64,000 nucleotides of DNA from Candidatus Zixiibacteriota bacterium (GTDB lineage Bacteria > Zixibacteria > MSB-5A5 > GN15 > FEB-12). The translations under genes and the position numbers were made by a program. The notes beneath the pieces are model-generated. The model had not been told where the DNA came from. It was given only the letters and a program-made list of their open reading frames with translations, and made no database searches. Below, piece by piece: positions 1 to 64,000 of the stretch (the first letter of the stretch is position 1; the number at the start of each line of letters is the position of its first letter). Location: NCBI GenBank assembly GCA_017999435.1, contig JAGNLV010000001.1, positions 32,501-96,500 on the forward strand. The letters run 5' to 3'.

Positions 1-151
1 CAAAATTGCGGCCACCCCGCAATCCTCGGCCCCTGCTCTCTATCGGCGGGGCGATATTAATCATTCACCCCCCTCCTGTCAAGACCTTTTCCGGCCCAAA
101 ACCTCCCCCCCGCCGCACCCGCTACTCTCTTGTCGCCCAACGCACTCCCCC

Positions 152-709
152 TCACCGCCGGCGCGGCCACCACACCATGACCACACCCCCCGCCCACAGA
201 AACACACCCAGCCCGGTCTGGGCGTAATCGTTCCAGCGCGGCTCCGGAAGAATGGTCGAACGCGACGGATCCTCCGGATCGTAGTACACAGTCACCGCCT
301 CCCCCTCGCCATAGCGCGCCGCTTCCTTGCGCGCCACATCGTAATCCCGGCGCTTGTTGCCAAACAGCGGCACATTCCGGTCGCACGTCCCCGCGTAGCG
401 GGTCGCGCCGACCGTATATTCGTAGGCGATTTCCGGGACGAACGACCGCTCGCCCACCACGCGGGCGGCCACGATTCGGCCCTCGGTATGCGGCCACTCC
501 CGCTGCTCGCGGCGCGCCGCCGTCCGCGCGAACGCCGTGATCGCCAGCACGATTCCGACCGCTCCGGCGGCCGCCCCGAGGCGGCGCACCCAGGGCCGAG
601 CAAGCGGAGGAAGCCGACGGCGCACCAGCCACAGGGCTGCGGCGCTCGCCGGGGCCGCGGCCGCGAGGATCACGATGATCGGAAACAGATGTGCGACGGC
701 GTGGAGCAT
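152..709 (-). CDS. DUF3592-type membrane protein
   Basis: The 185-residue protein has an N-terminal hydrophobic segment, a second one near residues 42-60, a soluble middle section and a C-terminal hydrophobic stretch ending in basic residues. The middle (about 75-160) has the DUF3592 pattern: a term like IAYEYTVGATRYAGT, then a VTVYYDPEDPSRS core, which in the family is a small beta domain between membrane helices. No enzymatic function is known for the family. It is the last gene of a minus-strand trio, 15 bases after the DJ-1/PfpI gene, so it is probably co-transcribed. The ribosome binding site is weak. Confidence 0.8.
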   Translation of the reverse strand: MLHAVAHLFPIIVILAAAAPASAAALWLVRRRLPPLARPWVRRLGAAAGAVGIVLAITAFARTAARREQREWPHTEGRIVAARVVGERSFVPEIAYEYTVGATRYAGTCDRNVPLFGNKRRDYDVARKEAARYGEGEAVTVYYDPEDPSRSTILPEPRWNDYAQTGLGVFLWAGGVVMVWWPRRR

Positions 710-724
710 ACTCGCAGCAGCCTC

Positions 725-1306
725 TCAGCGCACCGGGCGGGGCAGCGTCTCGATCCACCAGCCGCGCGCAAGCTCGGCGGCCGCGCGCTCCGCGCCAAGG
801 CCGGCGCAGATGGCCAGCCCGAACGGGATCGCCGCCCCCGCACCCATGCCCGTCACAATGTTGCCGTCCACGGTCACCAGTTCGCCGGTGATGATCGCGC
901 CCCCCTGCGAGAGTTTTTCGTCGAAAGCGGGGAATCCGGTGGCCCGCTTGCCGACAAGGATGCCGGCGGCCTCGGCCAGCACCAGCCCGACCGAGGCGCA
1001 GATGGCGGCCACCACCTTCCTTTCCGCGTGCATCCGCCGCACCATCGCCGCCACCTGGGGGCTGCGGGCGAGATTCTCGGCGTTGGCGCGGCCGCCCGGC
1101 AGCACGATCGCATCGAAGGAGTCCCCCGCCACATCGTTGAGCGTCGCTTCGACTGTAAGCGTCGCGCCATACGCGCCGCGCACAGTAGTCGATGAAAGCC
1201 CGGCCACGGTCACCTCGAACCCGACCCGCTTCATGATATCCAGCGGAACGACCGCCTCGATATCCTCGAACCCGTCCGAGAGCACAACTAACACTCGCCG
1301 GCTCAC
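725..1306 (-). CDS. DJ-1/PfpI family protein (YajL-like)
   Basis: This 193-residue protein covers a complete DJ-1/PfpI domain. The predicted nucleophile is Cys103 in the elbow AAICASVGLVL; the conserved acidic partner is Glu17 in GFEDIEAV, equivalent to DJ-1 Glu18. The family includes glyoxalases, deglycases and redox-sensing chaperones, so the exact reaction is not fixed by sequence. The start is GTG, preceded by GGGAGGGG, and its GTGA overlaps the stop of the upstream comB-like gene, indicating translational coupling. The protein is probably cytoplasmic. Confidence 0.9.
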   Translation of the reverse strand: MSRRVLVVLSDGFEDIEAVVPLDIMKRVGFEVTVAGLSSTTVRGAYGATLTVEATLNDVAGDSFDAIVLPGGRANAENLARSPQVAAMVRRMHAERKVVAAICASVGLVLAEAAGILVGKRATGFPAFDEKLSQGGAIITGELVTVDGNIVTGMGAGAAIPFGLAICAGLGAERAAAELARGWWIETLPRPVR

Positions 1307-2112
1307 GACCGCCCCTCCCGTGCGCGCTCCCTGTCCCCGATCCCGGCAGGACCCGACGGGCGGAACAGCTCGTAGTGGTCGCCGCGCAGGATGGGCGCGG
1401 CCTCGATCTCATTGAGTTGGGCGGCGAAGTGAACGTCGCCGCCGAATCCCTGCGCGATCAGTTCGCGGCCGCTGACGGATTCGCCGAGCGCCCACTCGAG
1501 GTGGTCGCGGAGATGAATGAACGCCGCCTCGGCGGCCCGCGCCGAGGGAGACTTGTGACAGTCGAGGCCGGCGATGATGGCCCCGGCGCCGAGCATGTCT
1601 TCGACCGCAAACCGGATCGGCAGGTCCGGCGCGCCCTCCTCTCGTTCGCCGCACGCAACCATGGTCACCCCGCAGGTCGGCTTCCCCCGCCGCAATTCAC
1701 CCACGGCCGCGGCCACAGCGGCGGCATTGACCAGCGCGCCGAGGACAATGTGCCCCCCCGAAACAGCGGCCCGGGTGCACACGCCGCCGTTGACCGAGGG
1801 CAGCACCACCCGCTCGCCCGGCTGCAGGCCGCGGTAGGTCAGCGGCGAGAGCGAAAACCGCCCGCGCGCGGGGACGTCGCTGCGCCGCACGGCCGGGCTG
1901 GCCTTCACCCGCGCCGCCATCGCAACCGCATCATCGTAGGATCGGCAGGGGTAGATCAGTCCTCCGGCTGCGGCCGCCGCCGCTGTCGCCGTGGAAAAAC
2001 TCAGGGTATCGACGATTGCGATGATGTCTCTCGCCGCGGCCGCCTGGGCGGCGGCCGACGGTCCCCAGACAAGATCGCACCAGGGCTGCCTGACCGGCGA
2101 CGCTGTCTCCAA
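1303..2112 (-). CDS. comB: 2-phosphosulfolactate phosphatase family protein (ComB-like)
   Basis: The 269-residue protein matches the ComB family (PF04029) throughout: an N-terminal VWGPSAAAQAA region, the IIAIVDTLSFSTATAAA strand-loop, a central VVLPSVNGGVCTRAA motif and a TMVACGERE segment. Archaeal ComB hydrolyses 2-phosphosulfolactate in coenzyme M synthesis; bacterial homologues are often annotated this way without a known coenzyme M route, so the substrate here is uncertain. The start is TTG at 2112, chosen because AAGGAGA lies about seven bases upstream. It leads the three-gene set with the DJ-1 and DUF3592 genes. Confidence 0.8.
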   Translation of the reverse strand: METASPVRQPWCDLVWGPSAAAQAAAARDIIAIVDTLSFSTATAAAAAAGGLIYPCRSYDDAVAMAARVKASPAVRRSDVPARGRFSLSPLTYRGLQPGERVVLPSVNGGVCTRAAVSGGHIVLGALVNAAAVAAAVGELRRGKPTCGVTMVACGEREEGAPDLPIRFAVEDMLGAGAIIAGLDCHKSPSARAAEAAFIHLRDHLEWALGESVSGRELIAQGFGGDVHFAAQLNEIEAAPILRGDHYELFRPSGPAGIGDRERAREGRS

Positions 2113-2183
2113 CGAAAGTCTCCTTGGATTCGGACGGGCTCTGTACCCGCCGCCATCCTAAAACCTGTTGGGCGGAAAAATGT

Positions 2184-4337
2184 TCACTGCCCGTCCGCGG
2201 CCGGCGGTCGAAGGCCTCGGCAGGGTTCCTCGAGCGCCTGCAGGAAAGGCGCACCCGGCAGGAGCCGGTCGAGGTTCAGGCGCGTGAACACCTGTGCGCA
2301 CACGCGCTCCATGCCTGCCGCATCGCCCCCCGACGCATACGCCCCGAACAAAATCACATACGCGCTGCCCAACTGCTGCAGATAATCGCCCGCTGCCGGC
2401 TCCACGGTCGGCGGCACGTGCGCGAAACCTTCGTAGGAATAGGCCTCAAAGAGGTTGCGGGCAAGGAGCGTCGGATCGAGCGCGGGATGCTCGACCGGGA
2501 CAAACCGCTGGACCAGTCCCTCCAGACGCAGGTACGGCCCCAGCCACGGGAGCGCCTGCTGCCCCAGACCGGATACCGCATAGAGCGGCCGCCGCCCGGT
2601 ATTGCCCTGGATAATCCGCAGCACCGCCTGGTCCTGAGCCAGCAGCAGGTGCGGCCCGGCCGTGGGACGGACGAGCAGACGCACGGTATCCGGCACGGAC
2701 GCTGACTCGGGAAGCTCGTAGTCGGCCGCTGTACCGCCGGCCGGCGCCGCCACTGTCGAGTCGCGCCACACCACCGGGGCGTAAGCGGCCAACTCCGCGG
2801 CGGAGAACTCCAGCGGGAGCCGGGGGTCCCACCTCCTCACCTGCTCGACATACCAGGGGGTGTTGAGAAGCGGGACGTTCAGCACCGTGACATCCGGCCG
2901 CACCCCCTCTACCCGCTGCAGGTACCAGAGGGGAAAGGTATCGTTGTCCCCCTGGGTGAGCAGGATAGCATCGGGTGGCAGCGGCGCCAGCAGGTTGGAG
3001 GCGTACTCCCAGGCGAACTGGTCGGCGGACGCATCGAGCTGCCCGTAGTTGCGCCAGAGGCCGTTACCGGCCGCCAGAAGGATACAGGCTGCGGTGAGTG
3101 CCGCGACCAGTCGGCCGGGCAGCCCTTCCAGGCGAAGCGCCGCGCGCACCAGCGCCGCCGCTCCCGCCACCGCCAGCCCGCCGAAAATCACCAGCGAGGG
3201 CAGATAGTGGCGATGGAGCGACCGGAAATAACCGGCGGGAATGTTGAAATAGACGATCGCCCCCAGCGACGCCGCGGCAAACAACAGCGTCAGGCCGAGA
3301 CCCAGACGGAACGACCGCCGCAGAATCACCGCCAGACCGTACACGCCGAGACCCAGCGGGACAAAACCGACGACGCCCAGCGGACCGTCGGCAGAGGCGA
3401 ATGTCCGCGTGAACGCGGTCACCCAGTCGCTCACCTGGACACTCCAGAAATCCGCGTTGCGCGGGTACAGATTCACCAGGAACCCGCCGCCGCGCATCTC
3501 CAGCGAGACGTAGCTCCACCACCGGTCAAGCGACTGCGGATCGCCGAGATTCAGGAACGGATGGGCCCGGGCCATCGGGATCAGCACCAGATGAAATGCC
3601 AGCCCGGCTGCCAGACCGCCGATCCCGGCGAGCCAGGTCCCAGCCGAGAGCAGTCCGCGCGGGTGTCGGAGGAGCACCCAGAAGGGCAGCGCGGGGAGCA
3701 GCAGGGCGTTGGTCCGGTGCACCGACAGATCCAGCCCCAAAAGCAGGGTGGCGACCGCCAGCCAGCCGTACCCGCCCGTTTTCGGCGCCGCCTCCCACCA
3801 GCGCACCAGGGCGGCGACTATCAACACGGTAAAGAGCGGCGTAACAACGTACTCGGAGTAGTGGAGGGCGTAGGTCCAGAGCGTTTCGCCGAATGCGAGC
3901 GCCAGCCCCGTCGCCCCGGCCGCCGTCATCACCGCCAACGCCGCGAAAGCTCCCCCGCGCGCCGACGCGGTGGCGTGCGAGATCCACTCCAAGCGGCAGC
4001 CCAGCAGAATCGCGCCGGCGACCACGCCGGCGGCCAGCAAACCCGCGAACAGGTTGAGGGCGAACACGCCCATCTCCCCCGGCACAACGTGCAGCACTAC
4101 CCAGCCGGCGAGGGTCGGAATAACCCCCCCCGGCGGCGCCATGACGCCCAGCTCGTGGGCGGCGAGGGCAAGCTCTGCGCTGCTCCACCAGGCGATTGTC
4201 GGATAGGCGGTCGACCCGTACACCGCCATCGCCGCGGCGAACGCTCCCAACGCGGCCGCCCAGCATAACCGGGACGGCGGCGGTCGGCGAGCCCCCAGGA
4301 TGATCTGATGGTGATCGGTTCGGCTGTGGTCGGGCAT
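2184..4337 (-). CDS. DUF2723 family multi-spanning membrane protein
   Basis: The 717-residue protein has about 11-12 hydrophobic segments in its first 430 residues and a soluble C-terminal region. DUF2723 (PF11028; related to protein O-mannosyltransferase-like GT-C proteins) is recognised from the early YPTIAWWSSAELALAA loop, the APPGG motif and LTQGDNDTFPLWYLQ after the membrane part. These proteins are thought to transfer sugars from lipid carriers, but the substrate is unknown. The start at 4337 is chosen over the upstream ATG at 4379 because GGGAGGAGA lies seven bases before it. A paralogue lies at 49203-52280. The leader between a promoter-like pair near 4600 and this start contains an intrinsic terminator. 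Confidence 0.85.
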   Translation of the reverse strand: MPDHSRTDHHQIILGARRPPPSRLCWAAALGAFAAAMAVYGSTAYPTIAWWSSAELALAAHELGVMAPPGGVIPTLAGWVVLHVVPGEMGVFALNLFAGLLAAGVVAGAILLGCRLEWISHATASARGGAFAALAVMTAAGATGLALAFGETLWTYALHYSEYVVTPLFTVLIVAALVRWWEAAPKTGGYGWLAVATLLLGLDLSVHRTNALLLPALPFWVLLRHPRGLLSAGTWLAGIGGLAAGLAFHLVLIPMARAHPFLNLGDPQSLDRWWSYVSLEMRGGGFLVNLYPRNADFWSVQVSDWVTAFTRTFASADGPLGVVGFVPLGLGVYGLAVILRRSFRLGLGLTLLFAAASLGAIVYFNIPAGYFRSLHRHYLPSLVIFGGLAVAGAAALVRAALRLEGLPGRLVAALTAACILLAAGNGLWRNYGQLDASADQFAWEYASNLLAPLPPDAILLTQGDNDTFPLWYLQRVEGVRPDVTVLNVPLLNTPWYVEQVRRWDPRLPLEFSAAELAAYAPVVWRDSTVAAPAGGTAADYELPESASVPDTVRLLVRPTAGPHLLLAQDQAVLRIIQGNTGRRPLYAVSGLGQQALPWLGPYLRLEGLVQRFVPVEHPALDPTLLARNLFEAYSYEGFAHVPPTVEPAAGDYLQQLGSAYVILFGAYASGGDAAGMERVCAQVFTRLNLDRLLPGAPFLQALEEPCRGLRPPAADGQ

Positions 4338-4440
4338 ACGAAAATCTCCTCCCAACAGTTCGTGGGTCGGGCACAACATCGACTCTGGGCAGAATCATGT
4401 TCGGGTGGGTCGCCAACCGAACACAAGCTTTAACCGGAGG

Positions 4441-4472
4441 AAAACAAACACCCCCCGGCGCTTGCCGGGGGG
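4441..4472 (-). terminator. Intrinsic terminator, possibly an attenuator
   Basis: A perfect 9-bp stem (CCCCCCGGC at 4451-4459, GCCGGGGGG at 4464-4472) has a 4-nt loop. Read on the minus strand it is followed by TGTTTGTTTT. It could end transcription from the small gene at 4746-5015. It also lies between a minus-strand promoter-like pair and the DUF2723 start, where it would act as an attenuator. Confidence 0.75.
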
Positions 4473-4581
4473 TTGATGCGAAATTTAACATGTGTGGAAG
4501 TCACCCGCTATCGGTGCCGCAACAGGCGGCGGGGTCGGGATCCTTTCCCGTTTTCGCCCCTATAGCCGGTCTTCCATATAC

Positions 4582-4610
4582 ATATACCCATCAAAACCCG
4601 GTTTTGTCAA
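4582..4610 (-). promoter_or_regulatory. Predicted sigma-70-like promoter for the DUF2723 gene
   Basis: On the minus strand TTGACA (4605-4610) is followed after 17 nt by GTATAT (4582-4587), or after 18 nt by TATATG. It points toward the DUF2723 gene and would give a leader of about 235 nt. Confidence 0.55.
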
Positions 4611-4745
4611 GGAAAAATGGACCTTCCAGGGAAATTTCTGACTGTTGCGGCCGGTCGCCGACGGCGCCACCGGCGCTTTTCTCGCACTTCCCCGCCGGAT
4701 CTTGTGGGTCGCCCCACCCGGACCGCCCGTTGCGCGGCAATCGGT

Positions 4746-5015
4746 TCAGTGACGCATGATGCGGACGTCGGTGAGAATCGCCCAGACAAACGACGGTCCG
4801 CCGCTCACGGCCGCGATTTTCCCCGTTGAGGCCTCTGCGATGTCGAGGAAATACTGGCGGATTTCCGCCCGGCTCACGGAAAAATCGGTCAGCGTAGGCC
4901 GAACCCGGTCCCCCTCCTCGATGACGTATCGAAATGTCCGTCCCGCGCGCGTTTGAAACTGCTCACCGGCGTGTTCAACGATCCGCTTCCAGATCTCGTC
5001 AAACTGGTCGTTCAC
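4746..5015 (-). CDS. Small uncharacterised protein
   Basis: The 89-residue protein is not recognised. It is soluble, mildly acidic and has plausible composition: a helical N-terminus (IWKRIVEHAGEQF), a middle with GRTFRYVIEEGDRVRPTL, and a helix-like IRQYFLDIAEASTGKI segment. There is no signal peptide. The GTG start is supported by GGGGAG five bases upstream. It stands alone; the next gene in the same direction lies about 400 bases downstream. It is called real because of the ribosome binding site and protein-like sequence, not family recognition. Confidence 0.6.
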   Translation of the reverse strand: MNDQFDEIWKRIVEHAGEQFQTRAGRTFRYVIEEGDRVRPTLTDFSVSRAEIRQYFLDIAEASTGKIAAVSGGPSFVWAILTDVRIMRH

Positions 5016-5591
5016 AACCGCTCCCCGAATTGATTATGTCATTGTTTCAATTTGCGTTGGCCCCGCCGTCGCCCGACTTCGCCGACTGAGACAACTCCGA
5101 CCATGCGCAAGACGCTCTGTCTGAGCCGTATCTAGGGAGTTCGTATCCCACATGCAATCTTTTTTTCATACGAGTCACCACGTGACGCACGCCCGCCAAT
5201 TTTCTTCAGCAGAGCTTGACAACCGAGAATCCGGAGTTGGCATTGAACCCGAGAAGAACAAGAGAACCCGCAGGGCGGACCTCCGTGGAAAAGTGCGATT
5301 TGTTGACCTACCTGCAGACGCATGTGCTCAAGTTCGGCTCTCCTCCGACTGACCGCGTGCCGGCGCCCCCGCCCGGTACCCGCTCCTCGAGCGACACGCA
5401 GCCGGAGCCGCCGACACCCGCCTGATTTTCGATCTTGGCCGCACCAGATGAGCGCCGCGCGTCGAGCTTGGCCGCGCCTGGCCGGCGGTTGCGCGGCGCC
5501 TCGCGCGCGCGAAAGGGCTTGACAACTCCGCCCCGCATGGTAGCTTAAAGGTAGACAACTTTCTGCCACATGCTATCAGATCGGAGGTGTG
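5016..5591. other. Intergenic region, no gene seen
   Basis: The open frames here have composition typical of shadows and no supported starts. A T-run follows position 5159 without a convincing stem. A promoter-like pair for the downstream dockerin gene lies at 5519-5546. Confidence 0.4.
5519..5546 (+). promoter_or_regulatory. Predicted promoter for the dockerin-like gene
   Basis: TTGACA at 5519-5524 is followed after 16 nt by TAGCTT at 5541-5546. The -35 is exact but the -10 is weak. The start codon is about 45 nt downstream. Confidence 0.4.
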
Positions 5592-6584
5592 ATGCCTCGA
5601 TATCTCCCGGTGATCGCGTCGGCGTGCTGCTTCCTGTTGATGTTACCGGCTCAGTCCAGCGGGCAGGAGGACTGCTCTGCGGATTTTGACGTCGACGGCG
5701 ACGGTCAGCCGCTCTCGATCAACGATTTCGTGACCGCCGTGCGCGCTTTGGCCGGCGATACCACGGTGGCGGTTGCGTGGTCTCATTTGGATCTCAACGG
5801 CGACTGCCGGATCGATGGGGCCGATCTCGAGTTGGCGGCGTGCTATTTCGAATCCGGTCTCGCCTGCTTCCCGGACGGTTTCCCCGTGCCGACATGTTGC
5901 CAGCCCGACACGGTGCGCGGCGCCTGCTGCCTGCCGCCCGATTCGTGTTCGGTCCGCCACCCGGCTAACTGCGCCCAGCTCGGAGGGATCTACATGGGTG
6001 ACTGGTCCGCCTGCGCCGCCTACCTGTGCGACTGCTGCGAGGGAGTGCGCGATGATATCAACGGCGACGGAGCGTTCAAGGTCGCGGACGCCACCTTCTT
6101 CATCGCCTTCCTCTTCCGCGGCGGGCTCGAACCGCCCTGTTTCGAGGAGGCAGATCTCAACGCCGACGGGAAGCTCGACATCAACGATCTGGTCGGCTCC
6201 CTCATCCCGGCCCTCTTCCACCCCGGAACCTGGATGTGGCTGCCTTGTCCCGGCGCGGACCTCCCGGCGGATATCACTTTCGAGGTCCGTTGGTACGACA
6301 CGCCGACGGGCGGCCTGTCGAGGATGGACACGCTCTACCTTACGCTGCTCGGGCCCGGGGCGCTGCACGGAACATTCGAACCGGGTGTCCCCGAGGATTC
6401 GGTCGCCGGAACCTGGTACGCGGACGGCTCGCTGTACCTGGCCAATGCGATTGGATTGGCCGATGCCGGTTTCGTGACAAGGCAGTATCGGAGCGGGGAC
6501 ACCTGGGCGGGAATCTGGGAGTTCACGACGATTGCCGGGCCGCGCCGGCTGCCGGGCACCATGCGTCCCCTGCCGTCGATCTAA
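5592..6584 (+). CDS. Secreted protein with dockerin-like EF-hand repeats
   Basis: The 330-residue protein begins with a typical signal peptide (hydrophobic core about 5-22). Dockerin-like calcium-binding motifs appear twice: DFDVDGDGQPLSINDFV with DLNGDCRIDGADLE after the signal, and DINGDGAFKVADATFFIAFLF with DLNADGKLDINDLV around 155-205. Between them is a cysteine-rich stretch with several CC pairs (about 95-150) that may form disulfides. The C-terminal part resembles a small beta domain (DTLYLTLLGPGALHGTF, GTWYADGSLYLANA). No enzyme domain is seen. ATG at 5592 is preferred over the adjacent GTG because GGAGG ends four bases before it. Confidence 0.85.
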   Translation: MPRYLPVIASACCFLLMLPAQSSGQEDCSADFDVDGDGQPLSINDFVTAVRALAGDTTVAVAWSHLDLNGDCRIDGADLELAACYFESGLACFPDGFPVPTCCQPDTVRGACCLPPDSCSVRHPANCAQLGGIYMGDWSACAAYLCDCCEGVRDDINGDGAFKVADATFFIAFLFRGGLEPPCFEEADLNADGKLDINDLVGSLIPALFHPGTWMWLPCPGADLPADITFEVRWYDTPTGGLSRMDTLYLTLLGPGALHGTFEPGVPEDSVAGTWYADGSLYLANAIGLADAGFVTRQYRSGDTWAGIWEFTTIAGPRRLPGTMRPLPSI

Positions 6585-6641
6585 CGCATCGCAGGGGCGG
6601 TCGCCGAGTCGTCCGCGCCTTTCGTCCGCCCGGCGCCGACG

Positions 6642-7901
6642 TCATCCCGCCCGACGGGTGTCGGCGGTACCGCTGCGCCATCCCCGATACGCCCGCAGGA
6701 CGTCGAGCACCAGGTCGATGTCCTCGACCGTAAGGTCGGCCGCCACTTGGAAGCGAATCAGCTCCTCCCCTCGCGGCACCACCGGGTAGTTGAGCCCGGT
6801 CGCGAGGATGTTGTGCTCGTACAGGTAGCGGACCAGCTCCCGCGTCCGCTCGGTGTCCCGCACGATCAGCGGCACGACCGGGTGGGGGCTCGAAATCGTC
6901 TCAAACCCCAGGTCGACCAGCCCCTGCTCGAACCGCTGCGTGAGGAAATGCAGGTGTGCGATGAGCCGCCGCCCTTCGGCGCTGTCGACCACCGCCAGCG
7001 CCTGCAGTGCCGCCGCCGCCTCGGGCGGGGTGATCGGATTGGTGAATATGTAGAGGGGATTTTTCTCGCGCAGGTAGGCGACCACGCTCGCCTCGGAGGC
7101 GATGTACCCGCCATTGACGCCGAAAGCCTTGCCCAGCGTGGCGATCAGAATGTCGCCGCGCCCGCGGGTCAGCTCCTCCGCGCCGCGCCCGGCGGCCCCG
7201 AGCGTCCCGACGCCATGGGAATCGTCGACCAGCAGCACGGCCCCGCGCGGGAACTTCTCATCGTAGCGCTCGACAATCCGCTGGAGGACGTCGAGCGGTG
7301 CGATGTCGCCGCGCATCGAGAATACGCCGTCGGTCACCACCAGCGCGCAGTCCGCGCTCCCGACCGAGGCGGCGAGGTGGCGCTCCAGGTCCGCCGGATC
7401 GAGGTGCCGGTAAATCTTCCGCTCTTTCGGGCGGGCCAGCTTCATGGCGTTGATGATGCAGTTGTGGTTGAGCTCATCGGAGATGATGACCGTCTCCGGG
7501 GTCGTCAGCGCCGCGAGCACGCCCAGGACCGCCGTGTAGGCGGCCGAGGTGATCATGCAGGCCTCGCGCCCGTGGAACCGCGCGAGCGCCTCTTCGAGCT
7601 CCACGTGGGGCTGGAAGGTGCCGGCGATGAAGCGCACCGCACCCGGACCGACCCCCATCGAGTGCACCGTCTCCTCCTCCGCCTGGATGGGGCGGGGATG
7701 GGTTGACAGCCCGAGATAATTGTTGGCGTTCATGCGCAGGAAGGGGCGGTCGCCGTGGCCCTCCAGAAACACGCGCGTGCCCACCCTCCCGCCGGGCCGA
7801 TGCACCCGCACAATCACGTGTTCATGGGCTTTGGAGAGCCCCTGCCCCTCAAGCGCGGCCAGTTCGGCTTCCAGCGCGGTACGAAACTTCGTCAGCGGCA
7901 T
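6642..7901 (-). CDS. PLP-dependent alpha-oxoamine synthase family acyltransferase
   Basis: The 419-residue protein is a full-length alpha-oxoamine synthase (fold-type I aminotransferase). The PLP lysine is Lys258 in ATLGKAFGVNGG; other signatures are MNANNYLGLSTHP, GAVRFIAGT and LLVDDSHGVGTLG. The family includes glycine C-acetyltransferase, BioF, serine palmitoyltransferase and 5-aminolevulinate synthase, which condense an acyl-CoA or acyl-ACP with an amino acid. It resembles Kbl-related proteins most but differs at the segment after the first motif (ACMITSAAYTAVLG), so the substrates are not certain. It has its own promoter and is separated from the true kbl gene by a strong terminator. Confidence 0.88.
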   Translation of the reverse strand: MPLTKFRTALEAELAALEGQGLSKAHEHVIVRVHRPGGRVGTRVFLEGHGDRPFLRMNANNYLGLSTHPRPIQAEEETVHSMGVGPGAVRFIAGTFQPHVELEEALARFHGREACMITSAAYTAVLGVLAALTTPETVIISDELNHNCIINAMKLARPKERKIYRHLDPADLERHLAASVGSADCALVVTDGVFSMRGDIAPLDVLQRIVERYDEKFPRGAVLLVDDSHGVGTLGAAGRGAEELTRGRGDILIATLGKAFGVNGGYIASEASVVAYLREKNPLYIFTNPITPPEAAAALQALAVVDSAEGRRLIAHLHFLTQRFEQGLVDLGFETISSPHPVVPLIVRDTERTRELVRYLYEHNILATGLNYPVVPRGEELIRFQVAADLTVEDIDLVLDVLRAYRGWRSGTADTRRAG

Positions 7902-7964
7902 CTTTCGTTCCCGGTTATCCCTTCTAAATCGCAGACGGCCGGCGGTTCCGGTCGTCGGCGCGGC

Positions 7965-7993
7965 AATGTATGGTGTAACGGGGACGGCGGCAA
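7965..7993 (-). promoter_or_regulatory. Predicted promoter for the second alpha-oxoamine synthase
   Basis: On the minus strand TTGCCG (7988-7993) is followed after 17 nt by TACATT (7965-7970). It lies just downstream of the kbl terminator and about 65 nt before the 7901 start. Confidence 0.55.
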
Positions 7994-8012
7994 GCGGTTC
8001 CCGCGCCGCCGC

Positions 8013-8059
8013 CCGACAAAAAAACTCAAGGCAGGAACCCCTTACGGGTTCCTGCCTTG
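8013..8059 (-). terminator. Strong intrinsic terminator of the tdh-kbl operon
   Basis: A perfect 14-bp stem (8027-8040 with 8046-8059) closes a 5-nt loop. On the minus strand it is followed by a run of seven T. It lies 50 nt after the kbl stop codon and separates the operon from the next gene. Confidence 0.93.
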
Positions 8060-8108
8060 GACACTCAGACGGCGGCCGGCAGAGCGGCGGCCGCGGGACG
8101 CCCGGACC

Positions 8109-9356
8109 TCACTGGCCGAACATCTCGATGATCTCCTGCTTGGTCTTGCCCAGGATGTTGTACTTCTTCCCCACCTTGGTGAACGCGTCGAGCGCCTTGT
8201 CGAGGTGGTGCCGTTCGTGGGCGGCCGAAATCTGGGTGCGGATGCGGGCCTGCCCCTGCGGCACGACCGGGAAGAAGAATCCGATCGCGTAGATGCCTTC
8301 CTGGAAGAGGTCGCGGGAGAAATCCTGCGACAGCTTGGCGTTGAACAGCATCACCGGCACGATCGGCGTATCTCCCTCTTTGAGCACGAACCCGGCTTCG
8401 CTCAGCCCCTTGCGCCAGTAAGCGGTGTTGGCCTCGAGCTTGTCGCGGCGTTCGGTCGACGCCGACAGGATTTCGAGAACCTTGAGCACACCGGCCACCA
8501 CGACCGGGGCGATCGTATTGGAAAACAGGTAGGGCCGGGCGCGCTGCCGGCACATCTCGACCAGCTCCCGCCGGCCGGAGACGCAGCCGCCGGAGGCGCC
8601 GCCGAGCGCCTTGCCGAAGGTCGTGGTGATGATGTCGATCCGGCCGAAGACGCCGCACTTCTCGTGCGTGCCCCGCCCGGTCTTGCCGATAAAACCGGTC
8701 GAGTGCGAATCATCCACAAACACCATCGCGTCGTACTTCTCCGCCAGCGCCACCATCTCGTCCAGCTTGGCCGTGTCGCCGTCCATGGAAAACACGCCGT
8801 CGGTGATGATCACCTTGCACCGCTTGTCGGCGTGCAGCTGCAGCTTCTCCTCGAGGTGCTCCATGTTGGAGTGCTTGAAGGTATCCTGCACGGCGCTGCA
8901 GAGGCGGATGCCGTCGATGATCGAGGCGTGCACGAGGCGGTCGGAAATCATCACATCGTCCTTGCCGAGAATCGCCTCGAACACCCCGGCGTTGGCGTCC
9001 ATGCAGGAGGGAAACAGGATGGTCGCCTCGGTGCCGAGGAAGGCGGAGAGGCGGTCTTCGAGTTCGCGGTGAATGTCCTGGGTGCCGCAAATGAAACGGA
9101 CCGAGGACATGCCGTAGCCGCGCGTGTCGAGCCCTTCGTGCGCGGCCTGGACCACCGAGGGGTGGCTCGAGAGGCCGAGGTAGTTGTTGGCGCACATGTT
9201 GATGACTTTTTTCAACGGCGCCCCGCTGGGGAATTCCACCTCGATATCGGGCGACTGCATCGAATGGATGAACCGTTCCTGTTTGAACAGGCCGGCCTCC
9301 TGCAGTTCCCGGATCTGCTGCTGGTAGGTCGCGCGCACGCGATCGCTGAAACCCAT
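8109..9356 (-). CDS. kbl: Glycine C-acetyltransferase (2-amino-3-ketobutyrate CoA ligase)
   Basis: This 415-residue enzyme matches Kbl along its length: CANNYLGLSSHP, SSVRFICGTQDIH, the VFVDDSHSTGF strand that contacts PLP, and FGKALGGASGG with the PLP lysine at 249 (Lys244 in E. coli). FFFPVVPQGQARIRTQ near the C-terminus is a Kbl hallmark. It cleaves 2-amino-3-ketobutyrate with CoA to glycine and acetyl-CoA, the second step of threonine degradation. The first enzyme is encoded at the head of the same operon. It is the last gene before the terminator. Confidence 0.95.
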   Translation of the reverse strand: MGFSDRVRATYQQQIRELQEAGLFKQERFIHSMQSPDIEVEFPSGAPLKKVINMCANNYLGLSSHPSVVQAAHEGLDTRGYGMSSVRFICGTQDIHRELEDRLSAFLGTEATILFPSCMDANAGVFEAILGKDDVMISDRLVHASIIDGIRLCSAVQDTFKHSNMEHLEEKLQLHADKRCKVIITDGVFSMDGDTAKLDEMVALAEKYDAMVFVDDSHSTGFIGKTGRGTHEKCGVFGRIDIITTTFGKALGGASGGCVSGRRELVEMCRQRARPYLFSNTIAPVVVAGVLKVLEILSASTERRDKLEANTAYWRKGLSEAGFVLKEGDTPIVPVMLFNAKLSQDFSRDLFQEGIYAIGFFFPVVPQGQARIRTQISAAHERHHLDKALDAFTKVGKKYNILGKTKQEIIEMFGQ

Positions 9357-9428
9357 GAGTCTTCTCCTTGCCGGCCGGTCGCCCCCGTCCCGCCCCGGTG
9401 GCGGGTCCGGCGGGCGGCCACCGGGCGC

Positions 9429-9674
9429 TTACTTCACATACTCGCGCACGAGCGAGACGATCTTGGTCACCGAGTCGAACGCTTCCGGAGTCGCCTTCTC
9501 GTCGGGAATCGAAATCTTGTACTTGTTCTCCAGGAACCGCTTGAGCGAGACCATCGAGAAGGAGTCGACGATGCCGCCGGAGATCAGCGGCGTGTGGACA
9601 TCGAGCTCGTCGTCCTCGTCCTCGAGGTACTCGCGCCTGACGTAATCCAGAACAACTTTGGTCATCTCATCCAT
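9429..9674 (-). CDS. Acyl carrier protein
   Basis: The 81-residue acidic, helical protein is a phosphopantetheine carrier. The attachment serine is Ser38 in IVDSFSMVSLKRF, at the start of helix II. The start at 9674 is chosen over an upstream in-frame codon because AGGAG lies a few bases before it and the longer version would run into the ligase gene. The DSFS core differs from the DSLD of housekeeping AcpP, so this is probably a specialised carrier. It lies 72 bases before kbl and 35 bases after the AMP-forming ligase, with an AcpS gene upstream, suggesting one functional module. Confidence 0.9.
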   Translation of the reverse strand: MDEMTKVVLDYVRREYLEDEDDELDVHTPLISGGIVDSFSMVSLKRFLENKYKISIPDEKATPEAFDSVTKIVSLVREYVK

Positions 9675-9709
9675 GGTAGTCTCCTGCTCCACACGAGCGT
9701 GCCGCTCGG

Positions 9710-11413
9710 TTAATCGTTTTCCAGCGTCGACACATCGCCGACCTCCTCGCCCCACTCCCTGGCGTGGAGGAGGCGGCGCATGATCTTGCCGCTCCGCGTC
9801 TTCGGCAGCCCCGGCACGTACTCGATCTCCTGAGGCATGGCCAGCGGCGACAGTTTCTTGCGGATGAAGTTCATGATCTCCAGTTCGAGGTCGGCGCCCG
9901 GCTGATGCCCCGGTTTCAGCGTCACGAACGCCTTCACCACTTCCATGTTGATCGGGTCGGGCTTGGACACCACCGCCGACTCGGCCACCGCGGGGTGTTC
10001 CAGAAGGGCCGATTCCACCTCGAACGGGCTGACCAGGTGGCCGCCGGTGTTGATGATGTCATCGTCGCGCCCCGTGAACCAGAAATAACCCTCGGCGTCG
10101 ATCTTCGCCCGGTCGCCGGTCAGATACCACCCGTTCTTGAACTTGGCCCGGTAGGTCGGCTCGTTGTTCCAGTACGCGCGCATCATCGATGGCCAGCCCG
10201 GCTTGATGGCGATCAGGCCGATTGTGTTCGGCCGGTCGATCGGCTGGTGGTTGACGGGATCGACGACACAGGCGGCGATGCCCGGGAAAGCGCGGCCCAT
10301 CGACCCCGGCTTGATCGGCATCCCCGGAAAATTCGTGATCATGATCGCCCCGGTTTCGGTCTGCCAGTAAGTGTCGTGGAACGGCAGGCCGAACACCCGC
10401 TGCGACCACACGACCGCCTCGGAGTTGAGCGGTTCGCCGACGCTGGCCAGGTGACGCAGACAGGTGAGGTCGAACTTTTTGATGATCTCGTCCCCGGCCT
10501 TCATGAGCGAGCGGATCGCCGTCGGCGCCGAGTACCACATCGTCACGCGGTATTTCTGGATGAACCGGTACCAGGCCTCGGCGGAGAATCCCTGGTCGAG
10601 CACGCACTGCGTCACGCCCAGCGCGAACGGGGCGATGATGCCGTAGGACGTGCCGGTCACCCAGCCCGGGTCGGCCGTGCACCAGTAGATGTCGTCGTCG
10701 TGAAGGTCGAGCGCCCACTTGGCCGTGAGGTACTGCCCGATCAGCGAGTAGTGGACGTGTTTGACCCCCTTCGGCTGCCCGGTCGTGCCGGAGGTGTAGT
10801 GCAGCACCGAGGGCGTCTCGGCCCGGGCGGGATAGATGGCGAGCTTTTCAACCGGCGGCGCGCCCTCCAGACTGAACGCTACTTCCTTCTCCTGGAGCGG
10901 CTTGCGGCCGTCGTAGTCGACGATGATGATGCGTTCGAGCTGCGGCAACTGATCGAGGATCTTCCGCACCTTCGGCGCATGCTTGCGTTGCGTGATGATC
11001 ACCCGCGTCCCGGCGTCCTTGAGCCGCAGGAGGAGCGATTCCTCGCCGAACGCCGAAAAGAGCGGCTGGACGATGGCGCCGACCTTGAGAACGCCGAGGA
11101 ACGACAGGTAGAGCTCGGGGATGCGGTCCATGAACAGGCAGACGCGGTCGCCGTCGATCACCCCCTGGTCGAGCAAGAACGCGCCGATCGTGTTCGACGC
11201 GAGGCGGATCTCGTTGTAGGTGAAGCGGCGCTCCCGGCCGGTCGCATCCTCCCAGAGCAGGGCCGGCTTGTCCCCCAGCCCCTTTTCGCAGATGCGGTCG
11301 GAGCAGTACCAGCCGATGTTGATCACCTCGCCCGGGCGGTACTCGAGTTCCTTCTCGGCGATGGACCAGTCGAAACCGCGCGCACGGGTGTCATACGATC
11401 CAAAGTGAGTCAT
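9710..11413 (-). CDS. acsA: Acetyl-CoA synthetase-like AMP-forming ligase
   Basis: The 567-residue protein has the ANL-superfamily motifs: the P-loop YTSGTTGQPKGVKH, a central YWQTETGAIMI, YLTGDRAKID and the C-terminal PKTRSGKIMRRLL with the catalytic lysine that lysine acetyltransferases modify in Acs. Length and motifs fit the Bacillus AcsA type. The expected reaction is ATP-dependent activation of acetate or another short acid to the acyl-CoA. Next to a dedicated carrier protein it could instead load an acyl group onto that carrier; the sequence does not decide this. The gene follows acpS by 15 bases. Confidence 0.88.
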   Translation of the reverse strand: MTHFGSYDTRARGFDWSIAEKELEYRPGEVINIGWYCSDRICEKGLGDKPALLWEDATGRERRFTYNEIRLASNTIGAFLLDQGVIDGDRVCLFMDRIPELYLSFLGVLKVGAIVQPLFSAFGEESLLLRLKDAGTRVIITQRKHAPKVRKILDQLPQLERIIIVDYDGRKPLQEKEVAFSLEGAPPVEKLAIYPARAETPSVLHYTSGTTGQPKGVKHVHYSLIGQYLTAKWALDLHDDDIYWCTADPGWVTGTSYGIIAPFALGVTQCVLDQGFSAEAWYRFIQKYRVTMWYSAPTAIRSLMKAGDEIIKKFDLTCLRHLASVGEPLNSEAVVWSQRVFGLPFHDTYWQTETGAIMITNFPGMPIKPGSMGRAFPGIAACVVDPVNHQPIDRPNTIGLIAIKPGWPSMMRAYWNNEPTYRAKFKNGWYLTGDRAKIDAEGYFWFTGRDDDIINTGGHLVSPFEVESALLEHPAVAESAVVSKPDPINMEVVKAFVTLKPGHQPGADLELEIMNFIRKKLSPLAMPQEIEYVPGLPKTRSGKIMRRLLHAREWGEEVGDVSTLEND

Positions 11414-11428
11414 GTCGAAGCAGTCCTC

Positions 11429-11800
11429 CTATATTTCCAGAATTACGATCGCCGATGCGACACGGGCGGGGCAGGCCAGGCTGAGGCGGGTGCGGCGGAT
11501 TCCGCGCTGTGCGAGAACCGTCGCCGCCGAACCATGAACCCGCAGGGCCGGCCCGCCGGAAGCAGTCGCCACCTCGATCTCGTTCAGGCCGATGCCGGCG
11601 CCCAGCCCGAGACCAAGCGCTTTCAGGAAGGCCTCCTTGGCGGCGAACCGGGCGGCGAAATGCCGCGCGGCGTGCGGCCGCCCGCTGCAGTATGAAATCT
11701 CGTCCGCCGTATACACCTGTTCCCGGAGCCCCGCGTGACGCGACAGCTGTTGCGCGACGCGCTCTACATCGACAATATCAAGGCCGACTCCGAATATCAC
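11429..11800 (-). CDS. acpS: Holo-[acyl-carrier-protein] synthase
   Basis: The 123-residue protein has both AcpS signatures: GVGLDIVDVERV with the Mg-binding Asp8, and RFAAKEAFLKALG with the catalytic Glu and Lys. It transfers 4'-phosphopantetheine from CoA to the serine of an acyl carrier protein in the cytoplasm. The start is GTG; its GTGA overlaps the tdh stop, so translation is coupled. In this operon it may activate the ACP encoded at 9429-9674, although it could also be the general AcpS. Confidence 0.93.
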   Translation of the reverse strand: MIFGVGLDIVDVERVAQQLSRHAGLREQVYTADEISYCSGRPHAARHFAARFAAKEAFLKALGLGLGAGIGLNEIEVATASGGPALRVHGSAATVLAQRGIRRTRLSLACPARVASAIVILEI

Positions 11801-12774
11801 CGTGACACCAGGCGGAAATCCGTATGGCCGTGCCGCTTGGCCAGAACCTCGAGCATCCCGCGGGTCATCGCCCGCATGTCAAATTCCGGCCGCCACCCCC
11901 ACTCGGTGCGGGCGGCCGAGTCATCCATCGAGTTCGGCCAGGAGTCGGCAATCGCCTGCCGCACCGGGTCGATCTGGTACTCGATCGCAAACCCCGGCAC
12001 ATACTGAGTGATCTCGCGGGCCAGCTCCGAGGGGGTGAAACTCATGGCCGTGACGTTGTAGGCATTCCGGTGCTCCAGGCGGTCCGGGTCGGCCTCCATC
12101 AGGTCAACCATCGCCCGGATCGCATCCGGCATGTACATCATGTCCAGACTCGTGTCCGGCCTCAGGTAACACGTGTACTTCTTGTGCTTGATCGCTTCGA
12201 TGAAAATCTCGACCGCGTAATCGGTGGTGCCGCCGCCCGGCTCGGTCTCGTAGGAGATGATGCCGGGGAAACGGACGCCGCGGGTGTCCACGCCGAACCG
12301 CCGGAAATAGTACTGGCAGAGCAACTCCCCGGCCAGCTTGGTCACGCCGTACATCGTCTCCGGCCGCTGAATCGTCACCTGCGGCGTGCGATCCAGAGGG
12401 GTCGAGTTGCCGAACACCCCGATCGAACTGGGGACAAACACGGCGCAGTGGTACTGGCGGGCCGCCTCGAGGACGTTGTACAGGCCGTTGACATTGACCT
12501 GCCAGGCCTGATTGGGGCGGTTCTCGCCGACCGCCGAGAGGATAGCCGCAAGATGGTAGATGGTGTCGGCCTGGTGGATCGACATGACGCGGGTAATGTG
12601 GTGGGGATCAAGAACATCGAGGAACTCAAACGGTCCCGATTCGAGGAACGACCGGTCGGCGGGCATCCGGATGTCGGTTGCGATGACGTGGTCGGCCCCG
12701 TAGCGTTGCCGCAGGGCCATCGTGAGCTCCGTACCGATCTGACCGATCGCGCCGGTGATGAGAATCCGTTTCAT
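11797..12774 (-). CDS. tdh: L-threonine 3-dehydrogenase, NAD-dependent epimerase type
   Basis: The 325-residue protein is a short-chain dehydrogenase/epimerase-fold TDH. It has the Rossmann motif TGAIGQIG, the YxxxK pair in MYGVTKLAGE, and segments seen in archaeal and Flavobacterium TDHs: FPGIISYETEPGGGTTDYA, MMYMPDAIRAMVDLMEA, NVTAMSFTPSELA and a late WPNSMDDSAARTEWGW. It oxidises L-threonine to 2-amino-3-ketobutyrate with NAD+. The ATG at 12774 is chosen over an upstream ATG because GGAG precedes it and the Rossmann strand begins directly. It heads the operon ending with kbl. Confidence 0.93.
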   Translation of the reverse strand: MKRILITGAIGQIGTELTMALRQRYGADHVIATDIRMPADRSFLESGPFEFLDVLDPHHITRVMSIHQADTIYHLAAILSAVGENRPNQAWQVNVNGLYNVLEAARQYHCAVFVPSSIGVFGNSTPLDRTPQVTIQRPETMYGVTKLAGELLCQYYFRRFGVDTRGVRFPGIISYETEPGGGTTDYAVEIFIEAIKHKKYTCYLRPDTSLDMMYMPDAIRAMVDLMEADPDRLEHRNAYNVTAMSFTPSELAREITQYVPGFAIEYQIDPVRQAIADSWPNSMDDSAARTEWGWRPEFDMRAMTRGMLEVLAKRHGHTDFRLVSR

Positions 12775-12853
12775 GCTGCTCCACCAGTTGCAGTTGGCGT
12801 CCGGCGCATACAACCAGCCGCCGGCGCGCAGGTTATCTCAATTTTCGGCGTAC

Positions 12854-12882
12854 ATAATAACCGCCGGAGGTCGCCCTGGCAA
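12854..12882 (-). promoter_or_regulatory. Predicted promoter of the tdh-acpS-acs-acp-kbl operon
   Basis: On the minus strand TTGCCA (12877-12882) is followed after 17 nt by TATTAT (12854-12859). It is about 75 nt upstream of the tdh start. Confidence 0.6.
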
Positions 12883-12909
12883 GGGGAAAAAGTCCTTCCC
12901 TGTCCGGGT

Positions 12910-13752
12910 TTACGTCTCGCGCGGCGGAACGGCGAAGACCATGCGGCGGCGCAGCAGCAGCAACAGCGGCAGACCGATGACGTAGCAGGCGATCAGTTGC
13001 CCCACCCCGATCATCTGGGCCGCAAACCAGTAGTTCACGCCAAGCAGCGGCGCCAGGTAGGCCGCCACCCCGAACGCATTGAGCACCACTGGCGGCAGGG
13101 GAGCCAGCAGGATCGCCGGACCGACATCCGAAACCAGGCTCCAGGCGAGAACAGCGGCGCCGGCCACAGCGGCGATCACCAGCAGTCCGCCGGCGACGAT
13201 GAAATAGGCGTCCTTCGTAGCAGTCAGAAAAATCGCCGCCACCAGCGCCATGATGAGCGCGATCACCAACCGGGTCCCGAGCCACTCGCGGTACTCCTGC
13301 TGCCCGGCCCGTCCCCCCTTGCGGGGAACCAGCGGCAGGATCGCCGCCGCGGCCAGCAGCGCGCCCGACACGGTCGCCACCGCCAGGTGGAAACCGGAAA
13401 GCAGGTAGACGGCCCCGACCCAGAGCAGCACGACCGGCAGCCCAGCCAGGACCAGCGCGGCCCGGCGGCCGAGACGCCGCAGACCGTAGGTGATGAGCGC
13501 CGCCGCCAGCGTCACGAACGGCCCAAACACGATATCGGGCCAGCCCATGTTGCCGAAGATGTTGGCCAGGAGGCACCCCGCATACAGCCCCGGCACCGCC
13601 GCCCCCGTCAGAAACGGCAGGACACTCAGGGCCTCGGCGACGCGCACCTGGTAGACGCCGAATGATATAGGCGCGAAAGCCAGACTGAGCACCGCGTACA
13701 TGGCGGCCACCAGCCCGGCGACAGCGATGTCCCGAATAAGAAACCGGCCCAT
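12910..13752 (-). CDS. queT: QueT-like transporter with a large internal insertion
   Basis: The 280-residue membrane protein begins like QueT, the substrate-binding component of a queuosine-precursor ECF transporter: SFGVYQVRVAEALSVLPF, VPGLYAGCLLANIFGNMGW and DIVFGPFVTLAAA. It ends with the other family block, LAPLPPVVLNAF and IGVGQLIACYVIGLPLLLLL (about 214-272). QueT proteins are usually about 165 residues. Here about 110-120 residues lie between the two blocks, with several hydrophobic segments and a basic loop (PRKGGRAGQQEYREW). The uptake role is inferred. A regulator gene lies 50 bases upstream. The start has no clear ribosome binding site. Confidence 0.75.
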   Translation of the reverse strand: MGRFLIRDIAVAGLVAAMYAVLSLAFAPISFGVYQVRVAEALSVLPFLTGAAVPGLYAGCLLANIFGNMGWPDIVFGPFVTLAAALITYGLRRLGRRAALVLAGLPVVLLWVGAVYLLSGFHLAVATVSGALLAAAAILPLVPRKGGRAGQQEYREWLGTRLVIALIMALVAAIFLTATKDAYFIVAGGLLVIAAVAGAAVLAWSLVSDVGPAILLAPLPPVVLNAFGVAAYLAPLLGVNYWFAAQMIGVGQLIACYVIGLPLLLLLRRRMVFAVPPRET

Positions 13753-13801
13753 TCAGTGAAGAATGAACCGGTTTTGGGGAGGTGACGTCAACTCTGAACT
13801 G

Positions 13802-14461
13802 TCAGACCACCGAAGAGGATGCCTGATCCGCGGCCGCCGGCCGGCGATACGGCACATCGGTCACGCCGATCCAGGCCAGCGAATCGAGCACGTACTCGAC
13901 GACACGTCCCTGGTCGTCGGCCACCTTCAGCACCTGCCCCTGATGGCGCAGCCCAACCGAGATCGGGGTATACAGGTCACCGCCGTTGGCGCCGGCGTCC
14001 TTGGATTTGATGCGAATTTTACGCCGCTGCTGGAGAGCGCGGAAGAACTCGGCGAGCAGGTCGGGGTCGGTGGCCCCATTGAGCGCCGATTCGCTCGACT
14101 CGAACTCCACCGCCCGCTCGTCGTCGCGGTCCGCGCCGCCCGCGAACCCGCGCAGTTTCTGCTCGATCGCGGCAAAGCGCCGGCGGAAATACGGATGGGC
14201 CGCCAGCGCGTTCGTCCGCAGGCAGTAGTTGACCAGCGCGACTTCCGACCCGCTCAGCGACGTCTGCGGCAGATCGGCATCCGGAGTCAGCTTGTAGCCG
14301 TCCCGGTACTGGACCACAAAGCCCAGCTTGATGAGGGAGCTGATATCGCGATACACAGTCCGCTCCGATACGCCGCACTCGCGCGCCATATCAGCGATAT
14401 GCACGGCCGTCTGATTCTTTAACAGGCCGAGTACGTACATCAGTCGTTCCGACTTAGTCAA
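13802..14461 (-). CDS. DeoR/HTH-11 regulator with degenerate WYL-like domain
   Basis: Residues 1-60 form a winged helix-turn-helix (ERLMYVLGLLKNQTAV, then CGVSERTVYRDISSLIKLGF), typical of YafY/DeoR-like regulators. The C-terminal part (about 130-205) aligns with a WYL domain: LLAEFFRALQQRRKIRI, later GRVVEYVLDSLAWIGV. The WYL triplet itself is absent (VLK occurs at that place), and at 219 residues the protein is shorter than usual. The TTG start is used because AAGGGG precedes it and the first helix would otherwise be cut. It precedes the QueT-like gene by 50 bases and may control it. Confidence 0.78.
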   Translation of the reverse strand: MTKSERLMYVLGLLKNQTAVHIADMARECGVSERTVYRDISSLIKLGFVVQYRDGYKLTPDADLPQTSLSGSEVALVNYCLRTNALAAHPYFRRRFAAIEQKLRGFAGGADRDDERAVEFESSESALNGATDPDLLAEFFRALQQRRKIRIKSKDAGANGGDLYTPISVGLRHQGQVLKVADDQGRVVEYVLDSLAWIGVTDVPYRRPAAADQASSSVV

Positions 14462-14931
14462 GATAAGTCCCCTTTGTGCCTGTTGACGCGGCGGTCCGGT
14501 CCCCGGCCAATGCCTTGCTCCGCCCGCCCGCGGCAGTGCGGGCCCCGGGCCGGAGTCGACCGGAGGCAGACGGTCCCGTCAATGTGTGAGTTCTGCGTTC
14601 TCAAAAGCTGATTCCTCTTTACCACCTGCGCCTTAGGAGCAAATTGTGGAGGCGTCGGTCTCGTTCTCTCATTTTCCCGGCAACCGGGTCAGGCAGCTTT
14701 TCCGGTGCACATCCCTGGCCAAGCCGTCTGTCCACGTTGTCATCGTTGTCGTACCCGCTGTCAGTTCTGTCGGCTGCACGCTCTCGACAGTGGTCTCGCG
14801 CACGCTGCCGTCGCCAGCTGCCTGACCCGGTGTCCGGGAGTTTCGGCGGTTTCTGACAGGAAAATCGGTGAATTGACGGAAAAGGTCAATAAGAGTAGAT
14901 TACCAGAGTATTGCGTATTCATAATACGCAA
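14462..14931. other. Intergenic region, no gene seen
   Basis: No convincing gene. The region separates two minus-strand genes and must hold the promoter of the regulator gene, but I see only weak candidates for it. The right end carries a plus-strand promoter-like pair and a perfect inverted repeat, listed separately. Confidence 0.4.
14873..14901 (+). promoter_or_regulatory. Predicted plus-strand promoter facing the PAS-LuxR gene's 3' end
   Basis: TTGACG (14873-14878) is followed after 17 nt by TAGATT (14896-14901). Transcription would start near 14908, inside or just before the inverted repeat, and run antisense into the PAS-LuxR gene. Confidence 0.45.
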
Positions 14932-14932
14932 T
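14910..14932. repeat. Perfect inverted repeat, operator-like
   Basis: Arms ATTGCGTATT (14910-14919) and AATACGCAAT (14923-14932) are separated by CAT. It is AT-rich against a GC-rich background, has no T-run on either side and touches the stop codon of the PAS-LuxR gene. It looks more like a dimeric-regulator site than a terminator. Confidence 0.7.
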
Positions 14933-17739
14933 CATAGTGTCTGCAGATAAGAATTGAGACTTATGTTGCGGTTCTTTAGCCCAAGTTTGTCACGAATTGC
15001 CTCGCGGTGCTTGTGCACTGTAAGCAGCGATGTCCCAATTGATTCCGCAATCTCCTTGGAGCTGTACCCGTTCTTGATCAGGCGGCAGATCTGTACCTGC
15101 CGCGGCGTCAGACCGTGAAACCGCTCCTTTAGACCGGCGGCAAATTCTGACGCAATATGCGCGAGGCTGTCCTCCAGCAGGTCGAGCAGGGGCCCCTGGG
15201 GCTCGCTCGCCATGCCTCGGAGGCGCTGCACGGTAGGGACAATATCCGACTCGATGTTGGCGACCACCAGACGCTTGATGGCGTCCTTTTCCCCCTCGAT
15301 CTGTCCGAGGACCTCCCGCAGCGCAATGTTCTTCTTCTGCAGGGCATCGTGCTCATGCTCGAGCTGCTCGTATATGCGCTGCATCTCCTCTTCCATCCGG
15401 CGCCGCTCGGTGATGTCGATCCCGGAAGTCAAAATGCCCCGGATAGCTCCGTGTCTGTCCCGGAAGTCGGTCAGGTACCAGGCAATGAGCCGCTTTTCGC
15501 CCGAGGCGGTCACTACGCGGCACTCGTAGTAATCCAGCCCCTGCATCCGCCCCGACACCACTTTCTGGAAGGTCGCTTCCGTCTGCTCCTGGTCCTCGTC
15601 GGCCAGGAGATCCCGAATCCACGACCGCCCGATGAGCTGTTCTTCCCGGTACCCCAGCAGGTCCGCTCCCTTGCGGTTGACCATGAGCACTCGGCCGTCG
15701 TCCGCGACCGCCATCATCAGCGTGGCCGCCACATCCAGGTACTGCTGCGCCCGTTCCATTTCGCGGCGGAGGGCCTCCTGAGTGTCTTTGAGATCCTGGA
15801 TGTTGCGGGTGACCGAGAGAATGTGCGGCCGGCCGTTGAGAGTCAGCAGGCAGGCCGACATGAGCCCGACCAGCACCGTGCCGTCTTTGCGCCGAAACTC
15901 CGCTTCCAGGTTCTCCATGTGGCCGCGTTCGAAGAGCATGCGCACCAGATGTTCGCGGACCCGCGGGTCGACCCAGACGCGGACCTGGTCGGCCGGCACG
16001 CCCACGACGTCGTCGCGCGTATACCCGGTGTTGGCCGTAAACCCCTCGTTGATCTCGACAAAGACGCCGGTGTCGAAGCGGGAGATCGCCACGGCGTCGG
16101 GGATCGTGCGGAAAGCCAGTCGGAAACGGTGTTCGCTCTCGCGCAAAGCGTCCTGCGTCCGCTTCCGCTCCGTGATATCCTCAAACATGGCCGCCATGCG
16201 CCCCGGCGCAGTCTGGAACGCGACCACGTGGAAAGCGCCCGTGATGCGCTCGTCCTGGTAGGTCAACTGCTCGGTCTGCCACGTTACGCCGTGGGCCGCC
16301 GTCTGCCTGTAACGCTGCGGGACTTCGGTCTGCGCCAGTTGTGGAAACGCCTCATCGATCGTCATTCCGAGGAATTTCTCGTTGCAGACGCCGAGGATCA
16401 GGTCCGCGGCCGGATTGGCCCCCTCGAACACCAGCCGCCCGTCCGGCTCCAGCCGGTACAGGTGCATTCCCATCGGCGACGAATCCACCACCGAACGGTA
16501 CTGCTGCTCGCGGCGGCGCAGCTCCTCCTCGGCCAGTTTTGGGACCGTGATGTCGGCAATAAACCCCTCCAGCGCTGACCGTCCCCCCTCCATTTCAACC
16601 ATCCGCCCCTGCTCCCAGACCCACCGGACCGCGCCGTCTTTGCGCACAATCCGGTACCTGATCTGGAACGGCCGGCCGATCGTGATCCCGGCCTGCACAG
16701 CGTCCCACACCATCTGCTTGTCGTCGGGGTGGATGAGGTTGCCGTAGGGAACCTGGCCCGACATGATTTCGCTGGCCTCGCAGCCGGTCAGGGCACAGCA
16801 CCCGTCGCTGACGAAATCCATCGGCCACTCCGGCTCGTTGGCGCTGCGGTACACCATCCCGGGCAGATTGCTCAGAAGCGTGCTCAGTTGGCGGCGGCTT
16901 TCGCGAAGTTCCTCCTCGACCGCCTTGCGCCGCCCGATATCCCGGATCGTTGACCGGTGGCCGAGCAGCACCCCGGCCGAACTGAGAATCGGCTGCCACG
17001 ACACCGCCACCCAGACGGACCGCCCATCCTTGCGCAATACCCGGAACTCGATGTCGTTGCCCGTGCTCCCGCGCATCGCCCCCTGGAAACTGCGGACCAT
17101 GCGGGCGCGGTCATCCGGATGCAGCAGCGCGTCGGGATAGTCGGCCATGACCAAACACTCTTCCTGCGTGTACCCGGTGATGCGGTGGACGGCCGGGTTC
17201 ACCCACACCAAGCGGCCGTCGAGCCCTATCCATGTCTCCCAGTCGTAGGCGCAGTCGGCGATCGCCCGGTAATCGAGCTCCGGCGCCGGAGTTCCGCTAA
17301 CTCGCGACGACCCCGCGTCTCGCGCCGCCGAACCGCCGATCGCGCGCACGGTCGCATACAGGCGCCGATCCGCGCCGGTCCGCAGCCAACTGTATTCGAG
17401 GGCAATCTCGCGCTGGGGGCCACGGCCGCCCGGTTCGCTGAGGAGAATCCGCCATTCGGCATCGGGCTGGTCCTCTCCCGGCGCCGCCAGGATTTCTGCC
17501 AGCCGCGGATGCTCCCGCAGGGGCAGGAGATCCCTCATCGGGCGGCCGACCAGCCCCGCTTCGATCCCAAGCAGATGCGGCGCCGCGTTGTTGGCGTAGC
17601 GGATTGTGCCGGCGGGGTCCATGACCATCAGGCCGATACCGGCCTGCTCCAGCAGCAATCCCGCATCGCGTGCCGACAGATCCGGGGAAACTCCCTGCGG
17701 AGCGGCACTATTCCCCCCCTGCGGTTCGTCGTTGTGCAC
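14932..17739 (-). CDS. Multi-PAS sensor with C-terminal LuxR-type HTH
   Basis: The 935-residue protein has about six PAS domains in series (near 25-130, 155-275, 285-405, 410-530, 540-660 and 665-785), several followed by PAC-type segments such as DITERKRTQDALRESEHRF. A coiled-coil stretch (about 785-840) joins them to a LuxR/GerE HTH (about 868-930: LTPRQVQICRLIKNGYSSKEIAES, TSLLTVHKHREAIRDKLGL). There is no histidine kinase, receiver or transmembrane segment, so it is probably a one-component cytoplasmic sensor binding ligands, heme or flavin and DNA directly. The GTG start follows AGGAAAGG by four bases. Confidence 0.9.
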   Translation of the reverse strand: MHNDEPQGGNSAAPQGVSPDLSARDAGLLLEQAGIGLMVMDPAGTIRYANNAAPHLLGIEAGLVGRPMRDLLPLREHPRLAEILAAPGEDQPDAEWRILLSEPGGRGPQREIALEYSWLRTGADRRLYATVRAIGGSAARDAGSSRVSGTPAPELDYRAIADCAYDWETWIGLDGRLVWVNPAVHRITGYTQEECLVMADYPDALLHPDDRARMVRSFQGAMRGSTGNDIEFRVLRKDGRSVWVAVSWQPILSSAGVLLGHRSTIRDIGRRKAVEEELRESRRQLSTLLSNLPGMVYRSANEPEWPMDFVSDGCCALTGCEASEIMSGQVPYGNLIHPDDKQMVWDAVQAGITIGRPFQIRYRIVRKDGAVRWVWEQGRMVEMEGGRSALEGFIADITVPKLAEEELRRREQQYRSVVDSSPMGMHLYRLEPDGRLVFEGANPAADLILGVCNEKFLGMTIDEAFPQLAQTEVPQRYRQTAAHGVTWQTEQLTYQDERITGAFHVVAFQTAPGRMAAMFEDITERKRTQDALRESEHRFRLAFRTIPDAVAISRFDTGVFVEINEGFTANTGYTRDDVVGVPADQVRVWVDPRVREHLVRMLFERGHMENLEAEFRRKDGTVLVGLMSACLLTLNGRPHILSVTRNIQDLKDTQEALRREMERAQQYLDVAATLMMAVADDGRVLMVNRKGADLLGYREEQLIGRSWIRDLLADEDQEQTEATFQKVVSGRMQGLDYYECRVVTASGEKRLIAWYLTDFRDRHGAIRGILTSGIDITERRRMEEEMQRIYEQLEHEHDALQKKNIALREVLGQIEGEKDAIKRLVVANIESDIVPTVQRLRGMASEPQGPLLDLLEDSLAHIASEFAAGLKERFHGLTPRQVQICRLIKNGYSSKEIAESIGTSLLTVHKHREAIRDKLGLKNRNISLNSYLQTL

Positions 17740-18144
17740 TCAGCCTTTCCTGTTATGGTCTTTGTTCGGGGGAATCTGGGACCGGACCTGTCCCGGTACG
17801 TATCAGGATCCCCCCGGAACGAACCCTGAAGCGTTGGAGGCCGGGACAGAATGGCAGATTGAGCCTCGCGAGTCAATCGAAATCATCAACCTGTCAGCTT
17901 CTGTCATCCGTAACGTTGCCCCGGCAGGCGACGTTCCCGCAATCCGGCCGCGCAGTGGGAATTGGGGGATCGCGCCCACAGTTTCCGCTGTCTTCTCACC
18001 AGCACCGGTCCCGCGCCGAAGCCGCCCGGCTGACCCAAGTCGCTGCCGTCGTATTGCTTACGCGAGCGTCGGCACCCGGCATCCGGTTTGCACCCCCCTG
18101 TTGTGGAAACAGTCCTGAAACTGCTGTGCCGTAAGGGGGACCCT
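17740..18144. other. Divergent intergenic region
   Basis: No gene seen. It separates the minus-strand PAS-LuxR gene from the plus-strand surface-protein operon and should hold both promoters. A minus-strand candidate lies at 17848-17876; I found no convincing plus-strand pair. Confidence 0.4.
17848..17876 (-). promoter_or_regulatory. Predicted promoter of the PAS-LuxR gene
   Basis: On the minus strand TTGACT (17871-17876) is followed after 17 nt by CATTCT (17848-17853). The -10 is suboptimal. It would give a leader of about 100 nt. Confidence 0.4.
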
Positions 18145-20205
18145 ATGGGGCGTTTAGACCAACGACGGTCGCGCGAGGACTCCGGTTCGCCGATCGCCAT
18201 GTTCTTCCTCAAAGCCGGCACCAAGCTCCTGCTTGGCGTCATCATCGCACTGGTCTTCCTCACGCTGGCCCAGTGCACGATCAAGGCTCCGGAATCACCC
18301 ACCTGGACCACCCACGCGGTGGTCCCGGTGGTGAACCGGACCTACCCCATGGGAGAACTGCTCCGGAAGATGGATCAGGAGGGGCTCGGAATCGATGATT
18401 CCGGCCGGGTCATTTTCAGCCTCACGGAAGAACTGGATACAGTGAGCCTCGACGAGGACGCGCTGGCCACGGCCGATTTGTCCTTCCTGGCCGGCGAGCG
18501 TCTCGGCCCCGTAGACCTCGAAATTCCCGCCCTGGCCCCGGTGACGGTCCGCTTCGCCCAACTGGGCGGCCTCGGTCTCCCCTTCATCGGCGACTCGGTT
18601 CTGGTGGAAGACACCACTTTCACCATTGCGACGGCCCTGCCGCCGATCGCGAGTTTCCGCACCGCGACGCTGGCGCGCGGACGGCTCGACGTCACGATCG
18701 ACAATGAACTTGACCTGACCCTGGACAACATCAGCCTCGATCTGGTCGAGACGGCAACCGGCGCGATCATCGGCTCCGGCGCCTCCCCCGATCCCCTGCC
18801 GAGCGGTGCGCAGGCGCAGGTGGCGATTCCCCTCGACGGGGCGACCATTGCGAGCGACATGACGCTGGTGGCGGGGTACCACACGCTGAGCGACACGGTC
18901 CGGGCCGCCTCCGGGCGCTACCTCCGCACCGGCTTCGCTTTCGGCGACACGCTCCAGGCGGTGTCGGCCACGGCGCGCATTCCGGCTCTCGCCCGCGCCG
19001 ACTCGACCGAGGCGCCGCTGGCGGAAACGGACCGTCTCGACTCGGCCTATCTGGCGAGCGGGGTGCTGAACCTGACGGTGCACAACGCCACCAATCTCGA
19101 GGCAACCGTCACCGTCTCGGCGCCGGATTTTTCCTACTACGGTCAGCCGCTGGCGGTCGTCGCACCGGTTGCCGCGCGCTCGCAGGCTGAGGTGACAGTC
19201 GACCTGTCCGGCTACGCGCTGCAGCCCGCCGTGACCGCGACCCCGCAGCACATCCGGGTGATCGCCGGCGCGGCCATGCCCGGCTCAGGCGATGCGCTGG
19301 TGGCGGTCGACCAGACCGACAGCTTCACCGTCGCGGCCCGCATTTCCGACGTCACTTTCCACTCGGTCACCGGCGTCTTTCAGTCGGTGCGGGCGAATTT
19401 CGACGGCCTCTCGCAGGATCTCGATATCCCGACCGGTCTGGAGCAGGTCGAACTCACCTGCGCCGTTCTCACGCTGACAATCGACAACGGCATCGACCTG
19501 CCGGGGGCAGTCAACGTGAGTCTCACCGGCGACAACGGGGCGCAGACAACCTTCGTGAGCGACATCGCCCCCCGCGGCCTGAGCACCGCGGCCACCACGA
19601 CAGTCGTCAACGACTCCGCGGCCGATTTCCTCTACCCGCTGCCGACGCGCCTGGACGTCTCCGGGTCGATCAGTTTCGGCAACGGCGCGTACTACGGCAC
19701 GATCACGCGGAGTGATTTCGTCGTCGGGCGGGTCAGCCTCTACGCTCCGCTGGAGATGGTGGTTCACCCGACCGTCGTCGAAACCGACATCACCGGCGAG
19801 TCCATCGACCAGACCGATATCGACCTCATCACCGACCACTTCCTCTCCGGGCGCTTTGTCTACCGATTGACCAGCCGGCTGCCGATCGGCGCGCATGTCA
19901 ACGTGTTTCTCGGCGGCGACTCCGCCTCCCTGTTCAGCGCGCCGCAACTGCGGTTTGATTCCCTGGGTCTGGCGGCCGCTCCGGTCGGCCCCGGCGGCAT
20001 CGCCATCGACACCATCCAGTCCGCCGAGCAGGAAATCCTCCTCGACTCGGTCGACATCAGGATTCTGAAAAACCCCGTCCTCTACGCGGGGCATCAGATC
20101 ATGCTGGCGGGCTCCGACGGGCAGACCGTGACGTTCACGGCCGACGATTACCTCTCGATCACCGGGCGACTCGAGATTGACTACCTCTTTGACGGCGATT
20201 TTTAG
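18145..20205 (+). CDS. Large uncharacterised exported, probably lipid-anchored protein
   Basis: The 686-residue protein has a basic N-terminus, a hydrophobic segment near residues 20-37 and an atypical lipobox-like LAQC, suggesting a signal-anchor or lipoprotein. The mature part is a long run of beta-rich segments with recurring patterns such as LDVTIDNELDLTLDNISLDL, LNLTVHNATNLEATVTVS and LTLTIDNGIDLPGAVNVSL, suggesting tandem immunoglobulin-like or LEA-like beta domains. I do not recognise a named family. ATG at 18145 is chosen because AAGGGGGA precedes it. It begins a three-gene operon with an outer-membrane protein (11 bases after) and an M6 protease. Confidence 0.82.
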   Translation: MGRLDQRRSREDSGSPIAMFFLKAGTKLLLGVIIALVFLTLAQCTIKAPESPTWTTHAVVPVVNRTYPMGELLRKMDQEGLGIDDSGRVIFSLTEELDTVSLDEDALATADLSFLAGERLGPVDLEIPALAPVTVRFAQLGGLGLPFIGDSVLVEDTTFTIATALPPIASFRTATLARGRLDVTIDNELDLTLDNISLDLVETATGAIIGSGASPDPLPSGAQAQVAIPLDGATIASDMTLVAGYHTLSDTVRAASGRYLRTGFAFGDTLQAVSATARIPALARADSTEAPLAETDRLDSAYLASGVLNLTVHNATNLEATVTVSAPDFSYYGQPLAVVAPVAARSQAEVTVDLSGYALQPAVTATPQHIRVIAGAAMPGSGDALVAVDQTDSFTVAARISDVTFHSVTGVFQSVRANFDGLSQDLDIPTGLEQVELTCAVLTLTIDNGIDLPGAVNVSLTGDNGAQTTFVSDIAPRGLSTAATTTVVNDSAADFLYPLPTRLDVSGSISFGNGAYYGTITRSDFVVGRVSLYAPLEMVVHPTVVETDITGESIDQTDIDLITDHFLSGRFVYRLTSRLPIGAHVNVFLGGDSASLFSAPQLRFDSLGLAAAPVGPGGIAIDTIQSAEQEILLDSVDIRILKNPVLYAGHQIMLAGSDGQTVTFTADDYLSITGRLEIDYLFDGDF

Positions 20206-20216
20206 GGAGCGCACGC

Positions 20217-21473
20217 ATGAATTCACACCCGCGCACAGCGTATCTGCTGATCCCGGCCGCAGCCGCCGCCCTGCTCCTTGCGCCGGGAACGCCTGCGGCG
20301 GCAGCCTCGGCCCGCGGGATGGCCATGGGGGACGCCTACATCGGCCTGGCCGCCGGCGTCGACGCAGCCCGCTACAATCCGGCCAATCTCGGTCTGGACG
20401 GCCACCGCCGGAGCGAGGTGGAGATCGCCGGCCTTGGGCTGAACCTGACCAACAACGCCTTCACCCTCGGCGATTACAACGCCTACACCGGCGCCTTCCT
20501 GACCGACGACGACAAGGCCGACCTCCTGAGCAAAGTGCCGCCGCAGGGACTTGCGCTCACAGCGGACGTCCAGGCCTCGGCCGTCTCGTTCGCCCAGGGC
20601 TCATTCGCCTTTAGCACTTCGGGCGTGGGGCAGGCCGGCGTCCAGCTCTCCCGCGACCTGCTCGAACTCGTGCTCAACGGGAACACTTTCGGCGATTCGG
20701 TGAGCATTACCGGTTCCTATTCGGACGCCGTCGCCTACGCCGCGGCGGGGATCTCGTACGGGCGCGCGCTCTACACGGCAGGCTCCCGCCAGTTCGCGGT
20801 CGGGGGGACGCTGAAATATCTCCGCGGGCTGGCCGTGGAGCAGGTGGTCGAACTCGAGGGGCTGGCCGCCGCTTTCGCCACCGGACTTGAAGGCGAGGGG
20901 CGCCTCGTCGCCCGCACCGCGAGCGGCGGTTCCGGCTTCGCCCTCGACCTCGGCGCCGCCCTGAAAATATCGGACGCCTATACCGCCGGCCTCCAGGTGC
21001 GCAACCTCGTCAGCCGCCTGTCGTGGAGCGGCACGCCCGAAGAGCACCGCTACATTTTCAGCTTCGACACCGTCACCGTGGACAACATGGACGACGATTT
21101 CGTGGTCGCGGAGAGCGGGACGCGGTCCCTCGATCCGTTCACCACGACTCTCCCGGCGGTCCTCACCGCCGGATTCGCCCGCACCTCCGGAAAGCTCCTC
21201 TGGGCGATCGACTGGCAGCAGGGGTTCCGCCGGGCGGCGGGGGCCTCCACCAAACCGCGGCTGGGTCTCGGCCTGGAGTCGCGGCACCTTCGGTTCCTCC
21301 CGCTGCGCGCCGGGTTTGCCGCCGGCGGCGAGCAGCCGACCGCCTTTTCGTTCGGCTCGGGCGTGGCCGCCGGTCCGCTTTTCTTCGACGCAGCGGTGAT
21401 GACCGGGACCGACCTTTCGCCCTATTCGGCCAAGGGTCTGAACGCCGCCCTCTCTATCGGGCTGCACCTCTAA
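20217..21473 (+). CDS. Outer-membrane beta-barrel protein (PorV/FadL/DUF5723-like)
   Basis: The 418-residue protein has a signal peptide (hydrophobic core about 8-30) and then ARGMAMGDAYIGLAAGVDAARYNPANLGL. This start, with its 'AYNPAxL' type motif, marks the FadL/PorV-like class of FCB outer-membrane barrels. The rest alternates beta strands with glycine-rich turns, ending in NAALSIGLHL. Such proteins act in uptake of hydrophobic compounds or, as PorV, in the type IX secretion shuttle; the exact role here is unknown. It is the middle gene of an operon and its product may bind the lipoprotein-like product upstream. Confidence 0.82.
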   Translation: MNSHPRTAYLLIPAAAAALLLAPGTPAAAASARGMAMGDAYIGLAAGVDAARYNPANLGLDGHRRSEVEIAGLGLNLTNNAFTLGDYNAYTGAFLTDDDKADLLSKVPPQGLALTADVQASAVSFAQGSFAFSTSGVGQAGVQLSRDLLELVLNGNTFGDSVSITGSYSDAVAYAAAGISYGRALYTAGSRQFAVGGTLKYLRGLAVEQVVELEGLAAAFATGLEGEGRLVARTASGGSGFALDLGAALKISDAYTAGLQVRNLVSRLSWSGTPEEHRYIFSFDTVTVDNMDDDFVVAESGTRSLDPFTTTLPAVLTAGFARTSGKLLWAIDWQQGFRRAAGASTKPRLGLGLESRHLRFLPLRAGFAAGGEQPTAFSFGSGVAAGPLFFDAAVMTGTDLSPYSAKGLNAALSIGLHL

Positions 21474-21491
21474 AGAAGGAGATTGGGGAAC

Positions 21492-23240
21492 ATGTCGCGC
21501 ACACACGACCTGCTCATATCCCTGCTGGGCCTGGGAGTCGCCGCCTCCCTCGGGCTGGCGGTCTCGGCCTGTCCGCCGCATCCCGACCTGCTGGCGAAGA
21601 TAGAAGCGGGCGCACAGCCGGCTCCGTATTTCCTGGCCCACCGGCCGGCTCTCCGCGTCCAGGGCGTGTCGACCGGCATGACCATGCGCCGCGTCCCCGA
21701 CGGTCCGCCGCGGCTTGTCCCGGGCCAGCCGCCCGCGTCCGGCGCCTATCGGGCGCTGGCCGTCCTGGTCCAGTTCTCCGACCATCCCTCGGCCGTCCCG
21801 GCGGTCTATTTCGACTCGCTCCTGTTCGACTCGGCGGGCCGGTCGCTGCGCAGTTACTACCGCGATGTGTCCTACGCGCAGCTCGACATCGTGACCCTCA
21901 ACCTCCCCTCCGCCCACGGGTGGCGGACGGCCCCGCAGACATACGCGTGGTACGTCAACAACCAGAACGCCCTCGGCGACTACCCGCAGAACAGCCAGCG
22001 GCTGACGGAGGATATCGTCGACCAGATTGACCCCTTTGTGAATTTCTCGCAATATGACAACAACGGCGACGGCTATGTTGACGCCGTGATTCTGATCCAC
22101 TCCGGGTCGGGGGCCGAGAAGACCGGCAGCAACGCCGACATCTGGTCCCACCAGTGGGCCATCACGCCACGTCTCAAAGACGGCGTGTATATTTCCGACT
22201 TCACCATCCAGCCGGAGCTGTGGGTGAATCCGGGCGACATGACGATCGGCGTCTACGCCCACGAGCTGGGCCACGCCTTCGGCGTGCCCGACCTGTACGA
22301 CACCGACGGCACGCAGTCGCGCGGCTTGGGCGTGTGGTGCCTCATGGCGTACGGATCCTGGCTCGGTCCCGGCGGCATGGGCGGCTCTCCCTCCCACCCC
22401 TCGGCCTGGAGCCGCATCCGGATGGGATTCGCCGCCTACACGAATGTGACGGCGAACGCGGTCGGGCAGGAGATCGCCGCAGTCGAAAGCGGCGGACCCA
22501 TCTACCGCCTGTGGTCGGGAGGCTCGCCGAGCCCCGAGTACTTCCTCGTCGAGAACCGCCAGCGGACCGGCTATGACTCGTACCTGTACTCCTCGGGCCT
22601 GTTCATCTGGCATATCGATGAGACCAAGGCGACCGCCGACAACACCGACAACACCCAGGAGTGGTGGCCGGGCGCGGGGATGAATCCGGCCGAACACTAC
22701 CGGGTGGCGCTGGAACAGGCGGACGGCCTCTGGGAGCTGGAGAAGAGGCTCGATTACGGCGACGCCGGCGATCCTTTCCCCGGCGCTCTCGACCGCCGGG
22801 TCTTCGACGCGACGACGACCCCGAATTCCGACTCCTACCTCGCCGGCACCTCGTTTACGAAAGTGGACAACATTTCGCCCTCGGCCGCCGTGATGACCGC
22901 CGATCTCATTGTCGGGCTGGCGGCCGATGTTGATTCGGGCGACGACAATCCCACGCTGCCGGCCGCGTTCGAGCTCGCGCAGAACTACCCCAACCCGTTC
23001 AACCCGAGCACCACCATCAGTTTCGAATTGAGCGGCCCGATGCACGTGACGCTGGAGATCTTCAACATTGTCGGGCAGCGCGTGCGGACCCTGATGGACG
23101 GGCCGGCGGAGGCGGGGCGGACGGAGCGGACGTGGGACGGGTGCGATGAGGCCGGGCGGACGGCCGCCTCGGGTCTCTACCTGTACCGCCTCACCACCGG
23201 CTCGGGCAGCCGGGCGCGAAAAATGCTGTTGCTGAAATAG
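21492..23240 (+). CDS. Secreted M6 family metalloprotease with sorting domain
   Basis: The 582-residue protein has a signal peptide, an M6 (immune inhibitor A-like) protease domain and a C-terminal sorting domain. The zinc motif HELGHAFGVPDLYD begins at His257, and LVQFSDHPS and a YDNNGDGYVDAVILIHSG calcium-like segment lie upstream. Residues about 495-582 form the FlgD-like/type IX sorting domain: ELAQNYPNPFNPSTTISFEL, FNIVGQRVRTL and GLYLYRLTTG, ending ARKMLLLK. ATG at 21492 is preferred over the TTG nine bases upstream because AAGGAGA is well spaced from it. It closes the three-gene operon before a terminator. Confidence 0.9.
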   Translation: MSRTHDLLISLLGLGVAASLGLAVSACPPHPDLLAKIEAGAQPAPYFLAHRPALRVQGVSTGMTMRRVPDGPPRLVPGQPPASGAYRALAVLVQFSDHPSAVPAVYFDSLLFDSAGRSLRSYYRDVSYAQLDIVTLNLPSAHGWRTAPQTYAWYVNNQNALGDYPQNSQRLTEDIVDQIDPFVNFSQYDNNGDGYVDAVILIHSGSGAEKTGSNADIWSHQWAITPRLKDGVYISDFTIQPELWVNPGDMTIGVYAHELGHAFGVPDLYDTDGTQSRGLGVWCLMAYGSWLGPGGMGGSPSHPSAWSRIRMGFAAYTNVTANAVGQEIAAVESGGPIYRLWSGGSPSPEYFLVENRQRTGYDSYLYSSGLFIWHIDETKATADNTDNTQEWWPGAGMNPAEHYRVALEQADGLWELEKRLDYGDAGDPFPGALDRRVFDATTTPNSDSYLAGTSFTKVDNISPSAAVMTADLIVGLAADVDSGDDNPTLPAAFELAQNYPNPFNPSTTISFELSGPMHVTLEIFNIVGQRVRTLMDGPAEAGRTERTWDGCDEAGRTAASGLYLYRLTTGSGSRARKMLLLK

Positions 23241-23292
23241 CTCTCCCCCCTCAGTTCGGCTCACCGGCGGCGGCAATGCCGCCGCCCTGCGG

Positions 23293-23321
23293 ACCCCGGC
23301 GAAAAACCGGGGTTCTCTTTT
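23293..23321 (+). terminator. Intrinsic terminator of the M6 protease operon
   Basis: A 7-bp stem (ACCCCGG 23293-23299, CCGGGGT 23307-23313) with a 7-nt loop is followed by TCTCTTTT. It is 52 nt after the protease stop codon. Confidence 0.8.
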
Positions 23322-23333
23322 GGCCGCCGCCCG

Positions 23334-23546
23334 CTACTCGGGATAGTGGATCTCGGAGTGGTTGTAGTCGGCCGTCCGGCTGCCGCTCCGCTGATCCTTC
23401 TTGTACTGCGTGTGGCAGGTCTTGCAGCGCTTCGGGTCGTCCATGTACCCGCGCTCGGCAAAGTACTGCTGCGCAGCGGCGGTGAACACGAACTCCTGTC
23501 CGCACTCACTGCAAATGAGGATTTTAGGCTCGAATCCGCGATCCAT
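23334..23546 (-). CDS. Small zinc-ribbon protein
   Basis: The 70-residue protein has two CxxC pairs, CSECGQEF and CKTCHTQYK, about 24 residues apart, as in 'probable zinc-binding domain' proteins found in many anaerobes. The motif FVFTAAAQQYFAERGY between them is typical of that family. The C-terminus is hydrophilic. A nucleic-acid or protein-binding role is likely but not proven. The start is supported by GAGGGGGA three bases upstream. It is monocistronic, with a promoter-like pair about 120 bases upstream, and ends convergently against the M6 protease operon. Confidence 0.88.
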   Translation of the reverse strand: MDRGFEPKILICSECGQEFVFTAAAQQYFAERGYMDDPKRCKTCHTQYKKDQRSGSRTADYNHSEIHYPE

Positions 23547-23641
23547 GTTTCCCCCTCTTTCGCGTTCCGCACATCTTCCTTGACGAGCAAAACGACGGAA
23601 ACAATGGCGAAAGAAGCAAAGTCTATCTACTTTTGCCTGAA

Positions 23642-23670
23642 TTGATACCGGGGCGGTGCACCCGTGTCAA
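23642..23670 (-). promoter_or_regulatory. Predicted promoter of the zinc-ribbon gene
   Basis: On the minus strand TTGACA (23665-23670) is followed after 17 nt by TATCAA (23642-23647). Confidence 0.6.
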
Positions 23671-23688
23671 CAAAAAACCGGCAATTGA

Positions 23689-25701
23689 TCAGTACGGATT
23701 GCAGGGAGCCGGGCTCCCGCCGCGGAACAGGTAGGCGACGAGGGCGGACAGGTCGCGCACATCCACCCCGCCATCGCAGGAAACGTCCCCGGCCGCGACC
23801 GCGGGGACCGGCGCGGCGCCGCCGCGGAAGAGATAGGCGATGAAATAGGTCAGGTCGCTCACCTGGATGCCGCCGTCGAAATTCACGTCCCCCCGCTGAA
23901 GAACCGTCTGCGCGAACACCAACTGGGAATCAACCACCGCGGGGTTGCCCCGCGAGGCGGCCCGGCACCACACCGCCGACACGCTCCCGAGCACTGTCCC
24001 CTCGGGCGGCGCAATTTGCACCCGCACCACCGAATCCGACTCCGGACTCAGGCTGTAGGCCGCCGGACCGGACACCACCCATCCCGAGTCGTCCCGGGCC
24101 GTCACGTCAATGATGTCGGAGAGCGGGGCGACGTTGGTGATGAGGAACTCGAAATCGCGGCGCCCGCCGGAGTAGACCGACGAATCCAGGGTCACCGCCG
24201 CACATGTCACCTCGTACGGGGGGATAACCTCGGCCGAGTAGTTGAAGAACGCGCCGGAGGAGTACTCCATGATGTTGGCCACCACGAGCGCGACCCGGTA
24301 GTAGGACTCAAACTCCGGCACCCGGCCGACCCCGAAGTAGGAACCGGACGCGAGCGGGATCTTCTCGACCGTGTGCACGTTCGGCGCCGTCGACTTAATC
24401 AGGTACGCCGACCACTGCCGGGCATCGTCGCCGTTCACCGTGACCTCCAGGCGGCCGATCTTGGAGCCGGGGTAGAATTCGATATAACAGGCGCCGTAGC
24501 CCGCCGCGTTGGAGGGCGACGTCTGCAGCAACACCGGGTACATACTGTGCGCGCGCCCGATCTTCACCGACTGCGGGTAGGTCTCGCCGTAGTGCAGACC
24601 GTCGTCGCGCCCCGAGGTCAGGTAGTTCCAGACCGTGAAGTCGGCAAAGGCGCTGTCGCGGGTCCAGCCGTACTGCCCGAAGAGCGTGTCCGTCATGGCC
24701 GCGAAGGCCGTCTGGAAGCGCGCCCCTTCCCAGATCGCCGGCATGAGCAAGGTGTCGAAACTCTCGGCCAGGTAAATGCCCCAGAGGAAGGTCGAGTAGG
24801 CATGGGACCCGGCCTCCATCAGCGACCGTTCCGGGGCGTTGAAAAACGTCGGGAGGTAGTTGTAGTTGTCGTCGGTGGCGTCAAAGACGATGTCCTCGAT
24901 GTGCGTGGCGTCCATTTCCATGAACCAGGAGTCCTCGTTGCTGTCATACGCAAACTGCACGCAGTGGTGGAATTCGTGCGCGCAGGTCGCTTTGGCCGCC
25001 CCCAGTTGATCCCCCTCCGGATCATAGTTGGGAGCGAAACCGAGAAAGTCGTTATTGAGCACGAGGTAGCTGTAGACGTCGTTCCAGGGCTCCGGACCGG
25101 GACCCTCCGGCATCGCGTAGCCATACGCCCCCGTCTCCTCGAAGTAGACATCGAACAGGTCATCGCCGCCGAGCCCGCTGTCCGGCGGGGGCATCCGGTA
25201 GCCGTAGTCCAGGTGCCGGGTCCGCGAGCTGTCGAGATAAGCTGCGCACTTCTCAACGAGATCCGGAACTCCGGTCATGTCCGCATCCTCGGGCGGGACC
25301 GCGTCCGCTCCCGTCGTGTCGTAGTGGAGCTTGAACCAGCCGCTCGGGGACAGGTACTCCGCCTCCGTGACCGCCCGCTGGAAGGCCGCGCTGAAGACCG
25401 CTTTCGTCTCCGGCTGCAGCAATTCCCACTCGCGCCGGATCTCCAGAATTACCGGGGTCGCGCACCGGGTGAGCGCGCCGCCGCTCGCGGCCAGCCCGGC
25501 GGAAACGTAACGGTCGGGCAGAGCCGCAGGGCTCGTGATGGCCTGGATCTGCAGCAGCACTTTCTGGTCGAGCGTGATTGCGCCGGCCCGGTAGTCCTGC
25601 GCGATGAGCGCGAGAGGATCATCGGAAACAGCGCTCGCCGTCGACCCGGCGGCGAGCCCGAGGCCAAGGATGACGAACCAGAGGAACGTGCGCTTGCGCA
25701 T
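23689..25701 (-). CDS. MXAN_6640-type secreted metalloprotease with dockerin-like tail
   Basis: The 670-residue protein starts with a signal peptide (core about 6-25). A putative zinc site, HEFHH, begins at His242 within AKATCAHEFHHCVQFAYD, with a downstream glutamate in WFMEMDATHIEDIV, as in MXAN_6640-type putative metalloproteases. A beta-sandwich-like part follows. Residues about 606-670 hold two dockerin-like motifs, GDVNFDGGIQVSDLTYFIAY and GDVSCDGGVDVRDLSALVAY, each followed by LFRGG. ATG at 25701 is used because GGAG is spaced five bases before it. Secretion to the surface is expected; the protease activity is predicted from the motif only. Confidence 0.85.
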   Translation of the reverse strand: MRKRTFLWFVILGLGLAAGSTASAVSDDPLALIAQDYRAGAITLDQKVLLQIQAITSPAALPDRYVSAGLAASGGALTRCATPVILEIRREWELLQPETKAVFSAAFQRAVTEAEYLSPSGWFKLHYDTTGADAVPPEDADMTGVPDLVEKCAAYLDSSRTRHLDYGYRMPPPDSGLGGDDLFDVYFEETGAYGYAMPEGPGPEPWNDVYSYLVLNNDFLGFAPNYDPEGDQLGAAKATCAHEFHHCVQFAYDSNEDSWFMEMDATHIEDIVFDATDDNYNYLPTFFNAPERSLMEAGSHAYSTFLWGIYLAESFDTLLMPAIWEGARFQTAFAAMTDTLFGQYGWTRDSAFADFTVWNYLTSGRDDGLHYGETYPQSVKIGRAHSMYPVLLQTSPSNAAGYGACYIEFYPGSKIGRLEVTVNGDDARQWSAYLIKSTAPNVHTVEKIPLASGSYFGVGRVPEFESYYRVALVVANIMEYSSGAFFNYSAEVIPPYEVTCAAVTLDSSVYSGGRRDFEFLITNVAPLSDIIDVTARDDSGWVVSGPAAYSLSPESDSVVRVQIAPPEGTVLGSVSAVWCRAASRGNPAVVDSQLVFAQTVLQRGDVNFDGGIQVSDLTYFIAYLFRGGAAPVPAVAAGDVSCDGGVDVRDLSALVAYLFRGGSPAPCNPY

Positions 25702-25716
25702 CAATTCTCCACCCGG

Positions 25717-25731
25717 AGCGCCCGGGGCGCT
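25717..25731. repeat. Short GC palindrome beside a ribosome binding site
   Basis: Arms AGCGCCC (25717-25723) and GGGCGCT (25725-25731) flank a single base. In the transcript of the MXAN_6640-type gene this hairpin lies about nine bases before GGAG and could affect translation. No tail suggests a terminator. Confidence 0.4.
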
Positions 25732-25932
25732 TCCTTACCATCAGAGTATCGGTCCGACCGCCGACATATCCAGTGCAACGTGCGTAACAGGGCTTTTTCT
25801 TGCTTCCGCAGACCTTGGGCGGACCACGAAGTATTCTACCAACAGCGGCCGATCCTGCGCCGTTCCCGCCACGAGCTCGCGGGCAAACGGGAGCGCGGCG
25901 CGCCGGTGGGGTAGATTTCCACGGTCCACCAT

Positions 25933-25960
25933 AATTTATTGTATTTCAGGGGCTTGTCAA
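25933..25960 (-). promoter_or_regulatory. Predicted promoter of the MXAN_6640-type protease gene
   Basis: On the minus strand TTGACA (25955-25960) is followed after 16 nt by TAAATT (25933-25938). The -35 lies inside the last codons of the upstream Omp85-like gene. The leader would be about 230 nt. Confidence 0.55.
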
Positions 25961-27610
25961 GAAGAATCCGGAGCGGGGGGCGATGAAATACTGCTCGGCC
26001 GAGATCGAAAACCGCCAGGAATTCACCTCCGAATAGGAGGCATCCACCCGCACCAGCCGGGCCCGGGCCGAGTGCTCCAACGCAATCCGCAGGCCGGCCC
26101 CGATTGCCCCGTAGACGTCCCCCGTCCCGAACGCCTCCCCCCGCTTCCACCGCTGCGCAAAGTCCGTGAACAGTACCGGTGAGAACACGGCCGAGTGTAT
26201 CCGCACGTCGGGGAAAAAGCGCGCCTCCAGGTTCAAAACCGCCATCCGGTCGCCGGTGCGGAAGTACTGGTCATAACCGCGCAGCCCGGTCTCCCCTCCC
26301 ATGACCAGACCCTCGGTGCCGTCGGCCCGCCAATCGGACCGGTAGCTGAACCCCATGGCCAGCGTGAGGAACTCGAACCACCGGCGATAGAAGCGGCTGT
26401 AGACGTCGCTCAGCCGCCGGAGATCGCGTTCCCCCCTGAGCCACACCGTGTACCGCCAGGAACCGTACCACAGATTGGACCCAAACCGGCGGCCATGGGA
26501 AACGCTCGCCGACAGCCGGTCGTAGGCATGCCGGTCAAAATCGGGCAGGAAGGCGCGGCCGTAGGAGATGCCCAGGCCATAACCCAGTTCAAAATCCTCG
26601 GTATACGAGAACCCGTCAATCCGCGTCAGCGTCGTGAAGTCAAGGTTGGAGAAGGCGGTCCCCACCTCGACGAGGTGGTAGGCGGAGTCGTCCGGCAGCG
26701 ATCGCAGCGCCTGCTCCATCAGATCGGGATCGGTGTCGATCAGCGCGGTCCCCACCGTCCGGTCAAACCGGTAGTAGTAGCGGCAGGAAAGCTCCAGCTT
26801 GCGCCGGTAGGTGCCGGTCCGGGATCCGATGCCCAGTTCGCACCAGTCCCCCTCCCGAAACGACTGCCCGATGAGGAGGTCGTCGCTGTATACGTCCCGG
26901 CGGACTTCCGACGCGCCCACCTCGGCCCGGTAGGTGAAGCTCTGGGTGAGGTTGTAGTAGGGGTGGCTCAGCTCGACCCATTTCACGCCGTTCACCGGGT
27001 CAGTGCGGTACCCGCCGGCCGCCCGGACCGGGCGGCCGAACATGCGCTGGTTCGTGTAGGCGAGGTCGACGAAGTCTTTCTCGCTGTTGCCGAAGACGTA
27101 GCGCGCCCTGACCTCCTGGTTGCGCCCGAGCACGTTGCGCTCGGTCAGCAGAAACTCGTATTCATGATCCCCGCCCTCGGTGCGCACGCTCGGCCCGAAC
27201 GCCAACGTCCATTCGTCGATCGTCACCACCCGCACGAGCAGGTGTCCGTTGGGCAGGGTTTCCGTCTCGATCCAGGCGTCGTACAGAGCCAGGCGCGACC
27301 GGAGATTGCGGGCCGACTCCTCCGCCAGTTCATAGGGGTAGGGCTCGCCGGTGCGGAACAGAAGCTCCCGCCGGATCACGTGCTCGCGGGTGACGATGTG
27401 AATTCGGTTGGCGAGGCGGAAGAGGAAGTTGTCGTACTTGGGGTCGTCGGTGTCGTAGACGTTGCGGTTGTCGATGACGATGGAGTCGACGATCGGGCCG
27501 AGGCTGTCGAGGTCGGCCTCCGGCGCCAGCGCGCCCGCCCCGGCGGGCAGCCCCAGAGCCGCGAGACTCGACCAGGCGATGACAAGCAGAAGTGACGGCA
27601 AATGCTGCAA
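25946..27610 (-). CDS. Omp85-like outer-membrane protein with POTRA region
   Basis: The 554-residue protein has a signal peptide when started at the TTG at 27610, which follows GGAG by six bases; the longer open frame upstream lacks support. Residues about 35-130 look like a POTRA-type domain (VDSIVIDNRNVYDTDD, IRRELLFRTGEPYPYELAEESARNLRSR). The remainder is a beta-barrel of the BamA/TamA/surface-antigen type, with a late GGETGLRGYDQYFRTGD motif resembling the VRGY/F motif. Such proteins insert or export outer-membrane proteins. It is shorter than BamA, which normally has five POTRA domains, so it is probably an accessory Omp85 protein. Confidence 0.78.
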   Translation of the reverse strand: MQHLPSLLLVIAWSSLAALGLPAGAGALAPEADLDSLGPIVDSIVIDNRNVYDTDDPKYDNFLFRLANRIHIVTREHVIRRELLFRTGEPYPYELAEESARNLRSRLALYDAWIETETLPNGHLLVRVVTIDEWTLAFGPSVRTEGGDHEYEFLLTERNVLGRNQEVRARYVFGNSEKDFVDLAYTNQRMFGRPVRAAGGYRTDPVNGVKWVELSHPYYNLTQSFTYRAEVGASEVRRDVYSDDLLIGQSFREGDWCELGIGSRTGTYRRKLELSCRYYYRFDRTVGTALIDTDPDLMEQALRSLPDDSAYHLVEVGTAFSNLDFTTLTRIDGFSYTEDFELGYGLGISYGRAFLPDFDRHAYDRLSASVSHGRRFGSNLWYGSWRYTVWLRGERDLRRLSDVYSRFYRRWFEFLTLAMGFSYRSDWRADGTEGLVMGGETGLRGYDQYFRTGDRMAVLNLEARFFPDVRIHSAVFSPVLFTDFAQRWKRGEAFGTGDVYGAIGAGLRIALEHSARARLVRVDASYSEVNSWRFSISAEQYFIAPRSGFFLTSP

Positions 27611-27634
27611 TCCGTTCTCCAGATTCCTCTCCCC

Positions 27635-27663
27635 AATAAACGGCCCCTTGCTGCCTTTGTAAA
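27635..27663 (-). promoter_or_regulatory. Possible promoter of the Omp85-like gene
   Basis: On the minus strand TTTACA (27658-27663) is followed after 17 nt by TTTATT (27635-27640), giving a leader of only about 20 nt. Confidence 0.35.
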
Positions 27664-27839
27664 CAACTACGCGCCTCCGGGATCCATCGGCTGCCGCCGC
27701 CGCCGGCCGCTGCGGACCGGCCAAAAGCCGGCGGCCCGGTCCCGCCTCCGGCCCCGCGCGGTTCAGCCGTCATCGGTCCCCGCCGATATAACGAGCGGCG
27801 GCCCGTTGGCGCCGAAACCCGTATCGGAACCGGAACGCT

Positions 27840-29573
27840 ATGGAAAAAAAGAAAATCGGCGACCTCCTGGTCGAAAAGGGCTACGTCACCGCCGCCCAGG
27901 TCGAGGACGCGCTGGCCGAGCAGACGCTCACCGGCCGGCGCCTGGGCGAAATTCTCGTGTCCAGAAATGCCCTCACCGAGGACCAGCTCGTCGACGTCGT
28001 CTCCGAACGGCTGGGCATACCGAAGATCACGCTCACCGCCATGGTCATCGACCCCGAGGTGATCCGCCGTGTTCCGGTCGGCCTCGCCCGCCGCTACACC
28101 CTCATTCCGATCTTCGAAATCGGGGCCACCCTGACGCTGGCGATGGCCGATCCGCTGAATATCATCGCCATCGACGAAATCCGCTACCTTACCGGCAAGA
28201 ACATCAAGCGGGCCATCGCCACCCCGGGGGAGATCAAGGCCGCGATCGACGAATTCTACTCGGTGGCCGACTCGCTCAACCAGATCATCGGCGCCCACGC
28301 CGCCCCGGCCGGCGAGTCGGGCGCGCCCCGTCCGGGCGCCGACGTCGAATCGGAGAGCGCCGTCGTGCGGATGGTCAACCTCATGATCGAGCAGGCGGCC
28401 AAGGACCGCGCCTCGGACATCCACATTGAGCCCGAGGAAAACCGCCTGCGCATCCGCTACCGCATCAACGGCGCCATGCGCGAGGAGGCGGCCCCGCCCA
28501 AAGCCATGCAGAACGAACTGATCTCGCGCATCAAGATCGCCGCCAACCTCGACGTCTCCGAGAAGCGCCTCCCGCAGGACGGCCGCTTCATGATGACCGT
28601 CGACAAGGCCGCGATCGACCTCCGCGTCTCGACCCTGCCGACGATCCACGGCGAGAAGATCGTCATCCGCCTGCTCGACCGGCGCAACCTGCTGCTCTCG
28701 TTCCGGCAGTTGGGGTTCGGCCCGACCCTCGAGACCGCCTGGAAAACGGTCATTTACAGGCCGGAAGGCCTCATCCTGATTTCCGGCCCGACCTCGAGCG
28801 GCAAGACCTCGACCCTCTATGCCACCCTGCACGAAATCAACTCCGTGGAGAAGAACATCATCACGGTCGAAGACCCGGTCGAATACTCCCTGCCGCTCAT
28901 CATCCAGATCCAGATCAACGAGAAGGCCGGGCTCACCTTTCCGACCTGCCTGCGGGCGATCCTGCGCCAGAATCCCGACGTCATCATGATCGGCGAGATC
29001 CGCGACCCGGAGACGGCTCGGATGGCCATTCGCTCGGCGCTGACGGGGCACACGGTGTTCTCGACAATCCACACCAACGACGCCCCCTCGGCCATCGCCC
29101 GCCTCGTCGACATGGACATCGAGCGCTATCTGGTGGCCTCGGCGCTCAAGGGCGTGCTGGCCCAGCGGCTCGTGCGCGTCACCTGCCCCGAATGCGCGGC
29201 CCCCTATCGGCCGGCGGAGTCGGTGCTGCTGCAGGCCGGGCTGCGCGACCGGGACAGTCAGTTCGATTTCCGCAAGGGCGTCGGGTGCCCGAAGTGCAAG
29301 AACACCGGGTTCCGGGGCCTCACCGGCATTTACGAGTATGTCGAGGTGACTCCGACGATCGCCGACATGCTCATGCGCAACGCGCCCCTCAACGAGATCC
29401 GGGAGTCGGCCCGCCGCCAGGGTTACGTGCCCCTGTTCGAGGCCGGTCTGGAGGCCGTGCGGGCTGGCCGCGTCTGCCTTGAGGAACTGCTCAAAGAGAC
29501 CTCGAACGCCGAGGATTACCTCCGGCCGGGGGAGAGCGCGTCGCGGAGAGCCGTCCATGCAGAGCCGGTATAA
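27840..29573 (+). CDS. pilB: Type IV pilus / type II secretion assembly ATPase
   Basis: The 577-residue protein has an N-terminal MshEN/T2SSE-N domain (IGDLLVEKGYVTAAQVEDAL, LGIPKITL), then a GspE/PilB ATPase core. Walker A is GPTSSGKTST with Lys322; IITVEDPVEY is the Asp box, and IMIGEIRDPETARMAIRSALTGH covers Walker B and the His box. A tetracysteine zinc site (CPECAAPYRP and CPKCKNTG) is present. It powers pseudopilin assembly at the inner membrane. It begins the cluster running to the secretin at 35649 and overlaps the next gene by 17 bases. Confidence 0.95.
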   Translation: MEKKKIGDLLVEKGYVTAAQVEDALAEQTLTGRRLGEILVSRNALTEDQLVDVVSERLGIPKITLTAMVIDPEVIRRVPVGLARRYTLIPIFEIGATLTLAMADPLNIIAIDEIRYLTGKNIKRAIATPGEIKAAIDEFYSVADSLNQIIGAHAAPAGESGAPRPGADVESESAVVRMVNLMIEQAAKDRASDIHIEPEENRLRIRYRINGAMREEAAPPKAMQNELISRIKIAANLDVSEKRLPQDGRFMMTVDKAAIDLRVSTLPTIHGEKIVIRLLDRRNLLLSFRQLGFGPTLETAWKTVIYRPEGLILISGPTSSGKTSTLYATLHEINSVEKNIITVEDPVEYSLPLIIQIQINEKAGLTFPTCLRAILRQNPDVIMIGEIRDPETARMAIRSALTGHTVFSTIHTNDAPSAIARLVDMDIERYLVASALKGVLAQRLVRVTCPECAAPYRPAESVLLQAGLRDRDSQFDFRKGVGCPKCKNTGFRGLTGIYEYVEVTPTIADMLMRNAPLNEIRESARRQGYVPLFEAGLEAVRAGRVCLEELLKETSNAEDYLRPGESASRRAVHAEPV

Positions 29574-30771
29574 GTATCGCGCGGCCGACGCGGCGGGGCG
29601 GACCCGCGAGGGAGTGCTCCTGGCTGACAGCCGCGAGCAGGTGCTGGAGCATCTGGCCGGGCAGCAGCTGGTGCCGATCCGCGTGGCCGCAGTCGCCGGC
29701 CGGCGTGGATTTTCGCTCCTCAGCTTCTTCTCCGGGCCGCACTACGAGCGCCTGATTGCGTTTACGGCCAATCTGGGCACGATGTACCGGGCGGGCGTGC
29801 CGCTGCTCCGGGCCCTGGCCCTGATCCGCATCGGGCCTGCCGCCGGGCACTTCAACCGCGCGATCGACGACATCCGCCTGGCCGTCCAGGCCGGCCGCCC
29901 GCTCTCACAGGCGATGGCGGCCCACGACGACCTCTTCGCGCGCGCCTACGTCGCCGGCGTCGCCGCCGGCGAGGAGTCCGGCAAGCTCGACGAAATCCTC
30001 GCCCAATTGCGCACGATGCTCGAACAGGACCTCGAGCTCTCGCGCGCGGTCAAGGCGGGCACCCGGTATCCGCTGATGGTGGTGGGGGCGCTGGGTGCCG
30101 CCGCCCTCGTGCTCGTGCTGTACGTGGTCCCCCGGTTCACCGCTTTCTATGGGCAGTTCAACGCGCAGCTGCCGCTGCCGACGCGCTTGCTGATCGGGCT
30201 CCAGCATACGGTCTCCGCCTACTGGCCGGCCCTGCTGATGGCGCTCGTGCTCGCCGCCCTTGCAGTGCGCCAGGCAATCGGAACCGAACGGGGCAAGTCG
30301 TGGCTCGACCACCGCCTTCTGCGTCTGCCGATCGTCGGTCCGCTGATCATCAAGAGCAACGTCGCCCGGTTCGCCGCGATGTTCCATGTGCTCTTTCAGG
30401 CCGGCCTCCCCATCATCGCCTGCCTCGAAATTCTGGCCGAAACGGTCAAGAACAGCGCGCTGGCCGGAGAAATCCGCACCATGGCGGGTCTCTTCCGCGA
30501 GGGCCGCGACAGCCGTCTGGCCGAGCACGAGTTCCGGTACTTCCCGCCCCTGGCGCTTCAGATGATGACCATCGGGCTGGAGTCCGGCTCCCTCGCCGAG
30601 GTTCTCCGCGAGGTCGGCGAGCACTACGGCAAGGAGGTGCAGTACACCTCCCGCCAGCTCACCGCTGTGCTCGAGCCTATTCTCACGTTTGTCATGGGCA
30701 TTTTCGTGCTCATTCTGGCGCTGGCGATCTTCCTGCCAATGTGGAACCTGATCCGGGTCTTCAACGGCTGA
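29557..30771 (+). CDS. pilC: Type IV pilus / type II secretion inner-membrane platform protein
   Basis: The 404-residue protein has the PilC/GspF layout: an N-terminal YKYRAADAAGRTREG segment, two T2SSF domains (about 70-195 and 270-395) and three hydrophobic segments (near 170-195, 220-245 and 375-400). Motifs such as LLRALALIR, GEESGKLDEIL and GLESGSLAEVL occur once in each half. It forms the platform that couples the ATPase to pseudopilin assembly. The ATG at 29557 has CGGAGAG upstream and overlaps the end of pilB; the longer frame upstream lies wholly within pilB. Confidence 0.93.
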   Translation: MQSRYKYRAADAAGRTREGVLLADSREQVLEHLAGQQLVPIRVAAVAGRRGFSLLSFFSGPHYERLIAFTANLGTMYRAGVPLLRALALIRIGPAAGHFNRAIDDIRLAVQAGRPLSQAMAAHDDLFARAYVAGVAAGEESGKLDEILAQLRTMLEQDLELSRAVKAGTRYPLMVVGALGAAALVLVLYVVPRFTAFYGQFNAQLPLPTRLLIGLQHTVSAYWPALLMALVLAALAVRQAIGTERGKSWLDHRLLRLPIVGPLIIKSNVARFAAMFHVLFQAGLPIIACLEILAETVKNSALAGEIRTMAGLFREGRDSRLAEHEFRYFPPLALQMMTIGLESGSLAEVLREVGEHYGKEVQYTSRQLTAVLEPILTFVMGIFVLILALAIFLPMWNLIRVFNG

Positions 30772-30857
30772 GGCGGGCTAAAAAGGGCGGGATATTATTC
30801 CGATAACGATAGAAGAGTAAGTGTCCAATAATCAGCCCCCTGCAGGAGGTAGATTCC

Positions 30858-31283
30858 ATGAACCAACTCCGCAACCGGCGCGGCTTCACGCTGATCGAGC
30901 TCGTCATCATCATCGTGATCCTCGGCATCCTCGCCGCCGTCGCCATCCCGAAATACCAGGATCTTTCGGGCGAAGCCCGCGAGGCGTCGGCCCGCAGTGC
31001 CCTCGGCTCGATGCGGTCCGCGGTCACCATCTTCTACGCCAACCAGGCCGTCCAGACCGGCACCGCCACCTGGCCCTCGCTGGCCGATCTGCAGACCCGC
31101 GGCACGGTCATGGCGCAGGGCCTGCCGCCGAACCCGTATCAGTCCAATGCACCCGACTCGGTCGTCGACGGCACCGGCCAGGTGCGCGGCACTGTCATCG
31201 GCAACCGCGGCGGGTGGGTTTATGACCCGGTCTCCGGCGAGCTCTGGGCCAACACCGACACCCACGACGAAAATGAGTGGTGA
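30858..31283 (+). CDS. Type II secretion / type IV pilus pseudopilin 1
   Basis: The 141-residue protein has a class III prepilin signal, RRG followed by FTLIELVIIIVILGILAA, with Glu at +5. A prepilin peptidase would cut after the glycine. The rest is a short globular domain with GWVYDPVSGELW near the end, as in GspG-like major pseudopilins, although calcium-site residues are not clear. AGGAGG lies eight bases before the ATG. A second pseudopilin gene overlaps its 3' end by 11 bases. Confidence 0.93.
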   Translation: MNQLRNRRGFTLIELVIIIVILGILAAVAIPKYQDLSGEAREASARSALGSMRSAVTIFYANQAVQTGTATWPSLADLQTRGTVMAQGLPPNPYQSNAPDSVVDGTGQVRGTVIGNRGGWVYDPVSGELWANTDTHDENEW

Positions 31284-31761
31284 GCGCATCCGGCCCGACC
31301 CCGCCCGCTCCGATCGACGGCTCAGTGTTCATCCAGCCGGCTTCACGCTGGTCGAACTGGTCATAATCATCGTCATCCTCGGGATTCTCGCCGCCGTGGC
31401 CATCCCGCAGCTCGCCGACATGAGCGGGAGCGCTAAAACGGCGGCCACCCGAAAGGAAATGGGCGAGCTGCGGCGGGCGCTGGTCGGCTCGCCTGAGATT
31501 GTCGCCGGCGGCCGGCCGGTGGCCGCTGGCTTCCAGGGAGATGTCGGCCGGTTGCCCGGACGGCTGAGTGATCTAACGGTCCGGCCCGACTCGGTCCCGC
31601 CGTACGATCGGCTCGCCCGGTACGGCTGGAACGGCCCGTACATCGACCCCTCCGGCGGAAATTACCTCAGCGATGCCTGGGGCGTACCGTATGTGTACGA
31701 CCCGGACGCCCGGATCCTCCTCTCCGTCGGGGGCGGAGACACTCTTCGCGTGACGTTGTGA
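31273..31761 (+). CDS. Type II secretion / type IV pilus pseudopilin 2
   Basis: The 162-residue protein has a longer leader (about 23 residues, basic) and the prepilin motif HPAG followed by FTLVELVIIIVILGILAA. The transmembrane helix is almost identical to that of the preceding pseudopilin, suggesting duplication. The C-terminal part, YGWNGPYIDPSGG and SDAWGVPYVYDPD, resembles GspG, whose DxWGxPY segment helps bind calcium. Its ATG lies inside the end of the previous gene and has only a weak ribosome binding site, so translation is probably coupled. Confidence 0.9.
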   Translation: MSGERIRPDPARSDRRLSVHPAGFTLVELVIIIVILGILAAVAIPQLADMSGSAKTAATRKEMGELRRALVGSPEIVAGGRPVAAGFQGDVGRLPGRLSDLTVRPDSVPPYDRLARYGWNGPYIDPSGGNYLSDAWGVPYVYDPDARILLSVGGGDTLRVTL

Positions 31762-31768
31762 CACCGCT

Positions 31769-33367
31769 ATGCGCTCGCTACTGAAGAAGTTCACCGCCGG
31801 CGCACACGCGCCCTCCTCCCCGGCCTCTACCGGCCCGGCGGAACGCCCCCTTGCGCCCCGCGGCCGCTTTCTGATCGGGCGTACGCTCGCCGGGCGGGTC
31901 AGCGATGATGCCCTGTCCCTGGCGGCTGTCCGCCACTTCGGTGCCCGGCGGATTGTTACCGACGTCCTTCATGCGGATCTCCCGCCGGGCGCACTTCCCG
32001 AGGCCGGTTCCGAGTTCGCAATCTCGCAGGTCGCCGACTTCTGGAGCCGGCACGGCGGGCGCGGCGCCCGCTTCGCAGCCTGCGTCGCCGGGGACGGCGT
32101 CACGGTCCGGACGTTCTGCCTGCCCCGAATGAGTCGGGCCGATCTGGCCTCAGCCGTCGAGATTGAGGCCAGCCGCCAGATCCCTTTCCCGGTCGGCGAG
32201 TTCACCTGCGGTTTTCGCCCGGTGGCGCGACTCGAGGGCGAGGGCGGGGGCCGGTGCAGGGTGGCGCTGCTTGCGGCCACGCACCGGCTCCTCCGCCAGG
32301 CACTCGTTCCCCTGGAACAGGCCGCGGTTCCGGTTCAGGCCGTGTATGCCGGAGCGCAAGCGGTCGGCGTGCTCCTGACCGCGCTGCCGAATTTTGACCC
32401 CGACCGCATCTACACGCTGGTGCGTCTCGGACTGCGCGAGAGTGAAACAGCCTTCTACCGGGCCGGCAATCTCGAATTCTCCCACCACGGCGGCACCGGC
32501 ACGGCGATGCTGGGGACGGCGGGCGACGAGGCGCGGCGGGAGTTCTTCGCCGAAACGCTGGCCTCGGAGATCCAGACGTCGCTCGATTATTTCGCGGGCC
32601 AGCACCTGCGCCTCCACGAGCCGGAGGTGTTTGTTTACGGCGGCGCGGCCGGCCACACCCGCCTGCTGAGGCTGTTGTCCGAGCGGCTGGGATGCCCCGT
32701 GGAGCCGTTTCCGCTCGACCGTCTCGCGGGGATCCGCCTGGCCGGCCATATCGAACGCGACGTCGCACTGGCCGCTCTGCCGGCGATCGCGGCCGCCCTC
32801 TGCCGCTCCGACCTGGTCAACCTCCTGCCCCCGGATCGCCGGGCCGAGTGGCGCCGGCGGCGGGTCGATGCCCTCGGCCGGACCGCCGTCGCCGCCGTCC
32901 TGCTTTTCCTGGCCGCGGGCGGGGGATTCCTCTACCACGATCTCCACGTGCAGCAGGAGACCGACCTCGCCCTCCGGCAGCAATTGGCTCTCTATGAAAA
33001 CTCGGGAGCGTACCGCGCGCTGAGCAGCCTGCGGACCCGTTTGGCCGCCGCCGACTCCTACCTCAAGGCGAGCGCGAAGAATCCGACCTCGCTGGCCCTC
33101 AATCTAAAAGAGCTTTCGCATCTGACGCCGCCCGAAGTGCGGCTGACGCGCTACGACTTCACCCCCGCCGCCGCGGGGGCCAACCTCCGCCTGTCCGGCG
33201 TCGTCACATCTTCCGATGTGCCTCCCGAGGTAGTTTTGGCGGCCTTCGTCGATCGGCTGAACGCGGGCCGCTTCTTCGACAGCGTGACGGTCGAACGCCA
33301 CGTCAAGCGCCGTCAGGACGAAACATTCATCCTCGAATTTCAGCTCGCGCTGCGGGGGCGCCTGTGA
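31769..33367 (+). CDS. PilM-PilN-like fusion protein
   Basis: The 532-residue protein joins two usually separate parts. Residues about 30-345 resemble the actin-like PilM/GspL cytoplasmic domain (CLPRMSRADLASAVEIEASRQIPFP, and later the RREFFAETLASEIQTSLDYF helix). Residues about 370-532 resemble PilN: one transmembrane helix (about 372-392), a coiled-coil stretch, then a ferredoxin-like domain ending in EFQLALRGRL. In type IV pili PilM binds the N-terminus of PilN; GspL of type II systems has both in one chain. It connects the ATPase with the periplasmic alignment complex. The next gene overlaps its stop codon. Confidence 0.85.
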   Translation: MRSLLKKFTAGAHAPSSPASTGPAERPLAPRGRFLIGRTLAGRVSDDALSLAAVRHFGARRIVTDVLHADLPPGALPEAGSEFAISQVADFWSRHGGRGARFAACVAGDGVTVRTFCLPRMSRADLASAVEIEASRQIPFPVGEFTCGFRPVARLEGEGGGRCRVALLAATHRLLRQALVPLEQAAVPVQAVYAGAQAVGVLLTALPNFDPDRIYTLVRLGLRESETAFYRAGNLEFSHHGGTGTAMLGTAGDEARREFFAETLASEIQTSLDYFAGQHLRLHEPEVFVYGGAAGHTRLLRLLSERLGCPVEPFPLDRLAGIRLAGHIERDVALAALPAIAAALCRSDLVNLLPPDRRAEWRRRRVDALGRTAVAAVLLFLAAGGGFLYHDLHVQQETDLALRQQLALYENSGAYRALSSLRTRLAAADSYLKASAKNPTSLALNLKELSHLTPPEVRLTRYDFTPAAAGANLRLSGVVTSSDVPPEVVLAAFVDRLNAGRFFDSVTVERHVKRRQDETFILEFQLALRGRL

Positions 33368-33924
33368 AACCGCGGGTCCTGATATACGGAGGAATTGCCC
33401 TGGCCCTGGTGGTGCTGTGGGCTTTCCTGGTGTACACGCCCTACCGTCACAAGGCGGCCTCGGCCCGGGCCGCGGTGAGAGACACCGAACGCCGGATAGA
33501 CGAGGCGCACCGGCTCACCCTGCAGCTTCCGGCGTTTCTCAAGGCCGAGCAGACCGCCGAGTCGCTCCGCCTCGATCTTGACGCCCGGCTCTACGCGCAC
33601 GCCGATGTGCTCGCGCTGGTCGACGATCTGGTGGCGCGCGCCGACCGGCACCGCCTGCGGGTGGCGGAAATCACCCCGCCCGTCGAGGAGCTGTTGCAGC
33701 TTGATCGCACCGCCGCCGCCGCCAGCCCGCCGTTTCTCAACCTCGAGATCACGGTGACGGGGGAGTTCGAGCAGCTCGGCCGGTTCGTGGCCGACGTGGA
33801 GGGGAGCGATTACGCCCGGGGTATCAACCGGTGCATCATTGCCGGCGCTCCCGACGGTTCCGCGCCGCTCTCCCTGCAGCTCGGTCTTCGGGCGCTGCTG
33901 GGCTCGAGGGGAGGCAGCGCATGA
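33364..33924 (+). CDS. pilO: PilO-like alignment-complex protein
   Basis: The 186-residue protein has one N-terminal transmembrane helix (about 6-24), a coiled-coil region (about 30-70) and a C-terminal ferredoxin-like domain (FLNLEITVTGEFEQLGRFVADVE), the layout of PilO/GspM. It should pair with the PilN part of the preceding protein in the periplasm. The start is GTG, with GTGA overlapping the upstream stop; the ATG of the next gene overlaps its own stop. Confidence 0.85.
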   Translation: MKPRVLIYGGIALALVVLWAFLVYTPYRHKAASARAAVRDTERRIDEAHRLTLQLPAFLKAEQTAESLRLDLDARLYAHADVLALVDDLVARADRHRLRVAEITPPVEELLQLDRTAAAASPPFLNLEITVTGEFEQLGRFVADVEGSDYARGINRCIIAGAPDGSAPLSLQLGLRALLGSRGGSA

Positions 33925-34364
33925 GCCCCGCCCGCCGCCGCCTGTTTCTGTACGTCCTGCTCGGCCTGGCGGTCGTGTGGGGTGCCTACAGTTTTCGCAG
34001 GCCGCGCCCGATCGCGACGCCGCCGCCGGCGACCGGCGCTGCCGCGGACACTGCGGTTGTCCCGCGCTCCGATCCGCCGGCGCGTCAGAGCGACGTGTCC
34101 TCCCTTGCCGCGCGGCCCTGGGGGGAGGATCCCTTCCGGGTGCGGGTTCGCCGCACCGATCGGGAACCCGCCGCCCCCGCCCCGTCCTGGCGGCTGTCCG
34201 GCATTGTGTACTCCGAGAATCACCCGCTGGCGATTATCAACAGCCGGCCCGTCGGGGTCGGCGACCGTGTGGACGGCGCCGTGGTGATCGATATCAACAA
34301 GCGGCAGGTGACGCTGGAGGCCGACGGTCGGCGCTTCCAGATCAACGTCGCCGCCAAAGGATAG
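33921..34364 (+). CDS. PilP/GspC-like periplasmic linker protein
   Basis: The 147-residue protein has a short basic N-terminus, one hydrophobic helix (about 8-23), a proline/alanine-rich linker and a C-terminal beta domain (about 88-147: WRLSGIVYSENHPLAIINSRPVGVGDRV, VIDINKRQVTLEADGRRF). That domain matches the HR domain of GspC or the beta domain of PilP, which connects the inner-membrane complex to the secretin. The ATGA overlap with the preceding gene fixes the start at 33921. It precedes the secretin by four bases. Confidence 0.82.
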   Translation: MSPARRRLFLYVLLGLAVVWGAYSFRRPRPIATPPPATGAAADTAVVPRSDPPARQSDVSSLAARPWGEDPFRVRVRRTDREPAAPAPSWRLSGIVYSENHPLAIINSRPVGVGDRVDGAVVIDINKRQVTLEADGRRFQINVAAKG

Positions 34365-34368
34365 CCAT

Positions 34369-35649
34369 ATGCTTACGCGCACGATGTTTGTCTGTCTTTG
34401 CCTGGGGGCCGCGCCGGCGGCCGGTGCGGAGGTCACGCCCGACTCTGCCCAACTGCTCACCCTCAGCCTTGAAAACGTCGCCGTTGCCGACGTCCTCAAC
34501 CTGATCGCCGTCCAGAACGGCCTCAACCTTGTCGTTTCCGGCGAGGTCACCGGGACCGTGTCGCTCCGGCTGGAGGAGGTATCCTGGACCAGCGCCCTGG
34601 ACGCTATCCTGCTGCCGATGGGCTACAATTATTTCGTGCGCGGCGAAGTTATCATCGTCAAACCGTTCGACCAGGTCTCCCCCGGCGAGCTTGACACCCG
34701 CACCGTGACCCTGCGCTTTCTGGATCCGGTGACGGCGAAGAAGGCGCTCGAACCCCTGAAATCGGCGCAGGGGCAGATCATTGTCCTGGACAAATCCCCC
34801 TCGGCTGAAGCGGTCGCGCTCCCGGCGGCCGAGACCTACCGGCCCAACCGCCTCCTCCTGGCCGATTTCCCGTCGGTCGTGGACCGCATGCTGGCCGTGC
34901 TCGAGGAAATCGATCAGCCCGAACCGGTCGTCACCATTGAAGCCCGCATCATCGAAACCAACGTCGACGACGACACCAGGATCGGCTTCACCTGGCCGAC
35001 CGTGCTGACCGCCACCCTCGGCGGCGATTCGGCCTCGACCGGCGGGTCCGGTCTGTCGGGTTCCTCGCTCGCCTGGGATCCCAACAACGGCGACCTCTCC
35101 TGGGCGCGGCTCTCCGCCGAGCAGGTCAGCGTCATGCTCCACCTGCTCGAGCAGGGCGGCAACAGCCGTCTCATTTCCGATCCGCACGTCACCACCCTGG
35201 CCAATCACGAGGCCGAGATCAAGATCCAAACCGTCATTCCCATCGCCACCATCAACCGCTTCACCGAAGGGGCGGTGATTCAGGATATCGTCACTTTCCA
35301 GGACGAGGAGGTCGGCATCTCCCTGCGCGTCACCCCGCGCGTCAACCGCGAGGGGATGATCACGATGGAAGTGATCCCGGTCGTTGAGGATATCATCGAT
35401 TTCACGGGCCCGGTGGACAACCAGAAACCGATCACCACGGAGCGCTCGGTGCGGACGACGGTGGCTGTCGCCGAGGGAGAAACGCTTGCCCTGGGCGGGC
35501 TGCGCAAAGAGAGCGAGCTGAAGCAGAAACAGCGGGTGCCGCTGCTCGGCCGCATCCCGCTGCTGGGAAATCTCCTCTTTACCTACACGTCGAACGAAAA
35601 GAAGACGACCGACCTCATCATCTTGATAACGCCGCGCGTCCTTCCGTAA
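34369..35649 (+). CDS. pilQ: Secretin (PilQ/GspD family)
   Basis: The 426-residue protein has a signal peptide, an STN/secretin N0-like domain (about 30-110: LTLSLENVAVADVLNLIA, GEVTGTVSLRLEEV), a short N1-like part, and a C-terminal secretin domain (about 185-426). Signatures include VTIEARIIETN, SVMLHLLEQGGNSRLISDPHV, VGISLRVTPRVN and VPLLGRIPLLGNLLF, ending with DLIILITPRVLP. It forms the outer-membrane channel. It is short for the family, with few N domains. AAAGGA precedes the ATG by seven bases. Its last 32 bases overlap the 3' end of the convergent MauE-like gene. Confidence 0.95.
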   Translation: MLTRTMFVCLCLGAAPAAGAEVTPDSAQLLTLSLENVAVADVLNLIAVQNGLNLVVSGEVTGTVSLRLEEVSWTSALDAILLPMGYNYFVRGEVIIVKPFDQVSPGELDTRTVTLRFLDPVTAKKALEPLKSAQGQIIVLDKSPSAEAVALPAAETYRPNRLLLADFPSVVDRMLAVLEEIDQPEPVVTIEARIIETNVDDDTRIGFTWPTVLTATLGGDSASTGGSGLSGSSLAWDPNNGDLSWARLSAEQVSVMLHLLEQGGNSRLISDPHVTTLANHEAEIKIQTVIPIATINRFTEGAVIQDIVTFQDEEVGISLRVTPRVNREGMITMEVIPVVEDIIDFTGPVDNQKPITTERSVRTTVAVAEGETLALGGLRKESELKQKQRVPLLGRIPLLGNLLFTYTSNEKKTTDLIILITPRVLP

Positions 35650-36100
35650 GTGGCCGTGCGCGGCCGACAAAGAACCGCCGCGCGCGCGAGAAGAGCAACT
35701 GAAGGGTGAGCACGAAGAGGCCGAGGTCGCGCACGAGCGTGGCCGCGGCCTCGTCGCCGGCCCCCACCGAGGCCTTGAAACAGCCGCACTGGATGTCCAG
35801 CCCCCGAATCGCCGCCGAGGCCAGCGCCGCCCCGAACATAACCGTCATCAGGAGCATCGACCACACCGTCCCCCGATACCAGACTCCGAGCACCAGGCAC
35901 ACCCCCGCGACCAGTTCCCACCAGGGCAGCACGATCGCCATCAGGTTGATCAGACTCCCCGGCACCATGTGGTAGTACCAGATGCTCTTGGCGAAATCCA
36001 TCGGATTGATGATCTTGTAGTAGGACGCATAGATGAACACACCCCCCACGAACAGCCGGATGAGCAGCGTCAGATAGTCGTTGTCGATCAACCGTCGCAT
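35618..36100 (-). CDS. MauE/DoxX-like membrane protein
   Basis: The 160-residue protein has four hydrophobic segments and the MauE/DoxX pattern: LLIRLFVGGVFIYASYYKI at the start, WYYHMVPGSLINLMAI in the middle and LDIQCGCFK with paired cysteines after the third helix. MauE-like proteins are linked to disulfide handling or redox cofactor maturation, but the role here is unknown. The start at 36100 has GGAGGG six bases upstream; the longer frame lacks support. It overlaps the rhodanese gene by 13 bases at its start and the convergent secretin by 32 bases at its end. Confidence 0.82.
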   Translation of the reverse strand: MRRLIDNDYLTLLIRLFVGGVFIYASYYKIINPMDFAKSIWYYHMVPGSLINLMAIVLPWWELVAGVCLVLGVWYRGTVWSMLLMTVMFGAALASAAIRGLDIQCGCFKASVGAGDEAAATLVRDLGLFVLTLQLLFSRARRFFVGRARPLTEGRAALSR

Positions 36101-36606
36101 TTCGCCCTCCGTTCCATTTCCAGCCCGTTCTTCTCCCACTCCCGCGAGCCGCCGAAAAAAATCAGCAGGTCCGTGTAACCGACCGCCTGCAGGTTGCGGG
36201 CCAGGTGCAGCGAGAGGTCGCACTCCTCCCCCGAGCAGAACGTGATCAGCCGGGTGTCCCTGGGCGCTCCGGCCAGGGCGGAATCGAAATACGGGGTGAG
36301 ATCCCCCTCGGGGAGTTCGTCAAACGGGATATTGACCGCGCCCGGGATTGTCCCGCAGGCGAATTCCTCCGGCGACCGCGCATCGATGAAAATCACGCCG
36401 CCGCCGGTATACTCGACATGGGCGACATCGATCCCGATATACGGGGGATCGCCCGGCGCATGCTCCGGCGGCTTGATCGGCCCGTCGCCCGATGACAACT
36501 CCCGCCATGTCCCGATGTACGGGATAGCGTGGGGCGAGACCAGATTGGCCGCCAGACCAAGAACCGCCGAGAGGGTGACGATGAAGATAAGTTGTCGTAA
36601 CGCCAT
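36088..36606 (-). CDS. Membrane-anchored or periplasmic rhodanese-like protein
   Basis: The 172-residue protein has an N-terminal hydrophobic segment (about 5-22), either an uncleaved anchor or a signal peptide, then one rhodanese domain (about 58-165). The persulfide-forming cysteine is Cys124 in ITFCSGEECDLS, with a second cysteine at 129 in the same loop; VIFIDARSPEEFACGTIPGAVNIPF is the first conserved block. The pairing with a MauE/DoxX-like protein, sharing 13 bases, suggests joint work on thiols or sulfur in the envelope. The ribosome binding site is weak. Confidence 0.88.
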   Translation of the reverse strand: MALRQLIFIVTLSAVLGLAANLVSPHAIPYIGTWRELSSGDGPIKPPEHAPGDPPYIGIDVAHVEYTGGGVIFIDARSPEEFACGTIPGAVNIPFDELPEGDLTPYFDSALAGAPRDTRLITFCSGEECDLSLHLARNLQAVGYTDLLIFFGGSREWEKNGLEMERRAKCDG

Positions 36607-37273
36607 GCTGTCTGCTCGCTTGCGAGTCGGATTCCTTTGGTCGGTTATACAGACCAGCGGTCCGAAGGTTTGGCCTTTCGGACGACTACGAGATCGGCGC
36701 CTTCGGCCGCTTTGGCGGAAACAACGCTCCCCCGGTTCTCAAGTCAAGTTGAAACGCGCCCTGGCAGCGTCATCCATTCCGCGCGCCTCGGCGGTTCCTC
36801 TCCGGGCATCTGATTTGACTTGACTCAGCCGCGGCGGCCTCGTATCTTTCAGTCAAAGTCATAAACCTGACTGACGAAACGCAGGGCGGTGTCGGGGACA
36901 GCCTCGAGACCACTTCTTCTCGCCACAAGACGGTCCGCCCAACCGACGTCGAGCCAATTGCCCGGACTTCCGCCGTTACGGCATAGTCGCGGAGGCCGCT
37001 GTGGCTGCCATGTCCTGGTCCCGGTCCTTGGGCGGAGCGCAGGGTGTGCACCGGATCTCGTGCGTGCGCTTTTGCCTTCGGAGAGCAATCCCCGCTTCGT
37101 CGCCCGGCCCTTCCCCCCGGTGCTCCACATCTCCCAACCAGAGACGGGTGTTCTGCAGCGCGGGAGAGACGAGACCTGGGGCCGAAGCGCAGGCTTCAAT
37201 GATCATGCCGAAATACCGCAGTCCGACCCACAATCAAACCGGGCCGCTTGGCCCAACAACGCAGGAGGCCTCT
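36607..37273. other. Divergent intergenic region with long leader
   Basis: No gene seen. A plus-strand promoter-like pair at 36820-36848 would give a leader of about 420 nt before the fibre-like gene. A short GGGCC/GGCCC hairpin with GCTT loop (37241-37254) sits just before the ribosome binding site. No known riboswitch motif was recognised. Confidence 0.4.
36820..36848 (+). promoter_or_regulatory. Predicted promoter of the fibre-like/C10 protease/dockerin genes
   Basis: TTGACT (36820-36825) is followed after 17 nt by TATCTT (36843-36848). A second overlapping TTGACT starts five bases earlier. Confidence 0.55.
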
Positions 37274-38761
37274 ATGAAGGCAACGGTGTTATGGATCTTC
37301 ATCATGCTCGCCGCAGTCTTACTCAGCGGCACGACCGGTTACACGCAGGTGCCCGGCACCATCAACTACCAGGGGAGACTCACCGGGACCGGCGGCGCCC
37401 CCCTTGACACCACGGTCAACATGGTTTTCACCATCTACACGGCCTCGAGCGGAGGTACGGCCTTGTGGACCGAGACTCGCACGGGAGTAGTCGTCGCCGA
37501 CGGGCTGTTCAGCGTCGCCCTCGGATCGGTGAACCCCATCAACCTCTCGGTCTTTGGCGGGGCCGACCGCTGGCTGGGGATCAAGGTCGGGACGGACGCG
37601 GAGATGACCCCCCGGGCTCTGCTCTCAGCCGCTCCCTACGCCCAGGTGGCGTCGTGGGCCAAGACCTCGGACACGGCCGATTACGCCATGGCGGGCGCGG
37701 CCAGCGGCTGGACTGACAATGGTGCGAATGTCGTCCTGCAATCCTCGAGCGATAACGTCGGCATCGGCACCAATGCGCCGCAGTACAAACTGCACGTTGC
37801 GGGAACCATTCTGATGGATAACGCTGTCGACCAAGGCGTGGAACTGAGATTTGCCGAAAACGGACTCCGCAAATGGGGTATTTTCTATGCACCGAGCGAT
37901 GGGCGCGATCTCAGCATCTACGATGACATGGGTAACCGCTACCTGATGACTTTCGACTCCGGTACCGGTTTTGTCGGTATCGGCACCAGGACCCCGACTG
38001 TGCCACTAGACGTAGCCGGTAAAATCAAGTGCAGCGATGACCTCTCAGCCACCGAGAGAATCTTCATCGATGGCGTCGGGGGGGACAACGCTGAGATGCG
38101 GCTCTTGGAAGATGGGGTAGGCAAATGGGGCATGTTCTTCCGTCCGAGCGATCACCGGAGACTAAGCATTTACGATGACATGGCCAATCGCTACGTCATG
38201 ACGTTCGACTCCGGCACCGGCTTCGTGGGCATCGGCACAGGCACTCCCGTTGCCACCCTCGACGTCAACGGACGTGCCCGGGTGGCCTCGTCTCTTCTCG
38301 TCGGGGATACCATGACCTGCGATATCGTCAAGATCACCGGCGGCGCCGATCTCGCGGAGCCGTTTGATCTGCACAACGCCGAAACCATCCAGCCGGGCAT
38401 GCTGCTGGTCATTGACCCGGCCAACCCCGGCAAACTCACGGTCGCAAATGCGCCTTATGATCACTGCGTTGCCGGCGTCGTGAGCGGCGCAGGGGGTATC
38501 GCCCCTGGCCTGGTGATGGGGCAAGCCGAGACGATTGCCTCGGGCAAGTATCCGGTGGCGATGACCGGGCGGGTGTATTGTTTGGCGGACGCCGACAGGG
38601 CGCCGATTCGCCCCGGGGATCTTCTCACGACCTCGGCGGTGCCGGGCCATGCCATGCGGGTCACCGATTTCGACCGAGCCCAGGGAGCAGTGATCGGCAA
38701 GGCGATGACGGCCCTCGAGAGCGGCCGCGGCCTCGTCCTCGTGCTCGTGAGCCTGCAGTAG
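37274..38761 (+). CDS. Secreted fibre-like repeat protein
   Basis: The 495-residue protein has a signal peptide, then a conserved N-terminal domain (about 25-130: INYQGRLTGTGGAPLDT, DGLFSVALGS, MTPRALLSAAPYAQVA) seen in many secreted proteins with tail-fibre-like repeats. The middle has three VGIG(T)xxP repeats; two units of 39 codons, from residues 200 and 284, are nearly identical. The C-terminal part (about 355-495: GGADLAEPFDLHN, VYCLADADRAPIRPGDLLTTS, GHAMRVTDFDRAQGAVIGKAMT) is a conserved domain of unknown function. Such proteins probably form trimeric fibres. AGGAGG precedes the ATG by five bases. A C10 protease gene follows 16 bases later. Confidence 0.85.
   Translation: MKATVLWIFIMLAAVLLSGTTGYTQVPGTINYQGRLTGTGGAPLDTTVNMVFTIYTASSGGTALWTETRTGVVVADGLFSVALGSVNPINLSVFGGADRWLGIKVGTDAEMTPRALLSAAPYAQVASWAKTSDTADYAMAGAASGWTDNGANVVLQSSSDNVGIGTNAPQYKLHVAGTILMDNAVDQGVELRFAENGLRKWGIFYAPSDGRDLSIYDDMGNRYLMTFDSGTGFVGIGTRTPTVPLDVAGKIKCSDDLSATERIFIDGVGGDNAEMRLLEDGVGKWGMFFRPSDHRRLSIYDDMANRYVMTFDSGTGFVGIGTGTPVATLDVNGRARVASSLLVGDTMTCDIVKITGGADLAEPFDLHNAETIQPGMLLVIDPANPGKLTVANAPYDHCVAGVVSGAGGIAPGLVMGQAETIASGKYPVAMTGRVYCLADADRAPIRPGDLLTTSAVPGHAMRVTDFDRAQGAVIGKAMTALESGRGLVLVLVSLQ
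37871..38239 (+). repeat. Internal coding repeat, two units 252 bases apart
   Basis: Units 37871-37987 and 38123-38239 encode 39-residue segments with shared KWG(I/M)F, LSIYDDM, NRY and MTFDSGTGFVGIGT. They belong to the fibre-like protein and are probably structural repeats. Confidence 0.8.
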
Positions 38762-38777
38762 GCGAGGAGAAAAAGCA

Positions 38778-40406
38778 ATGACTATCACGAAACAGTCAAT
38801 CTGCAAGGCTCCTCCCCTGCCATGGCTCCTTATCGCGCTGGCGCTGACGGTGACCGCGGTGACCACCAGTTGGAGTGTGCCGGCGGAGGATGTCCAGCGC
38901 GCGGCGGAAACCTGGGTGCGGTATGTGACGGCCCAGCCCAAGCCGGACGCGATGGTGATCCGGATGGAACCGTACGAGGCGGAGGGCGAGGTTGTCGCAT
39001 ATATCGCGCACCTGGCGGGCGGCGGTTACTGCCTCTGCTCCAATGATACGCTGTTGCTGCCGATCTACCTGTACAATCCGTCGGGGGAGTACGATCTGGA
39101 AGTGCCGGCGGTGCAGTGTATCCTCGAAGGTATTGCGGCCAAACACCGGACAATCAAGACGGGGGTCGAGCGCGATGACCCGGTGGTGATCGAGCGCCTC
39201 CCCGCACTGGTCCAGCGCGTGTCCGCGTGGCGCTCGCTGATCGCCGGACAGGTACCCTTGGGGTACGGGGTCTATGACGATCTGCGGGCTGACCCGGATT
39301 CTATGCGCCTGCCGCTCACGTGCAAGTGGGACCAGCCCTCGCCTTACAACGACTTTGCGCCGGTCCTTCACCCCGGAACCGATTCGCACTGTGTGGCCGG
39401 TTGCGCTCCGATTTCGGCAGCTCAACTGCTGTACTACTGGCAGTGGCCGACCACCGGAAGCGGGAGCAAAACGAAGTACTACCCGCGGCGCTATTCTCCC
39501 ACGTGGGTGGAACGACCCTATCCCAATTCCATTACTGTTCCGGCAGGAATCCTCCATAACCGGTTTGAGTGGAGTTCAGCCGGCGGAGGGAAGATCCGCG
39601 GATGGGGTTACTGGGACTTCTACGTCAAGGACAAGGCATCCGAACTCAGTTCCGATCCGGCGTACCAAGCGGCGCTTGATGCCATGTTCTATGCCATCCC
39701 GGCGGACTCGGTACCGGTTTCGGCCAACTTTGGCGGGACCACGTACGATTGGGCGCTCATGGAGGATGTCCACACCGATGAAGTAGCCGATCCCGGTGAC
39801 ACCGCCGCCGCCTGGTTGTGCCGAGACGTCGCTATCGCCATAAGCGCGCGCTACGGCTACGGCGGGACGTCAGGGGCTGTTAGCCCGGACTCACTGCATA
39901 AGTACTTCTTGTATGGAACCGACGGCCATCACTTGCCTGTCAATGCGGACACGGCGAAGGCCGAGATTCGCTGGTTTCGCCCGGTGGTGGCTGAAGGATG
40001 CAGCCATTCGTGGCTCGTCTATGGCTACTATAACGCAACCGGCGAGTTCCTCCATAATCTCGGGTGGGGTCCTGACAACAGCGCCGCTCTGGGACCAATC
40101 GATTCAATCGTGCCCTGCACGACGGGGGGCGACTGGATGGCGACCATGATTGCCCCCGAAGACTATGTCCGGTTTGTCGGCAACACGATTGCCGGCGACG
40201 GGTCGCCGAATTCGCCCCACCTGAATATCGATGCAGCGCTGGCATCGGCCCCGGACGGCGCGACTCTTGTCTTCAAAGCCGGGACGACACACATATCCGC
40301 AGCGGCTGACCTAATCATCTCGCGTCCGCTGACCCTGAAGGGTTACAATGTCATTATCAAGGGCGCGGCGAAATCGCCCGGGCTCGGAAAGGGGGAACCC
40401 GAATGA
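38778..40406 (+). CDS. Secreted C10 (streptopain-like) cysteine protease
   Basis: The 542-residue protein has an N-terminal hydrophobic signal, a propeptide-like part (to about 180) and a C10 protease domain. The predicted nucleophile is Cys209 in VAGCAPISAAQLLYYWQWP, matching GCxxxAxAQ of streptopain, and the catalytic His is His410 in EGCSHSWLVYGY. C10 proteases are zymogens activated by propeptide removal. After residue 455 a short segment (DGSPNSPHLNIDAALASAPDGATLVF) resembles the start of a beta-helix. GAGGAG precedes the ATG by eight bases. The next gene starts inside its stop codon (ATGA). Confidence 0.87.
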   Translation: MTITKQSICKAPPLPWLLIALALTVTAVTTSWSVPAEDVQRAAETWVRYVTAQPKPDAMVIRMEPYEAEGEVVAYIAHLAGGGYCLCSNDTLLLPIYLYNPSGEYDLEVPAVQCILEGIAAKHRTIKTGVERDDPVVIERLPALVQRVSAWRSLIAGQVPLGYGVYDDLRADPDSMRLPLTCKWDQPSPYNDFAPVLHPGTDSHCVAGCAPISAAQLLYYWQWPTTGSGSKTKYYPRRYSPTWVERPYPNSITVPAGILHNRFEWSSAGGGKIRGWGYWDFYVKDKASELSSDPAYQAALDAMFYAIPADSVPVSANFGGTTYDWALMEDVHTDEVADPGDTAAAWLCRDVAIAISARYGYGGTSGAVSPDSLHKYFLYGTDGHHLPVNADTAKAEIRWFRPVVAEGCSHSWLVYGYYNATGEFLHNLGWGPDNSAALGPIDSIVPCTTGGDWMATMIAPEDYVRFVGNTIAGDGSPNSPHLNIDAALASAPDGATLVFKAGTTHISAAADLIISRPLTLKGYNVIIKGAAKSPGLGKGEPE

Positions 40407-40915
40407 AACGGCCAATCGGAAACTGGTGGTGGGTGCTCGGGGCGGCGCTCCTGCTGATGCCCCTCGCGGGCTTCATGCAGCCGACCGCGACGCCGCCGGC
40501 CCCGGACGCGTCAAGCGCACCTCTGCGCGACGCCGATGCCGTCGCCATCAACTGGCAGGTCGTGGCTTCCGGTGGGGGGCCGGGCGTCTCGGCCAACTTC
40601 CTGCTAAACGGGACAGTCGGCCAGACTGCAGTCGGCGCGGGCTCATCGGCGTCGTTCACGCTGAACCAGGGGTTCTGGCAGGATTTCGGCGGGGGGAGCG
40701 GCGGATGCTGCACGCTGCGCGGGGATTTCAATGATGACGGCTCGGTCAAAGTATCGGATCTGACCGCCCTCATCAACTACCTCTTCCGCGGCGGCCCGGC
40801 TCCGACTTGCCTCGACCACGGCGACACCAACGCCGACGGGGCGGTCAAGGTCTCGGACCTGACCCTGCTGATCAACTACCTGTTCCGCGGCGGTCCGGCC
40901 CCGGCGGCCTGTTAG
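40403..40915 (+). CDS. Small secreted protein with two dockerin-like repeats
   Basis: The 170-residue protein has a signal peptide (core about 10-24), a small beta-type domain (about 45-95: WQVVASGGGPGVSANFLLNGTVGQTA, FTLNQGFWQDF), and two nearly identical dockerin-like repeats (about 105-170). Each has a DxNxDGxVKVSDLTxLINYL calcium-loop/helix core and ends LFRGGPAP. There is no catalytic domain, so it may serve as an adaptor or structural part. It overlaps the C10 protease gene by four bases, suggesting coupled production. Confidence 0.87.
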   Translation: MKRPIGNWWWVLGAALLLMPLAGFMQPTATPPAPDASSAPLRDADAVAINWQVVASGGGPGVSANFLLNGTVGQTAVGAGSSASFTLNQGFWQDFGGGSGGCCTLRGDFNDDGSVKVSDLTALINYLFRGGPAPTCLDHGDTNADGAVKVSDLTLLINYLFRGGPAPAAC

Positions 40916-40940
40916 GGTGCTGCGCGATCCACGATAGAAA

Positions 40941-40968
40941 CGGGGCTCGTCGATCGGGACGAGCCCCG
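40941..40968 (+). terminator. Stem-loop after the dockerin gene, probable terminator
   Basis: An 11-bp perfect stem (40941-40951 with 40958-40968) encloses a 6-nt loop, 25 nt after the stop codon. The following bases (TACATTCGG) are not a T-run, so it may terminate weakly or protect the 3' end. Confidence 0.55.
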
Positions 40969-41027
40969 TACATTCGGTAGTTCGCAGTCGCGCAGGATCA
41001 TCCGACCCCGCCGGAGACGTCATCTCA

Positions 41028-41207
41028 TCAATGGGTTTGCTCGGCGCTGCGGGCAAATCGGGACGATATCAGAATGTAATGCCCGCACAGTATCTTTCCC
41101 ACTACGGACGAGAACTTGGCCGGCGAAAGGACCTGTAGCCCGTAGGGGTGCCAGCAATCCTTCTCTCCCAGAGATGCGAACCGTTTGTCATCTTTGCTCT
41201 TCGGCAT
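41028..41207 (-). CDS. Possible small protein or gene remnant
   Basis: This 59-codon minus-strand frame has a reasonable ribosome binding site (AGGGAGA, about nine bases upstream) and a protein-like sequence (MPKSKDDKRFASLGEKDCW, then HPYGLQVLSPAKFSSVVG). The frame is open for about 15 further codons upstream of the ATG without a stop (REIWF precedes it), which could mean a longer ancestral gene. I do not recognise it. It could be chance. Confidence 0.3.
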   Translation of the reverse strand: MPKSKDDKRFASLGEKDCWHPYGLQVLSPAKFSSVVGKILCGHYILISSRFARSAEQTH

Positions 41208-41453
41208 GAACCAGATCTCCCTATCTCGCTTATGAAGTCTCTTCCCCCTCTTTGGTTAGCGGCACTCTCACAATGCAACTTGTAACCGGGGAACAGCGGT
41301 GAAGCTATAGGGATTGTAGCTTACGACGAGAAAACCACCTCCTTGCGACTGCGATGACCTATGGCCTTTTACTACCTATATCTATCCATCAAAGGTGCTG
41401 GCGGGTACCTGTGATGTAATCGTCCCTCTATCTAGTAGGTATTTGACATACAG

Positions 41454-41768
41454 CTAGGACGTGAGAATCCTGTGTAATTTGTTTATTGCCCGATGCTTAT
41501 AAATGTTCACCACCTGCTGTGTCACCCCGAGCAAATCGGCTATCTGGCGCTCCGTCTTCCCCGTCAGGTAGTGCTTAATGACCTGTTTCTGACGGTTGGA
41601 CAGCGAGTGGTTGATGTGCCACTTGAGTTTCTCCCGCACCTGGTCGAGATTCTGCCGAATCATCTGCTCCGCCTCATCCGAATGATACGGCGAGGCTTCA
41701 TTGGCAAATGATTCAAGAAACAGCCGGTCGACCGCCACTTCGGCAAAATCCGACTCCCGGGCCTGCAT
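41454..41768 (-). CDS. Small HTH protein with sigma-70 region 4-like C-terminus
   Basis: The 104-residue protein has an acidic, helical N-terminal half and a C-terminal HTH (about 55-104: LSNRQKQVIKHYLTGKTERQIADLLGVTQQVVNIYKHRAI), resembling sigma-70 region 4 or a LuxR HTH. It lacks region 2, so it is not a complete sigma factor; it may be a small regulator. AAGGCGGG lies before the ATG, and the coiled-coil membrane protein gene is 18 bases upstream, so they form an operon. Confidence 0.78.
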   Translation of the reverse strand: MQARESDFAEVAVDRLFLESFANEASPYHSDEAEQMIRQNLDQVREKLKWHINHSLSNRQKQVIKHYLTGKTERQIADLLGVTQQVVNIYKHRAINKLHRILTS

Positions 41769-41786
41769 TGTCCCGCCTTCTGCTGG

Positions 41787-42350
41787 CTAATACTCCAGCT
41801 TGTGCTCGGCGCGAATGCGATTCAACTCCGCCAGCGAGATGCTGAACTTTCGCGCCGTTTCCTCGCGTATCTCCGCCAGGGCCACCTTTTGCTCGTACGT
41901 CGATAAGTCCTTCGGCAGACTCTGGAACTTCTGATTGTAGTACGCGAGAATGCGCTCGTGTTGAGAGCTTTTTTGCGCCGAGGCGCCTTCGGCAGCCGCG
42001 CCGGCGCCGCTCGATTTCGGCTTGGCTGCCGTTGTCCGGCTCGATTTCAGTTGGGCTCTGGTTTTTTCGAGCGCGGTGGAGAGGGTATCGATCGTTCCCC
42101 CCAGCGAGTCAACCAGTTTCTGATAGACCGCATCCCGGGTCATGAGCGTCTCGCCAAACGCCAACTCCTTCTCCCCCATCGCGGTCCGAAGCGACTCGGC
42201 CTCCTGCCGACTGGTCGCCAGCTCTTTGCCGACTTCCTGCCGCCCGGCTGCATAGGCAAGTTGCTGCTTGTCGTGTTCGCGCGAGACTTTCAAATAGCTG
42301 ACCCAGAGGATGACGGCCACCAGAAAGACGGAAAAAATCGCTCTAATCAT
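41787..42350 (-). CDS. Membrane-anchored coiled-coil protein of unknown function
   Basis: The 187-residue protein has one N-terminal membrane helix (about 3-19), a long charged coiled-coil stretch (about 25-110), a low-complexity Ala/Ser/Lys linker (about 107-130) and a C-terminal helical part (about 135-187: ERILAYYNQKFQSLPKDLST, KFSISLAELNRIRAEHKLEY). No family recognised. It precedes the small HTH gene, so the two may form a membrane-linked signalling pair, for example a membrane protein affecting a regulator. That is only a suggestion from the layout. Confidence 0.72.
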   Translation of the reverse strand: MIRAIFSVFLVAVILWVSYLKVSREHDKQQLAYAAGRQEVGKELATSRQEAESLRTAMGEKELAFGETLMTRDAVYQKLVDSLGGTIDTLSTALEKTRAQLKSSRTTAAKPKSSGAGAAAEGASAQKSSQHERILAYYNQKFQSLPKDLSTYEQKVALAEIREETARKFSISLAELNRIRAEHKLEY

Positions 42351-42395
42351 TGTCGACTCACCGATTGACGGAGCCCCATCAAGTTGTTTGGAAAC

Positions 42396-42424
42396 AGGTT
42401 ATCGGGGCTGACCTGAAGTGTCAA
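42396..42424 (-). promoter_or_regulatory. Predicted promoter of the coiled-coil/HTH pair
   Basis: On the minus strand TTGACA (42419-42424) is followed after 17 nt by TAACCT (42396-42401), about 45 nt before the start at 42350. Confidence 0.6.
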
Positions 42425-42469
42425 GTTTGAACTTGGGAAATGGAAACCGGCGGCGCAAAAAACGAGCCC

Positions 42470-43198
42470 CTACCGTTTCAGGCGCAGAGTGAGATATATC
42501 CAGGGCCGAATCATCGACCACCACCCGACCAGGGGCCGTATCTTGGAGTAATCCCGGCCGCTCTCGGGGTAGACCATCGACACCGGCGCCTCGACCACCC
42601 GCCACCCCCGTTTCACCGCTTTCCAGTGCAGGTAGTATTCCATTTCGTACCGCCCCAGCCAGTCCTGCTCAATGTTGATCTCGGGGTCATCGACCACGGC
42701 CAGCCGGTAGGCCCGAAACCCGCAGGTGATGTCGCTGTGCCGTTTGCCCAGCAGGAGCGAGGTCGCGAGCGTGAAAGCCTTGATCCCCAGGTGCCGCCCC
42801 AGGGGCAAATTCGGGCTGTCCCCTCCGAGCAGGTAGCGCGAGCCCTGGACATAGTCCGCCCGCCCGCTCAGAATCGGATCGATCAGCCGGGGGATTTCCT
42901 CCGGCTGCATTTTCCCGTTGCCGGCCATGATCACCAGCACGTCGTAGCCGTGCTCTCGGCAATACCGCACGGCAGAGCGAATGCCCGCCCCCACGCCGCG
43001 GTTCTCGCCGTGTCGGATTACCGGAAAGCCGGCCTTGACCAGGTAATCAGCCGAGCCGTCGGTTGAACCGTCGTCGACAAACAGCACGTCATACCGGCGC
43101 TCGCGGGGAAACCGCGCGGCCAGTTGCATGAGTCTGTCCCCTTCGTTGTAGGTCAATACGGCCGCGAGGATGCGGCGATGGGTGTCGCGAGCGTCCAT
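42470..43198 (-). CDS. Family 2 glycosyltransferase (dolichol-phosphate mannosyltransferase-like)
   Basis: The 242-residue protein is a GT-A fold GT2 enzyme: ILAAVLTYNEGDRLMQL at the start, DVLFVDDGSTDGSADYL (UDP- or GDP-sugar binding), and DVLVIMAGNGKMQPEEIPRLIDPI, where the usual DADLQ-type acidic motif is replaced by MAGNGKMQP. ADYVQGSRYL is conserved. Related enzymes attach a sugar to a polyprenyl phosphate. There is no C-terminal membrane segment apart from a hydrophobic end. It is the last gene of the glycan operon; the start at 43198 is placed ten bases after the upstream stop, without a strong ribosome binding site. Confidence 0.88.
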   Translation of the reverse strand: MDARDTHRRILAAVLTYNEGDRLMQLAARFPRERRYDVLFVDDGSTDGSADYLVKAGFPVIRHGENRGVGAGIRSAVRYCREHGYDVLVIMAGNGKMQPEEIPRLIDPILSGRADYVQGSRYLLGGDSPNLPLGRHLGIKAFTLATSLLLGKRHSDITCGFRAYRLAVVDDPEINIEQDWLGRYEMEYYLHWKAVKRGWRVVEAPVSMVYPESGRDYSKIRPLVGWWSMIRPWIYLTLRLKR

Positions 43199-43208
43199 AG
43201 GATCGGTC

Positions 43209-43784
43209 TTACGATGCGCAGACGAGGCGTTCTCCTTCCCGCCGGTAGACGAGCCCGCAGGCGCACCGGATGGCGTCCGGGTCGGGGCCAACCTCCAGCC
43301 TTTGCGCACACCGGCAGACGTACCCGATCAGTCGCGCCGGGTTGCCGTACCAGAGGGTGAAATCGGGCGCATCTTTGGTCAGCACGGCCCCGGCTCCGAT
43401 CATCGCCCACTGCCCGATTGTGTGCCCGGCGACGATCACCGCGTTGGCGCCGATTGTCGCCCCGCGCTGCACGAGCGTCCGGGCGACCTCGGCGTGGTAC
43501 ACTTTGCTCCGGGGGTACACGTCGTTGGTAAACACGGCGTTGGGGCCGACAAAGACGTCGTCTTCGAGCACCACGCCCTCCCAGACCGCCACGCCGTTCT
43601 TGATCGTCACGCGGTCCCCGATCACCGCTCCGCGCTCGACGAAGCAGTGGTCGCAGACGTTGCAGTCGGCCCCGATCGTGACCCCGGCCTGGACGTTGCA
43701 GAAGGCCCAGATCCGGGTTCCGGCGCCGATCCGGTCGGTCGCCACCAGCGCGGTCGGATGCACCGTGTAGCCTCGGTCCGCCAT
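43209..43784 (-). CDS. Hexapeptide-repeat acyltransferase (WbpD/WlbB-like)
   Basis: The 191-residue protein has left-handed beta-helix repeats (I/V/L-GxxxxI pattern: VTIGADCNVCDHCFVERGAVIGDRVTIKNGVAV), EDDVFVGPNAVFTND and APDFTLWYGNPARLIGYVC, as in sugar N-acetyltransferases of the WbpD/FdtC type. The C-terminus has four cysteines (CRC near 160, then CAC and a last Cys), possibly a small zinc site. It probably acetylates a nucleotide-linked amino sugar. GAGGTG precedes the ATG at 43784, two bases after the oxidoreductase stop. WbpB/WbpD-type genes are commonly adjacent. Confidence 0.88.
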   Translation of the reverse strand: MADRGYTVHPTALVATDRIGAGTRIWAFCNVQAGVTIGADCNVCDHCFVERGAVIGDRVTIKNGVAVWEGVVLEDDVFVGPNAVFTNDVYPRSKVYHAEVARTLVQRGATIGANAVIVAGHTIGQWAMIGAGAVLTKDAPDFTLWYGNPARLIGYVCRCAQRLEVGPDPDAIRCACGLVYRREGERLVCAS

Positions 43785-43786
43785 CG

Positions 43787-44803
43787 TCACCGCACCTCGA
43801 TCAGTTTGCCGTTGGCGCGGATCGACTTGTTGGCGGCCTCGAGAATGCGGACGACGCGCAGCCCGGCGCGGCCGTCGGTCATCGGCGCCCGGTTCTCGTT
43901 GACCGCATTGTAGAATTCGGCGGTCACTTTCCGCAGCGCCTCCGTGAGCTCGACTTTCGGCGCCCACATGTCGCCGGTGCGGTACTCGATGAGGATGTTG
44001 TAGATCTGGTCTTTGTCGCGGACGAAGTCGATCCCCCGGTCGTACACTTTCACTTTCTCCGAGGGCTCCATGTCGTCGTAGATCACCATTTTCTTCGACC
44101 CCGACAGGAGCGTCTTGCGCACTTTCACCGGCGCCAGCCAGTTGACGTGGATGTGCCCGAGCAGGTTGTGGTCGTAGAACGTGGTCACGTAGGCGATGTT
44201 CTCGAGATCGCGGTCGAAGTGGGCCACGCCGGTCGCCGAAATCGCCCTGGGATCCCGTCCCAGCAGGTAATCCATGATCGACACGTCGTGAGCCGCGAGA
44301 TCCCAGATGACGTTGACGTCGTGCTGGAACAGCCCGAGATTGACCCGCACCGAGTCGAAATAGTACAGCTCGCCCAGCTCCCCGCCGTCAACCAGCCGCT
44401 TGATCGTCTGCACCGCCCCGGTGTAGAGGAAGGTGTGGTCGACGAAGAGGCGAAGGTTTTTGCGCTCGGCGGTCTCGATGAGCCGTTCGGCCTGCTCGAC
44501 TGTGGCCGTGAAGGGCTTCTCGAGAAACACGTGTTTGCCCGCCTCCAGCGCGTCCATGGCCAGGGCAAAGTGCGACGACACCGGCGTGGCGATCACGACG
44601 GCGTCGATTTCGGGCGCCCGGATCACCTCCCCGGCATCGGCCGAACACCGGGTGATCGTGGGGTACTGCCGGGCGATCAGATTGAGCCGTTCGCGGCGCA
44701 GGTCGGCGATCGCCTGCACCTTCATCTCGGGGTGGGCCGCGATGTTCCGGATGAGATTCGGTCCCCAGTAGCCGCAGCCGATGACGCCTACCTGCATGGC
44801 CAT
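43787..44803 (-). CDS. Gfo/Idh/MocA family sugar-nucleotide oxidoreductase
   Basis: The 338-residue protein has an N-terminal Rossmann domain (VGVIGCGYWGPNLIRN) and the family's EKP motif (HVFLEKPFTATVEQAERLI), followed by the C-terminal alpha/beta domain with HDVSIMDYLLG. Close relatives such as WbpB oxidise UDP-N-acetyl sugars at C3, upstream of an aminotransferase and the acetyltransferase found here. No aminotransferase is present in this window, so the pathway would need one from elsewhere. Two in-frame ATGs (44803, 44797) lie behind AAGGGA; the first is used. Confidence 0.9.
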   Translation of the reverse strand: MAMQVGVIGCGYWGPNLIRNIAAHPEMKVQAIADLRRERLNLIARQYPTITRCSADAGEVIRAPEIDAVVIATPVSSHFALAMDALEAGKHVFLEKPFTATVEQAERLIETAERKNLRLFVDHTFLYTGAVQTIKRLVDGGELGELYYFDSVRVNLGLFQHDVNVIWDLAAHDVSIMDYLLGRDPRAISATGVAHFDRDLENIAYVTTFYDHNLLGHIHVNWLAPVKVRKTLLSGSKKMVIYDDMEPSEKVKVYDRGIDFVRDKDQIYNILIEYRTGDMWAPKVELTEALRKVTAEFYNAVNENRAPMTDGRAGLRVVRILEAANKSIRANGKLIEVR

Positions 44804-44818
44804 TGGTCCCTTCGCTTG

Positions 44819-47038
44819 TCAGTATACATCCACCGAGCCGTCCGCCTTGAAATGCATGAGAAACAGATTGTACCGTCCGGTCTGCCGGCCCCAGGCCGGC
44901 GCGAGGTCGCCGCCGGCGCTCGGGTCGCCGTCGGCCCGCGGAATATAATAGCAAACCGCCGAATCCGACACGAATTTCACGGGCTGCGGCAGCCGCGGAT
45001 CGTTCTGATGCACGAACCGCTCGATCGAGGTCCGGCGCCACCCCGGGATCAGACCCGTCGATTCGTCGCCGTCGTACCGTCCCCAGAGGGTGACGAAGTT
45101 GTTCTCTTCCGCCAGCGAGCCGTTGATCGCCACGCTCACCTCCAGGTACCCCTGCTCCCCGATCAGCCGCCGCACCATGGAATCCGGCACCGGGATCACC
45201 GCGTATTGGCGGAATTCTTCGAGGCCCATCGGGATCAGCTGGGCGTAGTAGCGATAGGTCGGTTTGGGGTAAAAGAACTCGGCCAAGGGGGGCTGCCCGC
45301 CGACCAGCGGAATGGTGGCCTCTCCGATCTGCAGGGAGAACGTATTCCGCCGCCCGGCTCCGGAGTTGAGATCGGCCGCGACCGCGAGCATCTCGTTATC
45401 GGCCACTGGCCGCAGCGTCGAAATGTATATCCGCGTCCCCGCTTTCCTGTCGGTCGTCTCCAGCCGGCAGCCAAACTCCGCCCACTGGTTCCAGGCCAGC
45501 GCGTGCGAGGCCATGACCATCGCAACCACGGCCGCGGTTACCGCCGGAACCGTCCACGCGCCTGCCTGAAGGCGCCGGGCCACGGGGCGCAGCAGCAGGC
45601 AGATCCCGGCCAGCACGAGGAGGCTCTTGGCCGCCAGCGCGGCGACCACCAGCCCCTCGCTCAATCCGGTGCCGAACACCGCGTTGATCCAGTGGGCGTC
45701 GAATGCCAGCCCGAGGATCACCACACCCACAGCGGCGGCCGGTCGCGCCCACGCGGCGGGTGTCCGGCCCGCATAAGCCGCGGCGGTCTCGCTCGCGAGA
45801 TAGCCGAACGCCGCCATGACCATCCCCATCGCCTGGAAATTGTATCGGGACAGAGCGTGAAATACCAGATGAATCGCCGTGTAGTACAGCATGATGAAGA
45901 CAGGCCAGGCGGCCCGCCCCGGGTGCACTCTGACCAAAAGCAGCAGCCCGGCCAGACCGCCGAGAACCACCGCCAGATGCAGAAGTTCGGTGGCCGCACC
46001 GGGTAAAAGGAAACTCTTCCGAAAGTCATTGTACGGCCGCCGCCACAGGCGGTCGAATTTCTGAACCGTCAGCCCCGCAAACCCGGCCGGGTCGGCCAGG
46101 ATATCCCCCGCCACCGACCGTTCCCAGAACCCCTCCTCGACCATGTCCAGGTCATACCCCGCGTTGGGGATTGAGGTCGACTGTCGGAGGTTGGCATCGG
46201 CGTACTCGGGGTCGCGCAGCGTCACCCGGCCATAGTGGAGCGACGCGGCCGCGGTCCAGCCGACAAAGACAGCAGCCAGCGGCACGGCAAACGAAAGGGC
46301 GCGGACCGTAAAGGCCGCCCTCCCCCACACCGGGCGCGTGTAGAAATAGTACCCGAGCAGGAACGGAATCGCCAGGAGCATGGCGGTCGGCTTGTTCAGC
46401 ACGAGCGCGCCGGCCAGCAGCCCCGCCAGGACCAGAGGCCGACGGCGATTGGTCTCCACGCTGCGGATCATGAGGTAGATGGTCAGGAGGATGAGCAGGC
46501 TGGTGGAGGTCTCCAGAAGGAGCATGGTCGAGGCCAGGATGAAGGGGAAATAGACGGCGTAGATTGCGCCGGCGATCAGCGCCGCACGCCGTCCGACCAG
46601 CCGCACGCAGATCGCGATCAGCAGCACGTTGGCCAGAAGGTCGCACAGCACGCCGACTGTCCGCGCGACGGTGAAATCGGCGGCGGGGGCGGCAAAAAAT
46701 ACGGCCGCCAGCACCAGCGGATAGAGCGGCCCGCTGAAAAAAAGCTCCTCCTTCGCCTGCGTGAGCGTGTGCGGCGCGTACGACAGCCACTCGATCTGCT
46801 CCCCTTGGATGTATTTCTCGTAGTAGTGCCTGAACCGGTAGCGGTCGTCGTGCTCGGTAGCCGCCCCGGCGGGTGCCGAATGATCCACCAGCGAGATCAG
46901 GGCGAGCCCGGCCGCTGCGTAGCGCCGGGCATCCCACATCACCGGCAGCACTTCACCGAACGCGAGGTACCCCACGCGGAGGACCAGGGCGACAGCGAGG
47001 ATGGCCAGGACATATCGACGGTAGGCGGTGTCGGGCAT
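44819..47038 (-). CDS. ArnT/PMT-like membrane glycosyltransferase
   Basis: The 739-residue protein has about 12 hydrophobic segments in its first 510 residues and a soluble C-terminal part. Features include an N-terminal helix followed by an acidic loop (VMWDARRYAAAGLAL), FFSGPLYPLVLAAVFF and NKPTAMLLAIPFLLGYYF, which fit GT-C enzymes of the ArnT/dolichyl-phosphate-mannose transferase type. They move a sugar from a polyprenyl-phosphate donor to protein or lipid outside the membrane. GAGGGA lies before the ATG. It lies 15 bases after the UPF0104-type gene and 15 before the oxidoreductase. Confidence 0.85.
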   Translation of the reverse strand: MPDTAYRRYVLAILAVALVLRVGYLAFGEVLPVMWDARRYAAAGLALISLVDHSAPAGAATEHDDRYRFRHYYEKYIQGEQIEWLSYAPHTLTQAKEELFFSGPLYPLVLAAVFFAAPAADFTVARTVGVLCDLLANVLLIAICVRLVGRRAALIAGAIYAVYFPFILASTMLLLETSTSLLILLTIYLMIRSVETNRRRPLVLAGLLAGALVLNKPTAMLLAIPFLLGYYFYTRPVWGRAAFTVRALSFAVPLAAVFVGWTAAASLHYGRVTLRDPEYADANLRQSTSIPNAGYDLDMVEEGFWERSVAGDILADPAGFAGLTVQKFDRLWRRPYNDFRKSFLLPGAATELLHLAVVLGGLAGLLLLVRVHPGRAAWPVFIMLYYTAIHLVFHALSRYNFQAMGMVMAAFGYLASETAAAYAGRTPAAWARPAAAVGVVILGLAFDAHWINAVFGTGLSEGLVVAALAAKSLLVLAGICLLLRPVARRLQAGAWTVPAVTAAVVAMVMASHALAWNQWAEFGCRLETTDRKAGTRIYISTLRPVADNEMLAVAADLNSGAGRRNTFSLQIGEATIPLVGGQPPLAEFFYPKPTYRYYAQLIPMGLEEFRQYAVIPVPDSMVRRLIGEQGYLEVSVAINGSLAEENNFVTLWGRYDGDESTGLIPGWRRTSIERFVHQNDPRLPQPVKFVSDSAVCYYIPRADGDPSAGGDLAPAWGRQTGRYNLFLMHFKADGSVDVY

Positions 47039-47053
47039 CGGTGGTATGTCCCT

Positions 47054-48094
47054 CTATGTCGCCCGGCGGCCCACGGGCGATTGGCCCTCGGGTTCCGCCG
47101 CCTCCGCCTCGAGCCGGCCGAGCGAGAGATGCTCTTTCCTGAGGAAGTAGAACCCCCCGATGGTGACGACGATGTACTGGGCCGCGTGGAGCACCAGGGC
47201 GCACGAGAGCGCGGCTTCTTTGGTCACTCCGTACTGCATGAGCGACCAGACCGCCCCGAAATGGTACACCCCGACGAACCCCGGCGTCGAAGGCACGAGG
47301 ATCGAGATGGACACGACCACGAGCACGACGTACGAGGCATCGAGCGGCAGGTCGAGGCCAAAAGCCCAGAAGACGAAGATGTTCGACAGGCCCATGAGAA
47401 TCCATATCAGGAGCGTCTGGGCACTCACCGAGACGACACTCCGCCCGCGGGAGAGGAACTCCAGCCCCCGCGAGAACTTGAGGATTATCCCCCGGATCGT
47501 CTCGCGCACCCCCGCCGGCACGAAGAACAGGTAGCGCGTCAGCAACCGCCCCACCTGGGCCGGGCGGCTCGCGAGGATAGTGATGAACAGGATGCCGCCG
47601 AGCGCGATCGCAATGGCGACCCACAGACCCCGCTGCATGGTCGAGTCCATCAGGATGTGCGAGTAATAGAGGACGGCGCCGAAAATGAGCAGCAGCGCCA
47701 CCAGATCGAACACCATCCGTTCCACGAAAATGGTCGCCAGCGAGGCCGACTTGGTGATCCGCCGCTCCTGCGCCGCCAGCGAGTAGGCCCGCACGAACTC
47801 GCCCAGTCGCAGGGGGAGGACGTTGTTGGCCATGAACCCGATCCAGGTCGCCGCCAGCAGGCGCCGGAAAGGAACCTCCGCGATCGGCTCGACCATCGCC
47901 CGCCACCGCCAGGCACGCTGGTACATGGTGAGCACGATGAAGGCCACGTTCGGGAGAAGCCAGTAGTAGTTGGCCCCGCTGAGCGCCCGCGAGAGTTCGG
48001 CGAAATTGATCCGCTCCAGCAGCAGCCAGACGAGGTAGCCGGAGATGACGATTCCCACACCCGTGTAGAGGAGTTTCTTGGTTCGATGGGTCAT
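47054..48094 (-). CDS. UPF0104 / lysylphosphatidylglycerol synthase-like membrane protein
   Basis: The 346-residue protein has about eight to nine hydrophobic segments and the family block NNVLPLRLGEFVRAYSL, VERMVFDLVALL and ILVPSTPGFVGVYHFG (residues about 60-320). It belongs to the family of AglD and the membrane half of MprF; members in glycan operons are thought to move or transfer lipid-linked sugars. There is no aminoacyl-transferase domain. ATG at 48094 overlaps the GT4 stop (ATGA), so translation is coupled. Confidence 0.88.
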   Translation of the reverse strand: MTHRTKKLLYTGVGIVISGYLVWLLLERINFAELSRALSGANYYWLLPNVAFIVLTMYQRAWRWRAMVEPIAEVPFRRLLAATWIGFMANNVLPLRLGEFVRAYSLAAQERRITKSASLATIFVERMVFDLVALLLIFGAVLYYSHILMDSTMQRGLWVAIAIALGGILFITILASRPAQVGRLLTRYLFFVPAGVRETIRGIILKFSRGLEFLSRGRSVVSVSAQTLLIWILMGLSNIFVFWAFGLDLPLDASYVVLVVVSISILVPSTPGFVGVYHFGAVWSLMQYGVTKEAALSCALVLHAAQYIVVTIGGFYFLRKEHLSLGRLEAEAAEPEGQSPVGRRAT

Positions 48095-49206
48095 CGCCGC
48101 CCCTCCGCCACCCGGAGGGCGAGCGCCTCGAATTCGCGCGCCGCGTCGTCCCAGTTGAACCGGGCCGCCCACCGGAGCGCCCCCGCCTCGAGCCGCTGCC
48201 GCAGGGGGACGTCGGTCAGCACGCGCACGAGCCGCTCGGCCAGCGCGGCGATGTCGCCGTAGGGGTACAGCAGCCCGGTCTCGCCGTCACGCACGGAATC
48301 CCGCAGCCCCGGCGAATCAGCGGCCACCACGGCGGTCCCCACCGCGTTGGCTTCGATGTTGGTCAATCCCCAGCCCTCCTTGAGCGAGGGCAGCACAGCC
48401 ACGTGGGCGCGCCGCATCCGGGCCACTTTCTCTTCGAGCGGCACGTAGCCCGGAAATTCGACGTCGTCCCCCAGCCCCATCTTCGCCGCCAGCGCCCGGA
48501 GCGGCGCGAGGTAATCCCCCGTGCCCACGACCATCAGCCGGGCTCCCGGCACCCGCTCCCGGACCAGCGCCATCGCCCGCACCAGGTGCTGGACCGACTT
48601 GTACTTCTTGATCCGCCCCAGGTACAGCACGGTGGGCCGCTCGTACTTCGCCGCCGCGGGGTCGTGCGAGTAGGTGGCCGCGTCGATCCCGCAGTGGATC
48701 ACCGAGATGTCGGCGCGCGGGATGCCCCGCGCCGCCAGGTCATCCGCGGTCGACTCGGAAATCACGTTGAAGGGAAACCCGCGGTACACCCGTACGACGG
48801 GCCGTTCGGCCAGATAGATGTAGGTGGCCAGCACGGCGTTGATCTCGCGGAACACGGTCGTCGCGAACAGGTGCGGGATCACGACGAGCGTCGGCAGGCG
48901 CAGGTAGAGCGGCGTGTAGAACGGAATTTTGTTGACGTCCTCGACGAGCAGATCGAACGTCTCGGCGCGCGCCAGCCGCCGCAGGTGGAGGGGGGCGATC
49001 AGGTTGAAATTGTAGCGGTTCCCCCGGCGGACGATGCGGATCCCGGCGATGACCTCCTCCGGCTTGCCGCCGGGGTAGTTGGAGCAGAAGAGCGTGACCC
49101 GATGGCCGTAGGCGACGAGGCGGCGGAGGAGCTCTGCGAGGTGAACCTCGGCTCCGCCGGCGTAGGGATTGCTCAGGTCGTTCCAGTTGAGGGCGAGGAT
49201 ATTCAC
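48091..49206 (-). CDS. Family 4 glycosyltransferase
   Basis: The 371-residue protein has the GT-B fold of GT4 enzymes: NPYAGGAEVHLAELLRRLVAYGH at the N-terminus, PTVLYLGRIKKYKSVQHLVRAM starting the second domain, and EGWGLTNIEANAVGTAVVAADSPG, which holds the EX7E-type motif that binds the sugar nucleotide. It should add a sugar to a lipid-linked acceptor in the cytoplasm. The GTG start overlaps the DUF2723 stop by four bases. Confidence 0.93.
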   Translation of the reverse strand: MNILALNWNDLSNPYAGGAEVHLAELLRRLVAYGHRVTLFCSNYPGGKPEEVIAGIRIVRRGNRYNFNLIAPLHLRRLARAETFDLLVEDVNKIPFYTPLYLRLPTLVVIPHLFATTVFREINAVLATYIYLAERPVVRVYRGFPFNVISESTADDLAARGIPRADISVIHCGIDAATYSHDPAAAKYERPTVLYLGRIKKYKSVQHLVRAMALVRERVPGARLMVVGTGDYLAPLRALAAKMGLGDDVEFPGYVPLEEKVARMRRAHVAVLPSLKEGWGLTNIEANAVGTAVVAADSPGLRDSVRDGETGLLYPYGDIAALAERLVRVLTDVPLRQRLEAGALRWAARFNWDDAAREFEALALRVAEGRR

Positions 49207-52200
49207 CGGCCGGAATCCTTCAGGAGTTCGTCGAACGAGGCGCCGGCGTCGAGTTGGCGCAGTGCGGCGGCCAGCTGGCTATCGTCGGGGTTGAACTCCA
49301 GCCACAGGCGCAGCGCCGCTTTCATGCCCTCCAGGTCGCGCCGGGCGAAGCGCAGTCGCAACAATTCCTCGAGCGCTGTCCGGTAAGTTGTGTTGGCGCG
49401 GAGAATCGACTCCAGGGTGGCCTCCGCCTTGGCCGTGTCCCCGGCCAGCACGCAGGCGCGGGCCAAGAGGGTCTGCATCCAGTCCCGGTCGCCGACCCGC
49501 ACCGTGTCCAGCAGCGCCTCGAGGTCGCCCACCCGGACCTGCTCGGTGTAGACCGTCGCGAGAAACTCCGGCATGTCGCCGTTGTGGGGCACGAGCGCCC
49601 AGCCATGGGCCACCAGCTTCTCGGCCTCGGCCAGGCGGCCCGCCTTGCGCAGCGTGTCGGCGACCATGAGGAAGGCGTTGCCGTAGTTGGCCGTCAGACG
49701 CAGCGTCGCATCGTCCTGGTACACGGCTGGGTCGTTCACCCCGCGGGCGCGAAAGCGGTTCATGAAGAAATCTATTGAGCCTTCGACATCGACGTTGATT
49801 CGCCCGTGCGGTTCTTCGATCCGGTAGAGCAGCCCCTCCATGGTCAGCCGCGGGTCGATCGGTTCGCCGCGGAATGTCCGCGCCCCGCTGCCCACGGTCA
49901 CCGAGAAGTACATCGGCCGCCGGCCGTAGTAGCGGCCCATGAGGGCGTCGACCACCATGTCCTGCACCCGGTACCAGGTGCCGTCGGGACGGCGCTGCGA
50001 GGCCAGGCGCCCGATCTGCTCGTCCGTCCACGGCAACTCCAGCCCGAGCGTGCTCCGGATCTGCCGGATGTACCAGTCGGTGTTGGCGAGTGACAGGTTC
50101 ACGACAGTGACGTCGCGCCGCTGCCCGAACGTCTCCTGCAGACACCACAGGGGAAAAGTGTCGTTGTCGCCGTGGGTGAACAGGATGGCGTCGGGCCGTG
50201 CGGAGTCAAGCAGGTTCATGCCGTAGTCGTAGGGGATGAAATTCTCGCTCCGATCGGCATAGTGATAGTTGCCGGCGAGGGCGATCGCCGGCGCCGCGAA
50301 CAACAGCAGCGAGGCGGCCGCCGCCGCCGCGCGCACGCCGCTGCCGGCGCGCCGGGCGAGATCCCGCAGCGCGCCCGCCAAAAACGCCAGCCCCAGCCCG
50401 ATCGACATGCCGAACAGCACGAACGCGGTCGTGAAGAAATAGTCCCGGTCGCGGACTTCCAGGTAGTCCTGGCCGGTCACCGGGCTCTGCCGTGTCCCGT
50501 CGGCGAAATTCATATACAGCACCAGCCCGACCGAGGTGATCAGCAAGAGCAGCACGAGCGCGAGGCCGAGACTCGGCCGCCGCCGCACCACCTCCCAGGC
50601 GCCGAACAAACCGACCAGAATGAGCAGCACCGACTCCGGGCCCCGCAGGCCGTACTGCTCGTGGAAGAACCGCCAGAATCCCATCCGCTGGTAGTTGCCG
50701 AACTGATTTTCCCACGACCCGCGCCGGACAAACATCCGCTCCACCATCGAGATCCGCTGGTACTGCTTGCGGTCGAGGAAGTCGATCGTCTGGGCGATCG
50801 TCTGCGGGTTGTTCTCGTTGATCGCCGGCTCCCGGGCGGCCCGGACCGGCATGTAGGCGTTGATCGAAAAGCCGACCAGCGCCACCGCCAGCATCAGCAA
50901 CGCGCTCTTCCACCCCGGGAGCATGCGCGCCAGGCCCAAAAGCGCGAGCACGACCGCCGCCAGCCCGACCGCCAGGAGGAACGGCTTGACCTCGACAATG
51001 ATCGTCCCGATCGCAACAATCGCGATCAGGAACTCCCAGCGAAGATACCGGCGAAGCAGCACCAGGAGGAGCGCCCCGAGGATGACGGTGGCCAGCAGGA
51101 AGGGCTTGTAGCCTTTGAACATGAACAGCAGCGCGACCATGACGACCGCAGCGGCCACGAACCCCGCCGGCGCGAGATAGGCGCGGGCCGCCTCCCTGTC
51201 CTTCATTCGACCCCGCTTGTTCGAGTAGGACCACCCGATGTACGCGGCGCCGGCCGCCAGCGCCGCGAACGCCGCCATCCCCGCTCCGGTGAGCACCCGG
51301 CCGGCCGCCCCTTCCGATCCGGCGATCCGCGCGATCACCTCGCCCGCCAGCGGGATCATGGCTGCCAAGAACCCGACCGCGAACCAGACATGCACGCGCG
51401 GGATCCGCTCGAACGAGAACATGTACAGGTAGTAGAATGCCCCCACGATCGTCACCGGCACCCAGTAGGGCACCTCCCCCGGCCGCGAGGACAGCGCGAA
51501 GATCAAATACATCTCGAGCAGCAGGAATGCGGCCACCGTGAACCATACCCAGGCGGGGGATTCCTTTTTCAAAATGAAGAACAGCGCGACAATGGGGAGC
51601 GCCACAAACGCCATGAGGTGCACCCCCACGCCGAGCACCGACAGAAACACCGCCAGGAACATGATCCGATCCCCCGCCGGCGTTTCCTGGTGCTGCCGGT
51701 AGCGCAGCCCCAGCCAGAAAACGCACAGCATGAGGGCCATCGTCAGCCCGTACACTTCCGCCTCGACCGCGTTGTTCCAGTTGGTCAGCCCGAAAGCCGC
51801 AAAGAGCGCTCCGGCCGCCCCGCCCAGGTACACCGTCAGCCGGTCGATAACGGCCGGACCGGAGAACCACGCCCGGAGAAGGCGCACGACGATCAGGTAG
51901 GCGAACATGGCGGCGAAGGCCGAGGAGACTCCCGACAGCAGGTTCACTCGCATGGCCGGATCGGCGGCCGTCGGGAGAATGCTGAACAGCCGTCCGAGCA
52001 GCACGTACAAGGGGGAGCCGGGGGGGTGCGGGATGCCGAGGATCGACGACACGGCGATGAACTCGCCGCAGTCCCAGAACGAGAGGGTCGGCGCGACCGT
52101 GCGCGCGTACATCGCGAAAGCGACCAGCACAATCCCGGCCGCGGCGAAGGCATTGGTGCGGTCAAAACCGCATCCGTCCAGTGCTTCCGGCGGTGCGACC

Positions 52201-52280
52201 GCGAGCCCGCCCGGCGCCGTCCCGGGCACCGCGCCGTCCGCGGCGGGAGCGGCCTGCTTCGACTTGTCAGACTTGGCCAT
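49203..52280 (-). CDS. DUF2723 family membrane protein with long C-terminal region
   Basis: The 1025-residue protein starts with a low-complexity tail, then has about 15 or more hydrophobic segments to residue 670, with the DUF2723 signatures [28 protein letters not shown], a membrane-loop [20 protein letters not shown] and [16 protein letters not shown]. Residues about 860-1010 look helical and TPR-like ([41 protein letters not shown]). GT-C-like transfer of sugars from lipid carriers is the likely role; acceptor and donor are unknown. It heads the seven-gene operon and is a longer paralogue of the protein at 2184-4337. Confidence 0.88.
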   Translation of the reverse strand: [1025 protein letters not shown]

Positions 52281-52340
52281 AGGCGATTTTTGGCCGGCTG
52301 GTGTCCGGCGGATTCATCCCTTGTCCGTCAAAAACCCTTG

Positions 52341-52368
52341 AATATAACGGATTTCCGAACCGTGTAAA
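52341..52368 (-). promoter_or_regulatory. Predicted promoter of the glycan operon
   Basis: On the minus strand TTTACA (52363-52368) is followed after 16 nt by TATATT (52341-52346), about 55 nt before the DUF2723 start. Confidence 0.6.
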
Positions 52369-52419
52369 GCTTGAAACGCAGGAAACGACGGGCTCCGCGA
52401 CCGCCCGCCACCCCCCCGG

Positions 52420-53289
52420 TCAGTTAAAGGGGTTGGGATAGTTCTGACAAAGCCGGAACTCCGTAGGCGGCGGGCCCAGTACGGTCGCCGGTCCCTCCGT
52501 CTGACAGGGACCGGTTGCGCCTCTTTCTTGTGGCAAATCCGCGGCCCTGTCCGGCTGCGCGGGGGTCCAGGTGTAGTCGATCTGGTTTCGCTCATTGAGG
52601 ATTTCGGTGAGATATTCAAGGTGCACCCCCGTGGCCGTATCCTTGAGGGAGACCATGACCCAGCTTCGGTAGCTGAAAGTCCCCAATTCCGTTCCGACCT
52701 CGTTGGTGTGCCGCAGCGGGGGCAGCGGGAACAGATGCGGAAATCTCAGGATATCCCGGGTTGTGAATCGCCCCCCGGCATCGGTATACCCGTAGACGTT
52801 CGCCTCCGGATCCGGCCGCCACAACACCATGCAGATCGTATCCTGAAACAGCGGCTCCCCTGACCCACTCGCCGCGCGGAACACGCCCCGATACACGCCG
52901 TCGGGCAGCACCTCCGACCCGGCACCGGCGTTCCACGCGACCGAGTAGACACCGGCGTCGAGCGGCTGCGCCACGAGAGTGGTCTCCAGTCCGCCCGCAA
53001 GGTCGTACACTGCAAGACTCACCGAGCAGGCCTGCGGCAGATCGAACCCGATTACGGTCATAACCTGCGGCTCCATCGTTTCCCCGGCGGCGCGCCGATA
53101 AATCGGCAGACCGTCAAAAAGCGACCATATGCTCACTCTCAGATTCGGCACCGGGTCCCCCTCGACCGTCCCGGCAGTCAGCTCAAACGAGAACTCATCG
53201 TTCCATCCGGTGGCCTCGTCATCGTCCGAGCAGGAGAAGAAGGCAACTCCCGCAAGTATGAGGCCAAGCATCAGCAGACGTGTCGGCAT
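52420..53289 (-). CDS. Lipoprotein ending at a truncated sorting motif
   Basis: The 289-residue protein has a lipoprotein-like signal (hydrophobic core followed by FFSCSDDDE). The body has a FlgD-like beta domain (about 75-140: SVSLAVYDLAGGLETTLVAQPLDAG, SVAWNAGAGSEVLPDGVYRGVF) and further beta-rich sequence. It ends with FRLCQNYPNPFN and an immediate TGA, so it stops at the core motif of the type IX-like sorting domain and lacks the rest. GAGGAGGT precedes the ATG. It has its own promoter. Function unknown. Confidence 0.85.
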   Translation of the reverse strand: MPTRLLMLGLILAGVAFFSCSDDDEATGWNDEFSFELTAGTVEGDPVPNLRVSIWSLFDGLPIYRRAAGETMEPQVMTVIGFDLPQACSVSLAVYDLAGGLETTLVAQPLDAGVYSVAWNAGAGSEVLPDGVYRGVFRAASGSGEPLFQDTICMVLWRPDPEANVYGYTDAGGRFTTRDILRFPHLFPLPPLRHTNEVGTELGTFSYRSWVMVSLKDTATGVHLEYLTEILNERNQIDYTWTPAQPDRAADLPQERGATGPCQTEGPATVLGPPPTEFRLCQNYPNPFN

Positions 53290-53342
53290 ACCGACCTCCT
53301 CGGTGGGCGAATCCTGTCAGTCCCTGCTCAATTAGTAATGGA

Positions 53343-53372
53343 AGGATAACGGGCGGTCGGGAGAGGTGTCAA
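53343..53372 (-). promoter_or_regulatory. Predicted promoter of the truncated-motif lipoprotein gene
   Basis: On the minus strand TTGACA (53367-53372) is followed after 18 nt by TATCCT (53343-53348). Confidence 0.5.
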
Positions 53373-53432
53373 GGGGTGATCCGTGCGCCCTCGGATTTGA
53401 CGGGACCGTCGCCGGGACGAGCCGTGGGCTGC

Positions 53433-53465
53433 CCAAAAAAGAAAGGGCCTCGATTACTCGAGGCC
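53433..53465 (-). terminator. Intrinsic terminator without an adjacent gene
   Basis: An 8-bp stem (GGCCTCGA 53446-53453, TCGAGGCC 53458-53465) has a TTAC loop. On the minus strand it is followed by CTTTCTTTTTTGGG. No protein gene ends immediately upstream of it on that strand; it may end a small RNA or act as a second stop for the cohesin-like transcript. Confidence 0.7.
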
Positions 53466-53880
53466 TCTCTCTCCTCACCAATCGGGAAAGCTCACAAGCA
53501 GTCTAACCGCCAAGAAATACTGCTCATACTTCCATGTAGTGCGTCAGGTTGCGGGTCTGTTCGCACTACGCTACCCGATGTCTCAGATATATACAAACTC
53601 CGTGCCAATCATCGCCTGAAACGGCTATCTCTTTGTCGGTACAGATCTTACGTCAAAGCACGATTGGTCCGATCGCCCGCAGAACTGCCTTTTTCGCAAA
53701 TTCTGTCCCGGCGGTGTCGCAGAAACTGCTGTCAGTCTCAACTTGCGTCTTTTTCCTGGCGACCAGATTGGCACCGCCATCAGCCGCCCTGGAGCAGCCG
53801 TGCCCCGCATCGGTTGACTGCCGGAGGCTCGAGCCGTCGTCACGGCCGTTGAGGCGTCGTTTCCGGCGGTCGCAGCCACA

Positions 53881-53916
53881 AAAAAGAACTCTCCCCCGCC
53901 GTCGCGAGGGAGAGTT
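53881..53916 (-). terminator. Intrinsic terminator of the cohesin-like gene
   Basis: A 9-bp stem (AACTCTCCC 53887-53895, GGGAGAGTT 53908-53916) with a 12-nt loop is followed on the minus strand by CTTTTT. It lies 60 nt after the stop codon at 53977. Confidence 0.82.
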
Positions 53917-53976
53917 TCCGCAGAAAACTTTCAGTTCAGAATCGCCTGCTTAACGCCTGCTTCACGTATCGGCCGC

Positions 53977-54801
53977 TTACTTCAGCAGCATCATCTTCCG
54001 CGTTTCAGTGTTCTCGTCCGTCTGAATGCGGTAGAAGTACACGCCGCTGGCCATGCGGGAGGCGTCAAACGTCACCGCATGCTCGCCCGCGTCAAACTGG
54101 CCGTCCGCCAGCTTCACCACCTGCTGCCCCAGCACGTTGAAAATCGACAGTTCGACGTGCGACGGTTTGGGCAGGGCGAAGCTGATGGTTGTGGACGGGT
54201 TGAACGGGTTCGGGTAGTTCTGGTTCAGCGCGAACTGCTTCGGCAGATTCGCGCCGGCCGCCTCGGTCAGCGAGAACGAAACCGTCGAGAATTCCGGGTT
54301 CACGACATACTGGCCCAGCTGGCCGGCATCGTCGGTGTGGTACACGAACGTCAGCTCGTGCCCCGGGTTCTCGGTCGTGAACGTCTCGAGGGAAACGTTC
54401 TGCGCCGTCGGGTCGTCAATCCGGAACACCAGATTGGCCACCACCCCGGTCCCCGCCTCCAGATCCGGCTTGAAATCCGGGGTGATCTGCGGGAGCAGCC
54501 CGATGATGACGGTGCGGTTCTCATTGTTGATGTTCGCAATCTTCAGGTCGAAATACTCGGTGCGGGTCCCGTCGAATTCGACCGCCTGGAGCGTCACGCC
54601 CTCTGAAAACTTCAGCGGGATGTCCATGGCCGCCAGGTTGGCCTCGTTGGTTACCACGAGCGGCACCGTCACCACGTTGGCTTCGGTCTGGCTGGCAACG
54701 CTCTTCCCGACTGCGAACTGATGGGCGGACCCGGCCAGGACGAGCGCCGGCATCACCAGCACCGCGGCCGCGACCATCAGCATGTTTACGCGTTTACTCA
54801 A
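53977..54801 (-). CDS. Secreted cohesin-like protein with type IX-like sorting domain
   Basis: The 274-residue protein has a signal peptide (hydrophobic core about 6-22), a beta-rich domain (about 35-185) resembling cohesins (VVTVPLVVTNEANLAAMDIPL, KFSEGVTLQAVEFDG, GTGVVANLVFRIDD), and a complete sorting domain (about 195-274: ALNQNYPNPFNPSTTISFAL, SIFNVLGQQVVKLADG, ASGVYFYRIQTD, ending TRKMMLLK). The start is TTG at 54801, chosen because AAGGAGG precedes it by seven bases; the longer upstream frame has no such site and a foreign-looking sequence. It has its own promoter and terminator. The cohesin assignment is by pattern only. Confidence 0.82.
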   Translation of the reverse strand: MSKRVNMLMVAAAVLVMPALVLAGSAHQFAVGKSVASQTEANVVTVPLVVTNEANLAAMDIPLKFSEGVTLQAVEFDGTRTEYFDLKIANINNENRTVIIGLLPQITPDFKPDLEAGTGVVANLVFRIDDPTAQNVSLETFTTENPGHELTFVYHTDDAGQLGQYVVNPEFSTVSFSLTEAAGANLPKQFALNQNYPNPFNPSTTISFALPKPSHVELSIFNVLGQQVVKLADGQFDAGEHAVTFDASRMASGVYFYRIQTDENTETRKMMLLK

Positions 54802-54972
54802 GGTTCTACCTCCTTGGAGTTGGTTGTGTCTTTCTCCGTGACCGAGCTTCCAGATTCCTCCGTTGCGCTCCTTGCCACGTGTATCTTCCGTAACACGAAA
54901 TGCCAGCAAGCAATCGTCCGTCAGCTTGTCACTGATTTGCAGTCGGCGGTGTTCTCGTGGGGATCTGTTAAA

Positions 54973-55001
54973 TAAATACGAAATGATTCGCGATCTGTCA
55001 A
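54973..55001 (-). promoter_or_regulatory. Predicted promoter of the cohesin-like gene
   Basis: On the minus strand TTGACA (54996-55001) is followed after 17 nt by TATTTA (54973-54978). Confidence 0.65.
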
Positions 55002-55286
55002 GGCGCTTTTCCGATTTCGAATCACTCGCTTCGTCCGATTCCCTGCACAACGTCCCAGTGGGCCTGCAACCGTCCTACGATTAGTACAACGCCCGCACGG
55101 GCGTAGTTCCGCTTTTTTATAATGAATTTTCAATGAAATTTCGGGAAATCTTTTCCGGTCGCACGGCGGTCTCGCATCGCATCCGGCGCACAACCTGCGC
55201 CGTGCGGCTCCACGTTGACCCCGTTTCGCCGCCGCCCCCTCCCCCCGGTCCCTCTCCCCGCCCGCCGCAGACTCTGCGATTAGGGC

Positions 55287-55315
55287 TTGACTTCGCCCCG
55301 TCGGGGCGCAAATTT
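55287..55315 (+). promoter_or_regulatory. Possible promoter with palindrome in its spacer
   Basis: TTGACT (55287-55292) is followed after 17 nt by AAATTT (55310-55315), a weak -10. The spacer contains a palindrome, CGCCCCG-T-CGGGGCG (55294-55308), which could bind a repressor. It points to the PMT-TPR gene. Confidence 0.35.
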
Positions 55316-55356
55316 GGGTCGCCTGAAATATCGCCGACTTCAACCTGACCGGCTGA

Positions 55357-57579
55357 ATGGACACAAGGGGTCGTCCCGCCCCAGCGGAGACGGTGACCAA
55401 CAACGCGCCCGCCTCACATATGAGAGCTTTCCTCCGAACGTATAAGTACCCTCTTCTGGTGGCCGCACTCGCGGTCGCCGTGCGGTGGGTCTACCTCCTC
55501 GAGCTGGCCTCCCATCCCGGGTTCACCGTCCCCATGGTTGACGAGAAGTGGCACTGGGAGTGGGCGCGGGAGATCATTCACACGTCGTTTTTCGGCCAGG
55601 GGACCTGGTTTCGGGCGCCGCTCTATCCCTATGTCCTTGCTTTCCTGGCGTTCGTGACGGGCGAGTCGGTTTTCTGGGCGAAGTTCCTCCAGCTGCTGAT
55701 TACCGGCGGCACCGCCTTCTTCCTGGTCGGCCTTGGCGAACGGCTTTTCAGCCGACCGGTGGGCCTGCTGGCAGGCGTGGTGTACGCGGTGTACGGCACG
55801 GCCCTTTATTACGAGTCGATGTTCCTCATCTCGGTGGTCTTCCTGTTCTTCCTTGTCTGGGGAATATACCGCCTCGTCGCCTTCCGGGCCTCGGAGCGGT
55901 GGCGGTCGTGGCTTTTGACGGGGGCGGTTTTCGGGCTGGCGGCGATCAGCCGCCCCAACGTGCTTCTCGTCATCCCGCTGTTCCTGCTCTGGGTGTTCTA
56001 CGTTTCCCCCCGCCGCCAGAGATTCCTGACCCGCCTTCGCCGCCCGATCATCCTCCTGGCCGGCCTGCTTATCGTCATCCTCCCGGTGACCGTCCGCAAC
56101 CTCCTTGTCACCGGCGACTTCATCCTCATCTCCTCGCAGGGGGGCGTGAACCTCTACCTGGGCAACAACCCGCTGGCCAACGGGCTGTCGATGCAGATGG
56201 GGGAGGTGGAGCTGACCGAGGGGCTCACCTGGGACCGCTTCGCGCCCGCTGCCCACGAGGCCGCCGAGCGGCTGGCCGGCCGCCGCCTGTCCGAATCCGA
56301 ATCCTCCGACTTCTGGACGCGCCGCTCGCTGCAATTCATCAAGGACAACCCCGCGGCGTTCGCCGGGCTGGTCTGGCGCAAGACGGTGTACCTCGTGAGC
56401 GGTTTTGAGAATTCCGACAACTCCGACATCTACTACGAGCGCGGCAAGTCCTTCCTCTATTCGCTCTTGCTGTGGGACGGTCCGATCGATTTCCCCTTCG
56501 GCCTCCTGTTGCCGCTCACTCTCGCCGGCCTCTACCTGCGCCGCCGGGAGACCGACAGGCTGGCCCCGCTGTACCTCTTCCTCATCGGCTACATCCCGAC
56601 GATCGTGCTCTTTCTCGTGACCGCCCGCCACCGCCTGCCGCTGGTTCCGTTCATGATCATTCTCGCGGCGGCCGGTCTGGTGAAAGCCGTCGAGCTCACC
56701 CGCCGGCGGCGCCTGAAGGAGCTGGCGGTCGCCGGCGTCATCTTCCTGGTCCCGCTCGTGTTATGCAACCGCCTGTGGTACGACGAGGGGGGCCGCAACG
56801 AATTCCAGGTGCATTTCAACGAGGGAATCAAGTACGAGCACCTGGGCGACTACGCGGCCGCCGAGCGGGAATACCTGGCTGCCGACCGGTCGTTCGGCGG
56901 ATCGGCGGCTCTCCTGACCAACCTCGGCCGCGTACAGCACCAGTTGGGCAAGCTCGACGAGGCCGACCGGGCTTACCGGCGCGCCCTGGGTCTCGATCCC
57001 ACGTTTTACCGCGCCCTGAACAATCTCGGCCTGCTGGTGGGGGAGCGCGGTAATCTGGATTCGTCGCTCGTCCTGTTTGTCGCGGCCCGGCAGCATTACG
57101 ACAGCATGCTCGCCCGTACCAACGAACTCGGGCTGATCTACATGAATATCGGCAAAGGGCTCGAGCAGTTCGGCCGCCCCGACGTGGCGGTCGCCTATTT
57201 CGATTCCGCCGTTCACGCTGCTCCTCAGTCGCCGGAGGTCTCCTACCAGGCGGCTGCGTTTTTTGCCCGCCAGGAGCGCTACGAGTTGTCGGACTCGCTT
57301 TTCCTGCGCGGCCAGGCGCTGACCGAACCCTCCGCCGCCGACTTTTTCAACTGGGGGCTCTCGTTCATGGAGCGGAGGCGGTTCGCCGACGGCATCTACA
57401 TGCTCGACAAAGCGCTCCGGCGCGACTCCACGCTCTATCAGGCCCATTACCTGATCGCGGTCGCCTACCGCGAGGGCGGCATGCCCCCGGATTCCGTGAA
57501 CGCCCACCTGAACGCCGCTCTCCGGTCCAACCCGAACTACGAACCGGCTCTCCGCTTCCGCGAGCAGATCGGGCGCTAA
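55357..57579 (+). CDS. PMT/ArnT-like glycosyltransferase with C-terminal TPR domain
   Basis: The 740-residue protein has about ten hydrophobic segments up to residue 470, with GT-C features: an acidic loop after the first helix (TVPMVDEKWHWEWAREI), WFRAPLYPYVLAFLAFV and ISRPNVLLVIPLFLLWVF. Residues about 485-735 are a TPR array (NEGIKYEHLGDYAAAEREYLA, ALNNLGLLVGERGNLDSSL, DKALRRDSTLYQAHYLIAVA). It probably glycosylates surface proteins, with the TPR part binding partners. The ATG at 55357 has no clear ribosome binding site; an ATG at 55420 just before the first membrane helix is an alternative. Confidence 0.83.
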   Translation: MDTRGRPAPAETVTNNAPASHMRAFLRTYKYPLLVAALAVAVRWVYLLELASHPGFTVPMVDEKWHWEWAREIIHTSFFGQGTWFRAPLYPYVLAFLAFVTGESVFWAKFLQLLITGGTAFFLVGLGERLFSRPVGLLAGVVYAVYGTALYYESMFLISVVFLFFLVWGIYRLVAFRASERWRSWLLTGAVFGLAAISRPNVLLVIPLFLLWVFYVSPRRQRFLTRLRRPIILLAGLLIVILPVTVRNLLVTGDFILISSQGGVNLYLGNNPLANGLSMQMGEVELTEGLTWDRFAPAAHEAAERLAGRRLSESESSDFWTRRSLQFIKDNPAAFAGLVWRKTVYLVSGFENSDNSDIYYERGKSFLYSLLLWDGPIDFPFGLLLPLTLAGLYLRRRETDRLAPLYLFLIGYIPTIVLFLVTARHRLPLVPFMIILAAAGLVKAVELTRRRRLKELAVAGVIFLVPLVLCNRLWYDEGGRNEFQVHFNEGIKYEHLGDYAAAEREYLAADRSFGGSAALLTNLGRVQHQLGKLDEADRAYRRALGLDPTFYRALNNLGLLVGERGNLDSSLVLFVAARQHYDSMLARTNELGLIYMNIGKGLEQFGRPDVAVAYFDSAVHAAPQSPEVSYQAAAFFARQERYELSDSLFLRGQALTEPSAADFFNWGLSFMERRRFADGIYMLDKALRRDSTLYQAHYLIAVAYREGGMPPDSVNAHLNAALRSNPNYEPALRFREQIGR

Positions 57580-57653
57580 GCGCCCGGCAAGGCGGGAGGT
57601 CGGGGTCCGGGGAACGCGACATCCGAAGACTGTCGGCGCCCTGTCGTCTGCGC

Positions 57654-57682
57654 TTGACGTGTCGCCGCGCACACTTTATCCT
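57654..57682 (+). promoter_or_regulatory. Predicted promoter of the frameshifted secreted-protein gene
   Basis: TTGACG (57654-57659) is followed after 17 nt by TATCCT (57677-57682), about 45 nt before the candidate start. Confidence 0.6.
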
Positions 57683-57726
57683 TCAAGAGAGTACTCTGCC
57701 GATTTGCATAAGCAGTGGGGTCGGAG

Positions 57727-60382
57727 ATGAGCGGGAACCACCGGGGCCTAATGGCCAATTCGCGGAAACTGGGGACCAAGATCGCAGTGATGTCCGCGAC
57801 CCTGCTTCTCCCCCTCTCTTCCCATGCGCTGCAGGAGCCGTCACAGTTCATTCGCTCCGTGGCAGCGGCGGTTGCGCAGGGAGACTCTCTGCCCGACCAT
57901 TACTCCCGTACGACCACCCACATCGTCAACCAGCTCGCTCTCGGCGTCTCCAATCGCGGCGCCATCGCACAGTCGGGGCGCGACGCCTTCACCGGCGATA
58001 CCATCCTCGGTCATTGCGAGTTCCCGCGCGGGAGCAGGCGCGACTACCTGGAGCAGATCGATCTATGGCTCGGTGTCCAAGGCAGCCGCGACCCGGTTGT
58101 CTCAAACGGCTACTACTACCTTGCTGAGGAAGCGATTGCCGGAGAATGGCTCCCCTCTTCGCCGCCTGGCGAATTTGTCCGTCGGTCGATCACCGACCGT
58201 TTCGGAGGACCCGATGCGGAAGCTGTCTCTGAGGAAGACCTCCTCTGCACGTATGATGACAGCCTCGGCCTGTGGAAACTCGGGGACCACCTCGCCCCGA
58301 ATCCGCTCAGCCTCGGCGCTTTCGTCAGGCAGGCATCGTATGCATGGTCGATGACTTATGCCGAGGACTTCGCTATCGTTCGATTAGACATTCGCAATGA
58401 GGGCACTATGCTATGGCGTGAGACCTACGCCGGCCTTCACATCATACCCTCAGTTGGACTTCGCGACCCGTGCGAGGATTGTGGACCCAAATGGACAGTC
58501 TGCGGCATTCGCACTGTGGCGCCGGCGGCTTTCGGCTGCGATCACCTTGATACTCTCAATACCGCCTGGCATGCCACCGCCTCGGGCGATCCGTACGAGG
58601 GCGAGTGGCTGGAAAACCCGCTTTATGATTCTTTCAGGAAGTGCTACTACGGCTCGACCAGAGGGATCATCGGGATCCTCCCTCTGTGCGCTCCACATCC
58701 GGCTTACACCCTCCACTACAACTGGTGGGCATCGGTCCTCCATCCTGATCCGGAGGAGGGGATCTTCTCCTTCCAGCCGAGCCAAGACGCGCTCGTACCC
58801 TCGTACGTCCCGGGCTTTGTGTACGTGAACACCGACAAGAGCCGTTACCGCCTCCTGGCCGCTAACGAGGTTGATTACCCGTCTTACCAGGCGAGCCGGA
58901 TCGCGTCGACCCCCTTCAGCGGCTGGCTCCCGGTCCCTCCAGAGCTGGCCAACGCGGTCAGCAGCGGCGTGTGGCCGGAAGCCCTCCTCTCCTGGGGCCC
59001 CTTCGATGTGTCACCCGGCGGCCGGTTCTCGATCGTCTTCGCCGTCGTCGGCGGTGAAGACTTCCACACCGATCCCAGTAACTATCGCCACCTGCCCGCG
59101 CGTCCCGACCTCTATGAAGCCGGGGTCAATTTCTCCGACCTTGACCGCAACGCCCTCATGGCGCAGTGGGTTTACGACAATCCCGGGATTGACACCGACG
59201 GTGACGGCTACTCCGGCGAGTACCGGGTGTGCGTGCGTGACTCCATGCTCATTGGCGACCGGTGGGTAGTCAACAAAGCCGATACCCAGTGGTATAGGGG
59301 GGACGGCATCCCCGATTACCGGGGGGCCCTTTCGCCGCCCGCCCCGCACCTCTGGGTTACTCCAATCCACAACGGATTCCATGTACGCTTCAACGGCGAG
59401 AAGAGTGAAACCGCAAAAGACATCTTCCTCCAGCGCGTCGATTTCGAGGGGTACCGCATCTACCTCGGCCGTGACGAGCGACGCACAAGCCTCTCGGTCG
59501 TCGCTTCGTATGACCGTGAAGACTACACAAGTACATGCTTCTGGCCGATCCGGAAGGAAGTGTCACCTGGCGGCTCATGGATGAACCGTTCACCTTGTCG
59601 CTCCTGCGCTGTCTCTACGGTGCTGCTCCCGATCCCTGCGAGGATTCTACCTTCGACCCGTTAACCTTTGACCAGCTCGCCCCGTACCGGCACCCCGGCT
59701 TCCCCGACGACTCGATCTTCTGGTTTCGCATCCACGACTACAACGCCTCCTCGATGGGAGTGACTACGCCCATTCGCAAGTGTTACCCGGAGATGCCCGA
59801 TCCCCGCACTCTTCCGCCTGATTCTCTCACCCCTGAGATGTACACCGATGACGGCTATTTGAAATTCTTCGAGTACGAGTTCGAGATTGAGGGGCTCCTG
59901 CCCAGTGTCCCCTACTGGCTGAACGTCACCGCGTTTGATTTCGGCTCGCCCGCCATGGGCGTTGAGCCGCTCGAGTCCCCCCGCGACTCGGGATTGGTCA
60001 AAGCATTCCCCCTGCATGAATGGGAGGCCCCGATCTCCGGATCTGATCGCATCTATGTCTTCCCCAACCCCTACCGCACCGATGCCGGGTATCGCGACCA
60101 GGGGTTCGAGGGCCGCAATCAGAACGACCGCTGGGATGAGCGCGTCCGGGCGATCTGGTTCGCCAACCTGCCGCCCATATGCACGATTCACATTTTCACG
60201 CTCGACGGCGATCGCGTCCGCACCCTCGATCACGACATGAGCCGGCCGATCCGGCTCACCGCCGGCAGAAGTGGGACTTGATCAACCGGAACTATCAGAA
60301 GGTCGAGACCGGCCTGTACTATTGGGTGGTCGAGATCCCCGGTGAACCCACCCAGATCGGCAAACTGGCGATCATTCGATGA
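57727..60382 (+). pseudogene. Large secreted protein gene broken by two frameshifts
   Basis: Three consecutive reading frames make one protein of about 880 residues: signal peptide, a long body with SRTTTHIVNQLALGVSNRGAI and GIDTDGDGYSGEY (a dockerin-like segment), and a C-terminal sorting-like domain (YVFPNPYRTDAGY, IWFANLPP, GLYYWVVEIPGEP). Frame 1 is lost at 59529-59532, where one A seems missing (ACA-AG-TAC for ACA-AAG-TAC); the next frame begins KYMLLADPEG. A second one-base loss near 60262-60275 shifts again before KWDLINRN. Both shifts are in the same direction. The gene is either decaying or affected by sequencing errors. Start at 57727 or 57751 is uncertain. Confidence 0.8.
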
Positions 60383-60596
60383 CAAGGGCAGACGAGGCGA
60401 GTGATCAAGGATCGTGTGATAGCGCTGCGAAAGGAGCGCGTAGGGCAGAACCCCTGCGGTTTTGACATTGGCCGGGCCCCGCGAGCACTTAGAGCATAGT
60501 AGGCCGGGTTCCGAGGGTCGAAGGGACCGGGGAACCCGACAGCAAGAGACTGCGCCGAACGGCCGAGGCACATTGCCATCTATAGTGCGCGTCGGA

Positions 60597-61382
60597 CTAG
60601 TACGCGATCTCGAACTCCACGCCCCCCGATGCCACACTAATACCGTCCGCCCCGATCCCGAACAGCGTCCACCAGTAGGTCCCCGGGGGCAGGCTATCAA
60701 CCTCCATACGATAGTAGTAGTAGTACATGGATGAGGAATCCGGCGCCAGCGGCAACTCGGTCGCACCCGTGCGCCCGAGGTACAATGATTTCCGACCGCT
60801 CTCAGCCGGCTGGAACAGCCACACGACGTACGACTCCGCGCCCGGATAGGGTTGATAGGCCAGCGTTGGCCGTGCGGTCGAAAGCGTGTCGTAATCAAGC
60901 GGGCTGGTGACGGCGATACGGCCCCAGTCCGAGGCTACGTCGAGCGGCACCAGGGAAATGATCTCGGAGGGCCGGCTCTCCCGTCCCTCGTCCATGGCAG
61001 TGACATAGAACCAGTTTGGCTCCAGGAGTCCGGAGTCGAAGGGAACATCTACGCTGCCCGGCGGCGGCGGAACATCCCCGGGTTCGCCCCCCTTTGGATT
61101 GCCGGTCCCGGCGGCCGGCTGCAGCGTTTTCACCTTCACCGGGGCGAATGAGCCGTCGCCGATCTTGCGATAGATCAGGAACGAATCTATCGACGCCGGA
61201 TCCGGGTGTTCGAACCAGACACTGATACTCGCCGGCCAGGTCAAACCGCCCTGCAACATTCCCACGACGCGGGAGGGCGGCTCCGGTCCGACGTCAGCCG
61301 ACTCCTCCGGCCCCGACCCGCATCCCGACCAAGGCACGCCAATCAGCAATCCTGCTGAGAGAACGATCAGACGCTTCCACAT
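60597..61382 (-). CDS. Lipoprotein with fibronectin-like beta domains
   Basis: The 261-residue protein has a lipoprotein signal (hydrophobic core, then PWSGCGSG, Cys at about 21). The body has fibronectin type III-like segments: SISVWFEHPDPASIDSFLIYRKI with SGLLEPNWFYVTAMDEGRESRPS, then RPTLAYQPYPGAESYVVWLF with SLPPGTYWWTLFGIGADG. It is probably a surface or periplasmic lipoprotein. AGGAGG is spaced seven bases before the ATG at 61382; the longer frame upstream is arginine-rich and unlikely. A promoter-like pair lies about 220 bases upstream. Confidence 0.82.
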   Translation of the reverse strand: MWKRLIVLSAGLLIGVPWSGCGSGPEESADVGPEPPSRVVGMLQGGLTWPASISVWFEHPDPASIDSFLIYRKIGDGSFAPVKVKTLQPAAGTGNPKGGEPGDVPPPPGSVDVPFDSGLLEPNWFYVTAMDEGRESRPSEIISLVPLDVASDWGRIAVTSPLDYDTLSTARPTLAYQPYPGAESYVVWLFQPAESGRKSLYLGRTGATELPLAPDSSSMYYYYYRMEVDSLPPGTYWWTLFGIGADGISVASGGVEFEIAY

Positions 61383-61837
61383 GAGCTGTCCTCCTGGGCG
61401 AGACGCCCCGCGAACTTTCGTACCGGCGCCGCCGGCCGCGCGCCGGCCCCCCGGGGTTCGAGAGGCGCGGCCGGCTCCGAAGCATGTCCCGCGGCGCAGA
61501 CCGCAGCCGGGCTGAGTGAATCTCGGAGCGGTTCGGCGAAACCGACACCAACCCTGCGGCGGCTGTTTCCCGGCTGCCGGGTGCCGCCATGTCCGCCGCA
61601 ACCTACCAATCGCCGACAAGTTTGTCAACGACTCTTCCGGTCGGCGTCCCGCCAATGCCGGCGGGTTTCCTTCCCCTCGCCGGCCGGGCCGCAGATAGTC
61701 GCCGCCGGTGCGCGTATAGTTTGCAGGATGCCCGACTCCCCGGCAGCTGACCGCGCAGCTTATTCATCCGGCGCGGCCAGTCGCCGGCGGTGACACAGAT
61801 CCGACGCCGCCCGACGATTGCGGGCGGCTCCCGCCGC
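61383..61837. other. Intergenic region, no gene seen
   Basis: No supported gene. It includes the leader and promoter of the lipoprotein gene (61600-61628) and the sequence after the REC-GGDEF-like gene's stop, which has no clear terminator. Confidence 0.4.
61600..61628 (-). promoter_or_regulatory. Predicted promoter of the fibronectin-like lipoprotein gene
   Basis: On the minus strand TTGACA (61623-61628) is followed after 17 nt by TAGGTT (61600-61605). Confidence 0.55.
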
Positions 61838-62836
61838 CTAGTACTTCCCGCGCCGCTCCACCATGTAATTCGATCCGGCTTTCTGCTTGGTCGCTTTCTT
61901 GAGGTCGGCCAGCATTTTCGCCATCTCCCCGATGTGCGCGAAAGTCCCGTTCCTATTGAGCAGCACCGCGATCGACACCGTGAGCAGCGGGAAATTCTCA
62001 ATCTCGCCGCGCCGACTCTTGGTGGTGATGTACCCCCGCTCCCGATCCTCCTCCTCGTAGCAAAACCGAATGAGCGTGTCGAATGTCCGGATCACCGCCT
62101 GGCACACGCGCTCCACCTGGTCGACCGGGACCATGAAGATGAAATCGTCGCCGGCGATGTGTCCGACAAACCCGCCGTCGCACAGGTCGCAGACGGCGTC
62201 CTTGACCACGCGCGCGGTGAGCTGGATGACCTTGTCCCCCCGGTAGTATCCGTAGTAGTCGTTGTAGGCTTTGAAATTATCCAGGTCGACATAGCCGACC
62301 GCGAACTCCGCCTGCATCTCGAGCATGCGCTGGATTTCCCGCTCGATGATTGCGGGCCCGGGCAGCCGCGTCGAGGGGTTGATCGACAGGTCGCGGCGGC
62401 TGCGCTCGATCGCGGTCCTGATCCGCACTTTGACGAGCTTGTCCCGCCATTCCCCGTAGATGAAGTCCTCCGCCCCCTGTTCGTAGGCGGCCACCATGAC
62501 GTCGGTCGGCGGGTCCGGGTGGTAGACGATGACCGGGATGATGGAGAGAAAGACGTTGTCCTTGATCGCTCGGATCATTTCCACTTCGACCGTCAGGTCG
62601 TAGCGGCTGGCGATGACGATGGCGTCGACGGGAAAGCGATGGCAGATGGTCAGCAGCGTTTCGACCGAGCCGAAGTAATGGAAGGACACCTCCTGACCGG
62701 CGAAAAACTGCCGAAGGTGGAAATCGAGGTCGACCCCAACCTGCTTGACCGCAAAGTGGTAGGTGGGCCGTTTCGGAGCCTCACTGGTCTTTGGGCCGGG
62801 CCAGCTCCCGAGGATGGTACTTTCGATGCTCCGCAA
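61838..62836 (-). CDS. Receiver-like plus GGDEF-like protein with degenerate motifs
   Basis: The protein has a receiver-like domain (DAIVIASRYDLTVEVEMIRAI, VIVYHPDPPTDVMVAAYEQGAEDFIYGEW) followed by a GGDEF-like domain (FAVGYVDLDNFKAYNDYYGYYRGD, then HIAGDDFIFMVP). The phospho-acceptor aspartate position holds Ala/Ser and the signature reads AGDDF, so both regulation by phosphorylation and cyclase activity are doubtful. The start is uncertain: the TTG at 62836 is used because it is the last in-frame start codon before the domain; an ATG at 62890 is possible. Either lies inside the end of the xerD-like gene. Confidence 0.75.
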   Translation of the reverse strand: MRSIESTILGSWPGPKTSEAPKRPTYHFAVKQVGVDLDFHLRQFFAGQEVSFHYFGSVETLLTICHRFPVDAIVIASRYDLTVEVEMIRAIKDNVFLSIIPVIVYHPDPPTDVMVAAYEQGAEDFIYGEWRDKLVKVRIRTAIERSRRDLSINPSTRLPGPAIIEREIQRMLEMQAEFAVGYVDLDNFKAYNDYYGYYRGDKVIQLTARVVKDAVCDLCDGGFVGHIAGDDFIFMVPVDQVERVCQAVIRTFDTLIRFCYEEEDRERGYITTKSRRGEIENFPLLTVSIAVLLNRNGTFAHIGEMAKMLADLKKATKQKAGSNYMVERRGKY

Positions 62837-63713
62837 TGATATAGTCCCGGTCAATGGTCGTATAGATCTGTGTTGTAGATATATCGGCATGACCGAGCAT
62901 TTCTTGTACGACGCGCAAATCCGCCCCCCCTTCAAGCAAATGGGTGGCAAAGGAATGCCGGAGCGTGTGGGGCGACACCGGTTTAGTGATCCCGGCTTTC
63001 AGCACCGCTTTCTTGATGATTTTCCATACCCCCACGCGAGAGATTTTCCCTCCTAAGTCGTTTCTCAACAACACGTTGGCCCCGTCGATCACCTTCCTGT
63101 CGGGCGCCTCGGCCAGGTATTCGTCAATCGCCCTCCGGGCATATCCCCCGAGCGGCACCAACCGTTGCTTGTTTCCCTTGCCGGTCACCCGGATGAACCC
63201 CGCCTCGAACTCGATATCTCCCAGCTCCAGGTCGATCAACTCTGAGATCCGCAGCCCGCTGCCGTACAGGAGTTCGATGATCATCCGGTCGCGCCAGCCG
63301 TGGCGCTGGGTCGTGTCGATCGAGTCGATCATCTGCTCGATCTCCCGGGGAGACAGATAGTGCGGATGGTACCTCGCAATTCTGGGCGCGGCGAGACCCG
63401 CCACCGGATTAGTCGCGATGACAGCGGAATCGACGAGATAGTTAAAGAACTGCTTTAAGGAGGAAATCTTGCGCGCCATGGTGGCCGGCTTCCGCCCCTT
63501 GGACGTGAGATGCTTCAGGTACGCCGCCGCGGCCCGGCTGTCGATACGTTCGACCGCAACCTGACCGGCAGCCTCCCCCTTCCTGCCAGGCGCCGCCAGC
63601 CGGGCAAACTCGCACAGATCTCTCCGGTACGCGGCCACCGAATTGGCTGCCATCCCGCGCTCCAGCTTGAGGTAGCCGAGGAAGTCTTCGATGTGTGCTG
63701 CGACTGTGCCCAT
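62781..63713 (-). CDS. xerD: Tyrosine recombinase XerC/XerD
   Basis: The 310-residue protein is a full-length Xer recombinase: an N-terminal SAM-like domain (FLGYLKLERGMAANSVAAYRRDL) and a catalytic domain with the Arg of YGSGLRISELIDLE, the HTLRHSFATHLLEGGADLRVVQEMLGH box and the nucleophile Tyr in ISTTQIYT. It resolves chromosome dimers at dif with a partner Xer. It lies three bases after the comF-like gene and overlaps the GGDEF-like gene start. XerC and XerD cannot be told apart from the window. Confidence 0.93.
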   Translation of the reverse strand: MGTVAAHIEDFLGYLKLERGMAANSVAAYRRDLCEFARLAAPGRKGEAAGQVAVERIDSRAAAAYLKHLTSKGRKPATMARKISSLKQFFNYLVDSAVIATNPVAGLAAPRIARYHPHYLSPREIEQMIDSIDTTQRHGWRDRMIIELLYGSGLRISELIDLELGDIEFEAGFIRVTGKGNKQRLVPLGGYARRAIDEYLAEAPDRKVIDGANVLLRNDLGGKISRVGVWKIIKKAVLKAGITKPVSPHTLRHSFATHLLEGGADLRVVQEMLGHADISTTQIYTTIDRDYIIAEHRKYHPRELARPKDQ

Positions 63714-63716
63714 GAT

Positions 63717-64000
63717 CTAGACTCCGTGCGCCATCGCCGCCGCCCCGGCCACCCCATGCCCGGACGCTTCAAGCACGCGGCGCGCCTCTCGAATGGTCGC
63801 CCCGGTCGTGACGACATCATCAACCAGGATGAGGCCGCCGAGGCGCGGCCCGTCGTCATCGGCAGTTTCGAAAACCCCGTGCACGTTCACTTCCCTCCGT
63901 CGGCGGTCGATCCGTGCCTGGGGCCGGCGGTGTCGGACGCGCGCCAGCAGCTCCGTTTCGACCGGCAGCCCCAGCCGCTTGCCGAGCGCCTCCGCAAAGA
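63717..64000 (-). CDS. comF: ComF family phosphoribosyltransferase, 3' part
   Basis: The frame enters from the right edge and ends at TAG (63717-63719). The visible 93 or so residues are the C-terminal part of a ComF protein: LLARVRHRRPQARIDRRRRE with NVHGVF, then the PRPP-binding motif LILVDDVVTTGATIREA and a final alpha/beta segment. ComF proteins take part in DNA uptake in some bacteria; their exact activity is unresolved. The zinc-ribbon N-terminus expected in the family is outside the window. Confidence 0.88.
   Translation of the reverse strand, partial: FAEALGKRLGLPVETELLARVRHRRPQARIDRRRREVNVHGVFETADDDGPRLGGLILVDDVVTTGATIREARRVLEASGHGVAGAAAMAHGV

Follow-up and report, generated by a model that had tools for sequence, protein, structure and literature searches.

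Single-cohesin anchors are known from cellulosomes (PMC3413522). Proteolytic cohesin–dockerin complexes at the cell surface have already been proposed in Planctomycetes and in Cloacimonadota. In freshwater Planctomycetes (Nemodlikiaceae), the 'planctosome' is a hypothetical non-cellulosomal cohesin–dockerin peptidase complex at the surface, for which PMC6461901 describes an adaptor bearing both a cohesin and a dockerin, and an anchor in the form of a 2,210-aa lamin-tail protein. In the cellulosome-like system of Candidatus Stygibacter (Cloacimonadota), C-terminal dockerins occur on peptidases (S8/S53, C25) and on glycoside hydrolases; their cohesin protein, according to PMC8542988, is a single scaffoldin of 3,755 aa that has cohesins in tandem, CBMs and a conserved domain at its C-terminus for attachment to the surface. 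The cohesin fold is likewise found outside cellulosomes in Archaeoglobus fulgidus (2xdh) and Clostridium perfringens (2jh2, 2vo8). These non-cellulosomal cohesins are not known to be anchored by the type IX system (T9SS), and they have other cargo. Our literature search found no paper in which 'Zixibacteria' or 'Zixiibacteriota' appears together with 'dockerin', and a term search of the main text of PMC11557425 returned no mention of Zixi-. As far as these searches go, what is new here is a T9SS-anchored monovalent cohesin that has relatives in most of a phylum, alongside proteases that carry both a cohesin and a dockerin.

The locus that we describe lies in a 64,000-nucleotide stretch of Zixiibacteriota DNA (the window; features in Table 1), whose host we take to be an FCB-group bacterium. 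We consider it fairly probable that its product P0004 is a monovalent, OlpA-like, T9SS-anchored cohesin, predicted to dock proteins with LFRGG dockerins; its binding, its choice of partners and its position on the surface are what we infer from the comparisons below. After export, P0004 would cross the outer membrane through the type IX system, and its C-terminal tail would fix it on the surface. There its single type I-like cohesin would bind secreted proteins, a good many of which are proteases, through their C-terminal LFRGG dockerins and with the help of calcium; part of the exo-proteome would thereby be held at the cell. Other cohesins (a multi-cohesin T9SS protein, L021, and the cohesin–dockerin proteases) would probably share this task.

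The likeness to OlpA and ScaJ (C. thermocellum, A. cellulolyticus) is that of a monovalent anchoring scaffoldin, and the OlpA cohesin (3ul4) is close in fold to that of P0004, at 9% sequence identity. P0004 differs from them in its anchor, a T9SS tail, and in its presumptive cargo, which is rich in proteases: among the 25 of 90 Pfam families listed for 70 dockerin-bearing open reading frames (ORFs) of the host genome, peptidases are present and there is no glycoside hydrolase family. Anchors of the OlpA/ScaJ type consist of SLH repeats. In place of the large lamin-tail anchor of the planctosome, we find a 274-aa T9SS-tailed cohesin with relatives across the phylum, and in place of the single tandem-cohesin scaffoldin of Stygibacter, a single-cohesin anchor accompanied by cohesin–dockerin proteases.

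Table 1. Coordinates in the window of P0004, its parts and the dockerin-bearing proteins.
Feature	Position	Strand	Description
P0004	53977..54801	-	274 aa, TTG start; signal peptide (by eye), cohesin domain, T9SS type A tail
P0004 cohesin domain, residues 24-179	54265..54732	-	AF2 model, Foldseek, VIA-align; PF00963 subthreshold
P0004 T9SS type A sorting tail, residues 196-271	53989..54216	-	PF18962, TIGR04183
P0001	5589..6584	+	Signal peptide by eye; two dockerin-like pairs, not C-terminal; PF00404 E 1e-7, 2 stretches; home-made profile
P0001 dockerin-like pairs	~5688-5858 (weak), ~6054-6227 (LFRGG in first repeat)	+	Home-made profile
P0002	23689..25704	-	MXAN_6640-type HExxH metalloprotease, NF045524 E 8.5e-64; C-terminal LFRGG dockerin ~23701-23895, PF00404 E 2e-6
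P0003	40403..40915	+	Short; signal peptide by eye; C-terminal LFRGG dockerin ~40718-40906, PF00404 E 1e-11

An earlier note on this DNA, made from its letters, had assigned to 53977-54801 a protein with a cohesin-like domain and a surface sorting domain, and had proposed it as a possible partner of dockerin-like proteins elsewhere in the window. The ORF exists and is encoded by the minus strand; that protein is not obtained from the plus strand. The sorting domain is borne out by the Pfam and NCBIfam scans as a type A sorting tail of the T9SS (PF18962, E 8e-13; TIGR04183, E 1e-14), and searches of the host genome (G000; 3.5 Mb, 7 contigs, 98% complete) recover SprA at 588 bits as well as the sortase PorU at 638 bits. 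With a C-terminal sorting domain and with SprA and PorU encoded in the same genome, P0004 qualifies as T9SS type A cargo, a combination that points to a protein probably bound to the surface. Two further ORFs of the window carry tail sequences: one at 52420-53289 (minus strand) terminates directly after NYPNPFN, with which a T9SS tail begins, so that the tail looks truncated by a frame change or a stop, and another at 21474-23237 (plus strand), with a complete-looking T9SS tail, lies beside the dockerin metalloprotease P0002 on the opposite strand.

By sequence, P0004 falls below the curated Pfam score for Cohesin (PF00963, 15.4 bits, E 0.022, over residues 43-141, against a cut-off of 24.1), and of the 33 members of its family just 8 reach E<=0.01 with PF00963; where two other genomes (G005 and G059) have their P0004 relatives, this model scores 26.0 and 27.0 bits. 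A single-sequence search of the PDB gave at best weak matches over the tail region (E 0.3-1), and the P0004 profile returned no match among PDB sequences at E<=1, so the kinship with cohesins of the PDB is visible by fold only. The alignment for the structural model was built from homologues at 32 loci (L112-L143), of which 23 are labelled Candidatus Zixiibacteriota or GN15, 2 Calditrichota/Calditrichaeota, 1 FCB group and 6 simply 'bacterium'. The AF2 model of the domain (pLDDT 90.5, pTM 0.85) has the cohesin jelly-roll fold. In a Foldseek search of the PDB, ranks 1-17 are all cohesins, the best at E 6e-6 and TM 0.58; a collagen-binding domain comes in at rank 18, after which cohesins again prevail, and the TM-scores to known cohesins are moderate (0.38-0.62, normalised by the model). 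VIA-align lists cohesins throughout rows 1-43, headed by 5nrm_A (Z 13.9, rmsd 2.3, 132 residues), and a different fold does not appear until row 44 (Z 10.7). Type I cohesins predominate among the top rows, and the near matches include the anchoring cohesins of OlpA (3ul4) and OlpC (4dh2) as well as Archaeoglobus 2xdh (row 11, with the C. perfringens cohesins 2jh2 and 2vo8 at rows 28 and 25). The earlier note was to be given up if the domain, modelled alone, lacked a cohesin fold; this did not happen, and the cohesin-like domain that it had read by eye is upheld at the level of predicted structure.

A domain with this fold might nonetheless have become a structural beta-sandwich that is past dockerin binding, in a small surface protein of some other function. 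The subthreshold PF00963 score and the few family members that match the model would agree with such a change, as would the presence of the same domain in a possible spacer position in seven proteases. We regard this reading as improbable: over the 33 rows, 11 residues are near or fully invariant (A35, D37, P39, T56, R57, F61, D62, I68, N70, G78 and Q82, in model numbering), and several of them, with the strands assigned by eye, appear to sit on strands that by topology would form the dockerin face; moreover, P0004 is kept in none of the four dockerin-less genomes discussed below.

On the dockerin side, the earlier note had read paired motifs ending in LFRGG(x)AP in three secreted proteins of the window, and one such segment in a fourth, broken gene. 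All three proteins (P0001, P0002 and P0003) do carry type I dockerins, with two calcium-loop/helix repeats over the Pfam cut-off (Table 1). The paired LFRGG(x)AP ending holds for P0002 and P0003 and fails for P0001, where the pair is mid-protein, its second repeat ends in LFHPG, and a weaker pair stands upstream. The dockerin of P0003 has the CelS dockerin as its nearest PDB sequence (E 6e-7), and Foldseek with its AF2 model (pLDDT 90.2) returns dockerins at all of ranks 1-33, with parvalbumin and S100 appearing from rank 39 on at E>3, a dockerin fold that is separate from those of other EF-hands. Taken with the results for P0004, these searches indicate that the cohesin and the dockerin halves of the proposed pair each have the expected fold.

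The fourth gene, at 57727-60382, was tried as a dockerin gene and finds no support in Pfam, in NCBIfam or in our home-made dockerin profile: at E<=1 neither Pfam nor NCBIfam has a family that matches its first open piece (57727-59664), and the profile, which at E<=10 matches no window ORF of at least 60 aa other than P0001-P0003, is blank there. The gene (plus strand) shifts frame near 59,600, with 59535-60281 going on in another frame, and it contains a DGDG stretch, which neither Pfam nor the home-made profile recognises as a dockerin.

The three dockerin proteins of the window belong to a much larger set. PF00404 gives 60 matches at E<=1e-3 in the host genome, and the stretches around these matches hold at least 71 distinct dockerin-bearing ORFs (some cut by a stretch edge), against which stands the one cohesin module of P0004. 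Families were scanned in 70 of the 71, a 3135-aa ORF being excluded for its size; the families listed (25 of 90 for Pfam, 25 of 36 for NCBIfam) include subtilases (6), M14 (2), M28 (2), M6 (3), Omp28-related (12) and TSP3 (9), and PF00404 itself passes E 1e-5 in 30 of the 70. The Omp28-related model matched by 12 of the 70 is a selenoprotein model.

In 64 of the 71 distinct ORFs (69 of 77 rows before removal of overlaps), at most 8 residues separate the end of the dockerin from the C-terminus, a position expected of a sorting tail, and these domains could be read as calcium-stabilised C-terminal tails that act in stability or sorting and bind no cohesin. Several observations weigh against this, and we judge it very unlikely. 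LFRGG occurs in both repeats, and the motif is therefore more than a terminal signal. We examined the columns of 71 distinct host sequences; they derive from 79 aligned rows, 75 of which have no more than 8 gaps, and were taken from Pfam-match regions, hence are not a random sample. Positions that are not calcium ligands are kept in both repeats (T in 63 and 60 of 71 sequences for repeats 1 and 2, F in 64 and 66, R in 63 and 60), as is the GG. At loop positions 9, 11, 14, 20 and 22, agreement between the two repeats of a dockerin exceeds that in shuffled pairs (Bonferroni over 26); at position 9, for example, they agree in 26 of 71 dockerins against 10.4 expected. The near-symmetry of these recognition-type positions weakens once similar rows are removed. 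After a 75% identity cut (n=61), positions 9, 14 and 22 survive correction; at 60% (n=36), position 14 survives and position 9 falls to p 0.011; at 50% (n=18), position 22 survives and position 9 is not significant. Position 11, which we take to be the neighbour of the classical dockerin recognition pair, is significant in the full set only. Symmetry of this kind is expected of dockerins that have two equivalent faces for binding and, as far as sequence can tell, argues against tails that bind nothing; the four dockerin-less genomes, which have no cohesins, speak against it as well.

Those four genomes come from a sample of 110 genomes of the phylum, each at least 80% complete. P0004 itself has matches in 55 of 61 close genomes, its own included (E<=1.7e-26, ORFs of 236-365 aa), and its family profile matches 90 of the 110 at E<=1e-12, 81 of them strongly (<1e-20) and 9 weakly; the weak ones may be other family members. 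Dockerins (PF00404 E<=1e-3, with up to 52 candidates scored per genome) are found in 106 of the 110; PF00963 matches at E<=1e-3 are found in 100, and in 93 they exceed the cut-off. The four genomes without dockerins (G065, G104, G105 and G106) have no PF00963 match and no relative of P0004, whereas one or the other is found in 105 of the 106 with them, G096 having neither. This co-occurrence is significant when kinship is left aside (Fisher p 9e-7); the dockerin-less genomes fall in just two lineages (f6 and f16), which reduces it to about two independent events. The joint absence in these lineages may reflect a general loss of secreted proteins, and one member of f16 (G107) retains a weak dockerin and two cohesin matches. 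Overall, the distribution fits a cohesin–dockerin system shared across the phylum.

The surroundings of the P0004 gene also recur. The divergent upstream gene (55357-57579) is found at 13 of 32 loci, and by eye OPT transporter-, ThiI-like enzyme- and Mla transport-like genes are further recurring neighbours, which are absent from the window stretch compared (46001-62800). A conserved gene-neighbour link between P0004 and dockerins was considered and rejected, a dockerin gene being present at only 6 of the 32 loci.

P0004 is not the only protein of its genome that could receive these dockerins. The P0004-type cohesin profile matches at 14 places in the host genome, in no case twice in one protein, and at 9 of the 14 a dockerin follows directly in the same protein. 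Seven of these nine are proteases. Pfam identifies three of them as subtilases and one each as papain, trypsin-like and C39-like; the seventh, L156, is zinc-protease-like from a motif read by eye. A PKD domain is present in all seven, by Pfam in six and by eye in L156. Pfam recognises no cohesin in the six that were scanned, and in three (L014 and L015, with no Pfam dockerin at E<=1, and L064, below the cut-off) the dockerin comes from the home-made profile. The other two are L157 (L157:601-1407; C4:116900-117706), 269 aa with a cohesin-like domain, then a dockerin, and no enzyme, which makes it a possible minimal adaptor, and L067, where a T9SS tail follows the dockerin. Five of the P0004-type cohesin proteins have a T9SS tail (P0004, L010, L011, L016 and L067). 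One lone P0004-type cohesin, a 215-aa ORF with neither tail nor dockerin, lies at L013:856-1500 (C4), with matches of like ORF length in many relatives.

Outside the P0004 subfamily stands L021 (L021:416-3055, ~C2:393415-396054), an 880-aa protein with two PF00963 stretches, a weak internal dockerin and a T9SS tail; among the stretches examined in the host genome, no cohesin array is longer than these two. In a relative (G090, contig C11), a cohesin match falls inside an open frame whose listed length is 24,197 aa.

This repertoire brings up another reading, in which P0004 binds something else, or one dedicated dockerin, and the LFRGG dockerins sit mostly on cohesins of the L021 type or on those borne by proteases. 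L021 scores 28.8 bits over its two stretches, above the Pfam cohesin cut-off that P0004 misses, and similar proteins (Coh-Doc-T9SS) occur in relatives (L149, L152 and L153). Of the 106 dockerin-bearing genomes, 16 are without a P0004 relative at E<=1e-12 (some are incomplete; all eight of families f14 and f15 are among them), and 15 of these have PF00963 matches, so P0004 is not needed for dockerins. Conversely, three genomes of P0004's own family (G069-G071) keep P0004 and dockerins with no PF00963 match at E<=1e-3, and relatives of P0004 are present in 90 of 110 genomes, a figure for P0004 alone that makes no comparison among cohesins. On balance we think it rather unlikely that P0004 stands apart from the LFRGG dockerins. 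Nor do we hold it to be their sole partner: with several cohesins in the genome, cohesins and dockerins in cis, and 16 dockerin-bearing genomes without a relative, it is one partner candidate and not the only one.

The reading of P0004 as an anchoring cohesin is supported by the cohesin fold, the dockerin fold, the T9SS tail together with the core machinery, conservation across the phylum and co-occurrence, and P0004 and the dockerins probably bind. Because a P0004-type cohesin precedes the dockerin in nine proteins, dockerins may also occupy those cohesins, either in cis (self-capping) or in trans (forming chains). A more speculative extension, and in our view a doubtful one, is that the proteases form a self-extending chain with no classical scaffoldin, in which P0004 would be the root, the cohesin–dockerin proteases and the 269-aa adaptor would be links, and about 60 dockerin proteins in which no cohesin was seen would act as caps.

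If the proposal is true, it offers small protein pairs that are open to testing, one of which might serve as a new orthogonal pair in protein assembly. The cohesin–dockerin proteases raise the question of enzyme-to-enzyme chaining without a scaffold. For the organisms themselves, if P0004 binds as predicted, an uncultured phylum would keep much of its secreted proteolytic equipment on the cell surface by way of a cohesin–dockerin system delivered by type IX secretion.
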